The notes beneath the pieces were generated by a model. It was not told where the DNA came from. It worked only from the letters and a program-made list of their open reading frames with translations, and made no database searches. Both the position numbers and the translations under genes were made by a program. From a virus: DNA of 44,161 nt. The stretch is from IMG/VR virus record IMGVR_UViG_3300049793_000084, positions 1-44,161 of that record; one strand, 5' to 3'. This document shows positions 1 to 44,161 of the stretch, in pieces; within the stretch, counting starts at the first letter, position 1; the number at the start of each line of letters is the position of its first letter.

Positions 1-127
1 GGTTAACTTCGCTCTGAGATACCAAGCTAAACATGACGGAAAGAACCCCTCTTGGACCTCATATGAGAAACTTCGAAGAGTTATAGAGAGTACAATGTTT
101 AGTAAAACTCAAGACCTTTTGCCTGTA
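1..127. repeat. Left copy of 127-bp terminal overlap
   Basis: These bases are identical to 44035-44161. The overlap lies inside one continuous reading frame (prkA-like), which reads across the junction without a break. An exact 127-base overlap is what a de Bruijn assembler with k=127 leaves on a circular contig, so I read it as an assembly mark of a closed genome rather than a biological terminal repeat. Confidence 0.95.
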
Positions 128-265
128 ATCTCATTTGCTGGACAAGGAAATAAGGACGATAAGAAGAAACACGAGAGCTTCATCGCTAGAATGATAGAAA
201 TAGGATACACGGAAAAACAAACTCGCCGTGTAGTGGACTGGCATTTAAGGGTGATAAACTCATGA
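1..265 (+). CDS. prkA: PrkA-family serine protein kinase / AAA+ protein, C-terminal end
   Basis: This is the 3' end of the gene that starts at 42398; base 1 is the third base of a codon and the frame is open to TGA at 263-265. Joined across the circular junction the protein is 633 residues, close to the roughly 640 of E. coli YeaG. The tail (LLPVISFAGQG, then KKHESFIARMIEIGYT) matches the conserved C-terminal PrkA domain, where E. coli YeaG has LLPVISF followed by a KKHDDF-type segment. The stop overlaps the next start (ATGA at 262). The domain description is given with the 5' part. Confidence 0.93.
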   Translation, partial: VNFALRYQAKHDGKNPSWTSYEKLRRVIESTMFSKTQDLLPVISFAGQGNKDDKKKHESFIARMIEIGYTEKQTRRVVDWHLRVINS

Positions 266-381
266 GAGCGATACTAGCGGTTCTAATAGGAATAGGGATG
301 TTGGCGATTGCCAACGCCCCACAGAAGAAAACTGAAGAGCGGGACATAAAGCAAGACGAAAAGCGCCCTTCAATACATTGA
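262..381 (+). CDS. Small exported peptide, 39 aa
   Basis: It starts with ATG overlapping the prkA stop (ATGA), so translation is probably coupled. Residues 1-18 are a hydrophobic signal-like segment ending AIANA, a plausible signal peptidase I site, followed by a short, highly charged tail of about 21 residues. The mature part would be tiny and soluble in the periplasm, or the whole could stay as a membrane-anchored peptide. The segment AIANAP resembles AIANTP in the other small exported peptide at 41454-41561 on the upstream side of prkA. No family recognised. Confidence 0.6.
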   Translation: MRAILAVLIGIGMLAIANAPQKKTEERDIKQDEKRPSIH

Positions 382-393
382 GGAATCAGTATC

Positions 394-663
394 ATGAGTA
401 TATTCAGCAGTTTATTTAAGACAACAGTTATTGACACAATAGTAGGGTATAACGTTGTTAAGAGACCAGATCCAAGTGAAGCGGGTGATTACTTAGTTAG
501 GATGTACACTAAGTCTTATGTATTTAGTATGGCATGCCCTGATCAAACCTATGATGTCTACAATATAAAACGTGTAACCACTAGAAAAGAAGGTGAAGAG
601 GTTATTGCTGAGATAGAGGAATGGGGCTTTATTGACCCCTCAGATGTGGTACAAAACTTGTAG
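394..663 (+). CDS. Hypothetical protein, 89 aa, between prkA and yeaH
   Basis: The ATG at 394 follows a GGAATCAG ribosome-binding-like stretch. The product is a small mixed alpha/beta protein with a hydrophobic N-terminus (MSIFSSLFKTTVIDTIVG) and an acidic C-terminus; I see no membrane segment long enough to be certain and no known motif. It sits between the kinase and the YeaH-like gene in the same direction, so it probably belongs to the same transcript. In E. coli yeaG and yeaH are adjacent, so this is a phage-specific insertion. Function unknown. Confidence 0.75.
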   Translation: MSIFSSLFKTTVIDTIVGYNVVKRPDPSEAGDYLVRMYTKSYVFSMACPDQTYDVYNIKRVTTRKEGEEVIAEIEEWGFIDPSDVVQNL

Positions 664-691
664 AACTGTTCAATACATTAAGGAAATAGTA

Positions 692-1837
692 ATGACTATT
701 ACTGACAAGAGAACTTCAGGTAAGAACAAGTCTGTAGGCAATAGGCAGAAGTTTATTAAGCGATATAAACATCGCATTAAACGCTCTGTAGACAGCATCG
801 CTTCAGATAAAGGCATCACTGATGTCCTTAAAGACCGTAAGATTGTCATTAATAATGACGAGATAGAAGAGCCAAATTTTAATTTTGATTTAACTACAGG
901 GGAACGAGACATTATTCTTCCTGGTAATAGGAGCCTACAGAAAGGAGACAAGATACATAGACCTCCTAAAGATGAAGAAGAAGGAACAGAAGGCAGTGAC
1001 AAGGGAGAAGGCTTAGACGAATTTTCCTTTGTGCTAACTAAAGAGGAGTTTCTTGACCTTTATTTCAGTGATATGGCACTTCCTAGTTTCATTAAAGAGA
1101 GCCTAAAAGGCACCAACAAGTATAAGTTTAAGCGCACGGGATATTCTAAAGACGGTATTCCTCCTCGTCTTGACCTTGTTAAAACGCTTAAGCAAGCAAT
1201 GGCTAGACGTATTGCAACTAAATCTAGTCGCTACTTAGACGACATAGACCTACGATACAAGCATTTCACTAAACAGCCTTACCCTGTACGGCAAGCAGTG
1301 ATGATAATGCTGATGGACGTATCTGGGTCTATGGGTGAATACGAGAAAATGATTGCTAAAAAGTTCTTTCTTCTGCTATACTTATTCTTACATAAGGTGT
1401 ATAAGACAGTGGAGGTGAGATTCGTGTCACACACCCAAGAAGCAAAAGAGGTGGACGAGAAAGAATTTTTCTACGGCAAAGAAACCGGAGGCACCATTAT
1501 TTCAGCGGGACTGAAGAAGGTGAACGAAATTGTTAATGAAGTTGACCTCTCCACTACGAATGTTTACATAGCTCAAGCATCAGACGGGGACAACTGGGGA
1601 GGCGACGAAAACCTAACTGAAAACCTTGTAGTGGAACTTCTAGGAAAGGTTCAGTATTTTGCTTATATACAGACAGAACATCCTGATAGGATTAAGATGA
1701 AAGCTAAATACGGCGTCCAAGATGTGATGAGTATGTACGAGAAAATTGCTGAAGCACACAGGAACCTACAGGCTAGACATGTAGTGTCAGAATCAGAAGT
1801 GTATCCTGTACTGCGATCATTGTTTGAAAAAGATTAA
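692..1837 (+). CDS. yeaH: YeaH/YhbH-family protein (DUF444, von Willebrand A-like)
   Basis: The likely start is ATG 692, just after AAGGAAATAGTA; an in-frame upstream extension to 632 overlaps the previous gene and is not needed. The 381-residue product keeps the DUF444 layout: a basic N-terminus (SGKNKSVGNRQKFIKRYK), an acidic Gly/Glu linker near 95-110, an EYLDL-like segment (KEEFLDLYFSDMALP) and a C-terminal vWA-like fold. The metal-site motif D209-x-S211-x-S213 is present, with T268 in ETGGT and D298 in ASDGD. It is about 45 residues shorter than E. coli YeaH, mainly missing a charged helical insert before the vWA part. The family is co-encoded with PrkA and thought to act with it; the biochemical role is not settled. 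Recognised with high confidence. Confidence 0.93.
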   Translation: MTITDKRTSGKNKSVGNRQKFIKRYKHRIKRSVDSIASDKGITDVLKDRKIVINNDEIEEPNFNFDLTTGERDIILPGNRSLQKGDKIHRPPKDEEEGTEGSDKGEGLDEFSFVLTKEEFLDLYFSDMALPSFIKESLKGTNKYKFKRTGYSKDGIPPRLDLVKTLKQAMARRIATKSSRYLDDIDLRYKHFTKQPYPVRQAVMIMLMDVSGSMGEYEKMIAKKFFLLLYLFLHKVYKTVEVRFVSHTQEAKEVDEKEFFYGKETGGTIISAGLKKVNEIVNEVDLSTTNVYIAQASDGDNWGGDENLTENLVVELLGKVQYFAYIQTEHPDRIKMKAKYGVQDVMSMYEKIAEAHRNLQARHVVSESEVYPVLRSLFEKD

Positions 1838-1854
1838 ACTGTTGGAGAATGAAG

Positions 1855-2040
1855 ATGAAACCTGAATACGATCAATGGGCAGAAAACTTGCTGCAAGAAA
1901 TCTATTACGCCCCTGAAGAACACAGAGTGTCTGTAATAAAAGAGCACCTCTTAAAAGCAGTTAGAAGAGGATATGTAGACGGGGCATTAAACGATTGGGT
2001 GGCAGTTCAGGAAGCTAACCCTCAAGAAGAATCTCGATGA
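1855..2040 (+). CDS. Hypothetical protein, 61 aa
   Basis: ATG 1855 lies 8 bases after TTGGAG and is preferred over ATG 1849, which is too close to that site. The product is a small soluble, acidic, mostly helical protein (pI low, several Glu and Asp, no Cys). No family recognised. It follows yeaH by 17 bases and its stop overlaps the next start (ATGA). Confidence 0.7.
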   Translation: MKPEYDQWAENLLQEIYYAPEEHRVSVIKEHLLKAVRRGYVDGALNDWVAVQEANPQEESR

Positions 2041-2123
2041 TTGCCTATATAACAATGGTTTTGATATTGTGGACCGCCTTGGTGTGTATAATTATATACG
2101 ACAATAGGGAGAACCTAAAATGA
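2037..2123 (+). CDS. Single-span membrane peptide, 28 aa
   Basis: The start overlaps the upstream stop (ATGA at 2037) and its own stop overlaps the next start (ATGA at 2120), so both ends look translationally coupled. Residues 1-21 form one hydrophobic span (MIAYITMVLILWTALVCIII), followed by a short charged tail (YDNRENLK). The tight overlaps on both sides support it as a real gene despite its size. Function unknown. Confidence 0.55.
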   Translation: MIAYITMVLILWTALVCIIIYDNRENLK

Positions 2124-2899
2124 AACTAGTGTGGGCCAGCGATGTTCATCTAAACTTCTTGAAAGAAGAATCTAGAATAGCTTTCTATCAGTCTATCAAA
2201 GGGGACGCTCTGGTTCTAAGCGGAGACATCGCAGAAAGCCACAATGTTGTTAAGATGATAGGTGAGGCGGAGAAGCACACTTCTCTTCCTATCTATTTCG
2301 TATTAGGCAATCACGATTTCTATGGGTCTAGCGCTGCTGCTGTTAAGAGCTCGGTGAGACCCTTAGGGTGGCTACCTAAAAACAACGGAGTGCGCCTGAG
2401 CCCCTCTACAATCCTCTTAGGAGTGGACGGATGGGGAGACTGTCGCAGCGGGGACTTCGAGAACAGTCGATTAGTTATGAATGACTGGATATACATCGAA
2501 GAACTTAGGAAAGGATACTCTAAAGGAATGAATCGTCTTAAGAAAGCCCTTCAAGTTTTAGCAGACAGAGATGCTAGAGCACTTAAGACAAAAGTTAACA
2601 ATGCAATAAAGAAGGGATACACAAAGGTTATCATAGTTACACACGTCCCTCCCTTCGAAGAAGTGTCTTTGTATGCTGGACGAAAAAGCACGCCTAGTGG
2701 ACTCCCTTTCTTTGTGTCTAAAATATTAGGTGAATCTATACTCCCTATAGCTAAAGCTCAACCAAAGATTGACTTTTTGTGGTTAAGCGGCCATACTCAT
2801 AGTAGAGCAAAGTATAAGCCATGTAATAACATGACAGTTAAAGTAGCAAAAGCAGAATATTGTAGTCCACAGGTTGAGGAGATAATAAATGTGGAGTAA
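2120..2899 (+). CDS. Calcineurin-like metallophosphoesterase (copy 1)
   Basis: The 259-residue protein has the full metallophosphoesterase motif series: D8-x-H10 (SDVH), GD at 35-36, GNHD at 63-66, the TH of THVPP at 174-175, and GHTH at 224-227. The active site would hold two metal ions and cleave phosphoester bonds; the substrate cannot be read from sequence (nucleotide, nucleic acid or phosphoprotein are all possible). It lies between the yeaH-like and spoVR-like genes, overlapping membrane-peptide genes at both ends. Placement next to a protein kinase makes a phosphatase role tempting, but that is inference. It is not close to the second phosphoesterase at 7094. Confidence 0.9.
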   Translation: MKLVWASDVHLNFLKEESRIAFYQSIKGDALVLSGDIAESHNVVKMIGEAEKHTSLPIYFVLGNHDFYGSSAAAVKSSVRPLGWLPKNNGVRLSPSTILLGVDGWGDCRSGDFENSRLVMNDWIYIEELRKGYSKGMNRLKKALQVLADRDARALKTKVNNAIKKGYTKVIIVTHVPPFEEVSLYAGRKSTPSGLPFFVSKILGESILPIAKAQPKIDFLWLSGHTHSRAKYKPCNNMTVKVAKAEYCSPQVEEIINVE

Positions 2900-3035
2900 A
2901 CTGAAAAACACATTGGTTGTAACTATCTCGTCTATAGTGATTTCTCTTGGTGTAATACTGATTGGAGTTATTTGTGTTGTGCTTTCTATCTCTATTATTC
3001 CTGTGTTAAGTTTCATACTAGGAGTCCATCAATGA
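2889..3035 (+). CDS. Hydrophobic membrane peptide, 48 aa
   Basis: ATG 2889 overlaps the end of the phosphoesterase gene and the TGA overlaps the SpoVR-like start (AATGA at 3032). The protein is almost entirely hydrophobic from residue 8 to 45, with a basic N-terminus (MWSKLK), which suggests one long span or a two-helix hairpin with a tight turn. No Cys pair or known motif. It is the third very small membrane or exported protein in the PrkA-YeaH-SpoVR block. Function unknown. Confidence 0.6.
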   Translation: MWSKLKNTLVVTISSIVISLGVILIGVICVVLSISIIPVLSFILGVHQ

Positions 3036-4510
3036 ACAAGCCAATGTTTACAGGAAGTGAATGGGACATGGACATGCTACATTCTATGTGGAAGACAATA
3101 GACGATGTAGGCAAGAACACATTTGGACTAGATTATTATGAACCCCAAATAGAAATTATTTCCAGTGAACAAATGCTAGATGCCTACTCTTCTGTGGCCA
3201 TGCCAGTTATGTATTCTCATTGGAGTTTCGGCAAGACATTCATACAGAACGAAAGACAATACGCTAAAGGCATGCAGGGGCTCGCCTACGAGGTTGTAAT
3301 CAACACTAACCCCTGTATAGCCTATTTGATGGAAAACAACACAGCGACGCTCCAGGCCCTTGTATTGGCACATGCCAGCTGTGGACACAGTCATTTCTTT
3401 AAGAACAACTATCTATTTAAGAACTGGACAGAAGCCGACTCCATTATTGAATACTTGAAGTTTGCTAAGAAGTTTATTAAAAGCTGTGAAGAAAAATATG
3501 GAGAGAAACGAGTAGAGAAACTGTTAGATGCGTGCCATAGTTTACAGAATCATGGATTCGATAAATATAAGAAGCCCTCCAAGCTCTCCACAGAATTAAA
3601 GTTTCAACGAAAGAAACAATGGGAAAACTATTTTGAAAATACATTCAATGACTTATGGCGCACTGTCCCGAGAATTCCAGAGGGAAAACCCGAAGAATAC
3701 AAAGACGCCTCCTTTCCAGAAGAGAACATATTATACTTCTTAGAAAAGAATAGCCCTATATTAGAAGACTGGGAAAGAGAAATTGTCAGAATAGTGAGAA
3801 AGATTGCTCAGTATTTTTATCCTCAACGACAAACGCAACTGCTTAACGAAGGGTTTGCTACATTCACCCACCATATGATAATGACTGAACTACATGACCA
3901 GGGCCACTTAACTGACGGGGCGTACATAGAGTTTCTTACGAACCACGCAGGTGTTATTGCCCAGCAGTCATGGGAAAGCAAACACTACAGGGGCATTAAT
4001 GTATACGCATTAGGCTTCGCTATGCTTATGGACATAAAGAGGATGTGCCTCGAGCCAGACGACGAAGACAGGAAGTGGTTCCCTGAACTAGAAGGAGCAG
4101 ATTGGCTAGCCACTATTAAGTATATTGTAGAGAATTACAGGGACGAAAGCTTTGTGCTCCAATACCTGTCCCCTAAGGTGGCAAGACGATTCAAACTATT
4201 TTCTATCCACGTTAAAGAAAAGACCCCTTATTTAAAAGTTAATGCTACACACGATGAGGAATCGTTCTTACACATCAGAAAAGCGTTAGCTGAAATGTAT
4301 GATTTAAGTAGGAATATTCCTCAAATAGAGGTGGTTGGAGTGGACTGGAAAGATGATAGATGGCTGTACCTTGAGCACATAACTAAGGACAATCAACGAT
4401 TAGAATATTACGACATGAGAAAAACTGTGCAGTACATAAGAGACTTATGGGGATTTACCGTGAAGATGGAATATGTAGACTTAGACGGAAAACCTCTTGA
4501 TGATGTTTAG
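3032..4510 (+). CDS. spoVR: SpoVR / YcgB family protein
   Basis: Start chosen at ATG 3032 after TAGGAGTCCATCA; the 492-residue length fits the family (about 500). Conserved blocks are all present in order: YYEPQIEIISSEQMLDAYSS near 35-54, HWSFGK near 63-68, GLAYEVVINTNPCIAYLMEN near 83-102, the His-rich HASCGHSHFFKNNYLF at 114-129, LYFLEKNSP near 234-242, YFYPQRQTQLLNEGFATF near 261-278, and INVYALGFAM. The H-x4-H and NEG(F/W)AT blocks look like a metal-binding, metalloprotease-like core, but no activity is established for the family. SpoVR co-occurs with PrkA and YeaH across bacteria; B. subtilis SpoVR affects spore cortex formation. Here all three sit in one cluster. Confidence 0.95.
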   Translation: MNKPMFTGSEWDMDMLHSMWKTIDDVGKNTFGLDYYEPQIEIISSEQMLDAYSSVAMPVMYSHWSFGKTFIQNERQYAKGMQGLAYEVVINTNPCIAYLMENNTATLQALVLAHASCGHSHFFKNNYLFKNWTEADSIIEYLKFAKKFIKSCEEKYGEKRVEKLLDACHSLQNHGFDKYKKPSKLSTELKFQRKKQWENYFENTFNDLWRTVPRIPEGKPEEYKDASFPEENILYFLEKNSPILEDWEREIVRIVRKIAQYFYPQRQTQLLNEGFATFTHHMIMTELHDQGHLTDGAYIEFLTNHAGVIAQQSWESKHYRGINVYALGFAMLMDIKRMCLEPDDEDRKWFPELEGADWLATIKYIVENYRDESFVLQYLSPKVARRFKLFSIHVKEKTPYLKVNATHDEESFLHIRKALAEMYDLSRNIPQIEVVGVDWKDDRWLYLEHITKDNQRLEYYDMRKTVQYIRDLWGFTVKMEYVDLDGKPLDDV

Positions 4511-4519
4511 GAGAGCAAA

Positions 4520-4570
4520 ATGACCATAGTGGTAGTTCCAATACTAGTTGCACTATCGATACACTTCTAA
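4520..4570 (+). CDS. Possible 16-aa hydrophobic peptide
   Basis: A strong TTAGGAGAG site lies just before ATG 4520. The reading frame encodes a 16-residue hydrophobic peptide (MTIVVVPILVALSIHF) that would just span a membrane. It fills the gap between spoVR and the zinc-ribbon gene. It may be a real micropeptide or a leader whose translation affects the next gene. Confidence 0.35.
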   Translation: MTIVVVPILVALSIHF

Positions 4571-4591
4571 TAACATAAGAGCGGGAAGACT

Positions 4592-4792
4592 ATGCCAATA
4601 CATGAGTATGAATGTTCTAAAGGGTGCCCACCTTGGGAAGAAATACAGAAGATGGGCGATAAGCCTAAAAGTGTATGTCCTACATGTAATAAGAAGACAG
4701 CTAAGCGTCTTATAAGCACAGGCGGTTTTATACTGAAAGGCAGAGGGTTTCATAGGCCTTCTAGGCAGGAGAGTGACAATGAAATTAATTAA
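4592..4792 (+). CDS. FmdB-like zinc-ribbon protein
   Basis: The 66-residue protein opens MPIHEYECSKGCPPWEEIQKM and ends with a Gly-rich segment (ISTGGFILKGRGFHR), the pattern of the FmdB_ssd zinc-ribbon family (typically MPxYEYxC then CPxC then GFxLKGxGWY). Four cysteines, C8, C12, C29 and C32 (the last two in CPTC), could bind zinc. Family members are small putative regulators, often next to enzymes. The stop at 4792 overlaps the start of the aminopeptidase gene, so the two are probably co-translated. Confidence 0.8.
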   Translation: MPIHEYECSKGCPPWEEIQKMGDKPKSVCPTCNKKTAKRLISTGGFILKGRGFHRPSRQESDNEIN

Positions 4793-5645
4793 AGAGCTGG
4801 GGCTTATGCCCCCTAATAAGCTAACGCCCATAGAACTGGCCAACTACTTCCAAGAAAAAGAGTTTGCCTCCACCAGTCCTAATTTAGTTGGACTAAAGAC
4901 TGTAGGAGGAAGTAAAGCTTGGCTGGGCCACTCTAAGGTGGGACGAGGAACAACGTCAATGAAAATCGCCATAGTGGGCAAGGGAATAACGTTCGACGCA
5001 GGAGGCATCTCTATAAAGCCCGCTAAGAACATGCATGAAATGAAAATGGACATGTTAGGAGCAGCCACTGTGTTAGCATTAGCGAAGCCTCTAAGTAAGT
5101 TAGAAGGCACCTTTCATCTATATGGATGCTGTGCTGAGAATACGTTCCATCACGACAGTATGCGACCTGGCGACGTAATCACCTATCAAGACGGCACTAC
5201 GGTGGAGATTATAGACACAGATGCGGAAGGACGCCTTGTCTTAGCAGATGGTATACTCGAGGCTAAGAAGCATTCTCCTGATTTTATAATAACGATAGCA
5301 ACCCTCACAGGAGCAGCTCGAGCCGCTTTAGGCGAAGGCACCGCACTGTTTAGTAATAGAAAGTTGAATGCAAAGATGTTCCTAATTGCAGCAGAGCAGT
5401 GTAACGAAGAAGTGTGGGAGATGCCTATCTGGGAGCAACACAGAAAAAACATTAAGGGACAGAAAGGTGTCTCTGACATAAAGAACTTAGGTACGATAGC
5501 AGGAGCGTCCACAGCAGCAGCTTTCCTTGAACACTTTGTGGGAGATGTTCCGTGGATACACTTAGATATTGCAGGAAGTGCGTATAAAGACGGAGTGCCG
5601 ACAGGGGCTATGTATAAAACTCTAAGAAAATACTTAGGAGATTAA
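4779..5645 (+). CDS. M17 leucyl-aminopeptidase-like catalytic domain
   Basis: Start taken at ATG 4779, 7 bases after AGGAG, rather than GTG 4773. The 288-residue protein contains the whole M17 di-metal active site: K68 and D73 in GKGITFDAGG, K80 in ISIKP, D91 in MDMLGAA, and D148, E150, R152 in DTDAEGRL. M17 aminopeptidases remove N-terminal residues from peptides in the cytoplasm, usually as hexamers. Cellular enzymes are about 500 residues with an N-terminal domain of some 150-190 residues; here only about 60 residues precede the catalytic core, so the N-terminal domain is missing. All catalytic residues remain, so it is probably active rather than a relic. Rare in phages to my knowledge. 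Confidence 0.92.
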   Translation: MKLIKELGLMPPNKLTPIELANYFQEKEFASTSPNLVGLKTVGGSKAWLGHSKVGRGTTSMKIAIVGKGITFDAGGISIKPAKNMHEMKMDMLGAATVLALAKPLSKLEGTFHLYGCCAENTFHHDSMRPGDVITYQDGTTVEIIDTDAEGRLVLADGILEAKKHSPDFIITIATLTGAARAALGEGTALFSNRKLNAKMFLIAAEQCNEEVWEMPIWEQHRKNIKGQKGVSDIKNLGTIAGASTAAAFLEHFVGDVPWIHLDIAGSAYKDGVPTGAMYKTLRKYLGD

Positions 5646-5646
5646 C

Positions 5647-5802
5647 ATGAAATTTTTTAGCAGAGAAGATGCACTGTCTTATTGGTTGGCAGCAGACAAT
5701 ATGAGTGGTGGAGTGCAAATTGATTTTAACACTTGGGTGGACACGCAAAAAATCACGTGGCTTAACGAAGAAGACCAAGAGTTCATAAGAAGTTTCGAAT
5801 GA
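5647..5802 (+). CDS. Hypothetical protein, 51 aa
   Basis: ATG 5647 follows the aminopeptidase stop by one base and the stop overlaps the HNH gene start (ATGA at 5799). The preceding TTAGGAGATTAAC supplies a ribosome-binding site. The product is small, acidic and Trp-containing (YWLAADN, FNTWVDTQKITWLNEEDQ). No family recognised. Confidence 0.65.
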   Translation: MKFFSREDALSYWLAADNMSGGVQIDFNTWVDTQKITWLNEEDQEFIRSFE

Positions 5803-6248
5803 TTAAGAGAGTCCAAATAGAAGGAAACTGGTTTAAAGTGTCTGAAAAAACAGGAAGGCTGTCAAAGGTGCCTCTAACCCGATGCTCTAATACGATGACA
5901 GAATCAGAGTATAAGGCTTGGGTTCTAGGAGGACTAGCAAACATGACACGTAAGTGGAAGCCTGCTAATGATGCCTGGAAGATTAACACAAGGGTTAAAC
6001 CTAAAGACGTAAAGGGGGCACACAGGATAGAACACCAGTGTGCTCATTGTTTAGTTTGGGGACCAAAGAAAACACGAACAAATAAATGGGGAATGGAGTT
6101 AGACCACATAGTGCCTAAGGGAGGTCTAAGCGATTTCTCAAAAACTGAGCAGTGGATTGAACGAGCGTTCGTAGAGATAGAGGGCTATCAGAAATTGTGC
6201 ACTGACTGCCATCGTACAAAAACCAATGAGGAGAAAAAGAATGGATGA
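5799..6248 (+). CDS. HNH endonuclease
   Basis: The 149-residue protein has a classic HNH core: CAHC near 81-84, ELDHIVPKGG near 100-109 with the catalytic His in DHIVP, then LCTDCHRTKTNEEK near the C-terminus, where CxxC completes a zinc site and the HRxKTN segment gives the N/H residues. Such proteins nick or cut DNA. It is a free-standing gene, not inside an intron as far as I can see; it could be a homing nuclease or a packaging/replication nickase. It sits after the aminopeptidase gene and overlaps its neighbours. Confidence 0.88.
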   Translation: MIKRVQIEGNWFKVSEKTGRLSKVPLTRCSNTMTESEYKAWVLGGLANMTRKWKPANDAWKINTRVKPKDVKGAHRIEHQCAHCLVWGPKKTRTNKWGMELDHIVPKGGLSDFSKTEQWIERAFVEIEGYQKLCTDCHRTKTNEEKKNG

Positions 6249-6456
6249 GGAAATGATGTTCTTAGGAGCAGCGGGAAGCAACTATCTGGCAGAACTAATA
6301 GGAAGCAGACAGCACTTAAGTGATTCCTCTAAGTTGCTTTCTTTATTGGACGAAGTGATTGAAGCAGAAATAGAACTAGCACTGATGGGAGCCAAGAAGG
6401 CTAAGAGCGAAGTTATAAAGAATAGTAAAGACAACGTAGTGCGTCCCATCAAATGA
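6241..6456 (+). CDS. Hypothetical protein, 71 aa
   Basis: ATG 6241 is preceded by GAGGAG inside the end of the HNH gene; its first codons overlap that gene's stop. The protein is helical, with acidic residues and Leu/Ala spacing (SKLLSLLDEVIEAEIELALMG) suggesting an amphipathic or coiled-coil helix, and a basic C-terminal tail. No family recognised. Confidence 0.65.
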   Translation: MDEEMMFLGAAGSNYLAELIGSRQHLSDSSKLLSLLDEVIEAEIELALMGAKKAKSEVIKNSKDNVVRPIK

Positions 6457-6468
6457 GGAGAATATAAA

Positions 6469-6657
6469 ATGTCAATGAAGTTTTCACACGAGTTTAGAGA
6501 CCTTTCGGGGAAATTGGTGTCCACCGTAAAGTTTGAGCTTTTAGTTGACGACTCTATACTAGATGTATTGGAGGCGTTTAGGAGCTTTTTAGTAGCTGTG
6601 ACGTTTTCTCCCGAACAAGTGGACAAATACATTAAAGGAGTCTGGGATGAGGAATGA
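6469..6657 (+). CDS. Hypothetical protein, 62 aa
   Basis: ATG 6469 follows GAGGAGAATATAAA, a strong site. The small protein has beta-like N-terminal residues and a helical middle (ILDVLEAFRSFLVAV). It overlaps the next gene by 11 bases. No family recognised. Confidence 0.7.
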   Translation: MSMKFSHEFRDLSGKLVSTVKFELLVDDSILDVLEAFRSFLVAVTFSPEQVDKYIKGVWDEE

Positions 6658-7072
6658 AGAGGGTAAGCTCTCTCCGTTTCACGAGTGGGGCGAGGAAGAC
6701 TTTGACTGGAACGCATTAAATGCGGCATCCCTTTATTTACACGACAGGTGCAGACAATTTGCTCGACTAGGAGTGTGGACCAAAGAGAAATATGGGACGC
6801 TACGGGTGTCAACTACGTGTGCCTACTTTATAGAATATGATTTCATACACCATATTTTCTATCCGGGATACGTTAGATATATGTTCCCGAGATGGTTTAG
6901 GACATACGTTGACTGGCCAGTGGGAAAAGCACTGAGGAAACTGGGAATAATACTCTTTGTTCAGAAATACCAGACAGCAGTGTTGAAACATTTTTGGAAA
7001 CGAGCAGCTAAGAAATGGCCACACATATCAGAAGAGATATTAGATGAATATCACTATTATTTTGACAAATAG
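6647..7072 (+). CDS. Hypothetical protein, 141 aa
   Basis: ATG 6647 lies after AAAGGAGTCTGGG. The product is rich in aromatic residues (many Tyr, Phe, Trp) and basic in its C-terminal half. A KEKYGTLRV segment near residue 45 resembles a K-x-K-(W/F/Y)-GTLR motif I recall from uncharacterised phage proteins. No transmembrane segment is clear. Function unknown. Confidence 0.75.
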   Translation: MRNEEGKLSPFHEWGEEDFDWNALNAASLYLHDRCRQFARLGVWTKEKYGTLRVSTTCAYFIEYDFIHHIFYPGYVRYMFPRWFRTYVDWPVGKALRKLGIILFVQKYQTAVLKHFWKRAAKKWPHISEEILDEYHYYFDK

Positions 7073-7093
7073 TTAATGAAAGGGGAGATTTAA

Positions 7094-7870
7094 ATGACAG
7101 TTCGCCACTTGTTTATTCCAGATGTTCAAGCCAAAGAGGGAGTTCCTACCGAGCATTTGAGCTGGATAGGGAACTACATAGTGGATAAGAAGCCGGAGGT
7201 AATTATCCAAATAGGAGACTTTGCAGACATGCCCAGCATGTCCTCCTACGATAAAGGCAACAAATCATTTGAAGGGAGGAGATACAAGAAAGACATTAAA
7301 GCTGCGAAGGAAGCGATGGATACACTATTAGGTCCTCTTCGAAGGTATAACCAAAAGCAACGACAACTCAAGCACGCACAATATAAGCCACGAATGGTGC
7401 TGACGCTAGGTAACCACGAAGAGCGAATAGCACGTGCTGTAGAGGCTCAGGCGGAGCTAGAAGGCGTTATAGGATATCACGACCTTCCTTATGAAGACTG
7501 GGAGGTGCATGACTATTTAAAACCTGTGGTCATAGATGGAGTGATGTACGTGCACTATCTGTCTAATCCTATGTCTGGAAAACCTTATGGAGGAACCTCC
7601 TTAAATCAATTAAATAAGGTGCAGCATAGTTTCTGTGTGGGACACAAACAAACACTGGATGTGGCAACTTATTTCACTCCTCTAGGTAAACAAACGTGGG
7701 GGATAATAGCAGGGGCTTGCTACCTTCACGATGAAGAATATAAAGGCTACCAAGGAAATGCTCACTTTAGAGGTGTTATAATGCTAAATGATGTAAAAGG
7801 CGGGACATTTAGTCCTTGGTTTATCCCACTTGACTATCTGCGAAGTAGATATGAGGAGGGTCATATATGA
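7094..7870 (+). CDS. Phage-type metallophosphoesterase (copy 2)
   Basis: The 258-residue protein carries PDVQ (metal D/Q position), GDFAD, GNHEER, a late VGHKQ, and a GACYLHDEEY segment, the arrangement seen in phage metallophosphoesterases in which some His ligands are changed from the classical DxH/GHTH form. The start ATG 7094 follows AAAGGGGAGATTTAA. It would hydrolyse a phosphoester in the cytoplasm; substrate unknown. Its motifs differ from those of the phosphoesterase at 2120, so the two are separate acquisitions rather than a recent duplication. Confidence 0.87.
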   Translation: MTVRHLFIPDVQAKEGVPTEHLSWIGNYIVDKKPEVIIQIGDFADMPSMSSYDKGNKSFEGRRYKKDIKAAKEAMDTLLGPLRRYNQKQRQLKHAQYKPRMVLTLGNHEERIARAVEAQAELEGVIGYHDLPYEDWEVHDYLKPVVIDGVMYVHYLSNPMSGKPYGGTSLNQLNKVQHSFCVGHKQTLDVATYFTPLGKQTWGIIAGACYLHDEEYKGYQGNAHFRGVIMLNDVKGGTFSPWFIPLDYLRSRYEEGHI

Positions 7871-8067
7871 GACTTATAATAACTGATAGCGGAAACGAAC
7901 CCCAGGTGGAGTTGTATCTCCAGTACGGATCAGATGGAAGCGTCATATTAAGGGCAAAGCAAGACACTATAGATCAATCAATATTAACAGTGTGTCCAAA
8001 TGGACACGCAAGCACTTCAATTAACAACATAATATTTTGGAGAAACGACCGTGAAGACAAGCAATAA
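7867..8067 (+). CDS. Hypothetical protein, 66 aa
   Basis: It overlaps the phosphoesterase stop (ATGA at 7867) and runs into the start of the endolysin. The sequence is beta-rich with a central SDGSVILRAKQDT stretch. No family recognised. Confidence 0.65.
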   Translation: MRLIITDSGNEPQVELYLQYGSDGSVILRAKQDTIDQSILTVCPNGHASTSINNIIFWRNDREDKQ

Positions 8068-8725
8068 AGGGTTGGTCGAATTGGTGGGCCACGAAGGGAT
8101 AGCACTCAGTAAGTATAAAGACAGTGTAGGTGTGTGGACCGTTGGAATAGGCGCTACAGTGTCTGAGATATCAGACATAGCGTCTTGGCCGTTGTCTAAG
8201 ACAATAACTATTCAGGAAGCGTTCGATTTGTTAGCTAAAGGGATAGTTAAATATGAGAACGAACTTAATAAATATATAACTAAACAAATCCCTCAATATC
8301 AGTTTGACGCTCTAGTTAGTTGGTGTTATAACGTAGGGGTGGGATGGGTGAAGAAAGCCTCTGTGATTAAACTAATCAACCAAGGAGCTAGTGCTGGACA
8401 GCTATACGACGCATTGATGTTATATAGAAGCCCTCCAGAAGTTATAGGACGAAGAACTAAAGAGGCAAGACTATTAGCTTATGGGGCGTACAGTAATGGA
8501 GGAAAAGCTACGTTGTTCCCAGTGTCCAGTAAGGGCTTTCCTATGTACGCTAAAGGGACAGAGATAAACGTGTGGGAACACATAGCAGTTAGCTCTGAAG
8601 TGGCCCCTCTTGTACCTATTGTCGCTAAAGCAGATGAGAAAGCAGTAGCTGTGAAACCTTCTAGTGGAACCACGTTAACCAACCTAGTGTCAACCATCTC
8701 TTCTCTCCTGGGGTTCTCTCAGTGA
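8051..8725 (+). CDS. Endolysin, glycoside hydrolase family 24 lysozyme
   Basis: GTG start at 8051 after TTGGAGAAACGACC. The N-terminal 150 residues are a T4/P22-type lysozyme: the catalytic triad spacing E-x8-D-x5-T is exact (E15 in HEG, D24 in YKDSVG, T30 in VWTVGIG), followed by FDALVSWCYNVGVG and a GRRTKEARLLAYG segment near residue 140. It cleaves the glycan strands of peptidoglycan. The last 75 or so residues are Ala/Val/Ser-rich and end in a hydrophobic LVSTISSLLGF stretch. There is no N-terminal signal or anchor, so export would need the holin. It is the last gene of the plus arm, on the opposite transcription unit from the holin at 32038. Confidence 0.9.
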   Translation: MKTSNKGLVELVGHEGIALSKYKDSVGVWTVGIGATVSEISDIASWPLSKTITIQEAFDLLAKGIVKYENELNKYITKQIPQYQFDALVSWCYNVGVGWVKKASVIKLINQGASAGQLYDALMLYRSPPEVIGRRTKEARLLAYGAYSNGGKATLFPVSSKGFPMYAKGTEINVWEHIAVSSEVAPLVPIVAKADEKAVAVKPSSGTTLTNLVSTISSLLGFSQ

Positions 8726-8757
8726 CACGATCTCTTCTAAGCAGCTATATAAACGAA

Positions 8758-8774
8758 AGCCCCGTAAAGGGGCT
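8758..8774. terminator. Hairpin between converging transcription units
   Basis: AGCCCC, loop GTAAA, GGGGCT forms a 6-bp GC-rich stem between the stops of the endolysin (plus) and the last minus-arm gene. Read on the minus strand it is followed by TTTCGTTT, a fair U-tract; on the plus strand the tail is not U-rich. It probably ends the minus-arm transcript and perhaps slows the plus-arm one. Confidence 0.6.
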
Positions 8775-8784
8775 CTCAGAGGGT

Positions 8785-8883
8785 TTATGCAGCTGCTTTA
8801 GGAAACAGCTTGTCAAGTACCTTAGGTAATACGTAATGGCCCACGGCCACGCCGGCTACAAATACCACTGCTAATATAATCAT
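8785..8883 (-). CDS. Single-span membrane peptide, 32 aa
   Basis: The start (ATG at 8883) follows CTGGAGAATTAAA and overlaps the upstream stop (ATGA). Residues 1-20 form a hydrophobic span with glycines (MIILAVVFVAGVAVGHYVL), then a short basic/Ala tail. It is the last gene of the minus arm, directly before the convergent hairpin. It could be a lysis-related or superinfection-related membrane peptide; unknown. Confidence 0.6.
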   Translation of the reverse strand: MIILAVVFVAGVAVGHYVLPKVLDKLFPKAAA

Positions 8884-9287
8884 TTTAATTCTCCAGGCCA
8901 GTCGTCTAAACTAACCATTTTAAAAGTTTGAGGAATGTCTCTTAATACTTGTTTCTTATCTTCTATCTCCTGTAGAAGGGTTGGATTTGATAGGTTCCTT
9001 AGCGTGTCTAAGTCCAGATGTTTCAGTTTCTTGTTTCTAGCTTCCCGAATTCGCTTCATATGTAAACACATGGCTTTCGGAATGTCAATAACCACCTGCC
9101 CATCTTTCTTCACCCAAGCGTCTCTGAACTGCCTACTCTTAGGTACGTCGATAGAATTGTGAACAGTGTACTTCGTATATTCTGGGTGGCAGTCTCTAAA
9201 CTTTCTCACTACATCTTCTACGTTTGCACCTTCTGTCAGCGTCGCGATAGCGACGTGACCGTCTGCTCTTTCATAAACTATATTCAT
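8880..9287 (-). CDS. Tail-fibre accessory/chaperone-like protein
   Basis: The 135-residue protein has the pattern common in small proteins encoded beside tail fibres: SRQFRDAWVKKDGQVVIDIPKAM, then a KRIREARNKKLKHLDLDTLRNL helix, then KKQVLRDIPQTF. Such proteins are usually annotated as tail-fibre assembly or accessory proteins. A GGAGAACTAATAGA site precedes the start. It lies 14 bases after the tail fibre gene, which supports the call. Confidence 0.6.
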   Translation of the reverse strand: MNIVYERADGHVAIATLTEGANVEDVVRKFRDCHPEYTKYTVHNSIDVPKSRQFRDAWVKKDGQVVIDIPKAMCLHMKRIREARNKKLKHLDLDTLRNLSNPTLLQEIEDKKQVLRDIPQTFKMVSLDDWPGELK

Positions 9288-9301
9288 TCTATTAGTTCTC
9301 C

Positions 9302-10723
9302 CTATTGGTCGCCGTAAGCAACCACTGCTAAGTTGATGTTATCTGTGTCAGCTCCTGTGGACGTATTGAACGTTCTAACTACAAGAGAGCCTGTTGCCTG
9401 TCCAGTTTTCGTATTAGCTGCCTGTGCACTGCCCGAAGCAGTTAGGGAGTTGGCTACGGCACAGTAGTTAGCAGAAGAGAACGCAGTGGAATACGTTACA
9501 GTAACCAACCCTGCTGACGTGTCTGTAATGGAAGCTACGTTATAGCTGGCTCCTATTAGAGGGGTTCCTCCCGATACCGTAACGTATGCCCACACCTTAG
9601 CCACTCCGGGGTGGAACTGCGTGCGACCAGGAGTCACTGCTACAGTGTTTGACGTAGCTGTTTCCATGTCTGATTGGACTGCTGGTTGAAGAAACGTCAT
9701 GTCGACGTCCGGAAGTGTGTACGTTCTAGTGCCTGTTAGGGTGCCTGCAAAAACTGCTTTGCCTCCCGAATAAGTGAACGCCAAATCGGCATTAGGGAAT
9801 GTAAGGGTGCGATTAGAGGAGGCTGCTGTTGTGAAGATTTGGGCTGCTGTTCCTGTGTTAGCAAACTGATAGGCTGACGCAAGGGCGGCTCCTGCCACTC
9901 TCACCTGAACATCTAGATAAGTGTCTTCTGAGCCTGCAGTGACGTCTGTTGCTACAAACGCTAGCCTGCCGAAGTTAGAAGGACTCTCATCAGCGCTCTC
10001 ACTATTAAACAACATTCCAGTGCCAATACCTGCTGCAGGAGAGCCAGATGTGGTGTGCTGCAAGGTGATTAGATTGGTGACGCCGTTGTTTGTAGCGTTA
10101 TCGGCTACGAAGGAAGTCGTTTGTGTTGCAGAGCTATTAGTTATGTTCCAGTTGGTGCCGTCGCAAGTTAGAACAGCCACTTGATATTGAGCGGTTAATG
10201 CTAATGTTAATGCTCCGTCTATTGTCTCACTGGCATTACCGTCTATAGTAACAGTGTTAGCACTGCTGTCTGTTTTCTTGATGGCCACTTGGAATCCATC
10301 GCCTGCAGTGGCAGCTGCCAATAATGTAATAGTTTTATTGCCTGCGGTGGCATCCACTTTGATGAGCTTGTCTCTATCTGTTTCAGCAACTACATAGTCA
10401 GCCGACTTGGACAGTGTGGTCCACAATTGTTCTAAGGATAGGGCGTTATCAACAGTCCATACAGATGAGGTTGGAGGGTCGCCTGCAGAGGAGCTTGCAA
10501 GAACAAACTTCATGCTTCTATCTATGTATACATCCTGATCTAATCGTCCGTCACTGTTTAGTGTCATTGGATTGGCATTAGGCGTTCCCTTTGTGCTGTC
10601 TGTAAAGGTGTTCTGCTTAGTTGTGGTGCCTGCCAAATATTGAAACAGTTTATATCCAGCAGCTATGTTACTGCCGTTGAACATTGAATACCCTTTAGTG
10701 AAAAATCTTATCGCTTTAGCCAT
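9302..10723 (-). CDS. Tail fibre or tail-spike-type protein
   Basis: The 473-residue protein is rich in Thr, Ser, Ala and Asn and beta-strand-like throughout. The N-terminal part (MFNGSNIAAGYKLFQYLAGTT, then NPMTLNSDGRLDQDVYID) is a conserved head-binding type motif of podoviral and siphoviral fibre proteins. Middle repeats carry TLLAAATAGDGF and trimeric-fibre-like segments. It is near the end of the late unit, next to a fibre accessory gene. No enzymatic spike motif seen. Receptor binding is the likely role, by position. Confidence 0.75.
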   Translation of the reverse strand: MAKAIRFFTKGYSMFNGSNIAAGYKLFQYLAGTTTKQNTFTDSTKGTPNANPMTLNSDGRLDQDVYIDRSMKFVLASSSAGDPPTSSVWTVDNALSLEQLWTTLSKSADYVVAETDRDKLIKVDATAGNKTITLLAAATAGDGFQVAIKKTDSSANTVTIDGNASETIDGALTLALTAQYQVAVLTCDGTNWNITNSSATQTTSFVADNATNNGVTNLITLQHTTSGSPAAGIGTGMLFNSESADESPSNFGRLAFVATDVTAGSEDTYLDVQVRVAGAALASAYQFANTGTAAQIFTTAASSNRTLTFPNADLAFTYSGGKAVFAGTLTGTRTYTLPDVDMTFLQPAVQSDMETATSNTVAVTPGRTQFHPGVAKVWAYVTVSGGTPLIGASYNVASITDTSAGLVTVTYSTAFSSANYCAVANSLTASGSAQAANTKTGQATGSLVVRTFNTSTGADTDNINLAVVAYGDQ

Positions 10724-12684
10724 TATTGTGTGCCATCCTGTGGGGCAACTGAAGACGGAGCAGTTGGTTCATTTTTGTGTTGTAACACACCGTCTTGTGA
10801 CATGATGTATCCCGCTCTAGTTAAATGTCTTTCCGCAGCTGCCGTTAAATTATCATAAGTGCTTTGAGGAAGATTTTTAGTAAGAGCGTTAAATATAGTT
10901 TTTAAGGGAGAGTGATTAGCTACGAAAGATGCAGCACCATAAGACGCTAATGCAGCTCCTGCGCCAACTGGACCAGCAAGTGCTGCTCCTAATCCTGTGG
11001 CACCTGCCAATCCTGCTCCGATTGCGGTAGGTTTCCACCATCCTTGTTTACTTCCTTGATTAATACTCTTAAGATAGGTGTTTAGTCCTTGGAGAGAATT
11101 GTACGAGTCTTTATTTAATATGTCGCCTGTCTGGGTGTATGGACTGGTTTTAGACAAGAAAGTGTCTAGATTCATCGCCCCTGTTTTTTCCGGGTCTGAC
11201 GCTTCTAGTGCCTGTTGAACCTTAGTGGCTCCCACCATATCTCGTCCTCCTGGAGATAATATACTCAATGCTGCTCGTTTAGGAGGAAGAACACCACCTT
11301 CACTGGTTAGAGAATTAATCAACTTGTGGGCCGAAGCTTCGTCATAGATTGCTTTCTGTAACATAGGGGCGTTATCGAACAGTTGAAACTTGTTGGCAGA
11401 AAATGCTCTTGCTGCTGAGAAGTCTTTCATATCATCTGAAGACAAGGAGTTTTGTATGTGATTTAACAGTGAGTCTTTGACACCACCTAAATTGTCAGCT
11501 AACTGGTTACCAATCCCGCCTTCAATTCCTCTAGCATTAATAGCAGCTCCAGATATAATAGTGTTAAGCTGTTTCACTGCATTTACATTTAGGTTTGGAT
11601 TGTCCCTAAGTATGTTAGACAGGGAAGTGTTAACTGCTTTATATCCTGGAATCTCATTGGTGGTGAGCATGTCTTGAGCGTTCGCCACAGCGTCTTTAAC
11701 GCCTTGCTGGTCAGCTATCGGAGCAGTTTTAAACCCTGCGTCCCACAAATTATCTTCGGCTCGTCCCATCTTCTTCAATGTGCTCTGCATTATATTAGCA
11801 GAATATTCAGTAAGCTTATCTGCAGTTAGGTTTTGAGCACTGGGGTTTCCTGCCATTTTAGCAATGAACTGTGACACTGGTTCGCCTATATTATTTAACT
11901 GACTAGCTCTTGCTCCCATTCCTGTTAACGAGGGGGCCACACCAAATACCATTTGAGAAAGAGTTTTAGACGCACTGTCTGGTTTTATATTCTCAGCCAT
12001 TACAGTGGGAAGGACGTCCTTGGCGTCTGCTAAGGCCTTAGAGGCATTCATCCATGTAGCCAGCTTAGTACCGAGCATTGGAGCGATGTAGGCGCTAGGG
12101 CTGCTTAAAGTGGCTTTAGCGGCATCTGTATTAATTAACTGTCCTGGGTTATTAGGGTCATACCGTTGACTGTCCATTCCAGCTAATACGCCAGCACCTC
12201 CTAGAGCAGACGATCCATATTTAGCTAATGTCTTAAGTCCAGTGGGGGCCACCTCTCCTAATAAACTAGCTCCTTTGGCCACTGCACCTAGAGCAGGGCT
12301 GAAGGGTGCTGTAGCTAATAGCTCTCCTGCTGTCTGACCTATTTGAGGGTAGCTTCCTTCATATGTCTTGATGTTTTTATTTTGCTCAGCAGTAGATGCG
12401 GCATCTACAGACTTAATGGCATTCTGATATGTATCTCCAAAAGGAAGCTTAGACATTAAAGCTAATGTAAAGTTTTTAACTCCTCTGTCCACTCCAGTGT
12501 TTATCATATCCAGCTTTTTCATAAAAGACGGGATCTGGTGGGTGGGGTAGTCCGCAAACGGTGCCCCCACTACATTAGAGGGGTTTCCTGTGGAAACAGG
12601 AGCGTCTGGATCTTTCAGAGCAGGAAGAGCAGAGACTGTATTCTGAACGGCTGCGTCTGGATCTGTCAATTGAGGCAAAGCCAT
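10723..12684 (-). CDS. Large internal virion / DNA ejection protein
   Basis: The 653-residue protein opens with two copies of a (L)PxLxDPDA motif (PQLTDPDA, PALKDPDA), has a helical body, Ala/Gly-rich hydrophobic stretches (for example near 600: GLAGATGLGAALAGPVGAGAALA) that could insert in a membrane, and a C-terminal ILNxLTKNLPQSTYDNL region. Size, composition and position after other ejection-type genes fit a podoviral ejection protein that forms part of the DNA channel through the envelope. AGGAGG precedes the start. The call rests on context; no catalytic motif seen. Confidence 0.65.
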   Translation of the reverse strand: MALPQLTDPDAAVQNTVSALPALKDPDAPVSTGNPSNVVGAPFADYPTHQIPSFMKKLDMINTGVDRGVKNFTLALMSKLPFGDTYQNAIKSVDAASTAEQNKNIKTYEGSYPQIGQTAGELLATAPFSPALGAVAKGASLLGEVAPTGLKTLAKYGSSALGGAGVLAGMDSQRYDPNNPGQLINTDAAKATLSSPSAYIAPMLGTKLATWMNASKALADAKDVLPTVMAENIKPDSASKTLSQMVFGVAPSLTGMGARASQLNNIGEPVSQFIAKMAGNPSAQNLTADKLTEYSANIMQSTLKKMGRAEDNLWDAGFKTAPIADQQGVKDAVANAQDMLTTNEIPGYKAVNTSLSNILRDNPNLNVNAVKQLNTIISGAAINARGIEGGIGNQLADNLGGVKDSLLNHIQNSLSSDDMKDFSAARAFSANKFQLFDNAPMLQKAIYDEASAHKLINSLTSEGGVLPPKRAALSILSPGGRDMVGATKVQQALEASDPEKTGAMNLDTFLSKTSPYTQTGDILNKDSYNSLQGLNTYLKSINQGSKQGWWKPTAIGAGLAGATGLGAALAGPVGAGAALASYGAASFVANHSPLKTIFNALTKNLPQSTYDNLTAAAERHLTRAGYIMSQDGVLQHKNEPTAPSSVAPQDGTQ

Positions 12685-12992
12685 TATGCGGTTCCTCCTA
12701 TGAAGGAATGGATGTATTTGTCTACTAGGGGCTGTCCAGTATAGGACGGAGTGTTATCTGTCAAAGGATATGTGGACGGCCTTCCTTCTTGAGGGAACTG
12801 AGAGGGACGTCCTGCTTGAGGGTATTCACTTGCCGCTGCCTGTTGAAACGGAGGAGCAGGCGGGGGACTCAAAGTGTTCATTCTCGGGTCTGTACCTAAT
12901 GGAACTCCAGCTGGTATTGGACTAGCCTGTATCTGAGGAGCACCTTGTGGATACATTACATTTACGTCTACCGGTGGTTGAAATAGGCTCAT
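12684..12992 (-). CDS. Proline-rich small virion-region protein
   Basis: Start chosen at the ATG after GGAGGTCAATAAC (12992), giving 102 residues; a longer in-frame extension runs into the upstream gene. The product is strikingly Pro/Gln/Ser-rich with repeats of (Y/F)PQxGRPS near the middle (three related copies: EYPQAGRPS, QFPQEGRPS, TYPLTDN). Likely disordered. It is sandwiched between ejection-type genes, so a linker or internal virion role is plausible. No family recognised. Confidence 0.65.
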   Translation of the reverse strand: MSLFQPPVDVNVMYPQGAPQIQASPIPAGVPLGTDPRMNTLSPPPAPPFQQAAASEYPQAGRPSQFPQEGRPSTYPLTDNTPSYTGQPLVDKYIHSFIGGTA

Positions 12993-12993
12993 G

Positions 12994-14439
12994 TTATTGA
13001 CCTCCTTGCATGTGTAAGGCTCTTTGTATTTTCTCGTCGCTCCAATCTTTATACGCCGGGTCTTGTCTATATTGACTGAACAGTGGATTAGCAACTACAC
13101 CTGGAGGTGCTCCTGGAGTGATATTTATTCCCTTCAATAAAATGTTATCGTTCAATCCTTTCTCTTTAGAGATGTCTCGTAACAACTGGGTTATACCTGC
13201 TTTGTATTCTACAGGAGACATAGAGGGATTTGCAAAAAGTTTTTCAAATGCGTCAATTCTTTCTTGAGACACCCTTGACCCAGCCAACGATTGAATATAA
13301 CTTTGGAACATTTGACCCGCAGAATGCAAATACTGTGTGGAATCATTTATGTATTGCTCTCTGGTGGGTTTATCCATTCCTGTGGTTGCTTGAGCTAGCG
13401 AATCTGCTATTCCTCCTGCGACAGGCAAGTCTTTAAGTTTATCGCTTTCTTCAGAGGCCCACTTAGAGTATTTACCGAACTGCGTGAAATACTTGTCTCT
13501 AAATGTTCCACTTAAATCATTCAAGGTGTTTAACATTTGTCCTTCTGTGTTAACCTTTTTTTGTAAGTCTGCAGTTGTTGCAGCAGCGGGAGTAGACGAA
13601 TAGTTGACAGAGGGGTTGCCATTCGCATCAGTTCCAACAGAGAGCTGCACTCCGGCAGCGGCTGGATTAGCAGCTTTATTAGCGTCTATCATATCTTTAT
13701 ACTCTTTGGCTTGTCCTGCTATAAGTATTTGGTGAGTGAGTCCATTTTTAAATTGTGAGATTGGCATCTGAGCGGAAGCGTCTGCATCTGCTTGAGTGAT
13801 GTGACCACTGGCTACAGCGTCTTTGAGGATTTCTGTTCTCACTTGATTGGCTTCTTCAGGGGTTTTAGCATTGTTCATGGCTATTAATCCATATGACGCG
13901 AATGCTCCTTTGTCTTGCAGAACAGCTTTACTTTGAGCTAATGCCGCGGTTAAAGCCACTTTTTGAGCTTCTGTTCCTGCAGTCATCCTTTCAGTGTCTG
14001 CTTTGCTTTGCTCTATCCCTAATGTTTGTCCGAACTGATTTCCTTGTTGAGCCAGTTTTGCTTGGTCCATTCCTAGGTTTTGTCCAAACTCACTTCCTTG
14101 TTGTGCCAACTTAGCTTGGTCCATTCCGAGGGTTTGTCCAAACTGACTTGCTTGTTGAGCTTGCTGCTGCTGAGCCAATTGGTTTTGAACCCCTTGCTGA
14201 GATGCTTGTTGAGCAAGCTGTTGTTGAGCTAATTGTTGTTGTCCTAGGCCGAGGGCCCCTTGTTGTTGAATCTGTGCCAACTGATTGGCTGCACTCTGTC
14301 TGGCTGCTGCCGCTGCTTGACCTATTTGCAACGCTTGAAGACCCAGTGCTCCAGGAGTATCTATTCGCAAGTTTCTTGCAGTATTGCCAGCTAGCGCTGC
14401 GGTTCCTGCAAAATACGGGGGTTGAATATCTAGTGCCAT
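12994..14439 (-). CDS. Gln-rich internal virion protein
   Basis: The 481-residue protein has a Gln/Ala-rich N-terminal third with (L)AQQQ runs and three 18-residue tandem repeats of the type FGQxLGMDQAKLAQQG (encoded at 14012-14173), followed by a helical, more ordered C-terminal half with a conserved-looking LAGSRVSQERIDAFEKLFANPSM segment. The helix-rich, low-complexity N-terminus and position fit a podoviral ejection/internal virion protein. Read-through of the repeats suggests a long coiled coil. Function by context only. Confidence 0.65.
   Translation of the reverse strand: MALDIQPPYFAGTAALAGNTARNLRIDTPGALGLQALQIGQAAAAARQSAANQLAQIQQQGALGLGQQQLAQQQLAQQASQQGVQNQLAQQQQAQQASQFGQTLGMDQAKLAQQGSEFGQNLGMDQAKLAQQGNQFGQTLGIEQSKADTERMTAGTEAQKVALTAALAQSKAVLQDKGAFASYGLIAMNNAKTPEEANQVRTEILKDAVASGHITQADADASAQMPISQFKNGLTHQILIAGQAKEYKDMIDANKAANPAAAGVQLSVGTDANGNPSVNYSSTPAAATTADLQKKVNTEGQMLNTLNDLSGTFRDKYFTQFGKYSKWASEESDKLKDLPVAGGIADSLAQATTGMDKPTREQYINDSTQYLHSAGQMFQSYIQSLAGSRVSQERIDAFEKLFANPSMSPVEYKAGITQLLRDISKEKGLNDNILLKGINITPGAPPGVVANPLFSQYRQDPAYKDWSDEKIQRALHMQGGQ
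14012..14173 (-). repeat. Three 54-bp tandem repeats in the Gln-rich virion gene
   Basis: Three units at 14012, 14066 and 14120 with a 54-bp period encode 18-residue repeats (FGQ-x-LG-x-(D/E)Q-(A/S)-K-x-x-x-x-G-like). The third unit on the plus strand merges into the poly-Gln region. They are imperfect at DNA level, so the array is old enough to have diverged but may still change length by slippage. Confidence 0.8.
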
Positions 14440-14457
14440 TAGTTTACTCCGTTCATA

Positions 14458-15693
14458 TTAAAATAACCCCGATCGTTGTACTGTCTGTTGAGGTTGTTGA
14501 TATTGAGTTACTGCTCCCGCTAAATTTGTGGCTTGGTTTGCAGCGTTTATTTGTGCGGTGGCGTCCCCTGCTTGGGTTATATTATTAGACTGAGCAGCAC
14601 CTGTATTTGCTATACCACTTAATCCTGCGTTTCCTTGGTTGGCATATACAGACCCTAGGTTGCTTCCGGTTTGATTTGTCATATTAGCTTGAGCCGACCC
14701 GTTGGTCATTGCATTGTTTGCACCTACGTCTCCGCCTGCAAGTCCTGCTAAGCTGTTTTGGTAGTTATTAAATATCGTGTTCTGTTGATTCCACCAATTG
14801 TTATAGTCTTGTGACGCCATCCCTTGAGCTCTATCTGTAATACTCCTCATTAAACTGCCTGAGCCTAAAAGTCCTTGAGCTGCTCCTGTCGCCTGTGTTT
14901 GACGTAAAGCATCATTAACAGCAAACTGGTAGCCAGGGCTCTGTTGGTAATACTGTCCTGCGCCCTGTCCTAATAGTTGATTTGCAGCAGACCCCTGAAA
15001 ACCGCTTAAGGCTCCTTGAGGAGACGTAGCTTGCATAGCAGTGTTACTACCGGGAGCTGCTTGTGACTGAGCGCTTGGAACCTGATAGCTGCTGTTAGGG
15101 TCAGCAACAGGATAGGATGTCTGAGGAGTGATGTCAGAAGGGGCTCCTCCTAATGTCATTCCATTTGCTGTTGACTGAGATACATTAGAGGGGGTTCCGT
15201 TATATGCTTGCAGTGAGCCTCCGGAAGTCATTCCGTTTGAGCCACTTCCTCCTCCGCCTGATGCTCCTGTAGCACCTCCTCCGGTGCTATTTGGGGACAC
15301 ATAAGGAACCAGAGAGTTTGTAGCTGCTCTCATTTGTTCTGGAGACATAACTCCTGGGGCTCCTGTGGAGGTTATGCCAGAATTAGCTGTACTTCCTGCA
15401 TATGGATTAGATCCTGAAGCAGCTCCTATGTTTCCTCCTACATTCCCTGCAGCAGCGGCATTAGACGCAGGGGCTGAAGCTAACACTCCCCATTGATTGC
15501 CATATCGACCTGCTCCTGGGGTGTATGTGTTAGAGTAGGTCATTTGAGGTGCTAACGCTTGTGCTCCTGCAGCAGCTCCTGCATTACCTCCAAATAATCC
15601 GGTAGCCCCTTGTACAACTGAACTAGCTCCTGCTGGATATTGGGCAGCTTGGGTTGCGCCTTGGATTACATTGCCGTAATAATCAGTAGCCAT
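14458..15693 (-). CDS. DNA transfer (ejection) protein
   Basis: The 411-residue protein is Gly/Ala/Ser/Gln-rich and low-complexity for about 230 residues, then has the conserved segment SPGYQFAVNDALRQTQATGA followed by GLLGSGSLMRSITDRAQGMA and a YNNWWNQQNTIFNNYQNSLA helix. That is the hallmark of the phage DNA-transfer/ejection protein family widely found in podo- and siphoviruses. It would be carried in the virion and released with the DNA. A AAGGAAATCAAA site precedes the start. Confidence 0.72.
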   Translation of the reverse strand: MATDYYGNVIQGATQAAQYPAGASSVVQGATGLFGGNAGAAAGAQALAPQMTYSNTYTPGAGRYGNQWGVLASAPASNAAAAGNVGGNIGAASGSNPYAGSTANSGITSTGAPGVMSPEQMRAATNSLVPYVSPNSTGGGATGASGGGGSGSNGMTSGGSLQAYNGTPSNVSQSTANGMTLGGAPSDITPQTSYPVADPNSSYQVPSAQSQAAPGSNTAMQATSPQGALSGFQGSAANQLLGQGAGQYYQQSPGYQFAVNDALRQTQATGAAQGLLGSGSLMRSITDRAQGMASQDYNNWWNQQNTIFNNYQNSLAGLAGGDVGANNAMTNGSAQANMTNQTGSNLGSVYANQGNAGLSGIANTGAAQSNNITQAGDATAQINAANQATNLAGAVTQYQQPQQTVQRSGLF

Positions 15694-16114
15694 TTTGATT
15701 TCCTTGTAGTCCGCCTAACACTCCTTGAGGCACCACATTTTGAGGTGGAACCACATTCTGTGGAGGAACAGGAGCTGGGTAGACAGTGTTTTTAAGTCCT
15801 GCTAGATTCGCACTGCCTCCCACTGGAGTGGCCAATCCTAAAGACTTCTGATATGCGTCTAGAGCGTCATATGTAGCTAAATGTTGAGGAGTCGTTAAAG
15901 CTTGCGCTTGATTGAATCCTTGTTGCTGCTGTTGTTGCGCTACAGCGTTGGAGTTCTGGAGAGCATTAACAGCTTGTTGATTGTACGCCTGAGAATACCC
16001 TAATCCTTGAGACAAGGCTGCTTGCAACTGTGCGTTAGCTTGATTGGCCCATGCAGACGAATTAAAGTTAACTAAATATTTACTAAGGTCTATGCCTCCT
16101 GAACTTCCTATCAT
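15683..16114 (-). CDS. Small Gln/Ala-rich virion-region protein
   Basis: The 143-residue protein overlaps the downstream gene by 11 bases. It has an Ala/Gln helix with NALQNSNAVAQQQQQQGFNQAQ and a C-terminal duplication VPPQNVVPPQNVVPQ. It resembles the N-terminal low-complexity parts of the neighbouring ejection proteins. Likely a minor internal virion protein; no family recognised. Confidence 0.6.
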   Translation of the reverse strand: MIGSSGGIDLSKYLVNFNSSAWANQANAQLQAALSQGLGYSQAYNQQAVNALQNSNAVAQQQQQQGFNQAQALTTPQHLATYDALDAYQKSLGLATPVGGSANLAGLKNTVYPAPVPPQNVVPPQNVVPQGVLGGLQGNQNGY

Positions 16115-16533
16115 GAAATGTCTCCTAATTCTAACATATACTGATCTAACAATTCGCCGTTCTTTTTAACTGAACGCTCTAAATAAGCTAAGTATTTAAA
16201 TCCCACTCTTTCTGCATATAGTTTGGCTGCATACACTGGAGTAAGAACTAAAAACTTCTTAGCTCCTAAATTCTTTCTCATAAATCGAGCCACAAGCTTT
16301 CCCCACTTCTCTGAGCCTTTTCCTCGGTGTTCTTCAAATATGAAAATGTGGGGCACCCATAAGACATTATTAATGGCCCTTAAATTAATGGCCCCTGCAA
16401 GGGCGTCACCATTGTATAAAAAAAACCAAGCTCCTTCTGGATTTTCCTCAAAAACTTCACTCTCAGCAACTGAATCGATGGCTAGAAAAACAGTTATTGA
16501 TAAAACATCTGTTACAAGCTTAATGCTCTTCAT
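16111..16533 (-). CDS. GNAT-family acetyltransferase
   Basis: The 140-residue protein shows a GNAT core: a PHIFIFEEHRGKGSEKWGKL segment near 75-94 (the R/Q-x-x-G-x-G/A acetyl-CoA loop as HRGKGSEK) and a C-terminal YAERVGFKYL segment typical of the last GNAT strand/helix. It overlaps neighbours on both sides and is preceded by GGGAGG. Similar acetyltransferases are often found inside podoviral virion clusters; the substrate is unknown. It may modify a virion or host protein. Confidence 0.8.
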   Translation of the reverse strand: MKSIKLVTDVLSITVFLAIDSVAESEVFEENPEGAWFFLYNGDALAGAINLRAINNVLWVPHIFIFEEHRGKGSEKWGKLVARFMRKNLGAKKFLVLTPVYAAKLYAERVGFKYLAYLERSVKKNGELLDQYMLELGDIS

Positions 16534-17888
16534 TATATAGCCTCCCAGTTTGTAACGTCGTAATTTGTGTACCTAACGTTGGCGCCTGCCGCTAATGTAA
16601 CTGAAGTGTTAACTCCTGCTCCTAGGTCGTCCCCTGTTGCTGGAAAAATCTGAAGGATGTTCGCTCCATTATTTATTATAGTAACTGTTCGACTAAACGC
16701 AGGGGCCGTAGGCATGGTAACTACGTCATTGGCGTTTGCCACTGTATGCACTTCATTTACATCCTTTGTTAAAGGAACTTGGCCTTGAGTTTGTGTGGTG
16801 CCCGCTGTGATTGCTGACTGGACACTGTGTCTCATCACTCCGTCTACCTGGTGCCACAGTGTAGCACTAATGGCCACCCAAACTGCATGAGCACCTGTAG
16901 GTATTGTCGTTGCCGTGTTTACGCCATTTCCTAAATCTGCTCCACTAGCAGGAAATACTTTTAGTAGTTTAGCCCCTACGTTTCGCACTACACACCATCT
17001 GCCCGCTAAGCCTGCTGGGAGAGTCACAGTGTCGTTATCGTTAGCCACTGTGGTGATGTCATTGTAATCTCTTGTAAGCGCTCCATTACCCTGTGTTTGC
17101 GTTGTAGAGGCTGTTCCATTATTAAGTATAGACCGCCTAATAGGAAACGGCCCCACCACTTGCATTCCCGTTCCGTCACTCATGTTAACTGAACTGTTGT
17201 TTGCGTTAAAACTCCATGTAATCCAAGGAGGGCCTGACGAGTTGAACGCTAAACTTCCAGAATCACCTGCAGACGTGGCAGACGACAGGGTAAATTGGCC
17301 GCCTCCTGAGGATTGTATTCTAGGAGTGGAAGAGCCTGTGGAGTTGTCGAAATGGATTATATTAACTGCTCCACCATCTACTGTATAAGACCCCACTTTA
17401 AACGTACTAGAAAGAACTGCATTCCCTGAGCCATCGTACGTAAATCCTGAGTCTGCTCCAAACAATCCGTTACTATTATACTGAACTTGAGTGTCAATTC
17501 CTCCTGGATTAGAGGCAAGAGCTGCTATATCTCTAACTTTAGTCTTATTAATTTCGTTGTTGCTAGACACTTTAGATATCATCACTTCGTCATCTAACAC
17601 AGCATGAGAATAGGTTTGATTGGCTATGTCTACACTGACGTCATCTGCGTTAACTACAATCCCAGGTCCTTGTCCGACAGTTAATGTGACGTCTGCAGAG
17701 AGGTCGCCTCCTCCAGTGAGACCGTTTCCTGCATGTATATTAATGGAGTTAGATACAGAACCTGCTGAGTCTTCCACTGCTGTTGCTACAAAAAGCCGTA
17801 AGAACTCATACCAAATAGGACTTATACGCCCATTCTTATCTGTGAATGCAGCGCTTATCGAGGGGATTCTGTTAACTGATATAGACAC
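16533..17888 (-). CDS. Structural tail/fibre protein with a duplicated C-terminal domain
   Basis: GTG start at 17888 overlapping the upstream stop (TAGTG), after CGGAG. The 451-residue protein has a conserved-looking N-terminus (FTDKNGRISPIWYEFLRLF), a GNGLTGGGDLSADVTLTVGQGPGI segment typical of fibre stalks, and two tandem copies of an about 85-residue module in its C-terminal half. Each copy carries TTQTQG, then VANxNDxVTxP, then FPA(S/T)GxDLGxGVNT. The duplicated module is probably a beta-rich surface domain. It sits between gp10-like and GNAT genes. Confidence 0.65.
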   Translation of the reverse strand: MSISVNRIPSISAAFTDKNGRISPIWYEFLRLFVATAVEDSAGSVSNSINIHAGNGLTGGGDLSADVTLTVGQGPGIVVNADDVSVDIANQTYSHAVLDDEVMISKVSSNNEINKTKVRDIAALASNPGGIDTQVQYNSNGLFGADSGFTYDGSGNAVLSSTFKVGSYTVDGGAVNIIHFDNSTGSSTPRIQSSGGGQFTLSSATSAGDSGSLAFNSSGPPWITWSFNANNSSVNMSDGTGMQVVGPFPIRRSILNNGTASTTQTQGNGALTRDYNDITTVANDNDTVTLPAGLAGRWCVVRNVGAKLLKVFPASGADLGNGVNTATTIPTGAHAVWVAISATLWHQVDGVMRHSVQSAITAGTTQTQGQVPLTKDVNEVHTVANANDVVTMPTAPAFSRTVTIINNGANILQIFPATGDDLGAGVNTSVTLAAGANVRYTNYDVTNWEAI

Positions 17889-19357
17889 TAAAAAGCTCCG
17901 TATGAACCATGAACCACTGCTTGCATAACTACAATATCTATGGGGTCTGTAATCGAAAAATCAATCACCCAGTTTCTAGACGTTCCTAGGTTGTTAATAC
18001 ACACTCTTTGGTCATATATGCCTAAAGCTCCTAGTTCTAGCATCTCTTCTCGTTCGAACGTATTTCCCCCGTCTAATGAATATTTCATCATCATTATAGG
18101 AGCACTCCCTTGTCCTGTTCTGTTTCCCATTCCTGAGTTGACGTCAAACTCCAATCTGTACACTGAGATGTATTTTTGTTCGTTTTGAAATATAGGACTA
18201 ATGCGTCTCAATGCTCTGATGTTTCCGTCGTCTGTGCTAACAGAGGAGTTCTCTAAAAATATCTTTCCTGACCACCAATCGCCGTAAAGGTTTAACCCTT
18301 TGAATTCAGTGTAGTTTCTTGCTCGATACATACTCTGTATGGCAGCACCGTCTGCATCTGAATAGGGTTTTTGAGATTGTCTTTCATGCCACATTCCAGT
18401 GGTGAGGTCATACACTAAAGTTGTCTTAAGTGCAGGAAGGTGGAGATGATAAAATATATGGCCGTCAGTGCTACTTAAAACGTATCCTTCTGCATCTTCA
18501 TTTGTGTATTGATTTAATATCTGAGCAATTGCTGGAGAAGACAAGGGGTGAATTGAATAGTCTTGTCCCATCATGTAGACATCAGAACCACCGTTTCTAC
18601 TTCTTCCTAAGAAGAACACACCTGCTTGGTGGACAGCAATACTATCTCTAGCAGTGAGTCCATTATACATACTGGTGCGAGATTGTCTAATGAATGGTGT
18701 GGTGCCGTCATTAATGTAAATCTCTATGGTTTCTTCGCCGAAACAATAAATCTCTTCTCGGAAGGCCACAATAGCTTTAACGCTGTCTGGTTTGAAAGAA
18801 GGGGTGAAGAAGTTAAATCCAGGCCATGTAAATCCACTATTAATGTCACTGAAACTCACCCTACCGTTATTATCTGATATGATAAAATAACCGTCTGCGT
18901 AATCTAATGTGCTTCCACCTGGATAGTCGATAGTGGTGATTTTAGTGAGGACATTGGAGGGCAAATCAAATACATATCCTGCTTGTGTGTCTTGAATCAT
19001 CAACTGGCCAATACTGTTCACTTCCATATACACTTTAGAGCGACTGCCAATAGACATGCCTGTTAAAGCTCCTATAAGCGTGCTAGAGCCGTCGTAAGTG
19101 ATTTCGTATAGACTTGTACCAACTACAGCGAAACAACGCTCCTGAGTGAGTGTATGGGCCGTAAATAGGCCCCTTACAGAATCACCAGTGAGATTAACGA
19201 ACTGCGACAGCCCCGGACGAGGAAATAAAGCCATTTGGGTTTTATCTTTCTCTTGAGACTTTTGGTCAGAAATCTTAGGATACCAGTTTATGGTGCGCTG
19301 AGCGTTCCAGTCTTTAAATCTATTTTCGTATGTACCGCCCAACAAATCAATAATCAC
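17888..19357 (-). CDS. P22 gp10-like packaged-DNA stabilisation / tail protein
   Basis: Start chosen at GTG 19357, which follows TCAGGACCTAGAC and gives the typical family N-terminus IIDLLGGTYENRFKDWNAQRTINWYPK; a longer upstream ATG at 19408 lies deep in the previous gene. The 489-residue protein continues with LFPRPGLSQFV and ends with NLGTSRNWVIDFSITDPIDIVVM. This fits the gp10-type hub that plugs the portal after packaging and connects to the tail needle. The gene order (adaptor, then this) fits. Confidence 0.85.
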   Translation of the reverse strand: MIIDLLGGTYENRFKDWNAQRTINWYPKISDQKSQEKDKTQMALFPRPGLSQFVNLTGDSVRGLFTAHTLTQERCFAVVGTSLYEITYDGSSTLIGALTGMSIGSRSKVYMEVNSIGQLMIQDTQAGYVFDLPSNVLTKITTIDYPGGSTLDYADGYFIISDNNGRVSFSDINSGFTWPGFNFFTPSFKPDSVKAIVAFREEIYCFGEETIEIYINDGTTPFIRQSRTSMYNGLTARDSIAVHQAGVFFLGRSRNGGSDVYMMGQDYSIHPLSSPAIAQILNQYTNEDAEGYVLSSTDGHIFYHLHLPALKTTLVYDLTTGMWHERQSQKPYSDADGAAIQSMYRARNYTEFKGLNLYGDWWSGKIFLENSSVSTDDGNIRALRRISPIFQNEQKYISVYRLEFDVNSGMGNRTGQGSAPIMMMKYSLDGGNTFEREEMLELGALGIYDQRVCINNLGTSRNWVIDFSITDPIDIVVMQAVVHGSYGAF

Positions 19358-20303
19358 GTCTAGGTCCTGAATCAGGTAGTATAAAGAAAGGCTCTTCGTC
19401 GTTGTCAAATTCTCTCACAAGCGTTTTGTATTCATCTGCTAACGGCTTAACTATCTTAAGCTCTTCAAACTTTCCGAAGGCTACGCACAGTTCTGTGGCT
19501 AATCCGTATATAAGAGGAAGAGTCCATTCAGTGGGAAAGTCTATTGCGTCTGTCGGATTATCTAAGTCTTGAATTTCTTCGTGATATGTGAATTCTAATA
19601 GAACGTCTACGTCGTCTGGCTTAGGAAACACATAAAGCTGCCCTGCATCCAACATCTTGTCGTAGTAGAAATTAACTGGCCGTCCCACTGTGTTCTTAGC
19701 TGGAATGTTAAAATATTCGTCATACCCAATGTTTTCCATCGTAATGGAATTTTTATCAGTGTTTAAGTCAATAGTGCGCATATCGAGGATTCTAAGGGGT
19801 CTGTCAGCAATCTTCGTTGTATAAGACACTACAGTACTGCCACTACCTGCTGCGCTCGTCAAAGCTGCTAATACAGTGATTTGAACAGATGAGTCAACAG
19901 AGACAATAGTGGTCCACTGCCGTGTGCCGTTGTCCAGTTCTATCCCTACATTATCTAAGGCAGTCATTCCTGCTGAAGAAGTGACTGAAAGGACAGTTTG
20001 TCCTAACGCTTCTGCTCCAGACAGGGTTGTATTGACATAAGTGTTTGCACAGTGGTCTCCTGTATGAGATATGGCATACTGAGCTGTTTGATATGTCGTG
20101 AACAGAGTGGCTTGCTTGCGGTTCCACAACTGGATGCCTTCTGCTTGCCATAGTTTTATCATACTCTGTAGTATATCTACGGCGTAGTCATAGTCGGCTC
20201 CGCGTGCCGTCTGATTGATGTTGATTAAATTAACAAGCTGCATAGCTCGTTTAATTATGGTGTCTCTGTCTAGAGAGAAATTATAACTTCCACTTCGTGC
20301 CAT
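19347..20303 (-). CDS. Tail adaptor / head-completion protein (gp4-like)
   Basis: The 318-residue protein has a helical N-terminus (DTIIKRAMQLVNLININQTARG...DYAVDILQSMIKLWQAEG), a beta-rich central insert and a C-terminal helical part (FPTEWTLPLIYGLATELCVAFG). That organisation and its place just before the gp10-like gene fit a podoviral head-to-tail adaptor. Overlaps the gp10-like gene by 11 bases. Confidence is moderate because the call rests on pattern plus gene order. Confidence 0.65.
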   Translation of the reverse strand: MARSGSYNFSLDRDTIIKRAMQLVNLININQTARGADYDYAVDILQSMIKLWQAEGIQLWNRKQATLFTTYQTAQYAISHTGDHCANTYVNTTLSGAEALGQTVLSVTSSAGMTALDNVGIELDNGTRQWTTIVSVDSSVQITVLAALTSAAGSGSTVVSYTTKIADRPLRILDMRTIDLNTDKNSITMENIGYDEYFNIPAKNTVGRPVNFYYDKMLDAGQLYVFPKPDDVDVLLEFTYHEEIQDLDNPTDAIDFPTEWTLPLIYGLATELCVAFGKFEELKIVKPLADEYKTLVREFDNDEEPFFILPDSGPRRDY

Positions 20304-20543
20304 CTATTTTCGCATCCATTTTGGATAATCAACTGGCCACGTGTGTGCGCAATGACCAAACCACATTTTACCGTCTCGTGGACTATCCCACTCATTACCA
20401 AACTTTTTCGTAGACATTTCTTCCTCAAATCCTTTAGACCTGATAGAAGCTCGTTCCTTCTGGTGTTCTTGTTGTTTAAATTTCTTCTGACACGAGGAGG
20501 TCGCTATTCCCATTATAGGAGTTTTCTTGAAACTTCTACTCAT
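20304..20543 (-). CDS. Small conserved phage protein (MSRSxKKTPI type)
   Basis: The 79-residue basic protein begins MSRSFKKTPIMGIATSSCQKKFKQQEHQKERA, a recognisable N-terminus of small conserved proteins in many phages and some bacterial genomes. Function unknown. It overlaps the previous gene by 4 bases. Confidence 0.7.
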   Translation of the reverse strand: MSRSFKKTPIMGIATSSCQKKFKQQEHQKERASIRSKGFEEEMSTKKFGNEWDSPRDGKMWFGHCAHTWPVDYPKWMRK

Positions 20544-20746
20544 TTTTTACCTAATATTTTATTGGCTTTTGCGTCTATTTTTGTCTTACTAGAGGGAGAA
20601 AGTTTTCCTTTTTTAACCATCTGTGTGGCTCGTGCTTTTGCGTTTGCGGCATGGGCCTTATCCGGCATAGGGTATTTCTTCTCTCCTGGGAGACCAAACT
20701 TGTCGCTTGGAATTTTCTTACGCGCTTTACTGGTTAATTTAGTCAT
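20540..20746 (-). CDS. Small basic protein, DUF6582-like
   Basis: The 68-residue basic protein contains KARKKIPSDKFGLPGEKKYPMPDKAHAANAKARATQ, which matches the short motif (F-x-x-P-G-x-(K/R)-K-Y-P-x-x-D-x-x-H-A-x-N-A) common in small phage proteins, often fused to or beside head genes. Function unknown; a capsid-associated nucleic-acid-contacting role is possible. Confidence 0.7.
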   Translation of the reverse strand: MTKLTSKARKKIPSDKFGLPGEKKYPMPDKAHAANAKARATQMVKKGKLSPSSKTKIDAKANKILGKK

Positions 20747-21010
20747 TTAGGGGATTTCCGTTGTTGTTTCCAGGTCTATAGGGGCTGCGCCGTCTGTAAC
20801 ATCTGTTTGATTGATGCGTGTCCATGGAATGTTCTTTGTAGCTGGCATCTTATATGGAATCAAACCATAATCTATAACGTCTGCATCATTGGGGCAAACT
20901 ATTAAGTTGCCCCTTCCGGTGTATGTTGATAGCATAGTTGTTTCTGACGCCAAGTACCTCTGGCCACATATATCACAGAAGACATACCAATCACCCATTT
21001 TATATGTCAT
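20747..21010 (-). CDS. Small zinc-ribbon protein of the head/tail region
   Basis: The 87-residue protein has C-x2-C (CDICG) near 12-15 and a single VCPND near 38, so a metal site is possible but incomplete. A TAGGAGTGATGAA site precedes the ATG. Similar small 'phage protein with CxxCG' genes lie near head-tail genes in podoviruses. Function unknown. Confidence 0.6.
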   Translation of the reverse strand: MTYKMGDWYVFCDICGQRYLASETTMLSTYTGRGNLIVCPNDADVIDYGLIPYKMPATKNIPWTRINQTDVTDGAAPIDLETTTEIP

Positions 21011-21049
21011 TTCATCACTCCTAAGTATAGCACATGATTCATGTTTTGT

Positions 21050-22558
21050 CTACACTATAACGAAATTAATTATAACAGTGCCGTTTAATGCAGTGGAGGC
21101 TGTATTGTTATAGATAGTTAGAGTTGCAGTGTGCGCTGCTGTACACTTAGATTCTACAGTTATATTCTTAGTTGTATTGGTGCCTCCAGCCACGGAAGCT
21201 ACGATTACAGAGCCTGTTCCCACAATCTTGCTGTCAGTCAATGTAACTAGGTAGCTACTGCCACCTGCGGTCGTCAATGCTGACGTAGTAATAACCCCTG
21301 CTTGGGCATCAATAGTTACTGCATGGGACGTTTCGGCCCCTGTAGACTTATCTAGAGTGATTACTCCACCGCTAGATAGTGCTATACCTGCTTGGTCCAT
21401 CTGAATTATTAAATTAACAGCGGGGTTATCATATACTAGGAATGCAGCATTTTTATTAAAGACTATTCCACCGTATGATATTAATACCTCAATGTCATCT
21501 ATCAAACCAGTATTTTGATCAGATGTTACAGAACAGACCGCAATATTAGTGCCATTATTAAGATAGCACGTACCGTTATATGTATCAATCATAAACCCAG
21601 TGTGGGATATGTCTCCCGCGAAGTCAGCAACAGCGAATTGTGGTGCTGTAGGGACCCCTGTGAACGCAATAGTGGCCTTTGTAGTAAATGCTGGTGAGTC
21701 TAGAGGGGCTCCGCCGCCTCCTCCGCCTGCATTAGCATCTACATACGCTTTAACAGACTGTTGTGTTGGCACTTTAGTGTCTGAATTAGACACCATTGTG
21801 TCTTCATCGATGACGAATCCGTATGTTGCTGTACTGATGTCAGAGGTGAGAACTGCGTCCCCTAATTTGACAGAACTGATCACTTCGTTTCTAGGGAACG
21901 TTGCGTAAAACTGTATCTCTGCTCCTGAGGAGTAAGAATTGGTTATAATCCTAAATGCTCTGATTCCTGCTTGTGCCAGGTGAGCTAACATGTCTGCTGA
22001 CTGAGACGTGAAATTCGCATCTGCTAGCCAAGCTAAGTCTTCTTGGTCGACAAACGTGAATGGAGCAGGAAGGCTCCTGTCGTACGGGTCTTGAAGAGTG
22101 TCTTGTATAGTGAAATTAATTGTTCCTGTAACATCTGCCTGTATAACCACTGGCTCATGTTCAGAATTAGGGGCAGCAAATGTTCTAGATGCTACGTTGC
22201 TTGTTGTTCCTACGTTAACTGTAGCAGCGGACACCCCACTAGCTATAGCAATACTGGATATAGTCTTAAAATATTTAGTGCTATTAACAGTGGCTCCTGA
22301 AGCGGGTCCTGCTATAGCGTTTGTTTGGGCATAACCATCAGCGTCTGTTCCGACAATAGTGAATGTTGCTCCTGACTGGTCTTTTGAGCTTGTGTCATGA
22401 ATTAGAATCTTGTGTGCGAAACCGTCTACAGAGGTGTATGTACCTCCGGACGTTAATGCTCCGTCTAGTGTTAGGGATGTTCCTGAACTGGCTTTAGCGG
22501 AGGCTATACCTGCTGCTGCTGCGTCGTCTATGTCAAAGTCTATCTGCAGGGGTCTCAT
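21050..22558 (-). CDS. Structural protein with fibre-type repeats
   Basis: The 502-residue protein is Thr/Ser/Ala-rich. It contains LTSDISTATYGFVIDEDTMVSNSDTKVPTQQSVKAYVDAN around residue 240-280, a motif repeated in many phage tail-fibre and head-fibre proteins, followed by a Gly-rich linker (GGGGGG). The N-terminal 220 residues look like a beta-rich capsid- or tail-associated domain. It follows the beta-helix gene in the head cluster, so a head fibre or decoration role is as likely as a tail role. Confidence 0.6.
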   Translation of the reverse strand: MRPLQIDFDIDDAAAAGIASAKASSGTSLTLDGALTSGGTYTSVDGFAHKILIHDTSSKDQSGATFTIVGTDADGYAQTNAIAGPASGATVNSTKYFKTISSIAIASGVSAATVNVGTTSNVASRTFAAPNSEHEPVVIQADVTGTINFTIQDTLQDPYDRSLPAPFTFVDQEDLAWLADANFTSQSADMLAHLAQAGIRAFRIITNSYSSGAEIQFYATFPRNEVISSVKLGDAVLTSDISTATYGFVIDEDTMVSNSDTKVPTQQSVKAYVDANAGGGGGGAPLDSPAFTTKATIAFTGVPTAPQFAVADFAGDISHTGFMIDTYNGTCYLNNGTNIAVCSVTSDQNTGLIDDIEVLISYGGIVFNKNAAFLVYDNPAVNLIIQMDQAGIALSSGGVITLDKSTGAETSHAVTIDAQAGVITTSALTTAGGSSYLVTLTDSKIVGTGSVIVASVAGGTNTTKNITVESKCTAAHTATLTIYNNTASTALNGTVIINFVIV

Positions 22559-22575
22559 GTGTTATCCTTTAATGT

Positions 22576-22593
22576 GAGGGGCCGTAGCCCCTC
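22576..22593 (-). terminator. Hairpin between structural genes
   Basis: GAGGGGC, loop CGTA, GCCCCTC makes a perfect 7-bp GC-rich stem in a 40-bp gap between the beta-helix gene and the next structural gene. There is no U-tract on the minus strand, so it may be a weak terminator, an RNase stop or an mRNA-stability element that sets the ratio of upstream to downstream products. Confidence 0.45.
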
Positions 22594-22598
22594 TAAAA

Positions 22599-23570
22599 TT
22601 ATGCTACGTCTACGCCGGCAGAGATACCGATTAAGTGACCTGTTGCGAGACCGCTAAGACCTATCACCTTAACTTGAGCAGCATCTGCTGCTGTAATATT
22701 GGTGAAACCGGATAGCATCGGATTTCTAACCAACACTACGCCGTTAACTGCGTTAGCGTCCATCAGAGCCGTCATCGCCACTGCACTAGATATATTTAAC
22801 GCACTATTGAAAATACAGTTATCCAATAATACAAACCTGTCTACTACTGCTGCAATGGTGAACATCAACATGTTAGCATTACTAGTATAGGAGTTGAATA
22901 TGCAGTCTCTGAAGATGTTCCGTGCACCTGCTGAGATTTCCACTTCTGCGGTTGCTGTTGCTCGAATAATAGTGTCCAATCCGATGTAACAATTCTTAAT
23001 TGTATTTTCAGATCCAGAAACTTTTAGTGATCGAGACGTAGCATCGTCTAACTCGGCATGTCCTATACCAGAAATCTGACAGTTTTCAATCACATTTCGT
23101 TGGCCTGAAACTAGCATGGCTATACTGGCCCCAGTGGGGTTAGTGCTGCCTTGTCCTTGAAACACTTCTATGTTTTTAATCAAGCAGTTGTTTGCAGAAA
23201 CTATAAACATTCCACCTACAATAGCTGTTGCTGTCGACAAGTTAGAAATTCTCGATCTCTGACCAATCTGTGGTCCTGCTCCGATTCCAATTAAATGGAC
23301 TCCGTCCTTGTTCCAATCTAAAGCTACACTTTGATAGTCAGTTGTGGACCCTGCAGTGTTGCTCTCTGCTATCAAGTATACTACGTCGCCATTATTGGCG
23401 GTTGCTAATACTAATGCCTCTGCGAGCGTTTTCACTGCCTTTTTAGGGCTTTTACCGTTGTTGTTGTCATTTCCAGTGGAAGGACGAACAAATATGGCTC
23501 TACCCGGTGTGAACATCCCGCCTACTGGGACTCCCCCATACTGATAGAGACCGTCTGATACTGTTGTCAT
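22599..23570 (-). CDS. Right-handed beta-helix structural protein
   Basis: The 323-residue protein has the regular NxxIxNCxIxG-type coils of a parallel beta helix: NCLIKNIEVFQG, RNVIENCQISGI, ENTIKNCYIGLD, RNIFRDCIFNS, FVLLDNCIFN. The N-terminus PGRAIFVRPSTGNDNNNGKSPKKAVKTLAEAL is a typical cap (asterisk: S-x-x-G-x-D-x-N-x-G-x-S-P-K-K-A). No catalytic residues recognisable. Its location directly downstream of the capsid gene argues for a head fibre or decoration rather than a tail spike. Confidence 0.75.
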   Translation of the reverse strand: MTTVSDGLYQYGGVPVGGMFTPGRAIFVRPSTGNDNNNGKSPKKAVKTLAEALVLATANNGDVVYLIAESNTAGSTTDYQSVALDWNKDGVHLIGIGAGPQIGQRSRISNLSTATAIVGGMFIVSANNCLIKNIEVFQGQGSTNPTGASIAMLVSGQRNVIENCQISGIGHAELDDATSRSLKVSGSENTIKNCYIGLDTIIRATATAEVEISAGARNIFRDCIFNSYTSNANMLMFTIAAVVDRFVLLDNCIFNSALNISSAVAMTALMDANAVNGVVLVRNPMLSGFTNITAADAAQVKVIGLSGLATGHLIGISAGVDVA

Positions 23571-23591
23571 TTTAATTTTCCTTTAAGAATT

Positions 23592-23618
23592 GAACTACCC
23601 GGAAATCCCGGGCAGTTC
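23592..23618 (-). terminator. Strong hairpin after the capsid gene
   Basis: The arms GAACTACCCGG and CCGGGCAGTTC pair over 11 positions with one A-C mismatch and a 5-base loop. It lies directly downstream of the capsid stop. The minus-strand tail has no clean U-run, so it is either a leaky terminator or a 3'-end stabiliser for the abundant capsid message. Confidence 0.5.
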
Positions 23619-23629
23619 GGTTTGAGCAG

Positions 23630-24553
23630 CTATACGCCAGTGGAACCGGCAATGCCTCTCCAGTCATTGAACAACATTCTATAACGTTCGTAAATACTGA
23701 CGATTAAGTCAAATGTGTACGGGTCGTTATTAGATTGGTTTTGTAAACCTTTACGAGACACTTCGATTAAAGAATCGTCAGCATCTGTGGTTACAAACCA
23801 AGCATCTGGATCTGACAGGCGTTTCCACACCATGTAGTCCTTGATGTCGCCACGTTGGTTGATTGCGTTGATGTTACGGTTAGCAGTGTCTGTTTGCCAA
23901 TCTTTACCTTTTTGAACTCGACATGCTTCATACTTCAGTTCAGTGGGCACCACTAAATACTGGGTATTGTACATGGATTTCAAACCGTCTGGATTGAGGA
24001 ACTTATCTGTAAGAATAACCATTTGCTCTAGCGCATCTTCAGAGAAATCCTGGTCAGTTGCCAATCTGTTTGCACTTACACCGCCTGCTTGAAGGGGATG
24101 ATCTGTAGCAATCAACACTTTACCATCAGGACCGATTTCGCCTGCTGTAAATGCATTGTTTAAGATTTCTGCCCGTTTTTCATCTTTAGTGTAAACTAAG
24201 GATTTTGCAATCTCTTTAGAATACATCGGTAAGAGGTCTTGGTATACGTTATCTTCTATTGACTCCATTGTCAACCTAGCTGCTTTAACATACGTATGGA
24301 TTGCCCATCGAGTGTTTGACTCTTGGTCTAAAGTGTCATAGGAGATAGCTGAGCCTTCACCTTTTCTTGATGCTTCACCCATACCTGCTAACGTTACTGC
24401 TTCATAGAAGCCTTTACTGTTGGGGTCTTTCTTAGTGAAGAGCGTTTCACCTACGTTTCCGTAAGCTTTATTAAAATGCTCTACAAAATCATCGACACCA
24501 TACTGTAACGAGCGAGGTATCGAGCCTGTAGTATGTCTACCTGAATTAGCCAT
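23630..24553 (-). CDS. Major capsid protein
   Basis: The 307-residue protein is the best major-capsid candidate: it follows scaffold and decoration genes, starts after GGAGTATAGAGTAA, and has HK97-fold-like features, including a long-helix region (KKDPNSKGFYEAV...DQESNTRWAIHTYVKAARLTMESIEDNVYQDL), a central LIATDHPLQAGGVSANRL segment similar to the QHP loop of Mu gpT-type capsids, and a C-terminal WFVTTDADDSLIEVSRKG then YERYRMLFNDWRG. Hairpin downstream supports high expression. Confidence 0.78.
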   Translation of the reverse strand: MANSGRHTTGSIPRSLQYGVDDFVEHFNKAYGNVGETLFTKKDPNSKGFYEAVTLAGMGEASRKGEGSAISYDTLDQESNTRWAIHTYVKAARLTMESIEDNVYQDLLPMYSKEIAKSLVYTKDEKRAEILNNAFTAGEIGPDGKVLIATDHPLQAGGVSANRLATDQDFSEDALEQMVILTDKFLNPDGLKSMYNTQYLVVPTELKYEACRVQKGKDWQTDTANRNINAINQRGDIKDYMVWKRLSDPDAWFVTTDADDSLIEVSRKGLQNQSNNDPYTFDLIVSIYERYRMLFNDWRGIAGSTGV

Positions 24554-24558
24554 TTACT

Positions 24559-25155
24559 CTATACTCCTGCTGTGCCAGTGCCACCAGACAATTCAATGTT
24601 GTTCAATCTCACCAACACTTCTTGTTTAGCTACACCTGTTTGATTGGAAGTTCTGTCGTCAAAACCAATGATCTTCAACTGCAATGTAGCAGTAGAAAGA
24701 GCTGTGGATGAATCCAGTTCCATGTGGGACATTCCTGTAATTGTACTGCCAGAGCCCACTGCGATGTCAGCGTTTAAGCCGATTTCAGTGTCTCCAATTA
24801 CAGAGCCGACGTCATCGCATTGAATTCGATAGATGTCTTGGTTGTTTGCGGGTTTAATCAACACATACATTGCTGTATTTGCTGGTCTATATCGTTTGCT
24901 TAAATCCATCCCAGTGGAAACCATTTGAGGTAAGAAGCCTTGTACTACTCCATAAATAGCAGTAGCAGTAGGGCATTGAGCCACTGTCTTTTTCTTAGGG
25001 CATCCTACAATGTTTCCCGAAGAGCCAGCAGTTTTAACTGTGTCTCCTACGAAAACTGCGGTTCCATCTGTGGAAGGAATGAAGCATGTTTCTAATGGTG
25101 TATGGCTGTTGTCTTCAACGAGTTGAAGTCCAAAGGCCGCGTCTACATTAGCCAT
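24559..25155 (-). CDS. Head decoration / capsid-stabilising protein
   Basis: The 198-residue, Thr/Gly/Val-rich beta protein (MANVDAAFGLQLVEDNSHTPLETCFIPSTDGTAVFVGDTV) ends only 5 bases before the capsid gene and is preceded by GGAGAATAAAACA. The opening ANxxAAFGLxxV and the GDxV pattern are typical of small head-associated proteins encoded beside podoviral capsids. Role in decorating or stabilising the head is inferred from position. Confidence 0.6.
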   Translation of the reverse strand: MANVDAAFGLQLVEDNSHTPLETCFIPSTDGTAVFVGDTVKTAGSSGNIVGCPKKKTVAQCPTATAIYGVVQGFLPQMVSTGMDLSKRYRPANTAMYVLIKPANNQDIYRIQCDDVGSVIGDTEIGLNADIAVGSGSTITGMSHMELDSSTALSTATLQLKIIGFDDRTSNQTGVAKQEVLVRLNNIELSGGTGTAGV

Positions 25156-25176
25156 TGTTTTATTCTCCGATTATAT

Positions 25177-25623
25177 TTAATTAAAATTTAATTCAGATCC
25201 AGTAGTAGTGACGTTATTACCGTTTCTAACTACTCTTTCACCTCTCCGTTGGGAGTCACGTACAAGTAATTGCTCTCTCTCGTGTTTTCTGTCTAGCGCG
25301 TTCTGTTCTCTGCGAGATTTTAATATCTTCATCAGTACTTGTTCGTGCTTGTCAGTAGTTTTGGTAATACAAGGTTGAGGACGAAGTTTTTCTTCTTTTG
25401 AATTAGGAGTAAATGCTCTGTCGTCAATAGTGGGTTCAGTAGTTTCTACTATTTCCCATCCTGCTTGAAAATACCTATCTACACGACCGGGATCATGCTT
25501 ATAAGTGAATATCACATTTTTATAGTCGTAAGCGGGATCATAATTTTCCACTTGGTGAATATTTTGTGTGAATAGTGAGGGTCTAAATCTTTCTCTTATG
25601 TTTTTGCTGTCTTTACCACTCAT
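25177..25623 (-). CDS. Hypothetical protein, 148 aa, head cluster
   Basis: The start overlaps the scaffold stop and follows GGAGAAATAAA. The protein is basic and charged with a helical C-terminal half (LMKILKSRREQNALDRKHEREQLLVRDSQRR). It lies between scaffold and decoration genes. No family recognised; an assembly role is possible. Confidence 0.65.
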   Translation of the reverse strand: MSGKDSKNIRERFRPSLFTQNIHQVENYDPAYDYKNVIFTYKHDPGRVDRYFQAGWEIVETTEPTIDDRAFTPNSKEEKLRPQPCITKTTDKHEQVLMKILKSRREQNALDRKHEREQLLVRDSQRRGERVVRNGNNVTTTGSELNFN

Positions 25624-26507
25624 TTTATTTCTCCTTCTTTTCTTAGTTTTTCAATAAACTGCGATTCTGTCAGTTCTTCTCCCATAGACGCTCTAATTCG
25701 CTTGTGGGCACTATATGTGTCCTTAAGCTCTTGAGAGAGGCCTTGGAATACCCTCTTGTCAGAAGATTTATTCACAGCTGTTTTATTAACTGAAGAGTTT
25801 CCTGGAGATACAGCTGGACGGGAGCCTCTTGCCCCACCTATCACCCTCTCTGGGTAGTCATACTGCATACGAGTTTCAATCTTTTGCGCTAACTCTTCAT
25901 AAGTAGCATTTGGGTATATACTTTTCAGTTCGTTATCTATCTCTATGGCTCGTGCTTTAAGATCAGGATTCCGATCGTTGAACCAGTGTTGATTTCTTTC
26001 TATAAAGGCCTGTTGAGCCTGATGTTGCATACTTTGTTGGCGTTGAACTTGAGCGTTCTGCTCGTTATCCTGAAGCCTACCTAGCTCTTTAGAATATTGG
26101 GCCACTCTTTCTACGTCCATATCGTCTTTGGATGCTGCTAAGCGAGCTTCTAACTCTTGTTTGGCTCGCTCATACTCTCTTTGAGAAGTACGCTGCTGAT
26201 AGTCTATCAGTGCTTGTATTTCCCTGTCTCTTTGATCTACTTTGTTCTTAAGTGTGTAGAGCTGTTCTATAACCTTTCCTGTCTTATAGAATTCTCCTGG
26301 GGTTTTGTACTTATCTGGGTCTCTACCTTGAGCCACCCATTCTTCCTTAGAGAGGTGTCCATATTTCTTGGCGCTCTCTACTACCTCTTTGTCCTCGCCC
26401 TCGTCCTCACCTTCCGGTTCGACCTCGGGCTCTTCTAATTCTTCCTCCGGCTGTTCAATCTTTTCTTCGTCTAACTCTTCTTCTATGAATTTATCTTCTT
26501 CGCTCAC
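25620..26507 (-). CDS. Scaffolding protein
   Basis: GTG start at 26507 after GGGAGCTAAAAA. The 295-residue protein opens with a very acidic stretch (about 45 residues dominated by Glu and Asp) then a long charged, Gln-rich coiled coil (residues about 85-165) and a basic C-terminal third (RGSRPAVSPGNSS, KNKTAV, SDKRVFQG). Acidic N-terminus, coiled coil and basic helix-turn tail are the normal makeup of podoviral scaffolds, and it is placed between portal and capsid genes. No protease is evident, so scaffold exit rather than cleavage is likely. Confidence 0.75.
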   Translation of the reverse strand: MSEEDKFIEEELDEEKIEQPEEELEEPEVEPEGEDEGEDKEVVESAKKYGHLSKEEWVAQGRDPDKYKTPGEFYKTGKVIEQLYTLKNKVDQRDREIQALIDYQQRTSQREYERAKQELEARLAASKDDMDVERVAQYSKELGRLQDNEQNAQVQRQQSMQHQAQQAFIERNQHWFNDRNPDLKARAIEIDNELKSIYPNATYEELAQKIETRMQYDYPERVIGGARGSRPAVSPGNSSVNKTAVNKSSDKRVFQGLSQELKDTYSAHKRIRASMGEELTESQFIEKLRKEGEIK

Positions 26508-26866
26508 TTTTTAGCTCCCATTCTTTCTATATACTTTACACCATCGTCAGTAATAAGATAGTATTCACCCTCTTTGTCCATCATGTTACTTTGATATGGA
26601 ACAAAATGCACCACATCTCCAATAACAGGGGGATTAATCTCATCTCCAAACCTTTCTTTATACTTACTGCCAAACGCATCTGATGCCATCTTAACTACTA
26701 TGCCCCTACTTGATGCGCTTGCGAATGCTCGTTCCTGCATGTCTGTAAGAATTAGTTTGCTATCTCTAGCTAGTCCTAAGTTTTCTTTAACATCACCTAG
26801 GTCAATTTTAATTAAAATGTGTCCATTAACTGGCTCACCTTTAAGTATGTCTTTCTCTTCTATCAC
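26504..26866 (-). CDS. GroES-like co-chaperonin-type protein
   Basis: GTG start at 26866 after GAGGAGCAGTCATA. The 120-residue protein shows a GroES-like progression: VNGHILIKID, then a flexible ILTDMQERAFASASSRGIVVKMASDAFG (mobile-loop-like), then PPVIGDVVHFVPYQ and EGEYYLITDDGVKYI. In GroES the corresponding segments are RVLIK, G-x-V-x-A-V-G, VKVGDxVxFxxY and YLIxxEDDIL. Some phages supply such proteins to help GroEL fold their capsid (T4 gp31). Position in the head module fits. Call is from pattern only. Confidence 0.5.
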   Translation of the reverse strand: MIEEKDILKGEPVNGHILIKIDLGDVKENLGLARDSKLILTDMQERAFASASSRGIVVKMASDAFGSKYKERFGDEINPPVIGDVVHFVPYQSNMMDKEGEYYLITDDGVKYIERMGAKK

Positions 26867-27102
26867 TATGACTGCTCCTCGTCAATTATCTCTTTAATGT
26901 CTTTAATCATTTGAATTCCCATTCGTAAGCCGTCTAATTGGCCTAATGAATAGGTGTAATCTAATGATATTTTGTTCGTGTCCTTCTCTTGTATGTGACT
27001 CCCGTCAGTTATAGATTCCTTAATCTCCTCTGCTGTTTCAGAAAGAAGCCTTATCGCTGTTCTTGTCTCGTTGCTGCTGAGCCATGAGTTCCAATCGTGC
27101 AC
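26866..27102 (-). CDS. Hypothetical protein, 78 aa, overlapping the portal 3' end
   Basis: GTG start at 27102 lies 6 bases after GGGAG, inside the last 65 bases of the portal gene in another frame. The protein is acidic and helical (ETAEEIKESITDG, MGIQMIKDIKEIIDEEQ). The well-placed site supports it. No family recognised. Confidence 0.55.
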   Translation of the reverse strand: MHDWNSWLSSNETRTAIRLLSETAEEIKESITDGSHIQEKDTNKISLDYTYSLGQLDGLRMGIQMIKDIKEIIDEEQS

Positions 27103-29038
27103 GTTCTACTCCCACTTTCTGTTCGGCCACTGAGGCCAACCTTCCTTTAACGTTTGCTTCTTGTTGGTCCTTATTCGCTTTAGCCATCATGGCCACTTGA
27201 TTATCTCCTGATTCTGCGTCACTTAACATAGCTTCATGTTGTTTAATACGAGCTTTCATCATTTCTATTTGAACTCTAATTCCTTCTCGTTGTTCTTTCA
27301 CTTGTTCTAATTGTATCTTCTGTTGATCTAACTGTGCTTTCGCTTGAACAGCTATCATTTTTGGATCTGGTTGTTGAGGAGCTGGAGGTTGAATAAGTTC
27401 TTGTGGATTGTCTATTTGAAGACCTTTTAGAATCCTCATGGCTAATGCTGGCATGTTAAGGACGTTCACTAAAGGGGTATTTAACATGTTCTGAAGGGCT
27501 TGAATCTTCATGTACACGTGAGCTTCTGAACTTTGTGTTGGATCAGCCACTGGCATGATGTCCAGTTCAGTTGCGTTAAATATGTCCTTACTTATTTGAA
27601 TGTCTAAGTCATTATACTTGATGAATCTGTCCATATTGGAATACTTTCCATACAGATAGAACATCATCTTAAACTCTTTCTTCAGCGAATGGAACAGTTT
27701 CTGCACCATTGGCTTAAATGCTCTTGTGCCTTGTTCGACAATTGCAAGCATAGTGGTAGCAGGAACGTTCTGCCCTTCAGCGTCACCGGTTAGAGCCTGA
27801 GTTACAAAGCCTGTTTCCTTGCCCGCATCAATAAGCAGACCTAAGAGGCTGAACAGCACTTGAGAGGGCTCTTTAAACGGCAGGGGCATGATTTGAGAAC
27901 GAATATCAACGTTTGGAGGAATTTCTAGTTGAGTAAACTTTCCGAGTTCCTGCTTTATTTCTCTTTTCTTTGACTTAAATGCTTTAGTGGTGAAGCCACC
28001 TTGTTGGTTGGCTAACGTACCGCTGTCTATCAATTGTCTTAGGATAGACGTAATAGATTTGTTCTGATGAAACAACAGGTGATTTAATCCCATACTGTGA
28101 TAATTACCTGCTGGATCATCTATGCAGTGATAATCAACTATGTAAGGACGAGGTGTGATTTTCTTGATTTTACCTTTCTTGTTTACATAAATGTCTTCTG
28201 CTTCATAGCCGCTGTATATTCCAAGTACCTTTGCAGAGTCTCTATGGAAATAAACAATGTAGGGCTCTTCGTAGCCGTCATCGTCTAAGTCAATGTAACA
28301 AAACTGCTCTAATATTTCATAAACTGGATTAGTGTCTTTAGGGTCAGTGGGATGAGGATCATCAAAGTTAGAAGGCCCTGTTTTTAAATCGTCTACCTCA
28401 ATATCACAAAACTTATCTGCTCGGATAAACTCAGTGATTTCGTTCTTGGTCATGTAATTACGAACTGTGATTCTTCGAGCTTTATCTAGTGAACTAGTGT
28501 TTGAATTGATTATAACGTCTTCTGGGCTAAGGACAGAACTCAACACCTTGTCTTGACCGTCATCAAAATGTAATTTTCTATATCCTGTTCCCCAAGCACA
28601 CACCATGTGAATCAACTTGTGGGATTCTTTCAGCCAAGAGTCTGAATCTATCAGCAGGTCATACGAGAAGAATGAGCTAACAGTCTCTGCCTTCATGGCT
28701 TTTATCCCGTCTGGGTCTGGACCTAAGACAGCACATTCCGCCACCTTATTGTTTCGCACTAAATGGGGAATCAATCGGGAAGCCAGCTGAATAACGGAAG
28801 AAGCTAATAGCGGGTAAATAACTTTAGAGTGTGCATAGTTTTTGGTGTGTTCTGATTTAGCCTCAGACTTAATCATCTTCATGGCTTCTTTGTTCATGTC
28901 GACCCAATCCCTACAGGACTCTTCATCGATATCAAAGCCGTGCACCGCTGAGTCTACAATGTCTTTCAGTTGATCGTCATCTAGCAGCTCTGCGACGTTA
29001 TCTGCTTCTACAAACTTTAATAGTTGCTCTACGCTCAT
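27038..29038 (-). CDS. Portal protein (P22-like)
   Basis: The 666-residue protein fits podoviral portals in length and layout: HSKVIYPLLASSVIQLASRLIPHLVRNN near 70-97, VCAWGTGYRKL near 147, LSPEDVIINSN, then GLNHLLFHQNKSITSILRQLIDSGTLANQQGGF near the crown, and a Gln-rich coiled C-terminal tail (DQQKIQLEQVKEQREGIRVQIEMMKARI) like the barrel of P22 portal. It forms the 12-mer channel at the head vertex through which DNA is packed and ejected. GAGGATACAAA precedes the start and its ATG overlaps the upstream small gene. Confidence 0.85.
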   Translation of the reverse strand: MSVEQLLKFVEADNVAELLDDDQLKDIVDSAVHGFDIDEESCRDWVDMNKEAMKMIKSEAKSEHTKNYAHSKVIYPLLASSVIQLASRLIPHLVRNNKVAECAVLGPDPDGIKAMKAETVSSFFSYDLLIDSDSWLKESHKLIHMVCAWGTGYRKLHFDDGQDKVLSSVLSPEDVIINSNTSSLDKARRITVRNYMTKNEITEFIRADKFCDIEVDDLKTGPSNFDDPHPTDPKDTNPVYEILEQFCYIDLDDDGYEEPYIVYFHRDSAKVLGIYSGYEAEDIYVNKKGKIKKITPRPYIVDYHCIDDPAGNYHSMGLNHLLFHQNKSITSILRQLIDSGTLANQQGGFTTKAFKSKKREIKQELGKFTQLEIPPNVDIRSQIMPLPFKEPSQVLFSLLGLLIDAGKETGFVTQALTGDAEGQNVPATTMLAIVEQGTRAFKPMVQKLFHSLKKEFKMMFYLYGKYSNMDRFIKYNDLDIQISKDIFNATELDIMPVADPTQSSEAHVYMKIQALQNMLNTPLVNVLNMPALAMRILKGLQIDNPQELIQPPAPQQPDPKMIAVQAKAQLDQQKIQLEQVKEQREGIRVQIEMMKARIKQHEAMLSDAESGDNQVAMMAKANKDQQEANVKGRLASVAEQKVGVERARLELMAQQQRDKNSDKASF

Positions 29039-29202
29039 TTTGTATCCTCATGAGAAGCTATAAAATAGTCATAAAACAACTTATATGCTTCATGGGGGTG
29101 AAAGGATTGCTGAAATCTATGTAAACAGTCTTTAGCTAATTTCAGTTGAACTTCAGGTTTTTCTTTTTCTATGTTTTCTAAAAACTTATCTACATCGTAC
29201 AT
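29035..29202 (-). CDS. Hypothetical protein, 55 aa, between TerL and portal
   Basis: ATG at 29202 comes one base after the terminase stop, and its stop overlaps the portal start (ATGA). The product is charged and helical, with an aromatic C-terminal half (HRFQQSFHPHEAYKLFYDYF). The exact fit between its neighbours supports it. No family recognised. Confidence 0.65.
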   Translation of the reverse strand: MYDVDKFLENIEKEKPEVQLKLAKDCLHRFQQSFHPHEAYKLFYDYFIASHEDTK

Positions 29203-30693
29203 TTAGTATCCCGTTAATGAATCTATGTCGTGTGATTCTCTATGGTTGTCATAAGGGTTTATGTCAGCCATCTCCATATCATAGTGCGATACGGCAATCA
29301 TTTCGAATATAGACAGTAAATATCTTAGTGTATCTAGTAGGTGGTCGTCTTGATTTCTTGCGATTTTGTTTGGGTCTTTGGAGTCATATCTGTAAACTCT
29401 ATACTCGTCAAAGAATGCATCTAAATTGGAAAATATCTTAAGCGTACCTGCTTCCAATTCTGTATAAACTTGACCGATCCCTGTTACAATACTGTTATAT
29501 CCAGGATGTAAGTCTAGACCTAAACTACGATAATAGTCGATTCGCATCTTACCGTCGTCTCGTCTACCTCCTCCTGAAGGGTCAGCGGCTCCTGACATCC
29601 AATTACCACGTTGCTGTATAGCGAATACGTGTTGCTGGTCGGTAACTTTTCCTTTTTTATATTCTGAATAGACGTATTTAATTTGTGTCACTGGGTCTTG
29701 TGCCATCCATAAGGCTGCAGTGTTATTCCATCCAAAGTCCAATCCGTAAGCTCTGGGGAAGTATTCAGGAATCTCGAATGGTTTAACCTTAATGTCTTCT
29801 TCAGCCACTGGGTATACTCGTCCTGAACCTAAAGCTGGAATACCCTTCGTTCGAGCATCCCTTTCATTTGGGGGCATTTCAGCTATCATTGTTGCCTTAT
29901 CTTCTTCAGTTAAATGCGGAGCATCGTCCCATGAAATAGCTATGGCATATCTTTCTGGATGTTCTGGGTGTGTTCCCTCTGTAGGGAATCGTCCATTAGG
30001 CAAATACCGCAATACAACCTCACTGAGGCCTTTTAACGGGGTGAACATCATCATACACTTACCTGGTTCTTTAACGCCTTTAACCCCCCTTAAACGGGCT
30101 ATACACTCAGAGTAAATTTCATCTGGCGGCTCTTCATCAAATATGATGAGGTCTAAGGTGGCTGCTTGGAACTGATTGCGTCCCATCTCGAATGTCTTAA
30201 CTGTTACTGAACTAACTCCGCCACTCTTATGTTTTGTCTGTATCTGACCGATTGCTCCTGGAACTCCAGGCATGCTCTTTGTGTCATGTAACATGTCTTT
30301 TCTAATTAGACCGGTTCCCAGTTCTTCACCTGGTGAGCCTAACAGGGAAGACTGCATGGAATCTCTCCATAAGCTCCCTGACTCACATATAACCCACACC
30401 TTAATGGCTTTCTTAAACTTCGTTCCTTTCCACCAGGTCGGGTATTCTCCTGTCATGTGGTATGTGAGCTCTACGCTCCCACTGAAACTCTTACCTGAAC
30501 CATTTCCTCCTCCTAGTACGCGAAACCTGTGGTTAAGGCCTGCATCGAAGAAGTCTACGTGTTTGTGATAAAGGGCTCGTGCAAAAGGTCCGGTGTCTGG
30601 AAATACTGAATCTATTAAGTTATATTTCTTGTGTTCAGTAAAGGATTGGACTGCACGAGCAATATTTAGGAGTTTATGTCTATCAAGTGTCAT
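29203..30693 (-). CDS. terL: Terminase large subunit
   Basis: The 496-residue protein has a Walker A LGGGNGSGKS at 60-69, Walker B LIIFDEEPPDE near residue 185 with the catalytic Glu, and an RNase H-like nuclease domain with YGLDFGWNNTAALW near 315 and a late DDHLLDTLRYLLS. The motor pumps DNA into the procapsid through the portal and the nuclease cuts it. It lies between the secreted-protease gene and the small gene before portal. Confidence 0.95.
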   Translation of the reverse strand: MTLDRHKLLNIARAVQSFTEHKKYNLIDSVFPDTGPFARALYHKHVDFFDAGLNHRFRVLGGGNGSGKSFSGSVELTYHMTGEYPTWWKGTKFKKAIKVWVICESGSLWRDSMQSSLLGSPGEELGTGLIRKDMLHDTKSMPGVPGAIGQIQTKHKSGGVSSVTVKTFEMGRNQFQAATLDLIIFDEEPPDEIYSECIARLRGVKGVKEPGKCMMMFTPLKGLSEVVLRYLPNGRFPTEGTHPEHPERYAIAISWDDAPHLTEEDKATMIAEMPPNERDARTKGIPALGSGRVYPVAEEDIKVKPFEIPEYFPRAYGLDFGWNNTAALWMAQDPVTQIKYVYSEYKKGKVTDQQHVFAIQQRGNWMSGAADPSGGGRRDDGKMRIDYYRSLGLDLHPGYNSIVTGIGQVYTELEAGTLKIFSNLDAFFDEYRVYRYDSKDPNKIARNQDDHLLDTLRYLLSIFEMIAVSHYDMEMADINPYDNHRESHDIDSLTGY

Positions 30694-31172
30694 TTGCAGC
30701 CAGACATTTTATATCTATACGCAGCTGCTGGATGCACTCCTGTAGGGTCGTCATGGAACCTCTTAAGTAATTGAGCTCCTCGACATACATCAAATCCTGC
30801 TTGCTTCATAAACTTGAAGCCTAACCTATCTGCTGTCAATTCATTTTTTGGTCCTTGGTTCTGCCACCACACTTGGGTGTGCCCCAGTTCGTGTCCTATT
30901 ACAGCAGCCAACTCATCTATATTTCTTACTTCCATCACCATTCCGCCATATATAACTATATGAGTCGGGATACGAAGTGAGTTAAAAGATGTCGATGCGT
31001 TAACTTGTCCTTCACTCCAGTCAACCATAATAGGAACGCACCTAGCTATGTGGTTAGCCACACAAAGACGACTATATATTTGTTGGACAGTTGCATAAGT
31101 GAAAGAGAACGCACTTGAGCAAAACATCATTAGAGCGCATACGCCAAAAAGAAACCTTTGTTTATTCTTCAT
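30690..31172 (-). CDS. Exported M48-like zinc metallopeptidase
   Basis: Start chosen at ATG 31172 (AAGGTGATTGAAC upstream) rather than the TTG two codons earlier. The 160-residue protein has a clear signal peptide (about 23 residues: basic KNKQR, then hydrophobic, ending SSAFS), so it should act in the periplasm. The zinc site is complete: HELGH at 94-98 and E111 plus D115 in NELTADRLG, as in M48 peptidases. It is far smaller than typical M48 enzymes. It lies between the two terminase genes, overlapping both. Possible roles: degrading a periplasmic inhibitor, aiding lysis, or a virion-associated protease. Substrate unknown. Confidence 0.85.
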   Translation of the reverse strand: MKNKQRFLFGVCALMMFCSSAFSFTYATVQQIYSRLCVANHIARCVPIMVDWSEGQVNASTSFNSLRIPTHIVIYGGMVMEVRNIDELAAVIGHELGHTQVWWQNQGPKNELTADRLGFKFMKQAGFDVCRGAQLLKRFHDDPTGVHPAAAYRYKMSGCK

Positions 31173-31596
31173 GTTCAATCACCTTAATTAGTTCTGGATG
31201 TTGTTCCATTTGGTTTTTGATGTAGGAAAGAAGTTCCTCGTTAGTTTGTTCATTGAGAACATTCATGGTGTCTATATTAATCTGAGTGTTTGTGGTGGCT
31301 GCTGAAGGTTTGTCTGCCCATCCATGACGATACTTCCCCAAGTCTCTCCAAAACTGGTAATCAATGTCTGTTTGTTTTAACATACCTTGACGACCTAAAT
31401 CTTCGTGTATGGCATCAAACATAACCTTGCCTGTTTCATGAGCTTCTTTCAACTCAGGGTGTTCTTTAATCCATCTGTAAAAAGTTGAACGAGATATGCC
31501 CCATTGGGCCATCACTTCAGTGTCAGAAAGTCCGGCTGCCATCTTCTTGGTGAGTTCTACACAGTGTGTGGATTTATATGGAGAAATTCCTCCCAT
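31162..31596 (-). CDS. terS: Terminase small subunit
   Basis: The 144-residue protein begins with a DNA-binding helix-turn-helix (ELTKKMAAGLSDTEVMAQWGISRSTFYRWIKEHPE at about 14-48) followed by a DLGRQGMLKQTDIDYQFWRDLGKYRHGW region typical of phage TerS proteins. It recognises the packaging site. GTAGGAATTAAA precedes the start and it overlaps the protease gene by 11 bases. Confidence 0.82.
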   Translation of the reverse strand: MGGISPYKSTHCVELTKKMAAGLSDTEVMAQWGISRSTFYRWIKEHPELKEAHETGKVMFDAIHEDLGRQGMLKQTDIDYQFWRDLGKYRHGWADKPSAATTNTQINIDTMNVLNEQTNEELLSYIKNQMEQHPELIKVIEHEE

Positions 31597-31597
31597 T

Positions 31598-31846
31598 TTA
31601 ATTCCTACGTCTTTTGGTTAATAAATCGATTATGTCTTTTTGGGTTTCTTTTATTTCTGCGGTGTCTTCTTTCAGTTCTGCAAACCTAGCTTCAATAACC
31701 CTTATATCTATTCTATTCTGAGCCGAGTCAGTTTCGATTTTAGATATCCGGTCTCCCATTGTTTTTCTATCGTACATATAAAAGCCACCTAATGCAGTTA
31801 TCATGGCGGCTATTATTGATCCCATCTTATCCCAAATAGCTTCCAT
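31598..31846 (-). CDS. Membrane-anchored coiled-coil protein (possible holin accessory)
   Basis: The 82-residue protein has one membrane span near 9-26 (MGSIIAAMITALGGFYMY) and then a charged coiled coil to the C-terminus (ISKIETDSAQNRIDIRVIEARFAELKEDTAEIKETQKDII). That layout fits XhlA-type holin accessory or an i-spanin-like protein. It sits in the lysis cluster between the holin and terminase genes. I saw no Rz/Rz1 pair elsewhere. Confidence 0.6.
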   Translation of the reverse strand: MEAIWDKMGSIIAAMITALGGFYMYDRKTMGDRISKIETDSAQNRIDIRVIEARFAELKEDTAEIKETQKDIIDLLTKRRRN

Positions 31847-31849
31847 GCG

Positions 31850-32038
31850 TTAATAATCCCAAGTAGTTCGTTTCCAAGGTATTCCCCATGCGCTTAATTC
31901 ACTTGTTATACCGTCTATGTCTTTCACTTCCATTTTAGAATCTTCCGTATTGTAGCCCCACTTAATGAAAAGGTCTTTGGCTAATATCCAGTTAGACTCA
32001 CTTATTTCCACTTCCCTTCCTTTCTCTGTAATTAACAT
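31850..32038 (-). CDS. Hypothetical protein, 62 aa
   Basis: A GGAGAACAATA site precedes ATG 32038, which overlaps the holin stop. The product is acidic with Trp-rich C-terminal half (AWGIPWKRTTWDY). No family recognised. Confidence 0.65.
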   Translation of the reverse strand: MLITEKGREVEISESNWILAKDLFIKWGYNTEDSKMEVKDIDGITSELSAWGIPWKRTTWDY

Positions 32039-32613
32039 TATTGTTCTCCTACAGATTCTTTAGCTGATGCTACAACTGCTTGCCATTGCGCTTCTGTCAT
32101 TCCACTTGTGAACAAATTTTTACGCAAAGCTTTAGCTAATTTGTCTTCGTCTATTACAGAGGAGGAGGTATTGTTTGCTTTGGCTGTGTCCACTTTGCCT
32201 TGACTATGAATGCTAACTGCTTCTTTGGTGTAATAACCACCTAATCCAATTGTCACTAAAGTCCACAACTCTGGAGGCACTGCTTCTGCTGATATGGGGA
32301 GTCCCATTGGTTTTAAGAAAGCGTTTAAGAATGATACGATAATCCAATTGTAAGCCACCACAGAAACACATATCATCATCAGATAGGCGCGCCATTGAGA
32401 GGCCCATCCGCCTTGTCCCATCTCAGTGGTTATGATTTCTTTCTTGGCGTCTATTGTAGCTTCTTCCACTTTGTCTGCTTCTTGCTGAGCCTGAAGAGCC
32501 AACTCTTGGAACCTAGCTTCTGCTTCTGCTTGTTTCTCTGGGTCTGGAAAGATTCGCTTAATCAAATCTGAAAAGATTGGAGATAGTAATCCTAATATTG
32601 CACCAAAGCCCAT
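32038..32613 (-). CDS. Holin (3-TM, GTA-holin-like)
   Basis: The 191-residue protein opens with GFGAILGLLSPIFSDLIKRIFPDPEKQAEAEARFQELALQAQQEAD, an amphipathic start plus charged helix, and has two clear membrane spans at about 75-96 (QWRAYLMMICVSVVAYNWIIVSFL) and 116-132 (LWTLVTIGLGGYYT), followed by a charged tail. This matches the 3-TM holin family seen in gene-transfer agents and many phages. GTGGGAGAAACAGTTAA precedes the start. It is the first substantial gene of the late arm, preceded by a structured leader at 32643-32765. The endolysin is on the other arm. Confidence 0.72.
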   Translation of the reverse strand: MGFGAILGLLSPIFSDLIKRIFPDPEKQAEAEARFQELALQAQQEADKVEEATIDAKKEIITTEMGQGGWASQWRAYLMMICVSVVAYNWIIVSFLNAFLKPMGLPISAEAVPPELWTLVTIGLGGYYTKEAVSIHSQGKVDTAKANNTSSSVIDEDKLAKALRKNLFTSGMTEAQWQAVVASAKESVGEQ

Positions 32614-32642
32614 TTAACTGTTTCTCCCACTAATTGGATCAC

Positions 32643-32765
32643 TAAGGGTACATCTAGTTTGAACAAGTTAACTGTATGTATCCATTAAGTATTTTACTGT
32701 ATAGTGTGCAGGACTTTCACCTGCTGTCTCTCTAAGAGAGTCTTTTCAAACTGAGTGTACCCTTA
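32643..32765 (-). ncRNA. Structured leader RNA before the holin gene
   Basis: Arms at 32643-32663 and 32745-32765 pair in 18 of 21 positions: a 10-bp outer stem, a 3-base internal loop and an 8-bp inner stem. Inside are two perfect hairpins: CTCTC(3)GAGAG at 32728-32740 and GCAGG(7)CCTGC at 32708-32724. Transcribed from the minus promoter at 32800-32828 this lies in a leader of about 180 bases, ending about 15 bases before the holin ribosome-binding site. It may control holin translation timing or be a processed small RNA. No known RNA family recognised. Confidence 0.65.
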
Positions 32766-32799
32766 ACCAGGAGAGTTAATTAGACTCACCCTTAAGTAC

Positions 32800-32828
32800 A
32801 GTGTAGCACACCTTCTAGATAATGTCAA
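32800..32828 (-). promoter_or_regulatory. Sigma70-like promoter for the late (minus) arm
   Basis: On the minus strand: TTGACA at 32828-32823, a 17-base spacer, and TACACT at 32805-32800. The -35 is a perfect match and the -10 has five of six consensus-like positions. Start of transcription would be near 32793. It lies downstream of the 19-residue peptide gene, so it drives the structured leader and the holin onward. Confidence 0.7.
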
Positions 32829-32845
32829 GAGTTTTCTGTAAATAT

Positions 32846-32905
32846 TTAACATTTTCCCTTTTTACCTGGCATTTTCTTGCCAGCAGGCGCTTTATTTTTA
32901 GCCAT
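32846..32905 (-). CDS. Very small Lys-rich peptide, 19 aa
   Basis: ATG at 32905 follows GGGGAGAACCAT. The frame encodes MAKNKAPAGKKMPGKKGKC then stop: 7 Lys, no acidic residues and a single C-terminal Cys. It is the first reading frame after the upstream minus promoter at 32953-32980. Similar Lys/Pro/Gly-rich micro-ORFs occur in other phages (general recollection), which supports it slightly. Could bind nucleic acid. Confidence 0.45.
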   Translation of the reverse strand: MAKNKAPAGKKMPGKKGKC

Positions 32906-32952
32906 ATGGTTCTCCCCATTGTTTTGTCTGTATATCTTCATCCCTTCTGTAT

Positions 32953-32980
32953 AGTATAGCTTATTCTAAATAGTTGTCAA
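32953..32980 (-). promoter_or_regulatory. Second minus-strand sigma70-like promoter
   Basis: On the minus strand: TTGACA at 32980-32975, a 16-base spacer and TATACT at 32958-32953. It is upstream of the 19-residue peptide and of the other late promoter, so the late arm may have tandem promoters. The phased GTAAAG repeats at 32991-33029 lie directly upstream of its -35. Confidence 0.6.
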
Positions 32981-32990
32981 GGCGATGAAT

Positions 32991-33029
32991 GTAAAGAATA
33001 CGTAAAGTTTCTGTAAAGAAAGTGTAATA
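32991..33029. repeat. Four 11-bp-phased GTAAAG-type repeats
   Basis: GTAAAG begins at 32991, 33002 and 33013, and a related GTAATA at 33024; each step is exactly 11 bp, about one helical turn. Such spacing places all four sites on one face of DNA, as in iteron origins or cooperative repressor/activator operators. It lies immediately upstream of the minus promoter at 32953-32980. Confidence 0.7.
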
Positions 33030-33202
33030 AATGTTCTTAATGTTCCCTTAAGAAAACTTCCCCTTTTTAATCCGTAAGATAGGTATGGGACCTCTACTGA
33101 TACCGACCGGTCAGGTACTTCTTTGCCCCTACCCGGTGTCCACTGAAGCTTACATAATAAGTTTCCAAGCCTTCAAGGCCAGCAACTTGTTTACTGTGCG
33201 GC

Positions 33203-33232
33203 TAAGTCTAGTTATTCAAATAATCAGACTTA
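33203..33232. other. Dyad/hairpin in the control region
   Basis: TAAGTCT at 33203-33209 pairs with AGACTTA at 33226-33232, and the inner part (TTAT/ATAA) adds four more pairs across a small mismatch. Directly after it comes CTTAAG. It could be an operator or a cruciform. No gene overlaps it. Confidence 0.5.
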
Positions 33233-33240
33233 AGAGTGTG

Positions 33241-33254
33241 AGCTCCTGTGAGCT
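33241..33254. other. Short hairpin AGCTC-loop-GAGCT
   Basis: A perfect 5-bp stem with a 4-base loop (CTGT), 8 bases after the previous dyad. It is one of several stem-loops in the control region; significance unknown. Confidence 0.4.
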
Positions 33255-33275
33255 TGATAGTGACACTATGATGTT

Positions 33276-33297
33276 ACCCTTAAGGAGAACTAAGGGT
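33276..33297. other. ACCCTTA hairpin with AGGAG in the loop
   Basis: ACCCTTA at 33276-33282 pairs with TAAGGGT at 33291-33297; the loop is AGGAGAAC, which contains a ribosome-binding-like sequence. The stem is built from two opposed copies of the ACCCTTA motif that recurs across the region. Confidence 0.5.
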
Positions 33298-33459
33298 GTG
33301 TGGCGATCGGGCCGTCACGGAGAAGACACGACAGGAGAGTGATAGCCATCATATTAACAGGAGAGAGACATGAGAGTGGTGTATACTTAAGGTAGGTAAC
33401 TCGTTGAACATCTAAGGAGTTCATGTCTTAAGAGTGTATCAGTGTGTCTTTACACATTG

Positions 33460-33489
33460 TTTACACTTGACAGTGTTGATATGTACAAT
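33460..33489 (+). promoter_or_regulatory. Plus-arm promoter P1
   Basis: TTTACA at 33460-33465, an 18-base spacer and TACAAT at 33484-33489, with TG one base before the -10. Predicted start near 33496, 40 bases before the first small plus-strand gene at 33537. It is the first clear promoter for the early arm. Overlapping TTGACA and TTTACA elements upstream give alternative weaker matches. Confidence 0.55.
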
Positions 33490-33536
33490 AACTGTACTAT
33501 AGTTAACTTAAGACAACACATTAATAGGAAGATGAG

Positions 33537-33608
33537 ATGAACGTACTACTTGCTTATCCAGTGTTCACATTAGCAATGATTGTAGTGATTTACATATTGT
33601 ATAAATAG
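33537..33608 (+). CDS. Single-span membrane peptide, 23 aa
   Basis: ATG 33537 after AGGAAGATGAG. The product (MNVLLAYPVFTLAMIVVIYI then LYK) is one hydrophobic helix with a basic end. First gene of the plus arm and probably among the first expressed. Function unknown. Confidence 0.5.
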   Translation: MNVLLAYPVFTLAMIVVIYILYK

Positions 33609-33617
33609 GAGACTGTC

Positions 33618-33761
33618 ATGTACACATTAGACGAGATAATAGATAAATACAACGATGATAGACTGTTAGGGATTGAAACTAATAGCTTCGATGAGTTCGT
33701 CAAAGCTCACTTTGTATTAGTTTTTGATGATACATTCACATTAATAGGATACGACTTATGA
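33618..33761 (+). CDS. Hypothetical protein, 47 aa
   Basis: ATG 33618 follows AGGAGACTGTC. The small acidic protein (MYTLDEIIDKYNDDRLLGIE...) ends with a beta-like segment. Its stop overlaps the next start. No family recognised. Confidence 0.6.
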   Translation: MYTLDEIIDKYNDDRLLGIETNSFDEFVKAHFVLVFDDTFTLIGYDL

Positions 33762-33904
33762 AATACTTAATAGTTACAGAAGAGAAATGTCTTCAAATAG
33801 ACGCTAAGGACGACTTCGAAGTGGAACTCTACATCTTAGCTAACATTGGAGTCGAAAAAGTTATTTACTTCACTCAAAAGGAACAAAGCCATGAAGAAGA
33901 TTAA
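33758..33904 (+). CDS. Hypothetical protein, 48 aa
   Basis: Overlaps the previous gene (ATGA at 33758) and the next gene's start. Small, acidic, with a mixed beta/alpha pattern (MKYLIVTEEK, FEVELYILANIG). No family recognised. Confidence 0.55.
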   Translation: MKYLIVTEEKCLQIDAKDDFEVELYILANIGVEKVIYFTQKEQSHEED

Positions 33905-34088
33905 ATATATATTTCTTGAGGGCAGCATCGAAGGATTAACTCAAGAGATATCTCTGGAGGCCTATAACTACCTCTTGGCTAAACGATGTGTCCTTAAATG
34001 GATGGTAACCAATAAACTAGATAAGCATCCAGCCGAACACAAGGATGGAGTGGAGGGTGTCTACATAGACTGCAATAAAGTTGTATAA
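33891..34088 (+). CDS. Hypothetical protein, 65 aa
   Basis: The start ATG 33891 follows AAAAGGAACAAAGCC and gives MKKIKYIFLEGSIEGLTQ; a longer in-frame extension reaches back to 33846 but lies in the previous gene. The protein has one Cys in KRCVLKW and another in IDCNKVV. No family recognised. Confidence 0.65.
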   Translation: MKKIKYIFLEGSIEGLTQEISLEAYNYLLAKRCVLKWMVTNKLDKHPAEHKDGVEGVYIDCNKVV

Positions 34089-34092
34089 AAAT

Positions 34093-34121
34093 TAGACAAC
34101 AATAACTTAATATACTATACT
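34093..34121 (+). promoter_or_regulatory. Plus-arm promoter P2
   Basis: TAGACA at 34093-34098, a 17-base spacer and TATACT at 34116-34121. The -35 and -10 each differ from consensus at one position. The start would be near 34128, ahead of the 58-residue gene at 34170. Confidence 0.6.
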
Positions 34122-34169
34122 TATAGTGAGAAGAGACCTTATACTAAGAGATAAACAACGGAGAACGCC

Positions 34170-34346
34170 ATGAAAACATACAGAGTTATAGAACTGTGTA
34201 ATGGGGTAGTGGTCTCCAGGCAATTAGAAGTTGTACCTAGTCGCTGTAAAATTGTCGCTAGACCACTTGTTAATAAAGAAACTAAACAGCATTATTTCAT
34301 CTGTAAAGGCAGTGCCGCTAGGGTGATAATGCATACAAGGGGTTAG
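34170..34346 (+). CDS. Hypothetical protein, 58 aa
   Basis: ATG 34170 after GGAGAACGCC. Basic, with three Cys and a hydrophobic segment (VVPSRCKIVARPLV). First gene after promoter P2. No family recognised. Confidence 0.6.
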   Translation: MKTYRVIELCNGVVVSRQLEVVPSRCKIVARPLVNKETKQHYFICKGSAARVIMHTRG

Positions 34347-34350
34347 CAAT

Positions 34351-34512
34351 ATGAAAACTATATTAGCGATTGTATTAGCTGTATTACTGGGGTTCAGTCA
34401 CGGTCATGTCCACTTCACCTTTGATAAACAGATAATACGTGACCAGGTTGAACGAAGAAGACTACTAGTGGACACATATGACACTAGAGGTGTGAAATAT
34501 TATTACTTATGA
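34351..34512 (+). CDS. Small exported or membrane-anchored protein, 53 aa
   Basis: ATG 34351 is 4 bases after the previous stop. Residues 2-16 are hydrophobic (KTILAIVLAVLLGF), followed by SHGHVHF; the rest is charged. This is a signal peptide or a single span. Its N-terminus resembles those of the exported peptides at 262 and 41454. Role unknown. Confidence 0.5.
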   Translation: MKTILAIVLAVLLGFSHGHVHFTFDKQIIRDQVERRRLLVDTYDTRGVKYYYL

Positions 34513-34568
34513 GACATATTCTCTCCATTTAAGTATATGTGGCGAGGAAAAGTATCAAGGAGAACAGA

Positions 34569-34649
34569 ATGGACGAAGACAGAATGTATGAGATAATGGT
34601 TATTGTAATGGTGTTAGGTATAATATACGTATTGGAGAGGTTGTCATGA
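34569..34649 (+). CDS. Single-span membrane peptide, 26 aa
   Basis: AAGGAGAACAGA precedes ATG 34569; the product is MDEDRMYE then a hydrophobic helix (IMVIVMVLGIIYVL) and a basic end. Stop overlaps the next start (ATGA). Confidence 0.45.
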   Translation: MDEDRMYEIMVIVMVLGIIYVLERLS

Positions 34650-34804
34650 AAGCATACACTACGTGGCAAGAAGCATTGGTGAGGTTTATAGAGCTATATG
34701 GACATAACTACAAAGACAGTTACAACTTAACAGCAGAGTTCGAACAGCATCTAACTAAGAACAGATTGGGTGTTTACTTTTTGCGAACTGGAGAACTTAA
34801 ATGA
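34646..34804 (+). CDS. Hypothetical protein, 52 aa
   Basis: Overlaps the previous stop and the next start (both ATGA). Soluble, aromatic (MKAYTTWQEALVRFIELYGHNYKDSY), no known motif. Likely co-translated with the repeat protein that follows. Confidence 0.55.
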   Translation: MKAYTTWQEALVRFIELYGHNYKDSYNLTAEFEQHLTKNRLGVYFLRTGELK

Positions 34805-35742
34805 ACAATTATAAACTATTAAAAAACGATTACATAGAAATAAATGAGAAGAAATTATACAGAATCCAAGCAACCAGAAGTTTTAAAAATGTGTCCAATG
34901 GAGAGCTGGGGGGATATATAGAAAGCAAGAAAAACTTATTAGATAACGCTTGGGCATATGAGGATGCTAAGGTATTTGGAGATGCTAAAGTGTTTGGAAA
35001 CGCTCAAGTGCATGAAGATGCTAAGGTGTTTGGGAACTCTCGGTTGTATGGAAATGCTGAGGTGTTTGGAAGCGCTATGTTGCTCGGGACCGCTAAGGTA
35101 TTTGGAGATGCTAAAGTGCTTGGAAACGCTCAAGTGAGTGAAGGTGCTAAGGTGTTTGAGAACTCTCGGTTGTATGGAAATGCTGAGGTGTTTGGGAACT
35201 CTCGGTTGTATGGAAATGCTGAGGTGTTTGGAGACGCTAAGGTGTTTGGAGATGCTAAGGTGTTTGAGAACTCTCGGTTGTATGGAAATGCTGAGGTGTT
35301 TGGAGACGCTACGGTGTTTGGAGATGCTAAAGTGCTTGGAAACGCTCAAGTGAGTGAAGACGTATATTTAACTTCAGGAGTTACAAAAGTAGACATCACT
35401 AATAATTCTAATCCATTGGTTTTACTTAGGAATTCTTTAAATATAATCCCGATTAAGGATAAAATCCTACTATATAAACGAGTGGACAAAATAGGGAAAG
35501 GAAGTTATGTTTCGTGCTTCAACGGAGATTTTATTTATAGATTAGGAAAAACAGCTAAAGAGGAAAACCCAACGATAAGCACAGAAAGTTGTGCTAAAGG
35601 ACTTCACGCTTCTCTTCCTAATTATTGGCATACAGGAGACACTTTGATTGCAGTGGAGATAGACATAAAAGATATTATTACAATACAAAGAGGTAAAGTG
35701 AGAGTTAAGAAACTTATAGTGTTAGCTGAGATTGGAGAATAA
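34801..35742 (+). CDS. Hexapeptide-repeat left-handed beta-helix protein
   Basis: The 313-residue protein has an N-terminal domain (about 1-48) with a YRIQATRSFKNVSNGELGGYIES segment, about 23 consecutive hexapeptide units of the form (N/D/E)-(A/S)-x-(V/L)-(F/Y/L)-G from residue 49 to 190, then a C-terminal domain with ESCAKGLHASLPNYWHTGDTLIAVEI. The repeat predicts a left-handed parallel beta helix as in YdcK-like and acyltransferase-type proteins, but no acyltransferase catalytic His is obvious. The C-terminal CAKGLHAS type block is common in uncharacterised phage proteins. Function unknown; a scaffold or binding prism is plausible. Confidence 0.8.
   Translation: MNNYKLLKNDYIEINEKKLYRIQATRSFKNVSNGELGGYIESKKNLLDNAWAYEDAKVFGDAKVFGNAQVHEDAKVFGNSRLYGNAEVFGSAMLLGTAKVFGDAKVLGNAQVSEGAKVFENSRLYGNAEVFGNSRLYGNAEVFGDAKVFGDAKVFENSRLYGNAEVFGDATVFGDAKVLGNAQVSEDVYLTSGVTKVDITNNSNPLVLLRNSLNIIPIKDKILLYKRVDKIGKGSYVSCFNGDFIYRLGKTAKEENPTISTESCAKGLHASLPNYWHTGDTLIAVEIDIKDIITIQRGKVRVKKLIVLAEIGE
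34945..35370 (+). repeat. 18-bp coding repeats with 36-bp higher-order units
   Basis: About 23 units of 18 bp encode the hexapeptide repeats. Longer blocks, such as the 36 bp coding NSRLYGNAEVFG, appear four times with almost no differences, and the block coding DAKVLGNAQVSE appears twice. Near-identity suggests recent expansion by recombination or slippage, so repeat number may vary between related phages. Confidence 0.8.
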
Positions 35743-35743
35743 C

Positions 35744-35914
35744 ATGACTGATGACGAATGGGTTGAGCAATTTTACGAAATGTTAGAAAGCGGTTTAGAC
35801 AACTACAAGCGACCAGCCGACTATAAAGAGCGCGCTAAACGCATACTGGAAGGCAATAGAAATACTGTTAATAATCAACGAGAAGGAGCTGCCAAGTGGA
35901 ACTCAAACGATTAA
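35744..35914 (+). CDS. Hypothetical protein, 56 aa
   Basis: The likely start is ATG 35744, 4 bases after GGAGAATAAC; an upstream TTG-start extension would overlap the previous gene. The product is acidic at the N-terminus and basic later (DNYKRPADYKERAKRILEGN). No family recognised. Confidence 0.6.
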   Translation: MTDDEWVEQFYEMLESGLDNYKRPADYKERAKRILEGNRNTVNNQREGAAKWNSND

Positions 35915-36105
35915 GCGCATCTCAGGTGCTATTAATAACTAATCACGGAGATGAAATACTGTATTCACAAGAAGAGCCAATTGCAGGATTTAAACTGGGA
36001 CTTGGATTCTTCAAGAATAGAAACTGGTCAGAAAAAATAGAGTATTTGAAAGGAATTGATGACGTGACGTTATTAACGTCCCACCAGATAATTGCTTTGT
36101 TTTAA
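35896..36105 (+). CDS. Hypothetical protein, 69 aa
   Basis: GTG start at 35896 after GAAGGAGCTGCCAA, overlapping the previous gene. Mixed alpha/beta with a C-terminal hydrophobic segment (SHQIIALF). No family recognised. Confidence 0.55.
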   Translation: MELKRLSASQVLLITNHGDEILYSQEEPIAGFKLGLGFFKNRNWSEKIEYLKGIDDVTLLTSHQIIALF

Positions 36106-36115
36106 GGAGAATATA

Positions 36116-36262
36116 ATGAATGAATACTTGACAGCAACAGACGAGGAGAAACTCTTAATACTGCAATCGTTATACCAAAAAGCTTCCAAGAAGAACAGAG
36201 AGGTGATTGTTAAAGAGTCTCAGAAGGTGTATAACAGATTGAAATGTAGAAAGTCCTTATAG
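36116..36262 (+). CDS. Hypothetical protein, 48 aa
   Basis: ATG 36116 follows AAGGAGAATATA. Very basic helical protein (KASKKNREVIVKESQKVYNRLKCRK), possibly nucleic-acid binding. No family recognised. Confidence 0.55.
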   Translation: MNEYLTATDEEKLLILQSLYQKASKKNREVIVKESQKVYNRLKCRKSL

Positions 36263-36280
36263 GCTTCAAGGAGAAACTAA

Positions 36281-36433
36281 ATGGACGTAGTGAGCTTTAT
36301 AGACGATCTTGATGAGCTATTATTTAATGAACATATACATCTTAACACGTACGAACTAGAGGCCATATTAGACAGAATTGATATGTTACATACTGTTATT
36401 TTGAAAAAGCTAACTCCAGGAGAAATAAAATGA
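36281..36433 (+). CDS. Hypothetical protein, 50 aa
   Basis: ATG 36281 after AAGGAGAAACTAA. Acidic and helical (MDVVSFIDDLDELLFNEHI). Its stop overlaps the ATPase start (ATGA at 36430), so it may be a partner or regulator of the ATPase. No family recognised. Confidence 0.55.
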   Translation: MDVVSFIDDLDELLFNEHIHLNTYELEAILDRIDMLHTVILKKLTPGEIK

Positions 36434-37272
36434 TAGACGAGATGGTGTACGGGCATGCTCAAGCTAAGAAAGCCCTTAGAGTGATGCTTAAACGCTCTCA
36501 GGAGCGTTATTATAAGAAGTGTGTGTTAGGGGAAGAGGTAGTGCAGGACACGCTTAAGTGCCTTCTAATTGGCTCTAGCGGGACGGGCAAAACCCACTTA
36601 GTGCAAAGCATGAGTAAGCTGCATAAGTTCCCACTGATAACACTGGACGCAACCTACTTTACACCTGTGGGCAACACTGGCGGCGTCAACCCTATACAAT
36701 TAAAGGAACGGATTAGGAACACTGCTAGCGAATACTGTAAGCAGCCAGAGTATTTCTCACCAGAAGGCGTGATAAATCAGATGGTAATATTTGTGGATGA
36801 GTTCGATAAGCTAGGGTCTTCTTGGGAATCTACAGGAACGTGGAACAGTCATGTTCAAGCTAACTTTTTGACTCTCATTGAGGACAAGGGCGAGTTTTCA
36901 GGCATCTCTTGGATATTCGCCGGGGCATTCAGTAGTTTGTTTGCTAAAACGCGTTCAACGTATATAGGTTTTCCAGCTCAGGTGGAAGACAAAGAAAAAC
37001 CTAAGAAAATACAAGACAGTGACATCATAAAAACTGGGATACTACCAGAACTGCTAGGGCGCATATCATTGGTTCTTCAGTTGGACACTTTTACTAAAGA
37101 AGACTTCAAGAGGGTTCTAGTTGAGAGACTACTTCCGTTATATCCCACTCTGGAATCAGTGGATGTGGACGAAATGGTGGAGAATGCCTACAATAGCGAG
37201 TTAGGGATACGTAGCTTAACCAGGCAGTTAGAATTGCTTGCAATCGATCAAGAATGGGAGGCTACACTCTAA
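36430..37272 (+). CDS. ClpX-like AAA+ ATPase without zinc domain
   Basis: The 280-residue protein shows Walker A GSSGTGKT at 48-55, Walker B IFVDEFDKL at 120-128, the ClpX-type ILPELLGRISLVLQLDTFTKEDF segment near 214-236 and a sensor-2 arginine in ELGIRSLTR near 259. All AAA+ catalytic parts are present. The N-terminal zinc-binding dimer domain of ClpX is absent, and I see no IGF-type ClpP-binding loop. It is followed immediately by the Fis-like gene. It may remodel a replication or transcription complex, serve as helicase loader (no DnaB-type helicase is seen here), or unfold a target for another protease. Confidence 0.8.
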   Translation: MIDEMVYGHAQAKKALRVMLKRSQERYYKKCVLGEEVVQDTLKCLLIGSSGTGKTHLVQSMSKLHKFPLITLDATYFTPVGNTGGVNPIQLKERIRNTASEYCKQPEYFSPEGVINQMVIFVDEFDKLGSSWESTGTWNSHVQANFLTLIEDKGEFSGISWIFAGAFSSLFAKTRSTYIGFPAQVEDKEKPKKIQDSDIIKTGILPELLGRISLVLQLDTFTKEDFKRVLVERLLPLYPTLESVDVDEMVENAYNSELGIRSLTRQLELLAIDQEWEATL

Positions 37273-37451
37273 TGAAGACTGTTAACCGTATGATGAACTT
37301 AAAGCAGTTTAAAGAAGCTCTATGGGAGGCAGAACGCCTCATATATCGAACAGCATATGAACATGCTAAATGCAATCAGTCAGAAGCAGCACGAACTTTA
37401 GGGGTTTCACGAACAACATTTATTAACAAGATGAAGGAGTATTTAAGATGA
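37272..37451 (+). CDS. Fis-like helix-turn-helix protein
   Basis: ATG 37272 overlaps the ATPase stop (TAATG) and follows GGGAGG. The 59-residue protein ends with AYEHAKCNQSEAARTLGVSRTTFINKMKEYL, the HTH of Fis and of NtrC-type activators. It has only a short N-terminal helix (MKTVNRMMNLKQFKEALWEAERL) for dimerisation and lacks the rest of an NtrC-type activator. As an early protein it could control phage promoters. Overlap with a AAA+ gene is suggestive: the two together are like a split bacterial enhancer-binding protein, but the ATPase is ClpX-like and lacks the sigma54 GAFTGA loop. Confidence 0.82.
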   Translation: MKTVNRMMNLKQFKEALWEAERLIYRTAYEHAKCNQSEAARTLGVSRTTFINKMKEYLR

Positions 37452-37495
37452 AACTTGTGGAAAATTATTTGAAGACACTATACAGTGTGTTTTAG
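37448..37495 (+). CDS. Possible 15-aa peptide
   Basis: ATG 37448 overlaps the Fis-like stop (ATGA). The frame encodes MKLVENYLKTLYSVF then stop. Coupling is the only support, so it may be spurious. Confidence 0.25.
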   Translation: MKLVENYLKTLYSVF

Positions 37496-37567
37496 AGGGG
37501 ACCCTTACTACGTAGTATATATCAAGTTAGAGGATTTGTCAAGTGAATTCGTAAAAAATATTTTTTC

Positions 37568-37596
37568 TTGACTAAACAGCTATTTAGACATATACT
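37568..37596 (+). promoter_or_regulatory. Strong plus-arm promoter P3 before replication genes
   Basis: TTGACT at 37568-37573, a spacer of exactly 17 bases and TATACT at 37591-37596, preceded by an A/T-rich AAAAAATATTTTTT-like stretch resembling an UP element (37554-37566). Start predicted near 37603, ahead of the small gene at 37626 and the ssDNA-binding gene at 37751. It is the best consensus match in the plus arm. Confidence 0.75.
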
Positions 37597-37625
37597 TAAA
37601 GTAAGAAACAATTAGGAACAAACAC

Positions 37626-37775
37626 ATGGACATAACAACATTAGTAGAACTGGCTAGGGAATATGGGCTTCCATGTGTTGAGCGAGAAGGAAGCGTAACA
37701 GTAGTGGGAGAGAAACAACTTTTGATTTTTAACATAGTGGAGGAAACACAATGTCAACTAATAGAAATCTATTGA
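37626..37775 (+). CDS. Hypothetical protein, 49 aa, overlapping the ssDNA-binding gene
   Basis: ATG 37626 after AGGAACAAACAC. The protein has a helical start (MDITTLVELAREYGLP) that looks like a small HTH fragment. It overlaps the next gene by 25 bases in another frame. No family recognised. Confidence 0.5.
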   Translation: MDITTLVELAREYGLPCVEREGSVTVVGEKQLLIFNIVEETQCQLIEIY

Positions 37776-38269
37776 CATCGCCAATTGGAGAAATCCAGTT
37801 TATGGCAGCAGAAAATCCGGTAAAAGCTACAAAGGCAGATGACAAGCTTGTTTACACCGTTAAATTGGCTTTTGATAACAAGAAAGATAAAGAGTGGTTA
37901 GCTCAAGTGGCTGAAATTAACGAAGCTAAAGTTGTGACTGAAAAATCCTATCGAGGAAAATCAGAATCAATTAAAGCAGTGTTGGCTCAAGGTAAGAGTT
38001 TAGTCAGTGCATCATCTAAGTTTAAACCAACGATTTATGACTCAGAAGGTAACGAACTAGAAGAAGCACCTATGTTCTTTGCAGACTCAAAAGGCACTGC
38101 ACAGATGATTGTACAGCCATACCAAGGAGGAAAAGGCGGCACTATTAATCTAATCGGTATCATCGTGTATAACATTGAAAATGCTGAAGGGAACACAACT
38201 GACGGATCAAGCCGAGAGTCTAGGCTGGATCAATTGAGAGCAATAGTGAAAGCTGTAACAAAAAGTTAA
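37751..38269 (+). CDS. ssDNA-binding-type protein (DUF2815-like)
   Basis: The 172-residue protein has an N-terminal region with LLTSPIGEIQFMAAENP, beta-strand pattern typical of OB-fold ssDNA-binding proteins (VYTVKLAF, IYDSEGNELEEAPMFFADSKGTAQMIVQPY), a Gly-rich loop (QGGKGG) and a C-terminal helix. The arrangement resembles phage DUF2815/SSB-like proteins, which are usually next to the DNA polymerase, as here. I do not see the acidic SSB tail. Probably coats ssDNA during replication. GTGGAGGAAACACA precedes the start. Confidence 0.68.
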   Translation: MSTNRNLLTSPIGEIQFMAAENPVKATKADDKLVYTVKLAFDNKKDKEWLAQVAEINEAKVVTEKSYRGKSESIKAVLAQGKSLVSASSKFKPTIYDSEGNELEEAPMFFADSKGTAQMIVQPYQGGKGGTINLIGIIVYNIENAEGNTTDGSSRESRLDQLRAIVKAVTKS

Positions 38270-38284
38270 AACATTCCATCTAAC

Positions 38285-38312
38285 GTCCTAGTTAACCTAG
38301 GACATTTTTTTT
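38285..38312 (+). terminator. Intrinsic terminator after the ssDNA-binding gene
   Basis: GTCCTAG at 38285-38291, loop TTAAC, CTAGGAC at 38297-38303: a perfect 7-bp stem, followed after one base by eight T residues (38305-38312). It is a textbook rho-independent terminator for transcripts from P3. The polymerase gene must therefore be read by leak-through or from another start. Confidence 0.9.
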
Positions 38313-38494
38313 GCCCCGCCTGTGCTGGTATTAAGCCGAAGAGAGCACCGAGCGACCTAGGTTATGAAGGGCAAATATTTAGAGGCTTGGAACAGCCAAG
38401 GAAATGCGAGCAGTGTGAGCGAAGACATCAGTCAGGTAGGGCAAGAAATCACACGAAACTCTTGTCTGAAGTAGGTTCAAGTCCTACCCTCTAA
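38311..38494 (+). ncRNA. Candidate structured RNA with tRNA-like 3' domain
   Basis: Lies in a 319-bp gene-free gap. The 3' part mimics a tRNA: GTAGG-TTCAAGT-CCTAC at 38471-38487 is a perfect 5-bp T arm with T-loop consensus (TTCRANY), followed with no gap by CCTCTAA, which pairs over 7 bp with TTAGAGG at 38379-38385. Between them are hairpin CTTGG(5)CCAAG (38386-38400) and a possible pseudoknot: GTGTGA/TCACAC (38413-18/38449-54) with AGACA/TGTCT (38423-27/38463-67). A 5' part closes with TTGCCC/GGGCAA (38311-16/38369-74) and an inner GTGCT/AGCAC stem. GGTAGGG (38435-41) could instead pair with CCTACCC (38483-89). No anticodon arm or D loop is canonical, so it is not an ordinary tRNA. Confidence 0.6.
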
Positions 38495-38588
38495 TTTCAC
38501 TTGAACGAGGTATTTCTAGTTTAAAAACACATGAGTAGAAGGAAAAATCTGTTGAATTAACTCGAACGTAGTAATAAAAGGGGAACAC

Positions 38589-40553
38589 ATGAGTGATATC
38601 GCAATCGACTTTGAGACACATCTCATAGGTAACGAAGCAGTGTTCCCAAAGCCAGTGTGCCTCTCAGCCTATACAGGTTCAGAGGCTTTTTTATTTAATA
38701 ACGATGAAGCCAGAAAGTTTTTAGCAGAACACTTAAACGTAGACATTCTTATAGCACACAACGCAGTGTTTGAATGTGGCGTTATTATAACGCACTATCC
38801 TGAATTAGCAGAGAAGGTGTTTGCTGCACTGGATAATGGCTTAATATATTGTACTAAAGTGAATGAAGCACTGTGGAACATCCAAAGAGAAAAGGCAATG
38901 ATGAAACTAACTCTTGCCGATTTAGTGCAACATTATTTCGATACAGACATCAGTGCAACAAAGACTGCTGATGCATGGCGACTAAGATATTCTGAACTGG
39001 ATGGTATTCCAATTAGTGAATGGCCTAAAGAAGCAGTTGAGTATGCCATAGATGATTCTATATGGGCATATAAAACTAAGCAAAAGCAAAAATACATAAA
39101 TCAGCAGTTAGCTTTAAAGTCAGCTGTATTTCTTAACATAATGGGGGCAACAGGATTCTCTATAGACAACGAAAGGGTTTTATTATTAGAGAAAGAAATC
39201 TGGGAATACCTCACTCCGAGATATGACTTTTTAGTGAAAGAAGGATTCTGTGATTATATAGCTAGACAAAAACAGCCTAGAAAGCAAATTAAGAAGCTGA
39301 AAGCCTATGTCGAAGACTTAGGTGTCACCCTACAGTATACAACTAAAGGTGGTGTAGCGACGTCAGGAGAGGCCATATCGGCCTATTTAACAGAACAACC
39401 AAACCCAGTTTTGCAGGCATTCTCGGAATTATCTAGATATGAAAAAATCCTCACTTCATATGTATCTCGACTTAAAAGTGCAAAGAAGATTTACTCTCAA
39501 TATTCCACAACTAAAAATACGGGACGAACTTCTTCAAGTGCCTCAAAGCTGTTTGACAGCATTAATATTCAACAGATTCCACGTGCCGTTGAAGGGGTTT
39601 CGTACGACGTGCGAAATTGTTTCGTTCCTAGAGAAGGGTTTAAGGTTTGTTCTATTGACTATAGTGGACTGGAGTTATGCTCTGCAGCACATCAGTTATT
39701 TACCACCTTGAAATATTCTTGCATGAGAGACGCATTGAACGAAGGAGATAAGCCTACAGACATGCATTCCAAGTTAGCAGCTAAGCTTAAGGGAATCTCA
39801 TATGAAGAATTCATGGAACATAAAAGTGAATATAAAGACGCTAGACAGAAAGCTAAGCCAATTAACTTAGGGTTTCCAGGAGGCATCGGATATGACACTA
39901 TGCGTCACCTTATGTGGAAAGACGGAATTAAAACAAGATTTGAAATATTAGAAACCTCTAAGAATAAACAAGATCTCAACTATTATTTATTTAACTTACA
40001 TGCCCCTGATGTAAGGATTAAGCGTTTAAACAAATCAGAATACGCTTTGGTGCAAGACGAGCTTGTACTGCTTAAGAGATATATGTTTGAACTATACCCA
40101 GAGTTAGAACAGTTCTTGAAAGAAACTCACTTGAAATTTTTAACAGGCAAGATGAAGTTTAAGAAGAATGAGTTTGATGAATGGGAAGAAGAGCCCATGT
40201 ACATGTATGATACTCATGGATTTAAACGCGACTGGTGTACATACACAGCTTTATGTAATGGCTTCTTAATGCAAACCCCTTCAGCTGTTGGAGCCCAGAA
40301 AGCAGTCAATAAAGTGTGTAGAGAATTTTATAGCGAACCAGACATTATTCCACAATCGTTCATCCACGACGAAATAGTTTTTGAAGTGAGAGAAGGTAGG
40401 TATGACTTAGTGGAACGAGCGGCGTATATAATGATAGAAGAAATGCAAACAGTTTTATCCTCAGTGAGGATAGCAGTGGAGGCAAGCATTTCTGACTACT
40501 GGCAAAAGGCAGACGGTTTTTGGACTAAAAGTTTCTGGAGAAACCCTAAATGA
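38589..40553 (+). CDS. Family A DNA polymerase with 3'-5' exonuclease
   Basis: The 654-residue protein has exonuclease motifs D7-x-E9 (AIDFET), LIAHNAVFE near 54-62 and YAIDDSIWAYK near 156-166, and the polymerase signatures SIDYSGLELCSAAH (motif A), KDARQKAKPINLGFPGGIGYD (motif B: R-x3-K-x6-F-x-G) and SFIHDEIVFEV (motif C, HDE). It is the phage replicative polymerase, T7-type in size but without the T7 fold certainty. GGGGAACAC precedes ATG 38589. It sits immediately after the candidate ncRNA. No phage primase or helicase gene is visible nearby. Confidence 0.95.
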   Translation: MSDIAIDFETHLIGNEAVFPKPVCLSAYTGSEAFLFNNDEARKFLAEHLNVDILIAHNAVFECGVIITHYPELAEKVFAALDNGLIYCTKVNEALWNIQREKAMMKLTLADLVQHYFDTDISATKTADAWRLRYSELDGIPISEWPKEAVEYAIDDSIWAYKTKQKQKYINQQLALKSAVFLNIMGATGFSIDNERVLLLEKEIWEYLTPRYDFLVKEGFCDYIARQKQPRKQIKKLKAYVEDLGVTLQYTTKGGVATSGEAISAYLTEQPNPVLQAFSELSRYEKILTSYVSRLKSAKKIYSQYSTTKNTGRTSSSASKLFDSINIQQIPRAVEGVSYDVRNCFVPREGFKVCSIDYSGLELCSAAHQLFTTLKYSCMRDALNEGDKPTDMHSKLAAKLKGISYEEFMEHKSEYKDARQKAKPINLGFPGGIGYDTMRHLMWKDGIKTRFEILETSKNKQDLNYYLFNLHAPDVRIKRLNKSEYALVQDELVLLKRYMFELYPELEQFLKETHLKFLTGKMKFKKNEFDEWEEEPMYMYDTHGFKRDWCTYTALCNGFLMQTPSAVGAQKAVNKVCREFYSEPDIIPQSFIHDEIVFEVREGRYDLVERAAYIMIEEMQTVLSSVRIAVEASISDYWQKADGFWTKSFWRNPK

Positions 40554-40756
40554 AAGTGATTAAAAAATATCCAAAAACATCCTTCATGATTATTACAAAG
40601 ATTTGGTGGATAGTTGGGTTTTTCTTTACAGTGTATATCATTCAAAATCAAATGCCAACAGTTAGACAATTTGTATTAGGGTCTATATACACTATCATAA
40701 CGTTGCCCTTAAACTACTGGCTTACCTATGGTTTTGACCCAAGAGACAATTCTTAG
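40550..40756 (+). CDS. Two-span membrane protein, 68 aa
   Basis: Overlaps the polymerase stop (ATGA at 40550). Residues 10-30 and 40-60 are hydrophobic (SFMIITKIWWIVGFFFTVYII; RQFVLGSIYTIITLPLNYW). Basic N-terminus. Function unknown; possibly anchors replication to the membrane or blocks superinfection. Confidence 0.65.
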   Translation: MKVIKKYPKTSFMIITKIWWIVGFFFTVYIIQNQMPTVRQFVLGSIYTIITLPLNYWLTYGFDPRDNS

Positions 40757-40762
40757 TTAAAT
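40734..40762 (+). promoter_or_regulatory. Weak plus-arm promoter P4
   Basis: TTGACC at 40734-40739, 17-base spacer, TTAAAT at 40757-40762. The -10 has only four consensus positions. It lies in front of the exonuclease gene at 40819. Confidence 0.35.
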
Positions 40763-40818
40763 GAGAATATAGACTAGAAAGCAATAAAACAGACGGAATT
40801 CTTATTAAAAGGGTATAT

Positions 40819-41457
40819 ATGAAATATATAGTTAAGACAGAAGAAAAGTGGCTAGAACTGCGCAAGCAGTTCATCACAGCGTCACAAGCTGCGGTCTTAG
40901 TGGGGGCCGACCCGTATGCTAGCCCATCTTCCATTACGAACCCAACCCCTTTTTTCGGGAATGCATTCACAAGAGTGGGCCAAGTGCTAGAGCCAGTGGT
41001 GGTGTCTGTAGTGAATGACGTACTAGGAACAACCTTTAAGCTATTTGAGAACAAAGAAGGACACAAAGAATTCTTCACAGAAGGCTATTTGGGGGCCACT
41101 CCTGATGCTCACCAAGACCGTAAGGTGTTACTGGAATGTAAAACTACGCGACCTAAAACGTATATTAAGTATTCAGGAGTGCCTCCTAGTAAGTACTTGA
41201 TTCAACTTTTAGTTCAAATGATGTGTACAAAAGCTAAGAAAGGCTATCTGGCTATAATGAGTACAGACTTAACACAACAAACTGCTGAATTAAATTGGCC
41301 AATAACTATATATAAAGTGTGGCGCGATGATCGAATATGTGATATACTTAAAACAGAAGCAGAAAGATTCAGAAGTGAAAAGGCGTTTAGGGTTAACTCC
41401 AAGGTGAAGCAGAAGGTAAAACTGTTATTAACTTTGTGTTACGAGAGGATAATATGA
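40819..41457 (+). CDS. YqaJ-like/lambda-exonuclease-type recombinase nuclease
   Basis: The 212-residue protein has the N-terminal EEKWLELRKQFITASQAAVLVGADPY segment typical of YqaJ-like viral recombinases, then a PD-(D/E)xK pattern: EGYLGATPDAHQDRKVLLECKTTRP (catalytic D, then E-x-K). Probably degrades one DNA strand at double-stranded ends, for recombination or host DNA breakdown. I see no obvious annealing partner other than the ssDNA-binding protein. AAAAGGGTATAT precedes ATG 40819. Confidence 0.88.
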   Translation: MKYIVKTEEKWLELRKQFITASQAAVLVGADPYASPSSITNPTPFFGNAFTRVGQVLEPVVVSVVNDVLGTTFKLFENKEGHKEFFTEGYLGATPDAHQDRKVLLECKTTRPKTYIKYSGVPPSKYLIQLLVQMMCTKAKKGYLAIMSTDLTQQTAELNWPITIYKVWRDDRICDILKTEAERFRSEKAFRVNSKVKQKVKLLLTLCYERII

Positions 41458-41561
41458 AAACACTACTGATACTAGGATTACTGTGGGGAACAACGGCAAT
41501 TGCAAACACCCCACTAGAATGCACTTCCGACCACGGATACGACAGATGCTGGGAGGCATAA
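41454..41561 (+). CDS. Small exported Cys-containing peptide, 35 aa
   Basis: Overlaps the exonuclease stop (ATGA at 41454), preceded by GAGAGGATAAT. The peptide has a signal-like N-terminus (MKTLLILGLLWGTTAIA), then NTPLECTSDHGYDRCWEA with two Cys that could form a disulfide in the periplasm. Its AIANTP cleavage region resembles AIANAP of the peptide at 262-381, so the two may be related. Function unknown. Confidence 0.6.
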   Translation: MKTLLILGLLWGTTAIANTPLECTSDHGYDRCWEA

Positions 41562-41562
41562 C

Positions 41563-41811
41563 ATGGCAGACTCACAAGAAACAAAGATACGAAAAGGTCA
41601 GGCATTTAACTTAGCTATAAACGATGCTGTGCACAATGGGCAGTCATGCAACCCCAAGTATATTTACCAGAAGTTTGTCTACTATCATGCATTAGGAGAT
41701 GCAATACAAGGAAGCGATTTAGACATGATACAAGAAGTAATAGACAGTAAAGACTTCGATAAAGTTATGGAAGAGTTAATAAACCTCTTGGGTAAAAAGG
41801 AAAAATCATGA
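41563..41811 (+). CDS. Hypothetical conserved phage-type protein, 82 aa
   Basis: ATG 41563 follows GGGAGGCATAAC. Helical, with KGQAFNLAINDAVHNG and NPKYIYQKFVYYHALGDAIQG blocks that I recall from small uncharacterised phage proteins. Overlaps the next gene by 4 bases. Confidence 0.65.
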   Translation: MADSQETKIRKGQAFNLAINDAVHNGQSCNPKYIYQKFVYYHALGDAIQGSDLDMIQEVIDSKDFDKVMEELINLLGKKEKS

Positions 41812-42146
41812 GCCGAGACGAAAACGAGATAAAGCGTAAACAGAAGATTCAAGACACGTTAATAGAAGTGGCCAGAGACACTATGCAGGTGTTCGACTTT
41901 GGTGCAACCAAACATCCAGACAGTGGAGACATTCCTAACTTTTTAACTAAAGATGGAAACAAATGCTCATTAAGAGAAAGAGGTAGTTCAGTTCTTAGGC
42001 ACGCAGCACGAACATTTATGAACCCTAAACTGCTAGATGAAGAGTCTAAACTACCTGAGCTGCTACATTTAATGGCCTCCGTAGCTATACTATACATTAG
42101 ACAGAAAAGAAATATAATCCACTCGGAAGACGACAATGCAATCTAA
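41808..42146 (+). CDS. DUF5664-like putative dNTP-metabolism protein
   Basis: The 112-residue protein has RERGSSVLRHAARTFMNPKLLDEESKLPELLHLMASVAILYI. This pattern (RHxxxxxxG or N-P-x-x-x-D-x-E-S-x-L-x-x-L-x-H) is found in phage proteins assigned to DUF5664, some annotated as dATP/dGTP diphosphohydrolase. It could adjust nucleotide pools. The match is from memory. Confidence 0.55.
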   Translation: MSRDENEIKRKQKIQDTLIEVARDTMQVFDFGATKHPDSGDIPNFLTKDGNKCSLRERGSSVLRHAARTFMNPKLLDEESKLPELLHLMASVAILYIRQKRNIIHSEDDNAI

Positions 42147-42405
42147 ACGACATAGTATAATAGAAGCTTGCTCAAACGTATTTAGCGGAATGGTGATTGC
42201 TTTTGTTATATCTCAGTTGGCGCATATGTATTCACCAGAGATTAGACAGTATATATGGAAGGGTTTTGAGTGGAAGGTAAGCGTAGGAAGTAATGCAGTA
42301 ATGACAGTTATACTGACAGTGATTTCCATAGTAAGAGGCTATTTGTGGAGAAGACATTTCAATAGGGTGCAAGAACAAAACTATAAAGGGGAAAACAATG
42401 GCTAA
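42136..42405 (+). CDS. Two-span phage membrane protein
   Basis: The 89-residue protein has a basic start (MQSKRHSIIEACSNVFSGMVIAFVISQLAHMY) and two membrane spans, then a basic VRGYLWRRHFNRVQEQ end. The pattern K/R-x-S-x-x-E-x-x-x-N-x-x-x-G-x-x-x-A/S with a terminal (R)SY-x-x-RRxFNR is that of a family of small phage membrane proteins. Overlaps the start of prkA by 8 bases in another frame, so coupling is likely. Confidence 0.7.
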   Translation: MQSKRHSIIEACSNVFSGMVIAFVISQLAHMYSPEIRQYIWKGFEWKVSVGSNAVMTVILTVISIVRGYLWRRHFNRVQEQNYKGENNG

Positions 42406-44161
42406 TTTATTTCAGCTAGGTACATACGAGACAGAACTGATGTCGTTAGAGGCGTACACGAAGTTAGCACAAAAAGACCCCTCTGTGTATGCATCACCTG
42501 CTCACCGAATGTTAAAAGCAATCGGGGAACCGAAGAAAGTGGACACAGCGAAAACACCTCGTCTCAGCAGAATATTTGGTAATAGAACAATCAGAACTTA
42601 TGAGGTCTTTTCTGACTTTTATGGATTAGAAGACGTCATCAGTAGAATAGTTTCGTTCTTCCAACATGCTGCCCAAAACCTGGAAGAATCCAGACAGATT
42701 CTATACCTTCTAGGACCTGTTGGCTCCGCTAAATCATCGTTAGTGGAATGCTTAAAATCTCTTATGGAGAAAGAACCAATCTATATATTAGCAGATGCTG
42801 ACGGAAACCCTAGTCCTATTAATGAAAGTCCATTAGGTGTGTGTGGTAAAGAACTGTTAGCTAAACTGAAAATTAAATCAGTGCCTGTAATTCCGAGTCC
42901 GTGGGCTACAAAACGACTTAAGGAATACAAAGGAGACCTATCTAAGTTTAACGTAATCAAACGCCATCCTGCTCAGTTGGAACAAGTGGCGCTAGCTAAA
43001 GTGGAGCCAGGCGATGAGAACAATCAGGACATCTCAGCTCTTGTAGGTAAGGTGGACATCAGGAAATTAGAGCATTTTAACCAAAACGACGCTGATGCGT
43101 ACAGCTATTCAGGCGGATTGTGTCTAGCCAATCAAGGCATGTTAGAATTCGTGGAAATGTTTAAAGCACCAATTAAGATGCTCCATCCGTTACTGACGGC
43201 AACACAGGAAAGAAACTACAAAGGAACAGAAGCGATCTCAGCTATCCCGTTCCAAGGCATCATCGTAGCTCACAGTAACGAATCTGAGTGGGATACATTC
43301 AAGAACAACAAGAACAACGAAGCGTTCCTCGATAGGGTTTACTCAGTGGAAGTGCCTTATTGTCTACAAGTGACTGAAGAGCAAAAGATTTATAAGAAGC
43401 TTCTTAACAGCAGTACGCTTAGTGAAGCTCCTACCGCTCCATACACCTTAGAGCTGCTATCTCAGTTCAGCGTGCTAACACGACTAGAAGAGCCAGAAAA
43501 CTCTAGTGTTGTATCTAAGATGCGCGTATATGACGGAGAGAACGTAAAAGAAAAAGATACTCAAGCCAAAAGCTATCAAGAGTACAAAGATGCCACTACA
43601 GCTAATGAAGGGTTCTTCGGAATATCCACACGACTAGCATACAAGGTTCTTGCTGAAGTGTACAACTTTGACCACGATGAGATAGCAGCAGACCCTGTTC
43701 ACTTACTGTATGTACTGGAAAAAACCATACAGAAAGGCAGACTGCCAAAAGAAGTTGAAGAGAAATATCTAGACTACATTAAAGAATATCTGGTTCCTTA
43801 TTATGCAACTAAAGTGGGTAAAGACATTCAGACTGCATACCTAGATTCCTATCAAGAATTCGGGCAGTCACTGTTTGACAGATACATAATGTTTGCGGAC
43901 CACTGGGTGCAAGATAATGACTACAGAGACGTGGACACTGGACAGATGTTTGACCGAGAGTCTTTAAACAAAGAACTAGAAAAGATAGAAAAGCCAGCAG
44001 AGATAGCCAACCCTAAAGACTTTAGACACGAGGTGGTTAACTTCGCTCTGAGATACCAAGCTAAACATGACGGAAAGAACCCCTCTTGGACCTCATATGA
44101 GAAACTTCGAAGAGTTATAGAGAGTACAATGTTTAGTAAAACTCAAGACCTTTTGCCTGTA
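42398..44161 (+). CDS. prkA: PrkA-family serine protein kinase / AAA+ protein (YeaG-like), N-terminal 588 residues
   Basis: ATG 42398 after AAAGGGGAAAACA; the gene is open to the window edge and continues at base 1, total 633 residues. The N-terminal AAA domain has a Walker A GPVGSAKSS at 106-114 (the E. coli protein has GPVGGGKSS) and conserved blocks: SPWATKRLKEYKGDLSKF, KTEPGDENNQDISALVGKVDIRKLEHF-like, MEFVEMFKAPIKMLHPLLTATQE, SNESEWDTFKNNKNNEAFLDRVY, and RLEEPENSSVVSKMRVYDGE. The second half is the C-terminal PrkA domain (DRYIMFADHWVQDNDYRDVDTGQMFDRESLN). It was described as a serine kinase; AAA+/protease-like activity has also been proposed for the family. It heads the cluster with YeaH and SpoVR. 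Confidence 0.96.
   Translation, partial: MANLFQLGTYETELMSLEAYTKLAQKDPSVYASPAHRMLKAIGEPKKVDTAKTPRLSRIFGNRTIRTYEVFSDFYGLEDVISRIVSFFQHAAQNLEESRQILYLLGPVGSAKSSLVECLKSLMEKEPIYILADADGNPSPINESPLGVCGKELLAKLKIKSVPVIPSPWATKRLKEYKGDLSKFNVIKRHPAQLEQVALAKVEPGDENNQDISALVGKVDIRKLEHFNQNDADAYSYSGGLCLANQGMLEFVEMFKAPIKMLHPLLTATQERNYKGTEAISAIPFQGIIVAHSNESEWDTFKNNKNNEAFLDRVYSVEVPYCLQVTEEQKIYKKLLNSSTLSEAPTAPYTLELLSQFSVLTRLEEPENSSVVSKMRVYDGENVKEKDTQAKSYQEYKDATTANEGFFGISTRLAYKVLAEVYNFDHDEIAADPVHLLYVLEKTIQKGRLPKEVEEKYLDYIKEYLVPYYATKVGKDIQTAYLDSYQEFGQSLFDRYIMFADHWVQDNDYRDVDTGQMFDRESLNKELEKIEKPAEIANPKDFRHEVVNFALRYQAKHDGKNPSWTSYEKLRRVIESTMFSKTQDLLPV
44035..44161. repeat. Right copy of 127-bp terminal overlap
   Basis: Exact copy of 1-127. 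It places the end of the window back at the start and closes the genome as a 44,034-bp circle. Confidence 0.95.

Follow-up and report, generated by a model that had tools for sequence, protein, structure and literature searches.

A candidate orphan tRNA-like RNA of 116 nucleotides between two replication genes of a phage

Introduction

Several phages carry RNAs that are oversized but keep their T arm intact: T4, T5-like phages, the T4-like Acinetobacter phage 133, and phages of Serratia, Cronobacter and Vibrio; the viral sequence L051 has one as well. The first of these RNAs was the species 1 stable RNA of T4 (rnaC), which is 139 nt long, sits in a tRNA cluster and matches more than 700 phage records; the literature that we searched assigns it no function. 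The T-arm RNA of T5-like phages and Acinetobacter phage 133 likewise lies in tRNA clusters. In Serratia, Cronobacter and Vibrio phages, insert-bearing tRNA genes of about 115-125 nt keep canonical halves and carry an insert of 45-50 nt in the anticodon arm. What the inserts have in common is a hairpin and, after it, TTACRGCA or a sequence close to it, and they look like a small tRNA intron that has gone unrecognised. Vibrio phage D479 has three annotated tRNAs side by side, of 124, 123 and 116 nt. In the L051 element, 8 bp close an anticodon-like arm that is branched, and a search of phage records gave no match. Such RNAs are easily overlooked by tRNA finders, and several are unannotated or misannotated in well-studied phages.

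L024 ~405-527 and L027 ~365-470: T-arm RNA of T5-like phages and Acinetobacter phage 133, ~125 nt, conserved, unannotated, not in Rfam
L073 4919-5035 and 6568-6690: insert-bearing tRNAs of Serratia phage BF
L076, L077 and L078: insert-bearing tRNAs of Cronobacter phage GAP32, Vibrio phage D479 and Vibrio phage nt-1
L051 ~1191-1315, minus strand: oversized, tRNA-like, spacer of 90 nt

Among the phages compared, we also observed candidate circularly permuted tRNAs (L022 ~455-585, L073 ~15170-15330, L079 and L080; Serratia phage BF, Cronobacter phage GAP32 and Pectobacterium phage CBB); our literature search turned up no report of permuted tRNAs in phages. Their order is a 3' half with the T arm, an acceptor whose strands are joined by a short loop (TTCG or ATCG; in CBB it is longer) and a 5' half with the D arm. 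They are flanked upstream by GGAATTCAACAGCAA (GGAATCTAACAGCAA in CBB) and downstream by AAAGAAATGAATTCC (diverged in CBB), and the flanks resemble the two halves of the insert described above, as if the same intron had been permuted.

Results

The window analysed here is a stretch of 44,161 nt, positions 1 to 44,161 of the IMG/VR virus record IMGVR_UViG_3300049793_000084. The element under study lies in the gap between the genes for a single-stranded DNA-binding protein (SSB) and a DNA polymerase:

37751-38269, plus strand: Gp2.5-like ssDNA-binding protein gene, upstream neighbour of the element
38285-38312, plus strand: intrinsic terminator downstream of the ssDNA-binding protein gene
38589-40553, plus strand: DNA polymerase gene; tblastn matched records annotated as DNA polymerase or DNA polymerase I

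The gap opens with the terminator, which is the textbook structure that a first-pass annotation had described, with GTCCTAG-TTAAC-CTAGGAC at 38285-38303 followed by T8. The element (38379-38494) comes next and ends about 95 nt before the polymerase start codon, and a consensus scan found no promoter between terminator and element. No ordinary tRNA gene is recognisable in the phage. Elsewhere, the window holds SpoVR, DUF444 (YhbH/YeaH-like) and a large ATPase-like protein, phrog_22605 (42398-44161, 632-1837 and 2972-4510). By inspection the last of these looks like a PrkA-type kinase, and the set is apparently a host stress operon carried by the phage. A 65-aa protein at 37254-37451, of Fis-type DNA-binding appearance by inspection, adjoins an ATPase gene. 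On the minus strand at 32643-32765, a 21-nt inverted repeat (86% complementary) surrounds the hairpin GCAGG-TGAAAGT-CCTGC, and this noncoding stretch is a possible second structured RNA.

The tRNA-like part of the element is made up of three segments:

38379-38385, plus strand: 5' strand of the acceptor-like stem, TTAGAGG
38471-38487, plus strand: T arm, GTAGG-TTCAAGT-CCTAC
38488-38494, plus strand: 3' strand of the acceptor-like stem, CCTCTAA, followed by TTTCAC

Two features reported in the first-pass annotation, a perfect consensus T arm set directly on a 7-bp acceptor-like stem and a total span of 116 nt, were both confirmed. All pairs are perfect, the T arm stacks on the stem without a gap, the G53-C61 closing pair is present and the loop TTCAAGT fits the TTCRANY consensus, so that the element has the 7-bp acceptor on a 5-bp T stem with such a loop that is seen in tRNAs. 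The span is counted from the first to the last acceptor base; a spacer of 85 nt separates the 5' acceptor strand from the T arm. Positions 38470-38491 match, letter for letter, a Bacteroides phage tRNA-Ile over its T arm and the beginning of its acceptor strand. Bacterial RNase P takes as its substrate a 12-bp coaxial acceptor/T helix with a T loop (PMC11143913), and by sequence and fold prediction the element has this geometry. No CCA is encoded after the 3' acceptor strand, where TTTCAC stands instead; the RCCA motif that pairs with RNase P is thus lacking at the 3' end and could arise only by addition following 3' processing.

We compared the element with known tRNA and tmRNA models. No Rfam family scored above its gathering threshold, and neither ARAGORN nor Rfam matched a tRNA, even at E 10 on 401 bases; neither a D arm nor an anticodon arm was recognised by ARAGORN or the covariance model. 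These missing matches and the lack of a recognisable D arm leave a plain tRNA unsupported, in line with the Rfam check that had been proposed along with the first description, and the element cannot act as a normal codon-reading tRNA. An intron-bearing tRNA, also suggested at that stage, did not hold up on the same grounds, as the insert-bearing phage tRNAs, unlike the element, keep their D arm; the shared insert motif is absent from the window, and the element does not combine it with canonical tRNA halves. A tmRNA was rejected because the element is too short, ARAGORN and Rfam gave no tmRNA match, and neither the tmRNA model nor a tag frame fitted. A permuted tRNA was rejected because inspection by eye found no acceptor partner 3' of 38494.

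Between the acceptor strands and upstream of them, we considered the following pairings:

38386-38400, plus strand: hairpin CTTGG-AACAG-CCAAG in the D-arm position, with D-arm features missing
38413-38454, plus strand: candidate pseudoknot, GTGTGA (38413-38418) with TCACAC (38449-38454)
38439-38467, plus strand: hairpin GGGCAAGA...TCTTGTCT just 5' of the T arm, where a long variable arm would lie
38310-38375, plus strand: 5' domain, closing stem TTTGCCC (38310-38316) with GGGCAAA (38369-38375)
38322-38326 with 38344-38348, plus strand: inner stem of the 5' domain, GTGCT with AGCAC
38435-38488, plus strand: alternative helix, GGTAGGGC (38435-38442) with GTCCTACC (38481-38488), 8 pairs including one G-U
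38307-38448, plus strand: competing helix, TTTTTTGCCC (38307-38316) with GGGCAAGAAA (38439-38448), 10 pairs between the terminator U-tract and the core

The pseudoknot put forward earlier is indeed allowed by the complementarity of its two strands and is kept here as a possibility, of a kind that the folding program cannot score. The extra 5' stems that had been described can also pair, but the closing stem is disfavoured in the predicted ensemble. A helix that would exclude the T arm does exist, as had been claimed, but GGTAGGG and CCTACCC, the strands named for it, do not pair as written, and the real helix is the one of 8 pairs, offset by one base. In transcripts without the U-tract, it accounts for 24-36% of the predicted ensemble, and the hairpin at 38439-38467 forms with a predicted probability of 0.6-0.75. 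The 10-pair helix, which the first-pass annotation did not contain, dominates when the U-tract is in the transcript, as in read-through: the predicted probability of the acceptor stem then falls to 0.00-0.01, with the T arm at 0.95-0.97. For transcripts from 38317, the acceptor stem reaches 0.43-0.79, and for those from 38350 or later that end near 38500 it reaches 0.97-1.0, with the T arm at 0.74-0.76. Since the acceptor stem is lost with the U-tract and formed without it, prediction yields the tRNA-like fold only for an RNA whose 5' end, original or made by a cut, lies 3' of the U-tract.

The frequency with which such an arrangement arises at random was estimated from 4000 dinucleotide shuffles of the whole window. 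A strict scan, limited to Watson-Crick pairs with the G53-C61 closing pair and a TTCRANY loop, found one site in the window and any site at all in 3 of the 4000 shuffles, figures that apply to a site selected out of a large scan of many windows; with G-U pairs allowed, 64 shuffles (1.6%) contained the arrangement. When 363 kb of other viral DNA was scanned with G-U pairs, seven sites were returned, all in L051 and L053. Six of them have tRNA-length spacers and lie within ordinary tRNAs that ARAGORN also calls, and the remaining one is the L051 element with its 90-nt spacer, which received no ARAGORN call. Shuffles and other viral DNA together make a chance origin of the arrangement unlikely, not impossible. 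Folding energies gave z -0.8 for 190 nt and z -1.7 for the 120-nt core, so that the core does marginally better than its shuffles, and folding energy alone is weak evidence.

These data bear directly on the alternative that survives best, in which a T-arm-like hairpin and a matching 7-mer coincide by chance and the region is a spacer or part of a small gene:

38364-38474, plus strand: 36-codon ORF overlapping the element, with a poor ribosome-binding site

We regard this as unlikely, yet as a serious rival. The shuffle count with G-U pairs, the number of windows scanned and the weak z-scores argue for it, and the ORF covers most of the core and stops within the T arm; on the other side stand the rarity of the strict arrangement and, for the small gene, the poor ribosome-binding site and a product that matched nothing in Pfam, PHROG or tblastn.

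Searches of viral contigs (IMG/VR) with the polymerase and SSB yielded five useful relatives, L002, L003, L005, L007 and L008; polymerase identities of the five nearest relatives are 79, 76, 76, 62 and 56%. The element is absent from the SSB-polymerase gap in all five. This gap is short or nearly empty in L002, L007 and L008 and holds non-homologous sequence with small ORFs in L003 and L005, and such variable filler is a further point in favour of a chance origin. A DNA search of the relatives' whole records found no copy, the sole weak match, in L008, being short and of the kind expected by chance. An exact-pattern scan of 2.9 million viral contigs for the T arm plus the CCTCTAA 3' end returned nothing, and three 16-mers from the core showed no similarity to viral contigs past the seed that would suggest a homolog; the hits inspected were chance matches, and those examined in full either resembled protein-coding sequence or had no T arm to match. 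The tRNA 3' end, again as an exact pattern, had no hit in 84,980 bacterial and archaeal genomes, and a second whole-genome scan with the polymerase as query also gave none. Searches of phage records and plasmids found no homolog, and our literature search found no paper describing the element.

The same searches weigh on the idea that the element is a decayed or captured piece of a tRNA, in which the 3' end arrived by recombination, the match in the 5' acceptor strand is a remnant or a coincidence and no function is present. The identity of its T arm with real tRNA sequences and the missing remainder of the cloverleaf would fit such a history, and as the L007 genome (polymerase identity 62%) has a genuine tRNA-Met, the lineage is able to acquire tRNAs. 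Decay should, however, have eroded the acceptor and T stems, which are both perfect, and the failure of the exact pattern to match any of the prokaryote genomes or viral contigs leaves no known donor; we consider this origin distinctly unlikely, although it too is a serious rival to a tRNA-like RNA. Quite improbable is a cis-acting switch in the polymerase leader, in which read-through or processing would be tuned by the T-arm fold excluding, and being excluded by, either the 8-pair alternative or the U-tract helix: mutually exclusive helices of comparable predicted strength are possible and the element lies directly 5' of the polymerase gene, but it stops some 95 nt short of the start codon, the relatives have the same polymerase without the element, and a stretch of 190 nt should contain alternative pairings by chance.

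Discussion

The reading that we favour, with a rough probability of 0.4, is that 38379-38494 encodes an orphan oversized tRNA-like RNA of about 116 nt that would be freed by tRNA end-processing enzymes. The rarity of the strict arrangement in shuffles, its location in a noncoding gap, a T arm identical to that of real phage tRNAs and the high predicted pairing of acceptor stem and T arm in transcripts from at least 38350 all point in this direction, as do the oversized T-arm RNAs of other phages. The main weakness of this reading is the absence of homologs for covariation. Further points against it are the marginal folding of the core, an acceptor probability of 0.01 with the U-tract combined with the lack of a promoter 3' of the terminator, the missing CCA, the 1.6% of shuffles with the G-U arrangement for a site taken from a large scan, and covariance models of the T4 and T5 type that recognise the T arm at most. 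The initial description as a tRNA-like structured RNA accordingly stands as the best account of the 3' part, where precedents among oversized phage RNAs exist, and does not extend to an ordinary tRNA core.

We infer transcription, processing, stability and any function of the element from its sequence and predicted folding. The acceptor-like stem and T arm would form a 12-bp coaxial helix with a T loop that host RNase P may see, and RNase P together with host 3' processing enzymes would cut at both helix ends. Because the helix fits RNase P geometry, 5' processing at 38378/38379 is plausible. The released RNA would be protected, carrying an 85-nt core in place of the D and anticodon arms, and our guesses are that it might act as a decoy that diverts proteins binding or cutting tRNAs, or be mere transcript punctuation between replication genes. 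A more elaborate scheme, in which a new kind of phage RNA copies the acceptor/T half alone as a mimic that recruits host tRNA-processing or tRNA-binding proteins, a new pseudoknotted core acts on host translation or on a tRNA-cutting defence and the U-tract gates folding, strikes us as a long shot.

Compared with tRNA (RF00005), the element has the acceptor stem and T arm but differs in its 116-nt span and in having no recognised D or anticodon arm; with tmRNA it shares the tRNA-like acceptor and T arm, although it is shorter. The insert-bearing tRNAs come close in spacing: Serratia phage BF has two long sites paired at 7 of 7 positions with spacers of 84 and 90 nt, and the L051 element falls in the same range as the 85 nt found here, but the insert-bearing tRNAs retain the D arm and other canonical 5' features. 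The T5-like and Acinetobacter phage 133 RNA resembles the element in its length of about 125 nt, its identical or near-identical T arm and its large noncanonical core, and differs in having a second T-loop-like hairpin and in lying within tRNA clusters. T4 species 1 is likewise oversized: its perfect T arm stacks on an acceptor-like stem, a hairpin precedes the T arm where a variable arm would be, an ordinary cloverleaf is missing, and no Rfam family matches it above threshold. Unlike the element, it has a shorter, interrupted acceptor stem, belongs to a tRNA cluster, folds with much greater stability (z -4.4) and is conserved across hundreds of phages. The covariance models of these two families show no homology: the T4 species 1 model (R1) scored 6.9 bits at the element, below a chance match of 7.8 bits on the opposite strand, and the T5-type model (R2) found the T arm only, at 12.5 bits. 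By inference, the element would thus work like the T4- and T5-type RNAs at its 3' end, with membership in neither family demonstrated. If expressed, it would join the loosely known group of oversized tRNA-like phage RNAs, first represented by T4 species 1, as an unrelated member from a phage in which no tRNA genes are recognisable.

What the first reader, a model, noticed from the sequence alone, without database searches (positions are those of the whole stretch)
42398..44161. A lytic-type podovirus carries PrkA (YeaG), the first part of a complete PrkA-YeaH-SpoVR stress triad
Seen: prkA (42398 to 265 through the junction), yeaH (692-1837) and spoVR (3032-4510) are full-length, in order and in one direction, with the signature motifs intact. 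Known: PrkA, DUF444/YeaH and SpoVR/YcgB are co-encoded in many bacteria, are RpoS-linked in E. coli, and yeaGH acts in long nitrogen starvation. Inference: the phage uses the triad to modify host stress or dormancy so it can replicate in slow-growing cells, or to block such a programme. I know of no described phage system built on all three genes together.
Basis: partly seen in the sequence, partly recalled or inferred. Interest (0 to 1): 0.93.

Follow-up and report, generated by a model that had tools for sequence, protein, structure and literature searches.

The report
Phage-borne PrkA-YeaH-SpoVR stress gene trio
A small bacterial virus carries an intact set of three genes that bacteria use to survive starvation and stress, and the same three genes travel together in many other, mostly uncultured, viruses, so viruses appear to have adopted this poorly understood stress machine as a unit.

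Summary
The window is a circularly permuted phage contig (exact 127-bp end repeat); read over the junction, prkA is 633 aa, and yeaH and spoVR are full-length, in the same order and strand, motifs intact. It is no host chimera: related contigs share the terminase and the gene neighbourhood, and PrkA ranks first or second in conservation in six comparisons. Trees of the three proteins each recover the same 12-member phage clade apart from the sampled bacteria, with correlated distances. The triad is common: 75 of the 80 best SpoVR-bearing viral loci hold all three in order. 'Unknown in phages' is too strong: phiYS40, phiLo, Lalka8 and huge-phage records carry it, though I found no paper treating it as a phage system. 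Likely mechanism: a AAA+ motor (PrkA) with a VWA/MIDAS adaptor (YeaH) acting on or through SpoVR, possibly a glutamate-less gluzincin-like metalloprotein, to tune host stress or quiescence. Presence and co-inheritance are shown; complex, timing and benefit are inferred.

The parts
42398..44161 (+). prkA (yeaG homologue), first 588 codons; continues at 128-265 after the 127-bp end repeat, 633 aa in all
   Evidence: Walker A GPVGSAKSS at residue 106, lysine K416 aligned with YeaG K426
128..265 (+). prkA, last 45 codons and stop
   Evidence: frame 2..265 open at the 5' end
1..127 (.). terminal direct repeat, identical to 44035-44161; probably the assembly overlap that closes the circle
394..663 (+). 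small ORF (89 aa) between prkA and yeaH, no family match, no match in the fetched parts of six TerL-bearing relatives
692..1837 (+). yeaH (DUF444), 381 aa, VWA/MIDAS domain in the C-terminal half
   Evidence: five MIDAS residues in 105 of 105 rows
2120..2899 (+). metallophosphoesterase between yeaH and spoVR; at the same place in some relatives, not found in others
3032..4510 (+). spoVR (ycgB homologue), 492 aa, possibly gluzincin-like predicted fold
4773..5645 (+). neighbour: M17 leucyl-aminopeptidase catalytic domain, sporadic in relatives
38589..40553 (+). neighbour upstream: family A DNA polymerase with 3'-5' exonuclease, syntenic with the triad in relatives
40819..41457 (+). neighbour upstream: YqaJ/RecE-type exonuclease, syntenic in relatives
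7094..7870 (+). neighbour downstream: second metallophosphoesterase (phrog_221), conserved in the close group
8051..8725 (+). endolysin (phage lysozyme), last recognised gene of the + strand block
29203..30693 (-). terminase large subunit, used to show that triad and phage genes travel together

Best explanation
The phage carries its own, vertically inherited copy of the bacterial PrkA-YeaH-SpoVR machine. Proposed working: PrkA forms an AAA+ ATPase ring; YeaH, whose C-terminal half is a von Willebrand A domain with an intact MIDAS metal site, is its adaptor, in the manner of MoxR/NorQ-type ATPases with their VWA partners; SpoVR is the metal-site protein on which, or through which, the pair acts. 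The three are encoded on the replication-side strand between polymerase/exonuclease genes and the endolysin, so they are probably made before or with replication, and they set the host's stress or quiescence state (metabolic brake, envelope and starvation tolerance) to one in which the phage can finish its cycle. Shown here: gene integrity, motif conservation, co-inheritance, phage residence, wide spread as a three-gene unit. Inferred: the physical complex, the timing, SpoVR's metal, and the benefit to the phage.
For: Families and motifs. Phage residence: window TerL on 8 of 48 triad contigs tested, six at 69-79% identity; conserved order polymerase, exonuclease, prkA, yeaH, spoVR; PrkA ranks 1, 2, 1, 1, 1, 1 in identity among 30, 24, 24, 22, 6 and 11 compared genes. 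Unit behaviour: 75 of 80 SpoVR-anchored and 66 of 80 PrkA-anchored viral loci show PrkA-YeaH-SpoVR in order, 2 more with split frames; the 5 and 12 loci lacking a gene run into a contig end, except L056 (1822 bases upstream) and L106; 107 viral contigs hold a full-length triad (83+18+6; some may be the same virus assembled twice); no other gene cluster recurs beside the triad in more than 9 of 69 loci. Joint history: same 12-row clade in all three trees (SH-aLRT 100, 99, 98); Mantel r 0.82, 0.88, 0.87, 0 of 2000 permutations as high, 71 viral rows. Machine: YeaH's model matches VWA domains, among them Rea1/Mdn1 MIDAS and NorD in the NorQD complex (E 9.5e-6; Z 15.4 for Rea1). SpoVR's model: VIA-align rows are led by two putative lipoproteins of unknown function (Z 12.7, 11.0), then M1 and M3 peptidases (Z about 10 to 8) and ACE-type chains (about 7), with invariant H..GH and NEGxA. 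Bacterial biology: YeaG and YeaH act together as a metabolic brake in nitrogen-starved E. coli, and yeaG(K426A) no longer gives the recovery lag (PMC10954441, passages).
Against: I found no expression, interaction or phenotype data for any phage copy. Only PrkA is outstandingly conserved: in the four closest relatives SpoVR ranks 10 of 30, 10 of 24 and 5 of 24 (not rankable in the fourth) and YeaH 12 of 30, 15 of 24, 7 of 24 and 15 of 22. Phages 39-47% like it in TerL mostly lack the triad: 10 of 12 such contigs of 30 kb or more from the TerL scan (contigs may be fragments), so it is probably not essential for that type of phage. SpoVR of relative G021 has a stop before its last domain and L110/L111 have split yeaH and spoVR frames. 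In phiYS40 and Lalka8 the triad lies near terminase or portal genes, which would fit a packaging role. SpoVR's gluzincin likeness rests on one predicted model (mean pLDDT 79.9; residues 55-74 and 79-84 below 50); Foldseek alone gave nothing significant in the PDB, and the tool warns that mostly helical models without a true relative reach a best Z near 14. Purified B. anthracis PrkA showed no kinase and negligible protease activity (PMC13001217, passages), so a motor activity is not demonstrated. B. subtilis SpoVR was reported to bind RNA (PMC12456014, passages), which this model does not explain.
Confidence: 0.45

Rival explanations
1. The triad serves the particle rather than the host: a AAA+/VWA assembly machine used in head maturation, packaging or ejection.
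For: In Lalka8 the genes sit between portal/minor head and TerL; in phiYS40 they lie about 1.2 kb from TerL, which is on the other strand.
Against: In the window group the triad lies in the replication-side block, on the strand opposite to the head and tail genes recognised; no neighbour cluster of any kind is shared by more than 9 of 69 loci; bacteria keep the same triad; most more distant relatives of this phage do without it.
Confidence: 0.12
2. The triad is a counter-defence or superinfection-exclusion cassette: the AAA+/VWA/SpoVR machine disarms a host defence, or the phage copy competes with the host's own complex so that the host cannot enter an anti-phage dormancy.
For: Module found in very different phages and patchy among the wider relatives; YeaG represses two toxin-antitoxin modules in E. 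coli (PMC4664914, abstract).
Against: Catalytic-type motifs are conserved rather than lost, which speaks against a dominant-negative copy; PrkA is as conserved as capsid and terminase or more so, unlike typical fast-evolving anti-defence genes (recalled); no direct evidence. PADLOC was not searched.
Confidence: 0.25
3. It is a passively acquired host operon or an assembly chimera without a function for the phage.
For: The usual order and the overlapping YeaH-SpoVR junction (median gap -4) equal the bacterial ones, so the unit probably came from bacteria. Some viral entries look like host DNA: LAU1, L106 with the same gene lengths and nearly the same scores as LAU1, L107 and L136 inside the bacterial clade.
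Against: Six contigs share TerL at 69-79% and the gene order recurs; PrkA is among the most conserved proteins; the phage clade is separate from the bacteria sampled.
Confidence: 0.03
4. The proteins keep separate activities (PrkA kinase, SpoVR RNA binding) and act as independent effectors, with no shared machine.
For: Literature names PrkA/YeaG a kinase; B. subtilis SpoVR binds RNA; in Salmonella yeaH but not yeaG was linked to antimicrobial-peptide resistance.
Against: Co-occurrence and correlated evolution of all three; no kinase activity found in purified B. anthracis PrkA.
Confidence: 0.15

Closest known systems
Bacterial prkA-yeaH-spoVR genes (E. coli yeaGH plus ycgB; B. subtilis prkA, yhbH, spoVR; gene names recalled)
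   Same: Same three families, same order and overlapping yeaH-spoVR junction in most bacterial loci fetched (66 of 80 with the order); same motifs. The YcgB-YeaH-YeaG triplet was noted as co-conserved in bacteria (PMC2375023, passages).
   Different: The window's proteins form their own phage clade; YeaH of the window group is mostly shorter (376-409 aa, one member 426, against about 417 or more in most others), the window lacking about 45 residues before the VWA domain; extra genes inserted; phage genome context.
Thermus phages phiYS40, phiLo, Lalka8 (and TMA, MN1 and others with PrkA and YeaH matches)
   Same: Isolated phages; in phiYS40, phiLo and Lalka8 all three genes lie within about 4 to 6 kb. 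For TMA, MN1 and the remaining Thermus phages only PrkA and YeaH were found by tblastn.
   Different: Only about 22-32% identical; order YeaH-SpoVR-PrkA; lysine 416 of PrkA is aspartate in the two Thermus rows tested (phiLo, Lalka8) and in LR756511.
Huge phages (LR756502, LR745206, LR756504, LR756511) and jumbo phage RsoM2USA
   Same: PrkA 59-62% and SpoVR 46-51% identical to the window in the first three, about 26% in LR756511; order PrkA-YeaH-SpoVR in LR745206, LR756504 and LR756511; RsoM2USA is reported with SpoVR and PrkA two ORFs apart and a metallophosphoesterase nearby.
   Different: Genomes about 8 to 15 times larger; in LR756502 prkA and yeaH lie about 240 kb from spoVR; RsoM2USA's ORF29 could not be read here.
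MoxR-type ATPase plus VWA systems (NorQ-NorD, RavA-ViaA, CbbQ-CbbO) and Rea1
   Same: AAA+ ATPase encoded with a VWA-MIDAS partner; YeaH scores over the cut-off for VWA_CoxE and its model matches NorD and Rea1.
   Different: PrkA is its own AAA+ family; its match to the MoxR-like model bpMoxR is below the cut-off (20.9 against 27 bits); a SpoVR partner is not part of those systems (recalled).
Gluzincin metallopeptidases (M1, M3, M49)
   Same: Structural likeness of the SpoVR model, a NEGxA motif (171 of 176 sequences) like that of M1 peptidases, and an H-x-x-x-G-H motif like M49's HExxGH (peptidase motifs recalled).
   Different: The catalytic glutamate position is Ala 162, Val 7, Cys 1 in the 170 of 176 sequences matched; the other six each contain an HAxxGH string.

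Membership tests
PrkA (PF08298 + PF06798) | Both domains over the curated cut-offs, Walker A intact, full length | tested here: met
   508.2 and 170.8 bits against 25; GPVGSAKSS; 633 aa
PrkA (PF08298 + PF06798) | Sequence relative with a solved structure | tested here: met
   9xip/9xiq/9xir 'Serine protein kinase', E 4.7e-48 over residues 74-585
PrkA (PF08298 + PF06798) | ATPase, kinase or protease activity | not testable with these tools
   needs protein
YeaH/DUF444 (PF04285) | Family score and complete MIDAS | tested here: met
   397.6 bits against 27; D209, S211, S213, T268, D298 in 105 of 105 rows
SpoVR (PF04293 + PF24755) | Family scores and full length | tested here: met
   505.9 and 55.5 bits against 27 and 27.6; 492 aa
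Bacterial-type prkA-yeaH-spoVR operon | Three genes, same strand and order | tested here: met
   order as in 66 of 80 bacterial loci
Bacterial-type prkA-yeaH-spoVR operon | Directly adjacent genes with overlapping yeaH-spoVR junction | tested here: not met
   a small ORF and a metallophosphoesterase lie between yeaH and spoVR here; the median gap elsewhere is -4
Bacterial-type prkA-yeaH-spoVR operon | Stress or quiescence function | not testable with these tools
   needs phage or complementation experiments
MoxR/VWA chaperone systems | AAA+ of the MoxR family | tested here: inconclusive
   bpMoxR 20.9 bits, below its cut-off of 27
MoxR/VWA chaperone systems | VWA-MIDAS partner | tested here: met
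   VWA_CoxE 31.5 bits against 26.4; NorD and Rea1 matches
Gluzincin metallopeptidase | Fold | tested here: inconclusive
   VIA-align: putative lipoproteins Z 12.7 and 11.0, LTA4H 10.2, other M1/M3 about 10 to 8, within the range that helical models can reach by chance; no significant Foldseek hit in the PDB
Gluzincin metallopeptidase | HExxH (or HExxGH) with catalytic Glu | tested here: not met
   Ala, Val or Cys at that position in 170 of 170 matched of 176; HAxxGH strings in the other six
Podovirus | Head-closure and DNA-ejection genes of short-tailed phages | tested here: met
   Hc3 E 6e-88 and DNA ejection E 1e-5; stabilisation-protein hits. That these mark short tails is recalled
Podovirus | No tape measure, sheath or tail tube | tested here: inconclusive
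   none named among the ORFs scanned; several structural-side ORFs have no family, and one has a weak 'baseplate wedge' match, E 3e-5

The most novel reading that the evidence does not exclude
Tailed phages of very different size and kind have repeatedly kept one three-protein machine as an autonomous, co-evolving module: a AAA+ motor, a VWA adaptor and a glutamate-less gluzincin. Its job is to hold the infected cell in a controlled quiescent state. The phage copies, including ones with putative inteins placed in the SpoVR NEGxA site, would be the most tractable route to the unknown biochemistry of PrkA-YeaH-SpoVR.
Probability: 0.35. Interest if true: 0.78.

Novelty: new variant of a known kind. 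Interest (0 to 1): 0.62.

Why it matters
The bacterial triad is widespread and stress-linked, and the papers seen here give it no agreed biochemical activity. A compact phage version that is inherited as a unit, with PrkA among the best conserved proteins of its genome, and that occurs in about a hundred viral contigs (107 with full-length triads), turns 'what do these three proteins do together' into a testable question. It also suggests that many phages steer the host's starvation state directly. The weak points of the original claim (chimera, chance, host contamination) are removed; the claim of being the first phage with the triad is not upheld, because phage records that carry it, phiYS40 among them, are already in the public collection.

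Tried and rejected
Rejected: assembly chimera with host DNA. Rejected as support: Enterobacter phage LAU1, whose yeaGH lies at the record's end, and L106, L107, L136, which look host-like. One bacterial record (L191, Parvularcula) falls among phage rows; not pursued.

Led nowhere: SpoVR, TerL and polymerase scans with single sequences found few contigs (2, 11 and 2 loci); Rfam, no match at gathering scores; tRNA, none; promoter and terminator scans not clearly above shuffles; Pfam at a loose threshold lists no peptidase family among the 25 shown for 48 SpoVR sequences; no PDB sequence relative of SpoVR below E 0.17 or of YeaH; BFVD gave one significant SpoVR match, A0A3Q8HYQ4. Papers: SpoVR with PrkA and phage, 5 papers, of which I read passages of two; YS40 with SpoVR, none; SpoVR with phage genome and kinase, RsoM2USA alone; SpoVR, 53 papers, 40 listed, passages of a few read; DUF444 with phage, 6 papers, not opened except passages of PMC12804078 and PMC5764234, the latter a false match to DUF4445; PrkA with auxiliary metabolic genes, none; Thermus phage terms, nothing relevant among the 10 of 56 listed.

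Rows dropped and choices: the trees use 105 of 176 complete triads (175 loci plus the window); 27 second loci of the same contig and all loci without three full-length genes were set aside before, near-identical PrkA after. phiYS40's SpoVR fell below the profile threshold and LR756502's triad is split, so neither is in the trees. One search used 71 viral rows, leaving out bacteria, three divergent and two host-like rows; its permutations ignore relatedness, so the p value is not exact. Searches covered 48 and 50 of about 130 triad contigs, the latter chosen mostly for length. In one search, 23 of 50 records match phrog_2, 17 strongly (E below 1e-26) and 6 weakly; phrog_2 also rings in 11 of 14 control genomes, so alone it does not prove a virus. 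The label 'j' (TerL found) on L063 is a slip of mine: one search found TerL on L065's record, not on L063's; it changes labels only. L104's record was added by hand to and is not in the 12-contig count.
Full report
What is there. The window is a virus record of 44161 bases whose first and last 127 bases are identical, so it closes to a circle of 44034 bases. Three genes follow each other on the + strand over the junction: prkA (42398-44161 then 128-265, 633 aa), yeaH (692-1837, 381 aa) and spoVR (3032-4510, 492 aa). All score far above the Pfam cut-offs for their families. Together they take 4527 bases, about a tenth of the genome. PHROGs already holds a phage cluster for each, marked 'unknown function' (phrog_22605, 19072, 35217).

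Is it a phage? The - strand block carries homologues of TerL, TerS, portal, major head protein (weak, E 1e-4), head-closure Hc3, DNA ejection, tail fibre and a holin; the + strand block carries a family A polymerase, a YqaJ/RecE-type exonuclease, an ssDNA-binding protein and an endolysin. Hc3 matches 185 phage records, 16 of the 20 listed being annotated as stabilisation protein or Hc3; the best-ranked TerL hits, among them EBPR podovirus 1, are 36-40% identical. A podovirus is the best reading. No integrase was recognised in the 50 proteins scanned with PHROGs.

Is it a chimera? No. Of 48 triad-bearing viral contigs tested, 8 also hold a relative of this TerL, six at 69-79% identity. In these and further relatives the order polymerase, exonuclease, prkA, yeaH, spoVR, second metallophosphoesterase recurs, while the metallophosphoesterase between yeaH and spoVR and the M17 peptidase come and go. 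In six relatives PrkA is the first, second, first, first, first and first most conserved gene among 30, 24, 24, 22, 6 and 11 compared; SpoVR and YeaH are mid-ranking in the four close relatives (SpoVR 10, 10 and 5, unrankable in the fourth; YeaH 12, 15, 7 and 15) and second and third in the two distant ones. Five of five contigs of at least 30 kb with TerL at 69% or more carry prkA, and four carry spoVR (the fifth ends 194 bases after yeaH); of twelve such contigs with TerL at 39-47% from the same scan, two carry both. So the triad looks like a fixed trait of the close group and is patchy beyond it.

How common is it? Profile scans of IMG/VR found 153 SpoVR and 275 PrkA relatives; the best 80 of each were read. 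All three genes lie in the order PrkA-YeaH-SpoVR on one strand in 75 of 80 and 66 of 80 (two more have split frames); the rest, save L056 and L106, are cut by a contig end. After removing second loci of the same contig, 107 viral contigs have full-length triads; some may be one virus assembled twice. Ten of the contigs with the triad exceed 200 kb. Besides the TerL relatives, 17 of 50 triad records searched have a strong terminase match. Among up to three genes before and four after the triad, no cluster is shared by more than 9 of 69 loci: the unit is these three genes.

Do they share a history? The same 12-row clade (window, L013, L014, L015, L093, L096, L099 to L104) appears in the PrkA, YeaH and SpoVR trees with SH-aLRT 100, 99 and 98, and 28 of 29 bacterial rows fall in a different clade, with two or three viral rows (that clade has support 91, 85 and 99). 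Distances among 71 viral rows correlate at 0.82, 0.88 and 0.87; none of 2000 permutations came near. These are quick trees with limited bacterial sampling; they show joint inheritance, not the direction or number of transfers.

How might it work? PrkA keeps Walker A and the lysine aligned with YeaG K426 in 102 of 105 rows; the other three, phiLo, Lalka8 and LR756511, have aspartate. In E. coli, yeaG(K426A) no longer gave the recovery lag, and YeaG with YeaH was described as a metabolic brake (PMC10954441, passages). Purified B. anthracis PrkA was classed, from a model, as a clade III AAA+ protein, without kinase and with negligible protease activity (PMC13001217, passages). YeaH's MIDAS is invariant and its model is a VWA domain matching, among many, Rea1 and NorD, which are parts or partners of AAA+ machines. 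For SpoVR's model, VIA-align's rows are led by two putative lipoproteins of unknown function and then by M1 and M3 peptidases; the scores lie in a range that helical models can reach without kinship, and Foldseek found nothing significant in the PDB. H114, G118, H119, E273, G274 and A276 are unchanged in 35 sequences from the window to Thermus phages. The residue that should be the catalytic glutamate is Ala, Val or Cys in 170 of 170 matched sequences of 176, and the other six contain HAxxGH. I therefore propose a AAA+/VWA motor acting on or through a metal-site protein that is not an ordinary protease. Two SpoVR genes carry in-frame inserts beginning with Cys and ending in Asn directly at the NEGxA motif (L099, 289 aa; L004, 129 aa); L004 shows a weak intein signal (E 0.0095, below the cut-off) and L099 none, so these are putative inteins. 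L082 and L090 have an N-terminal insert with weak Hint and LAGLIDADG matches. Inteins favour conserved active sites (recalled), which would fit a functional NEG site.

What the phage gains is inference. Host-state control fits the bacterial phenotypes: a starvation brake, and sensitivity to antimicrobial peptides reported for yeaH (but not yeaG) in Salmonella and, as unpublished data, for ycgB (PMC2375023, passages). Particle assembly is suggested by phiYS40 and Lalka8, where the genes lie near terminase or portal. Counter-defence cannot be excluded.

What is new. Phage records with the triad exist (phiYS40, phiLo, Lalka8, huge phages), and jumbo phage RsoM2USA is reported with SpoVR and PrkA (PMC8504454, passages). 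I found no paper in the open-access library that treats the three as a phage system; most subscription papers and preprints were not searchable, the original phiYS40 paper was not seen, and not every listed paper was opened. The contribution is the small-phage variant, the evidence that it is a stable, co-inherited and widespread module, and the tentative glutamate-less gluzincin reading of SpoVR.

Noticed in passing
L099:12981-15395, L004:8962-10869, L082:9086-11344: Phage SpoVR genes with large in-frame inserts: two (289 and 129 aa, starting Cys, ending Asn before a Cys) lie exactly at the NEGxA motif, one near the N-terminus with weak Hint/LAGLIDADG matches; putative inteins.
   Followed up: partly
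window 692-1837: The window's YeaH lacks about 45 residues before the VWA domain compared with five other YeaH proteins, and most of its group is similarly short.
   Followed up: partly
window 4773-5645: Phage-encoded M17 leucyl-aminopeptidase catalytic domain next to spoVR, present in some relatives and with no PHROG match.
   Followed up: no
window 2120-2899 and 7094-7870: Two different metallophosphoesterases flank spoVR; RsoM2USA also lists one near its SpoVR and PrkA.
   Followed up: no
window 34801-35742: Beta-solenoid (YdcK-type repeat) protein near the start of the + strand block; role unknown.
   Followed up: no
window 36430-37272: A separate AAA ATPase upstream of the polymerase, matched in three of the six relatives compared.
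   Followed up: no
L191: A Parvularcula genome contig whose three proteins group with phage rows rather than with the other bacteria.
   Followed up: no
L010:7644-8561: Bacillus phage CM1 has a YeaH-like 'sporulation protein' with no PrkA or SpoVR match in the phage searches.
   Followed up: no
LR756502.1: This huge phage has prkA-yeaH and spoVR about 240 kb apart, a broken-up triad.
   Followed up: no
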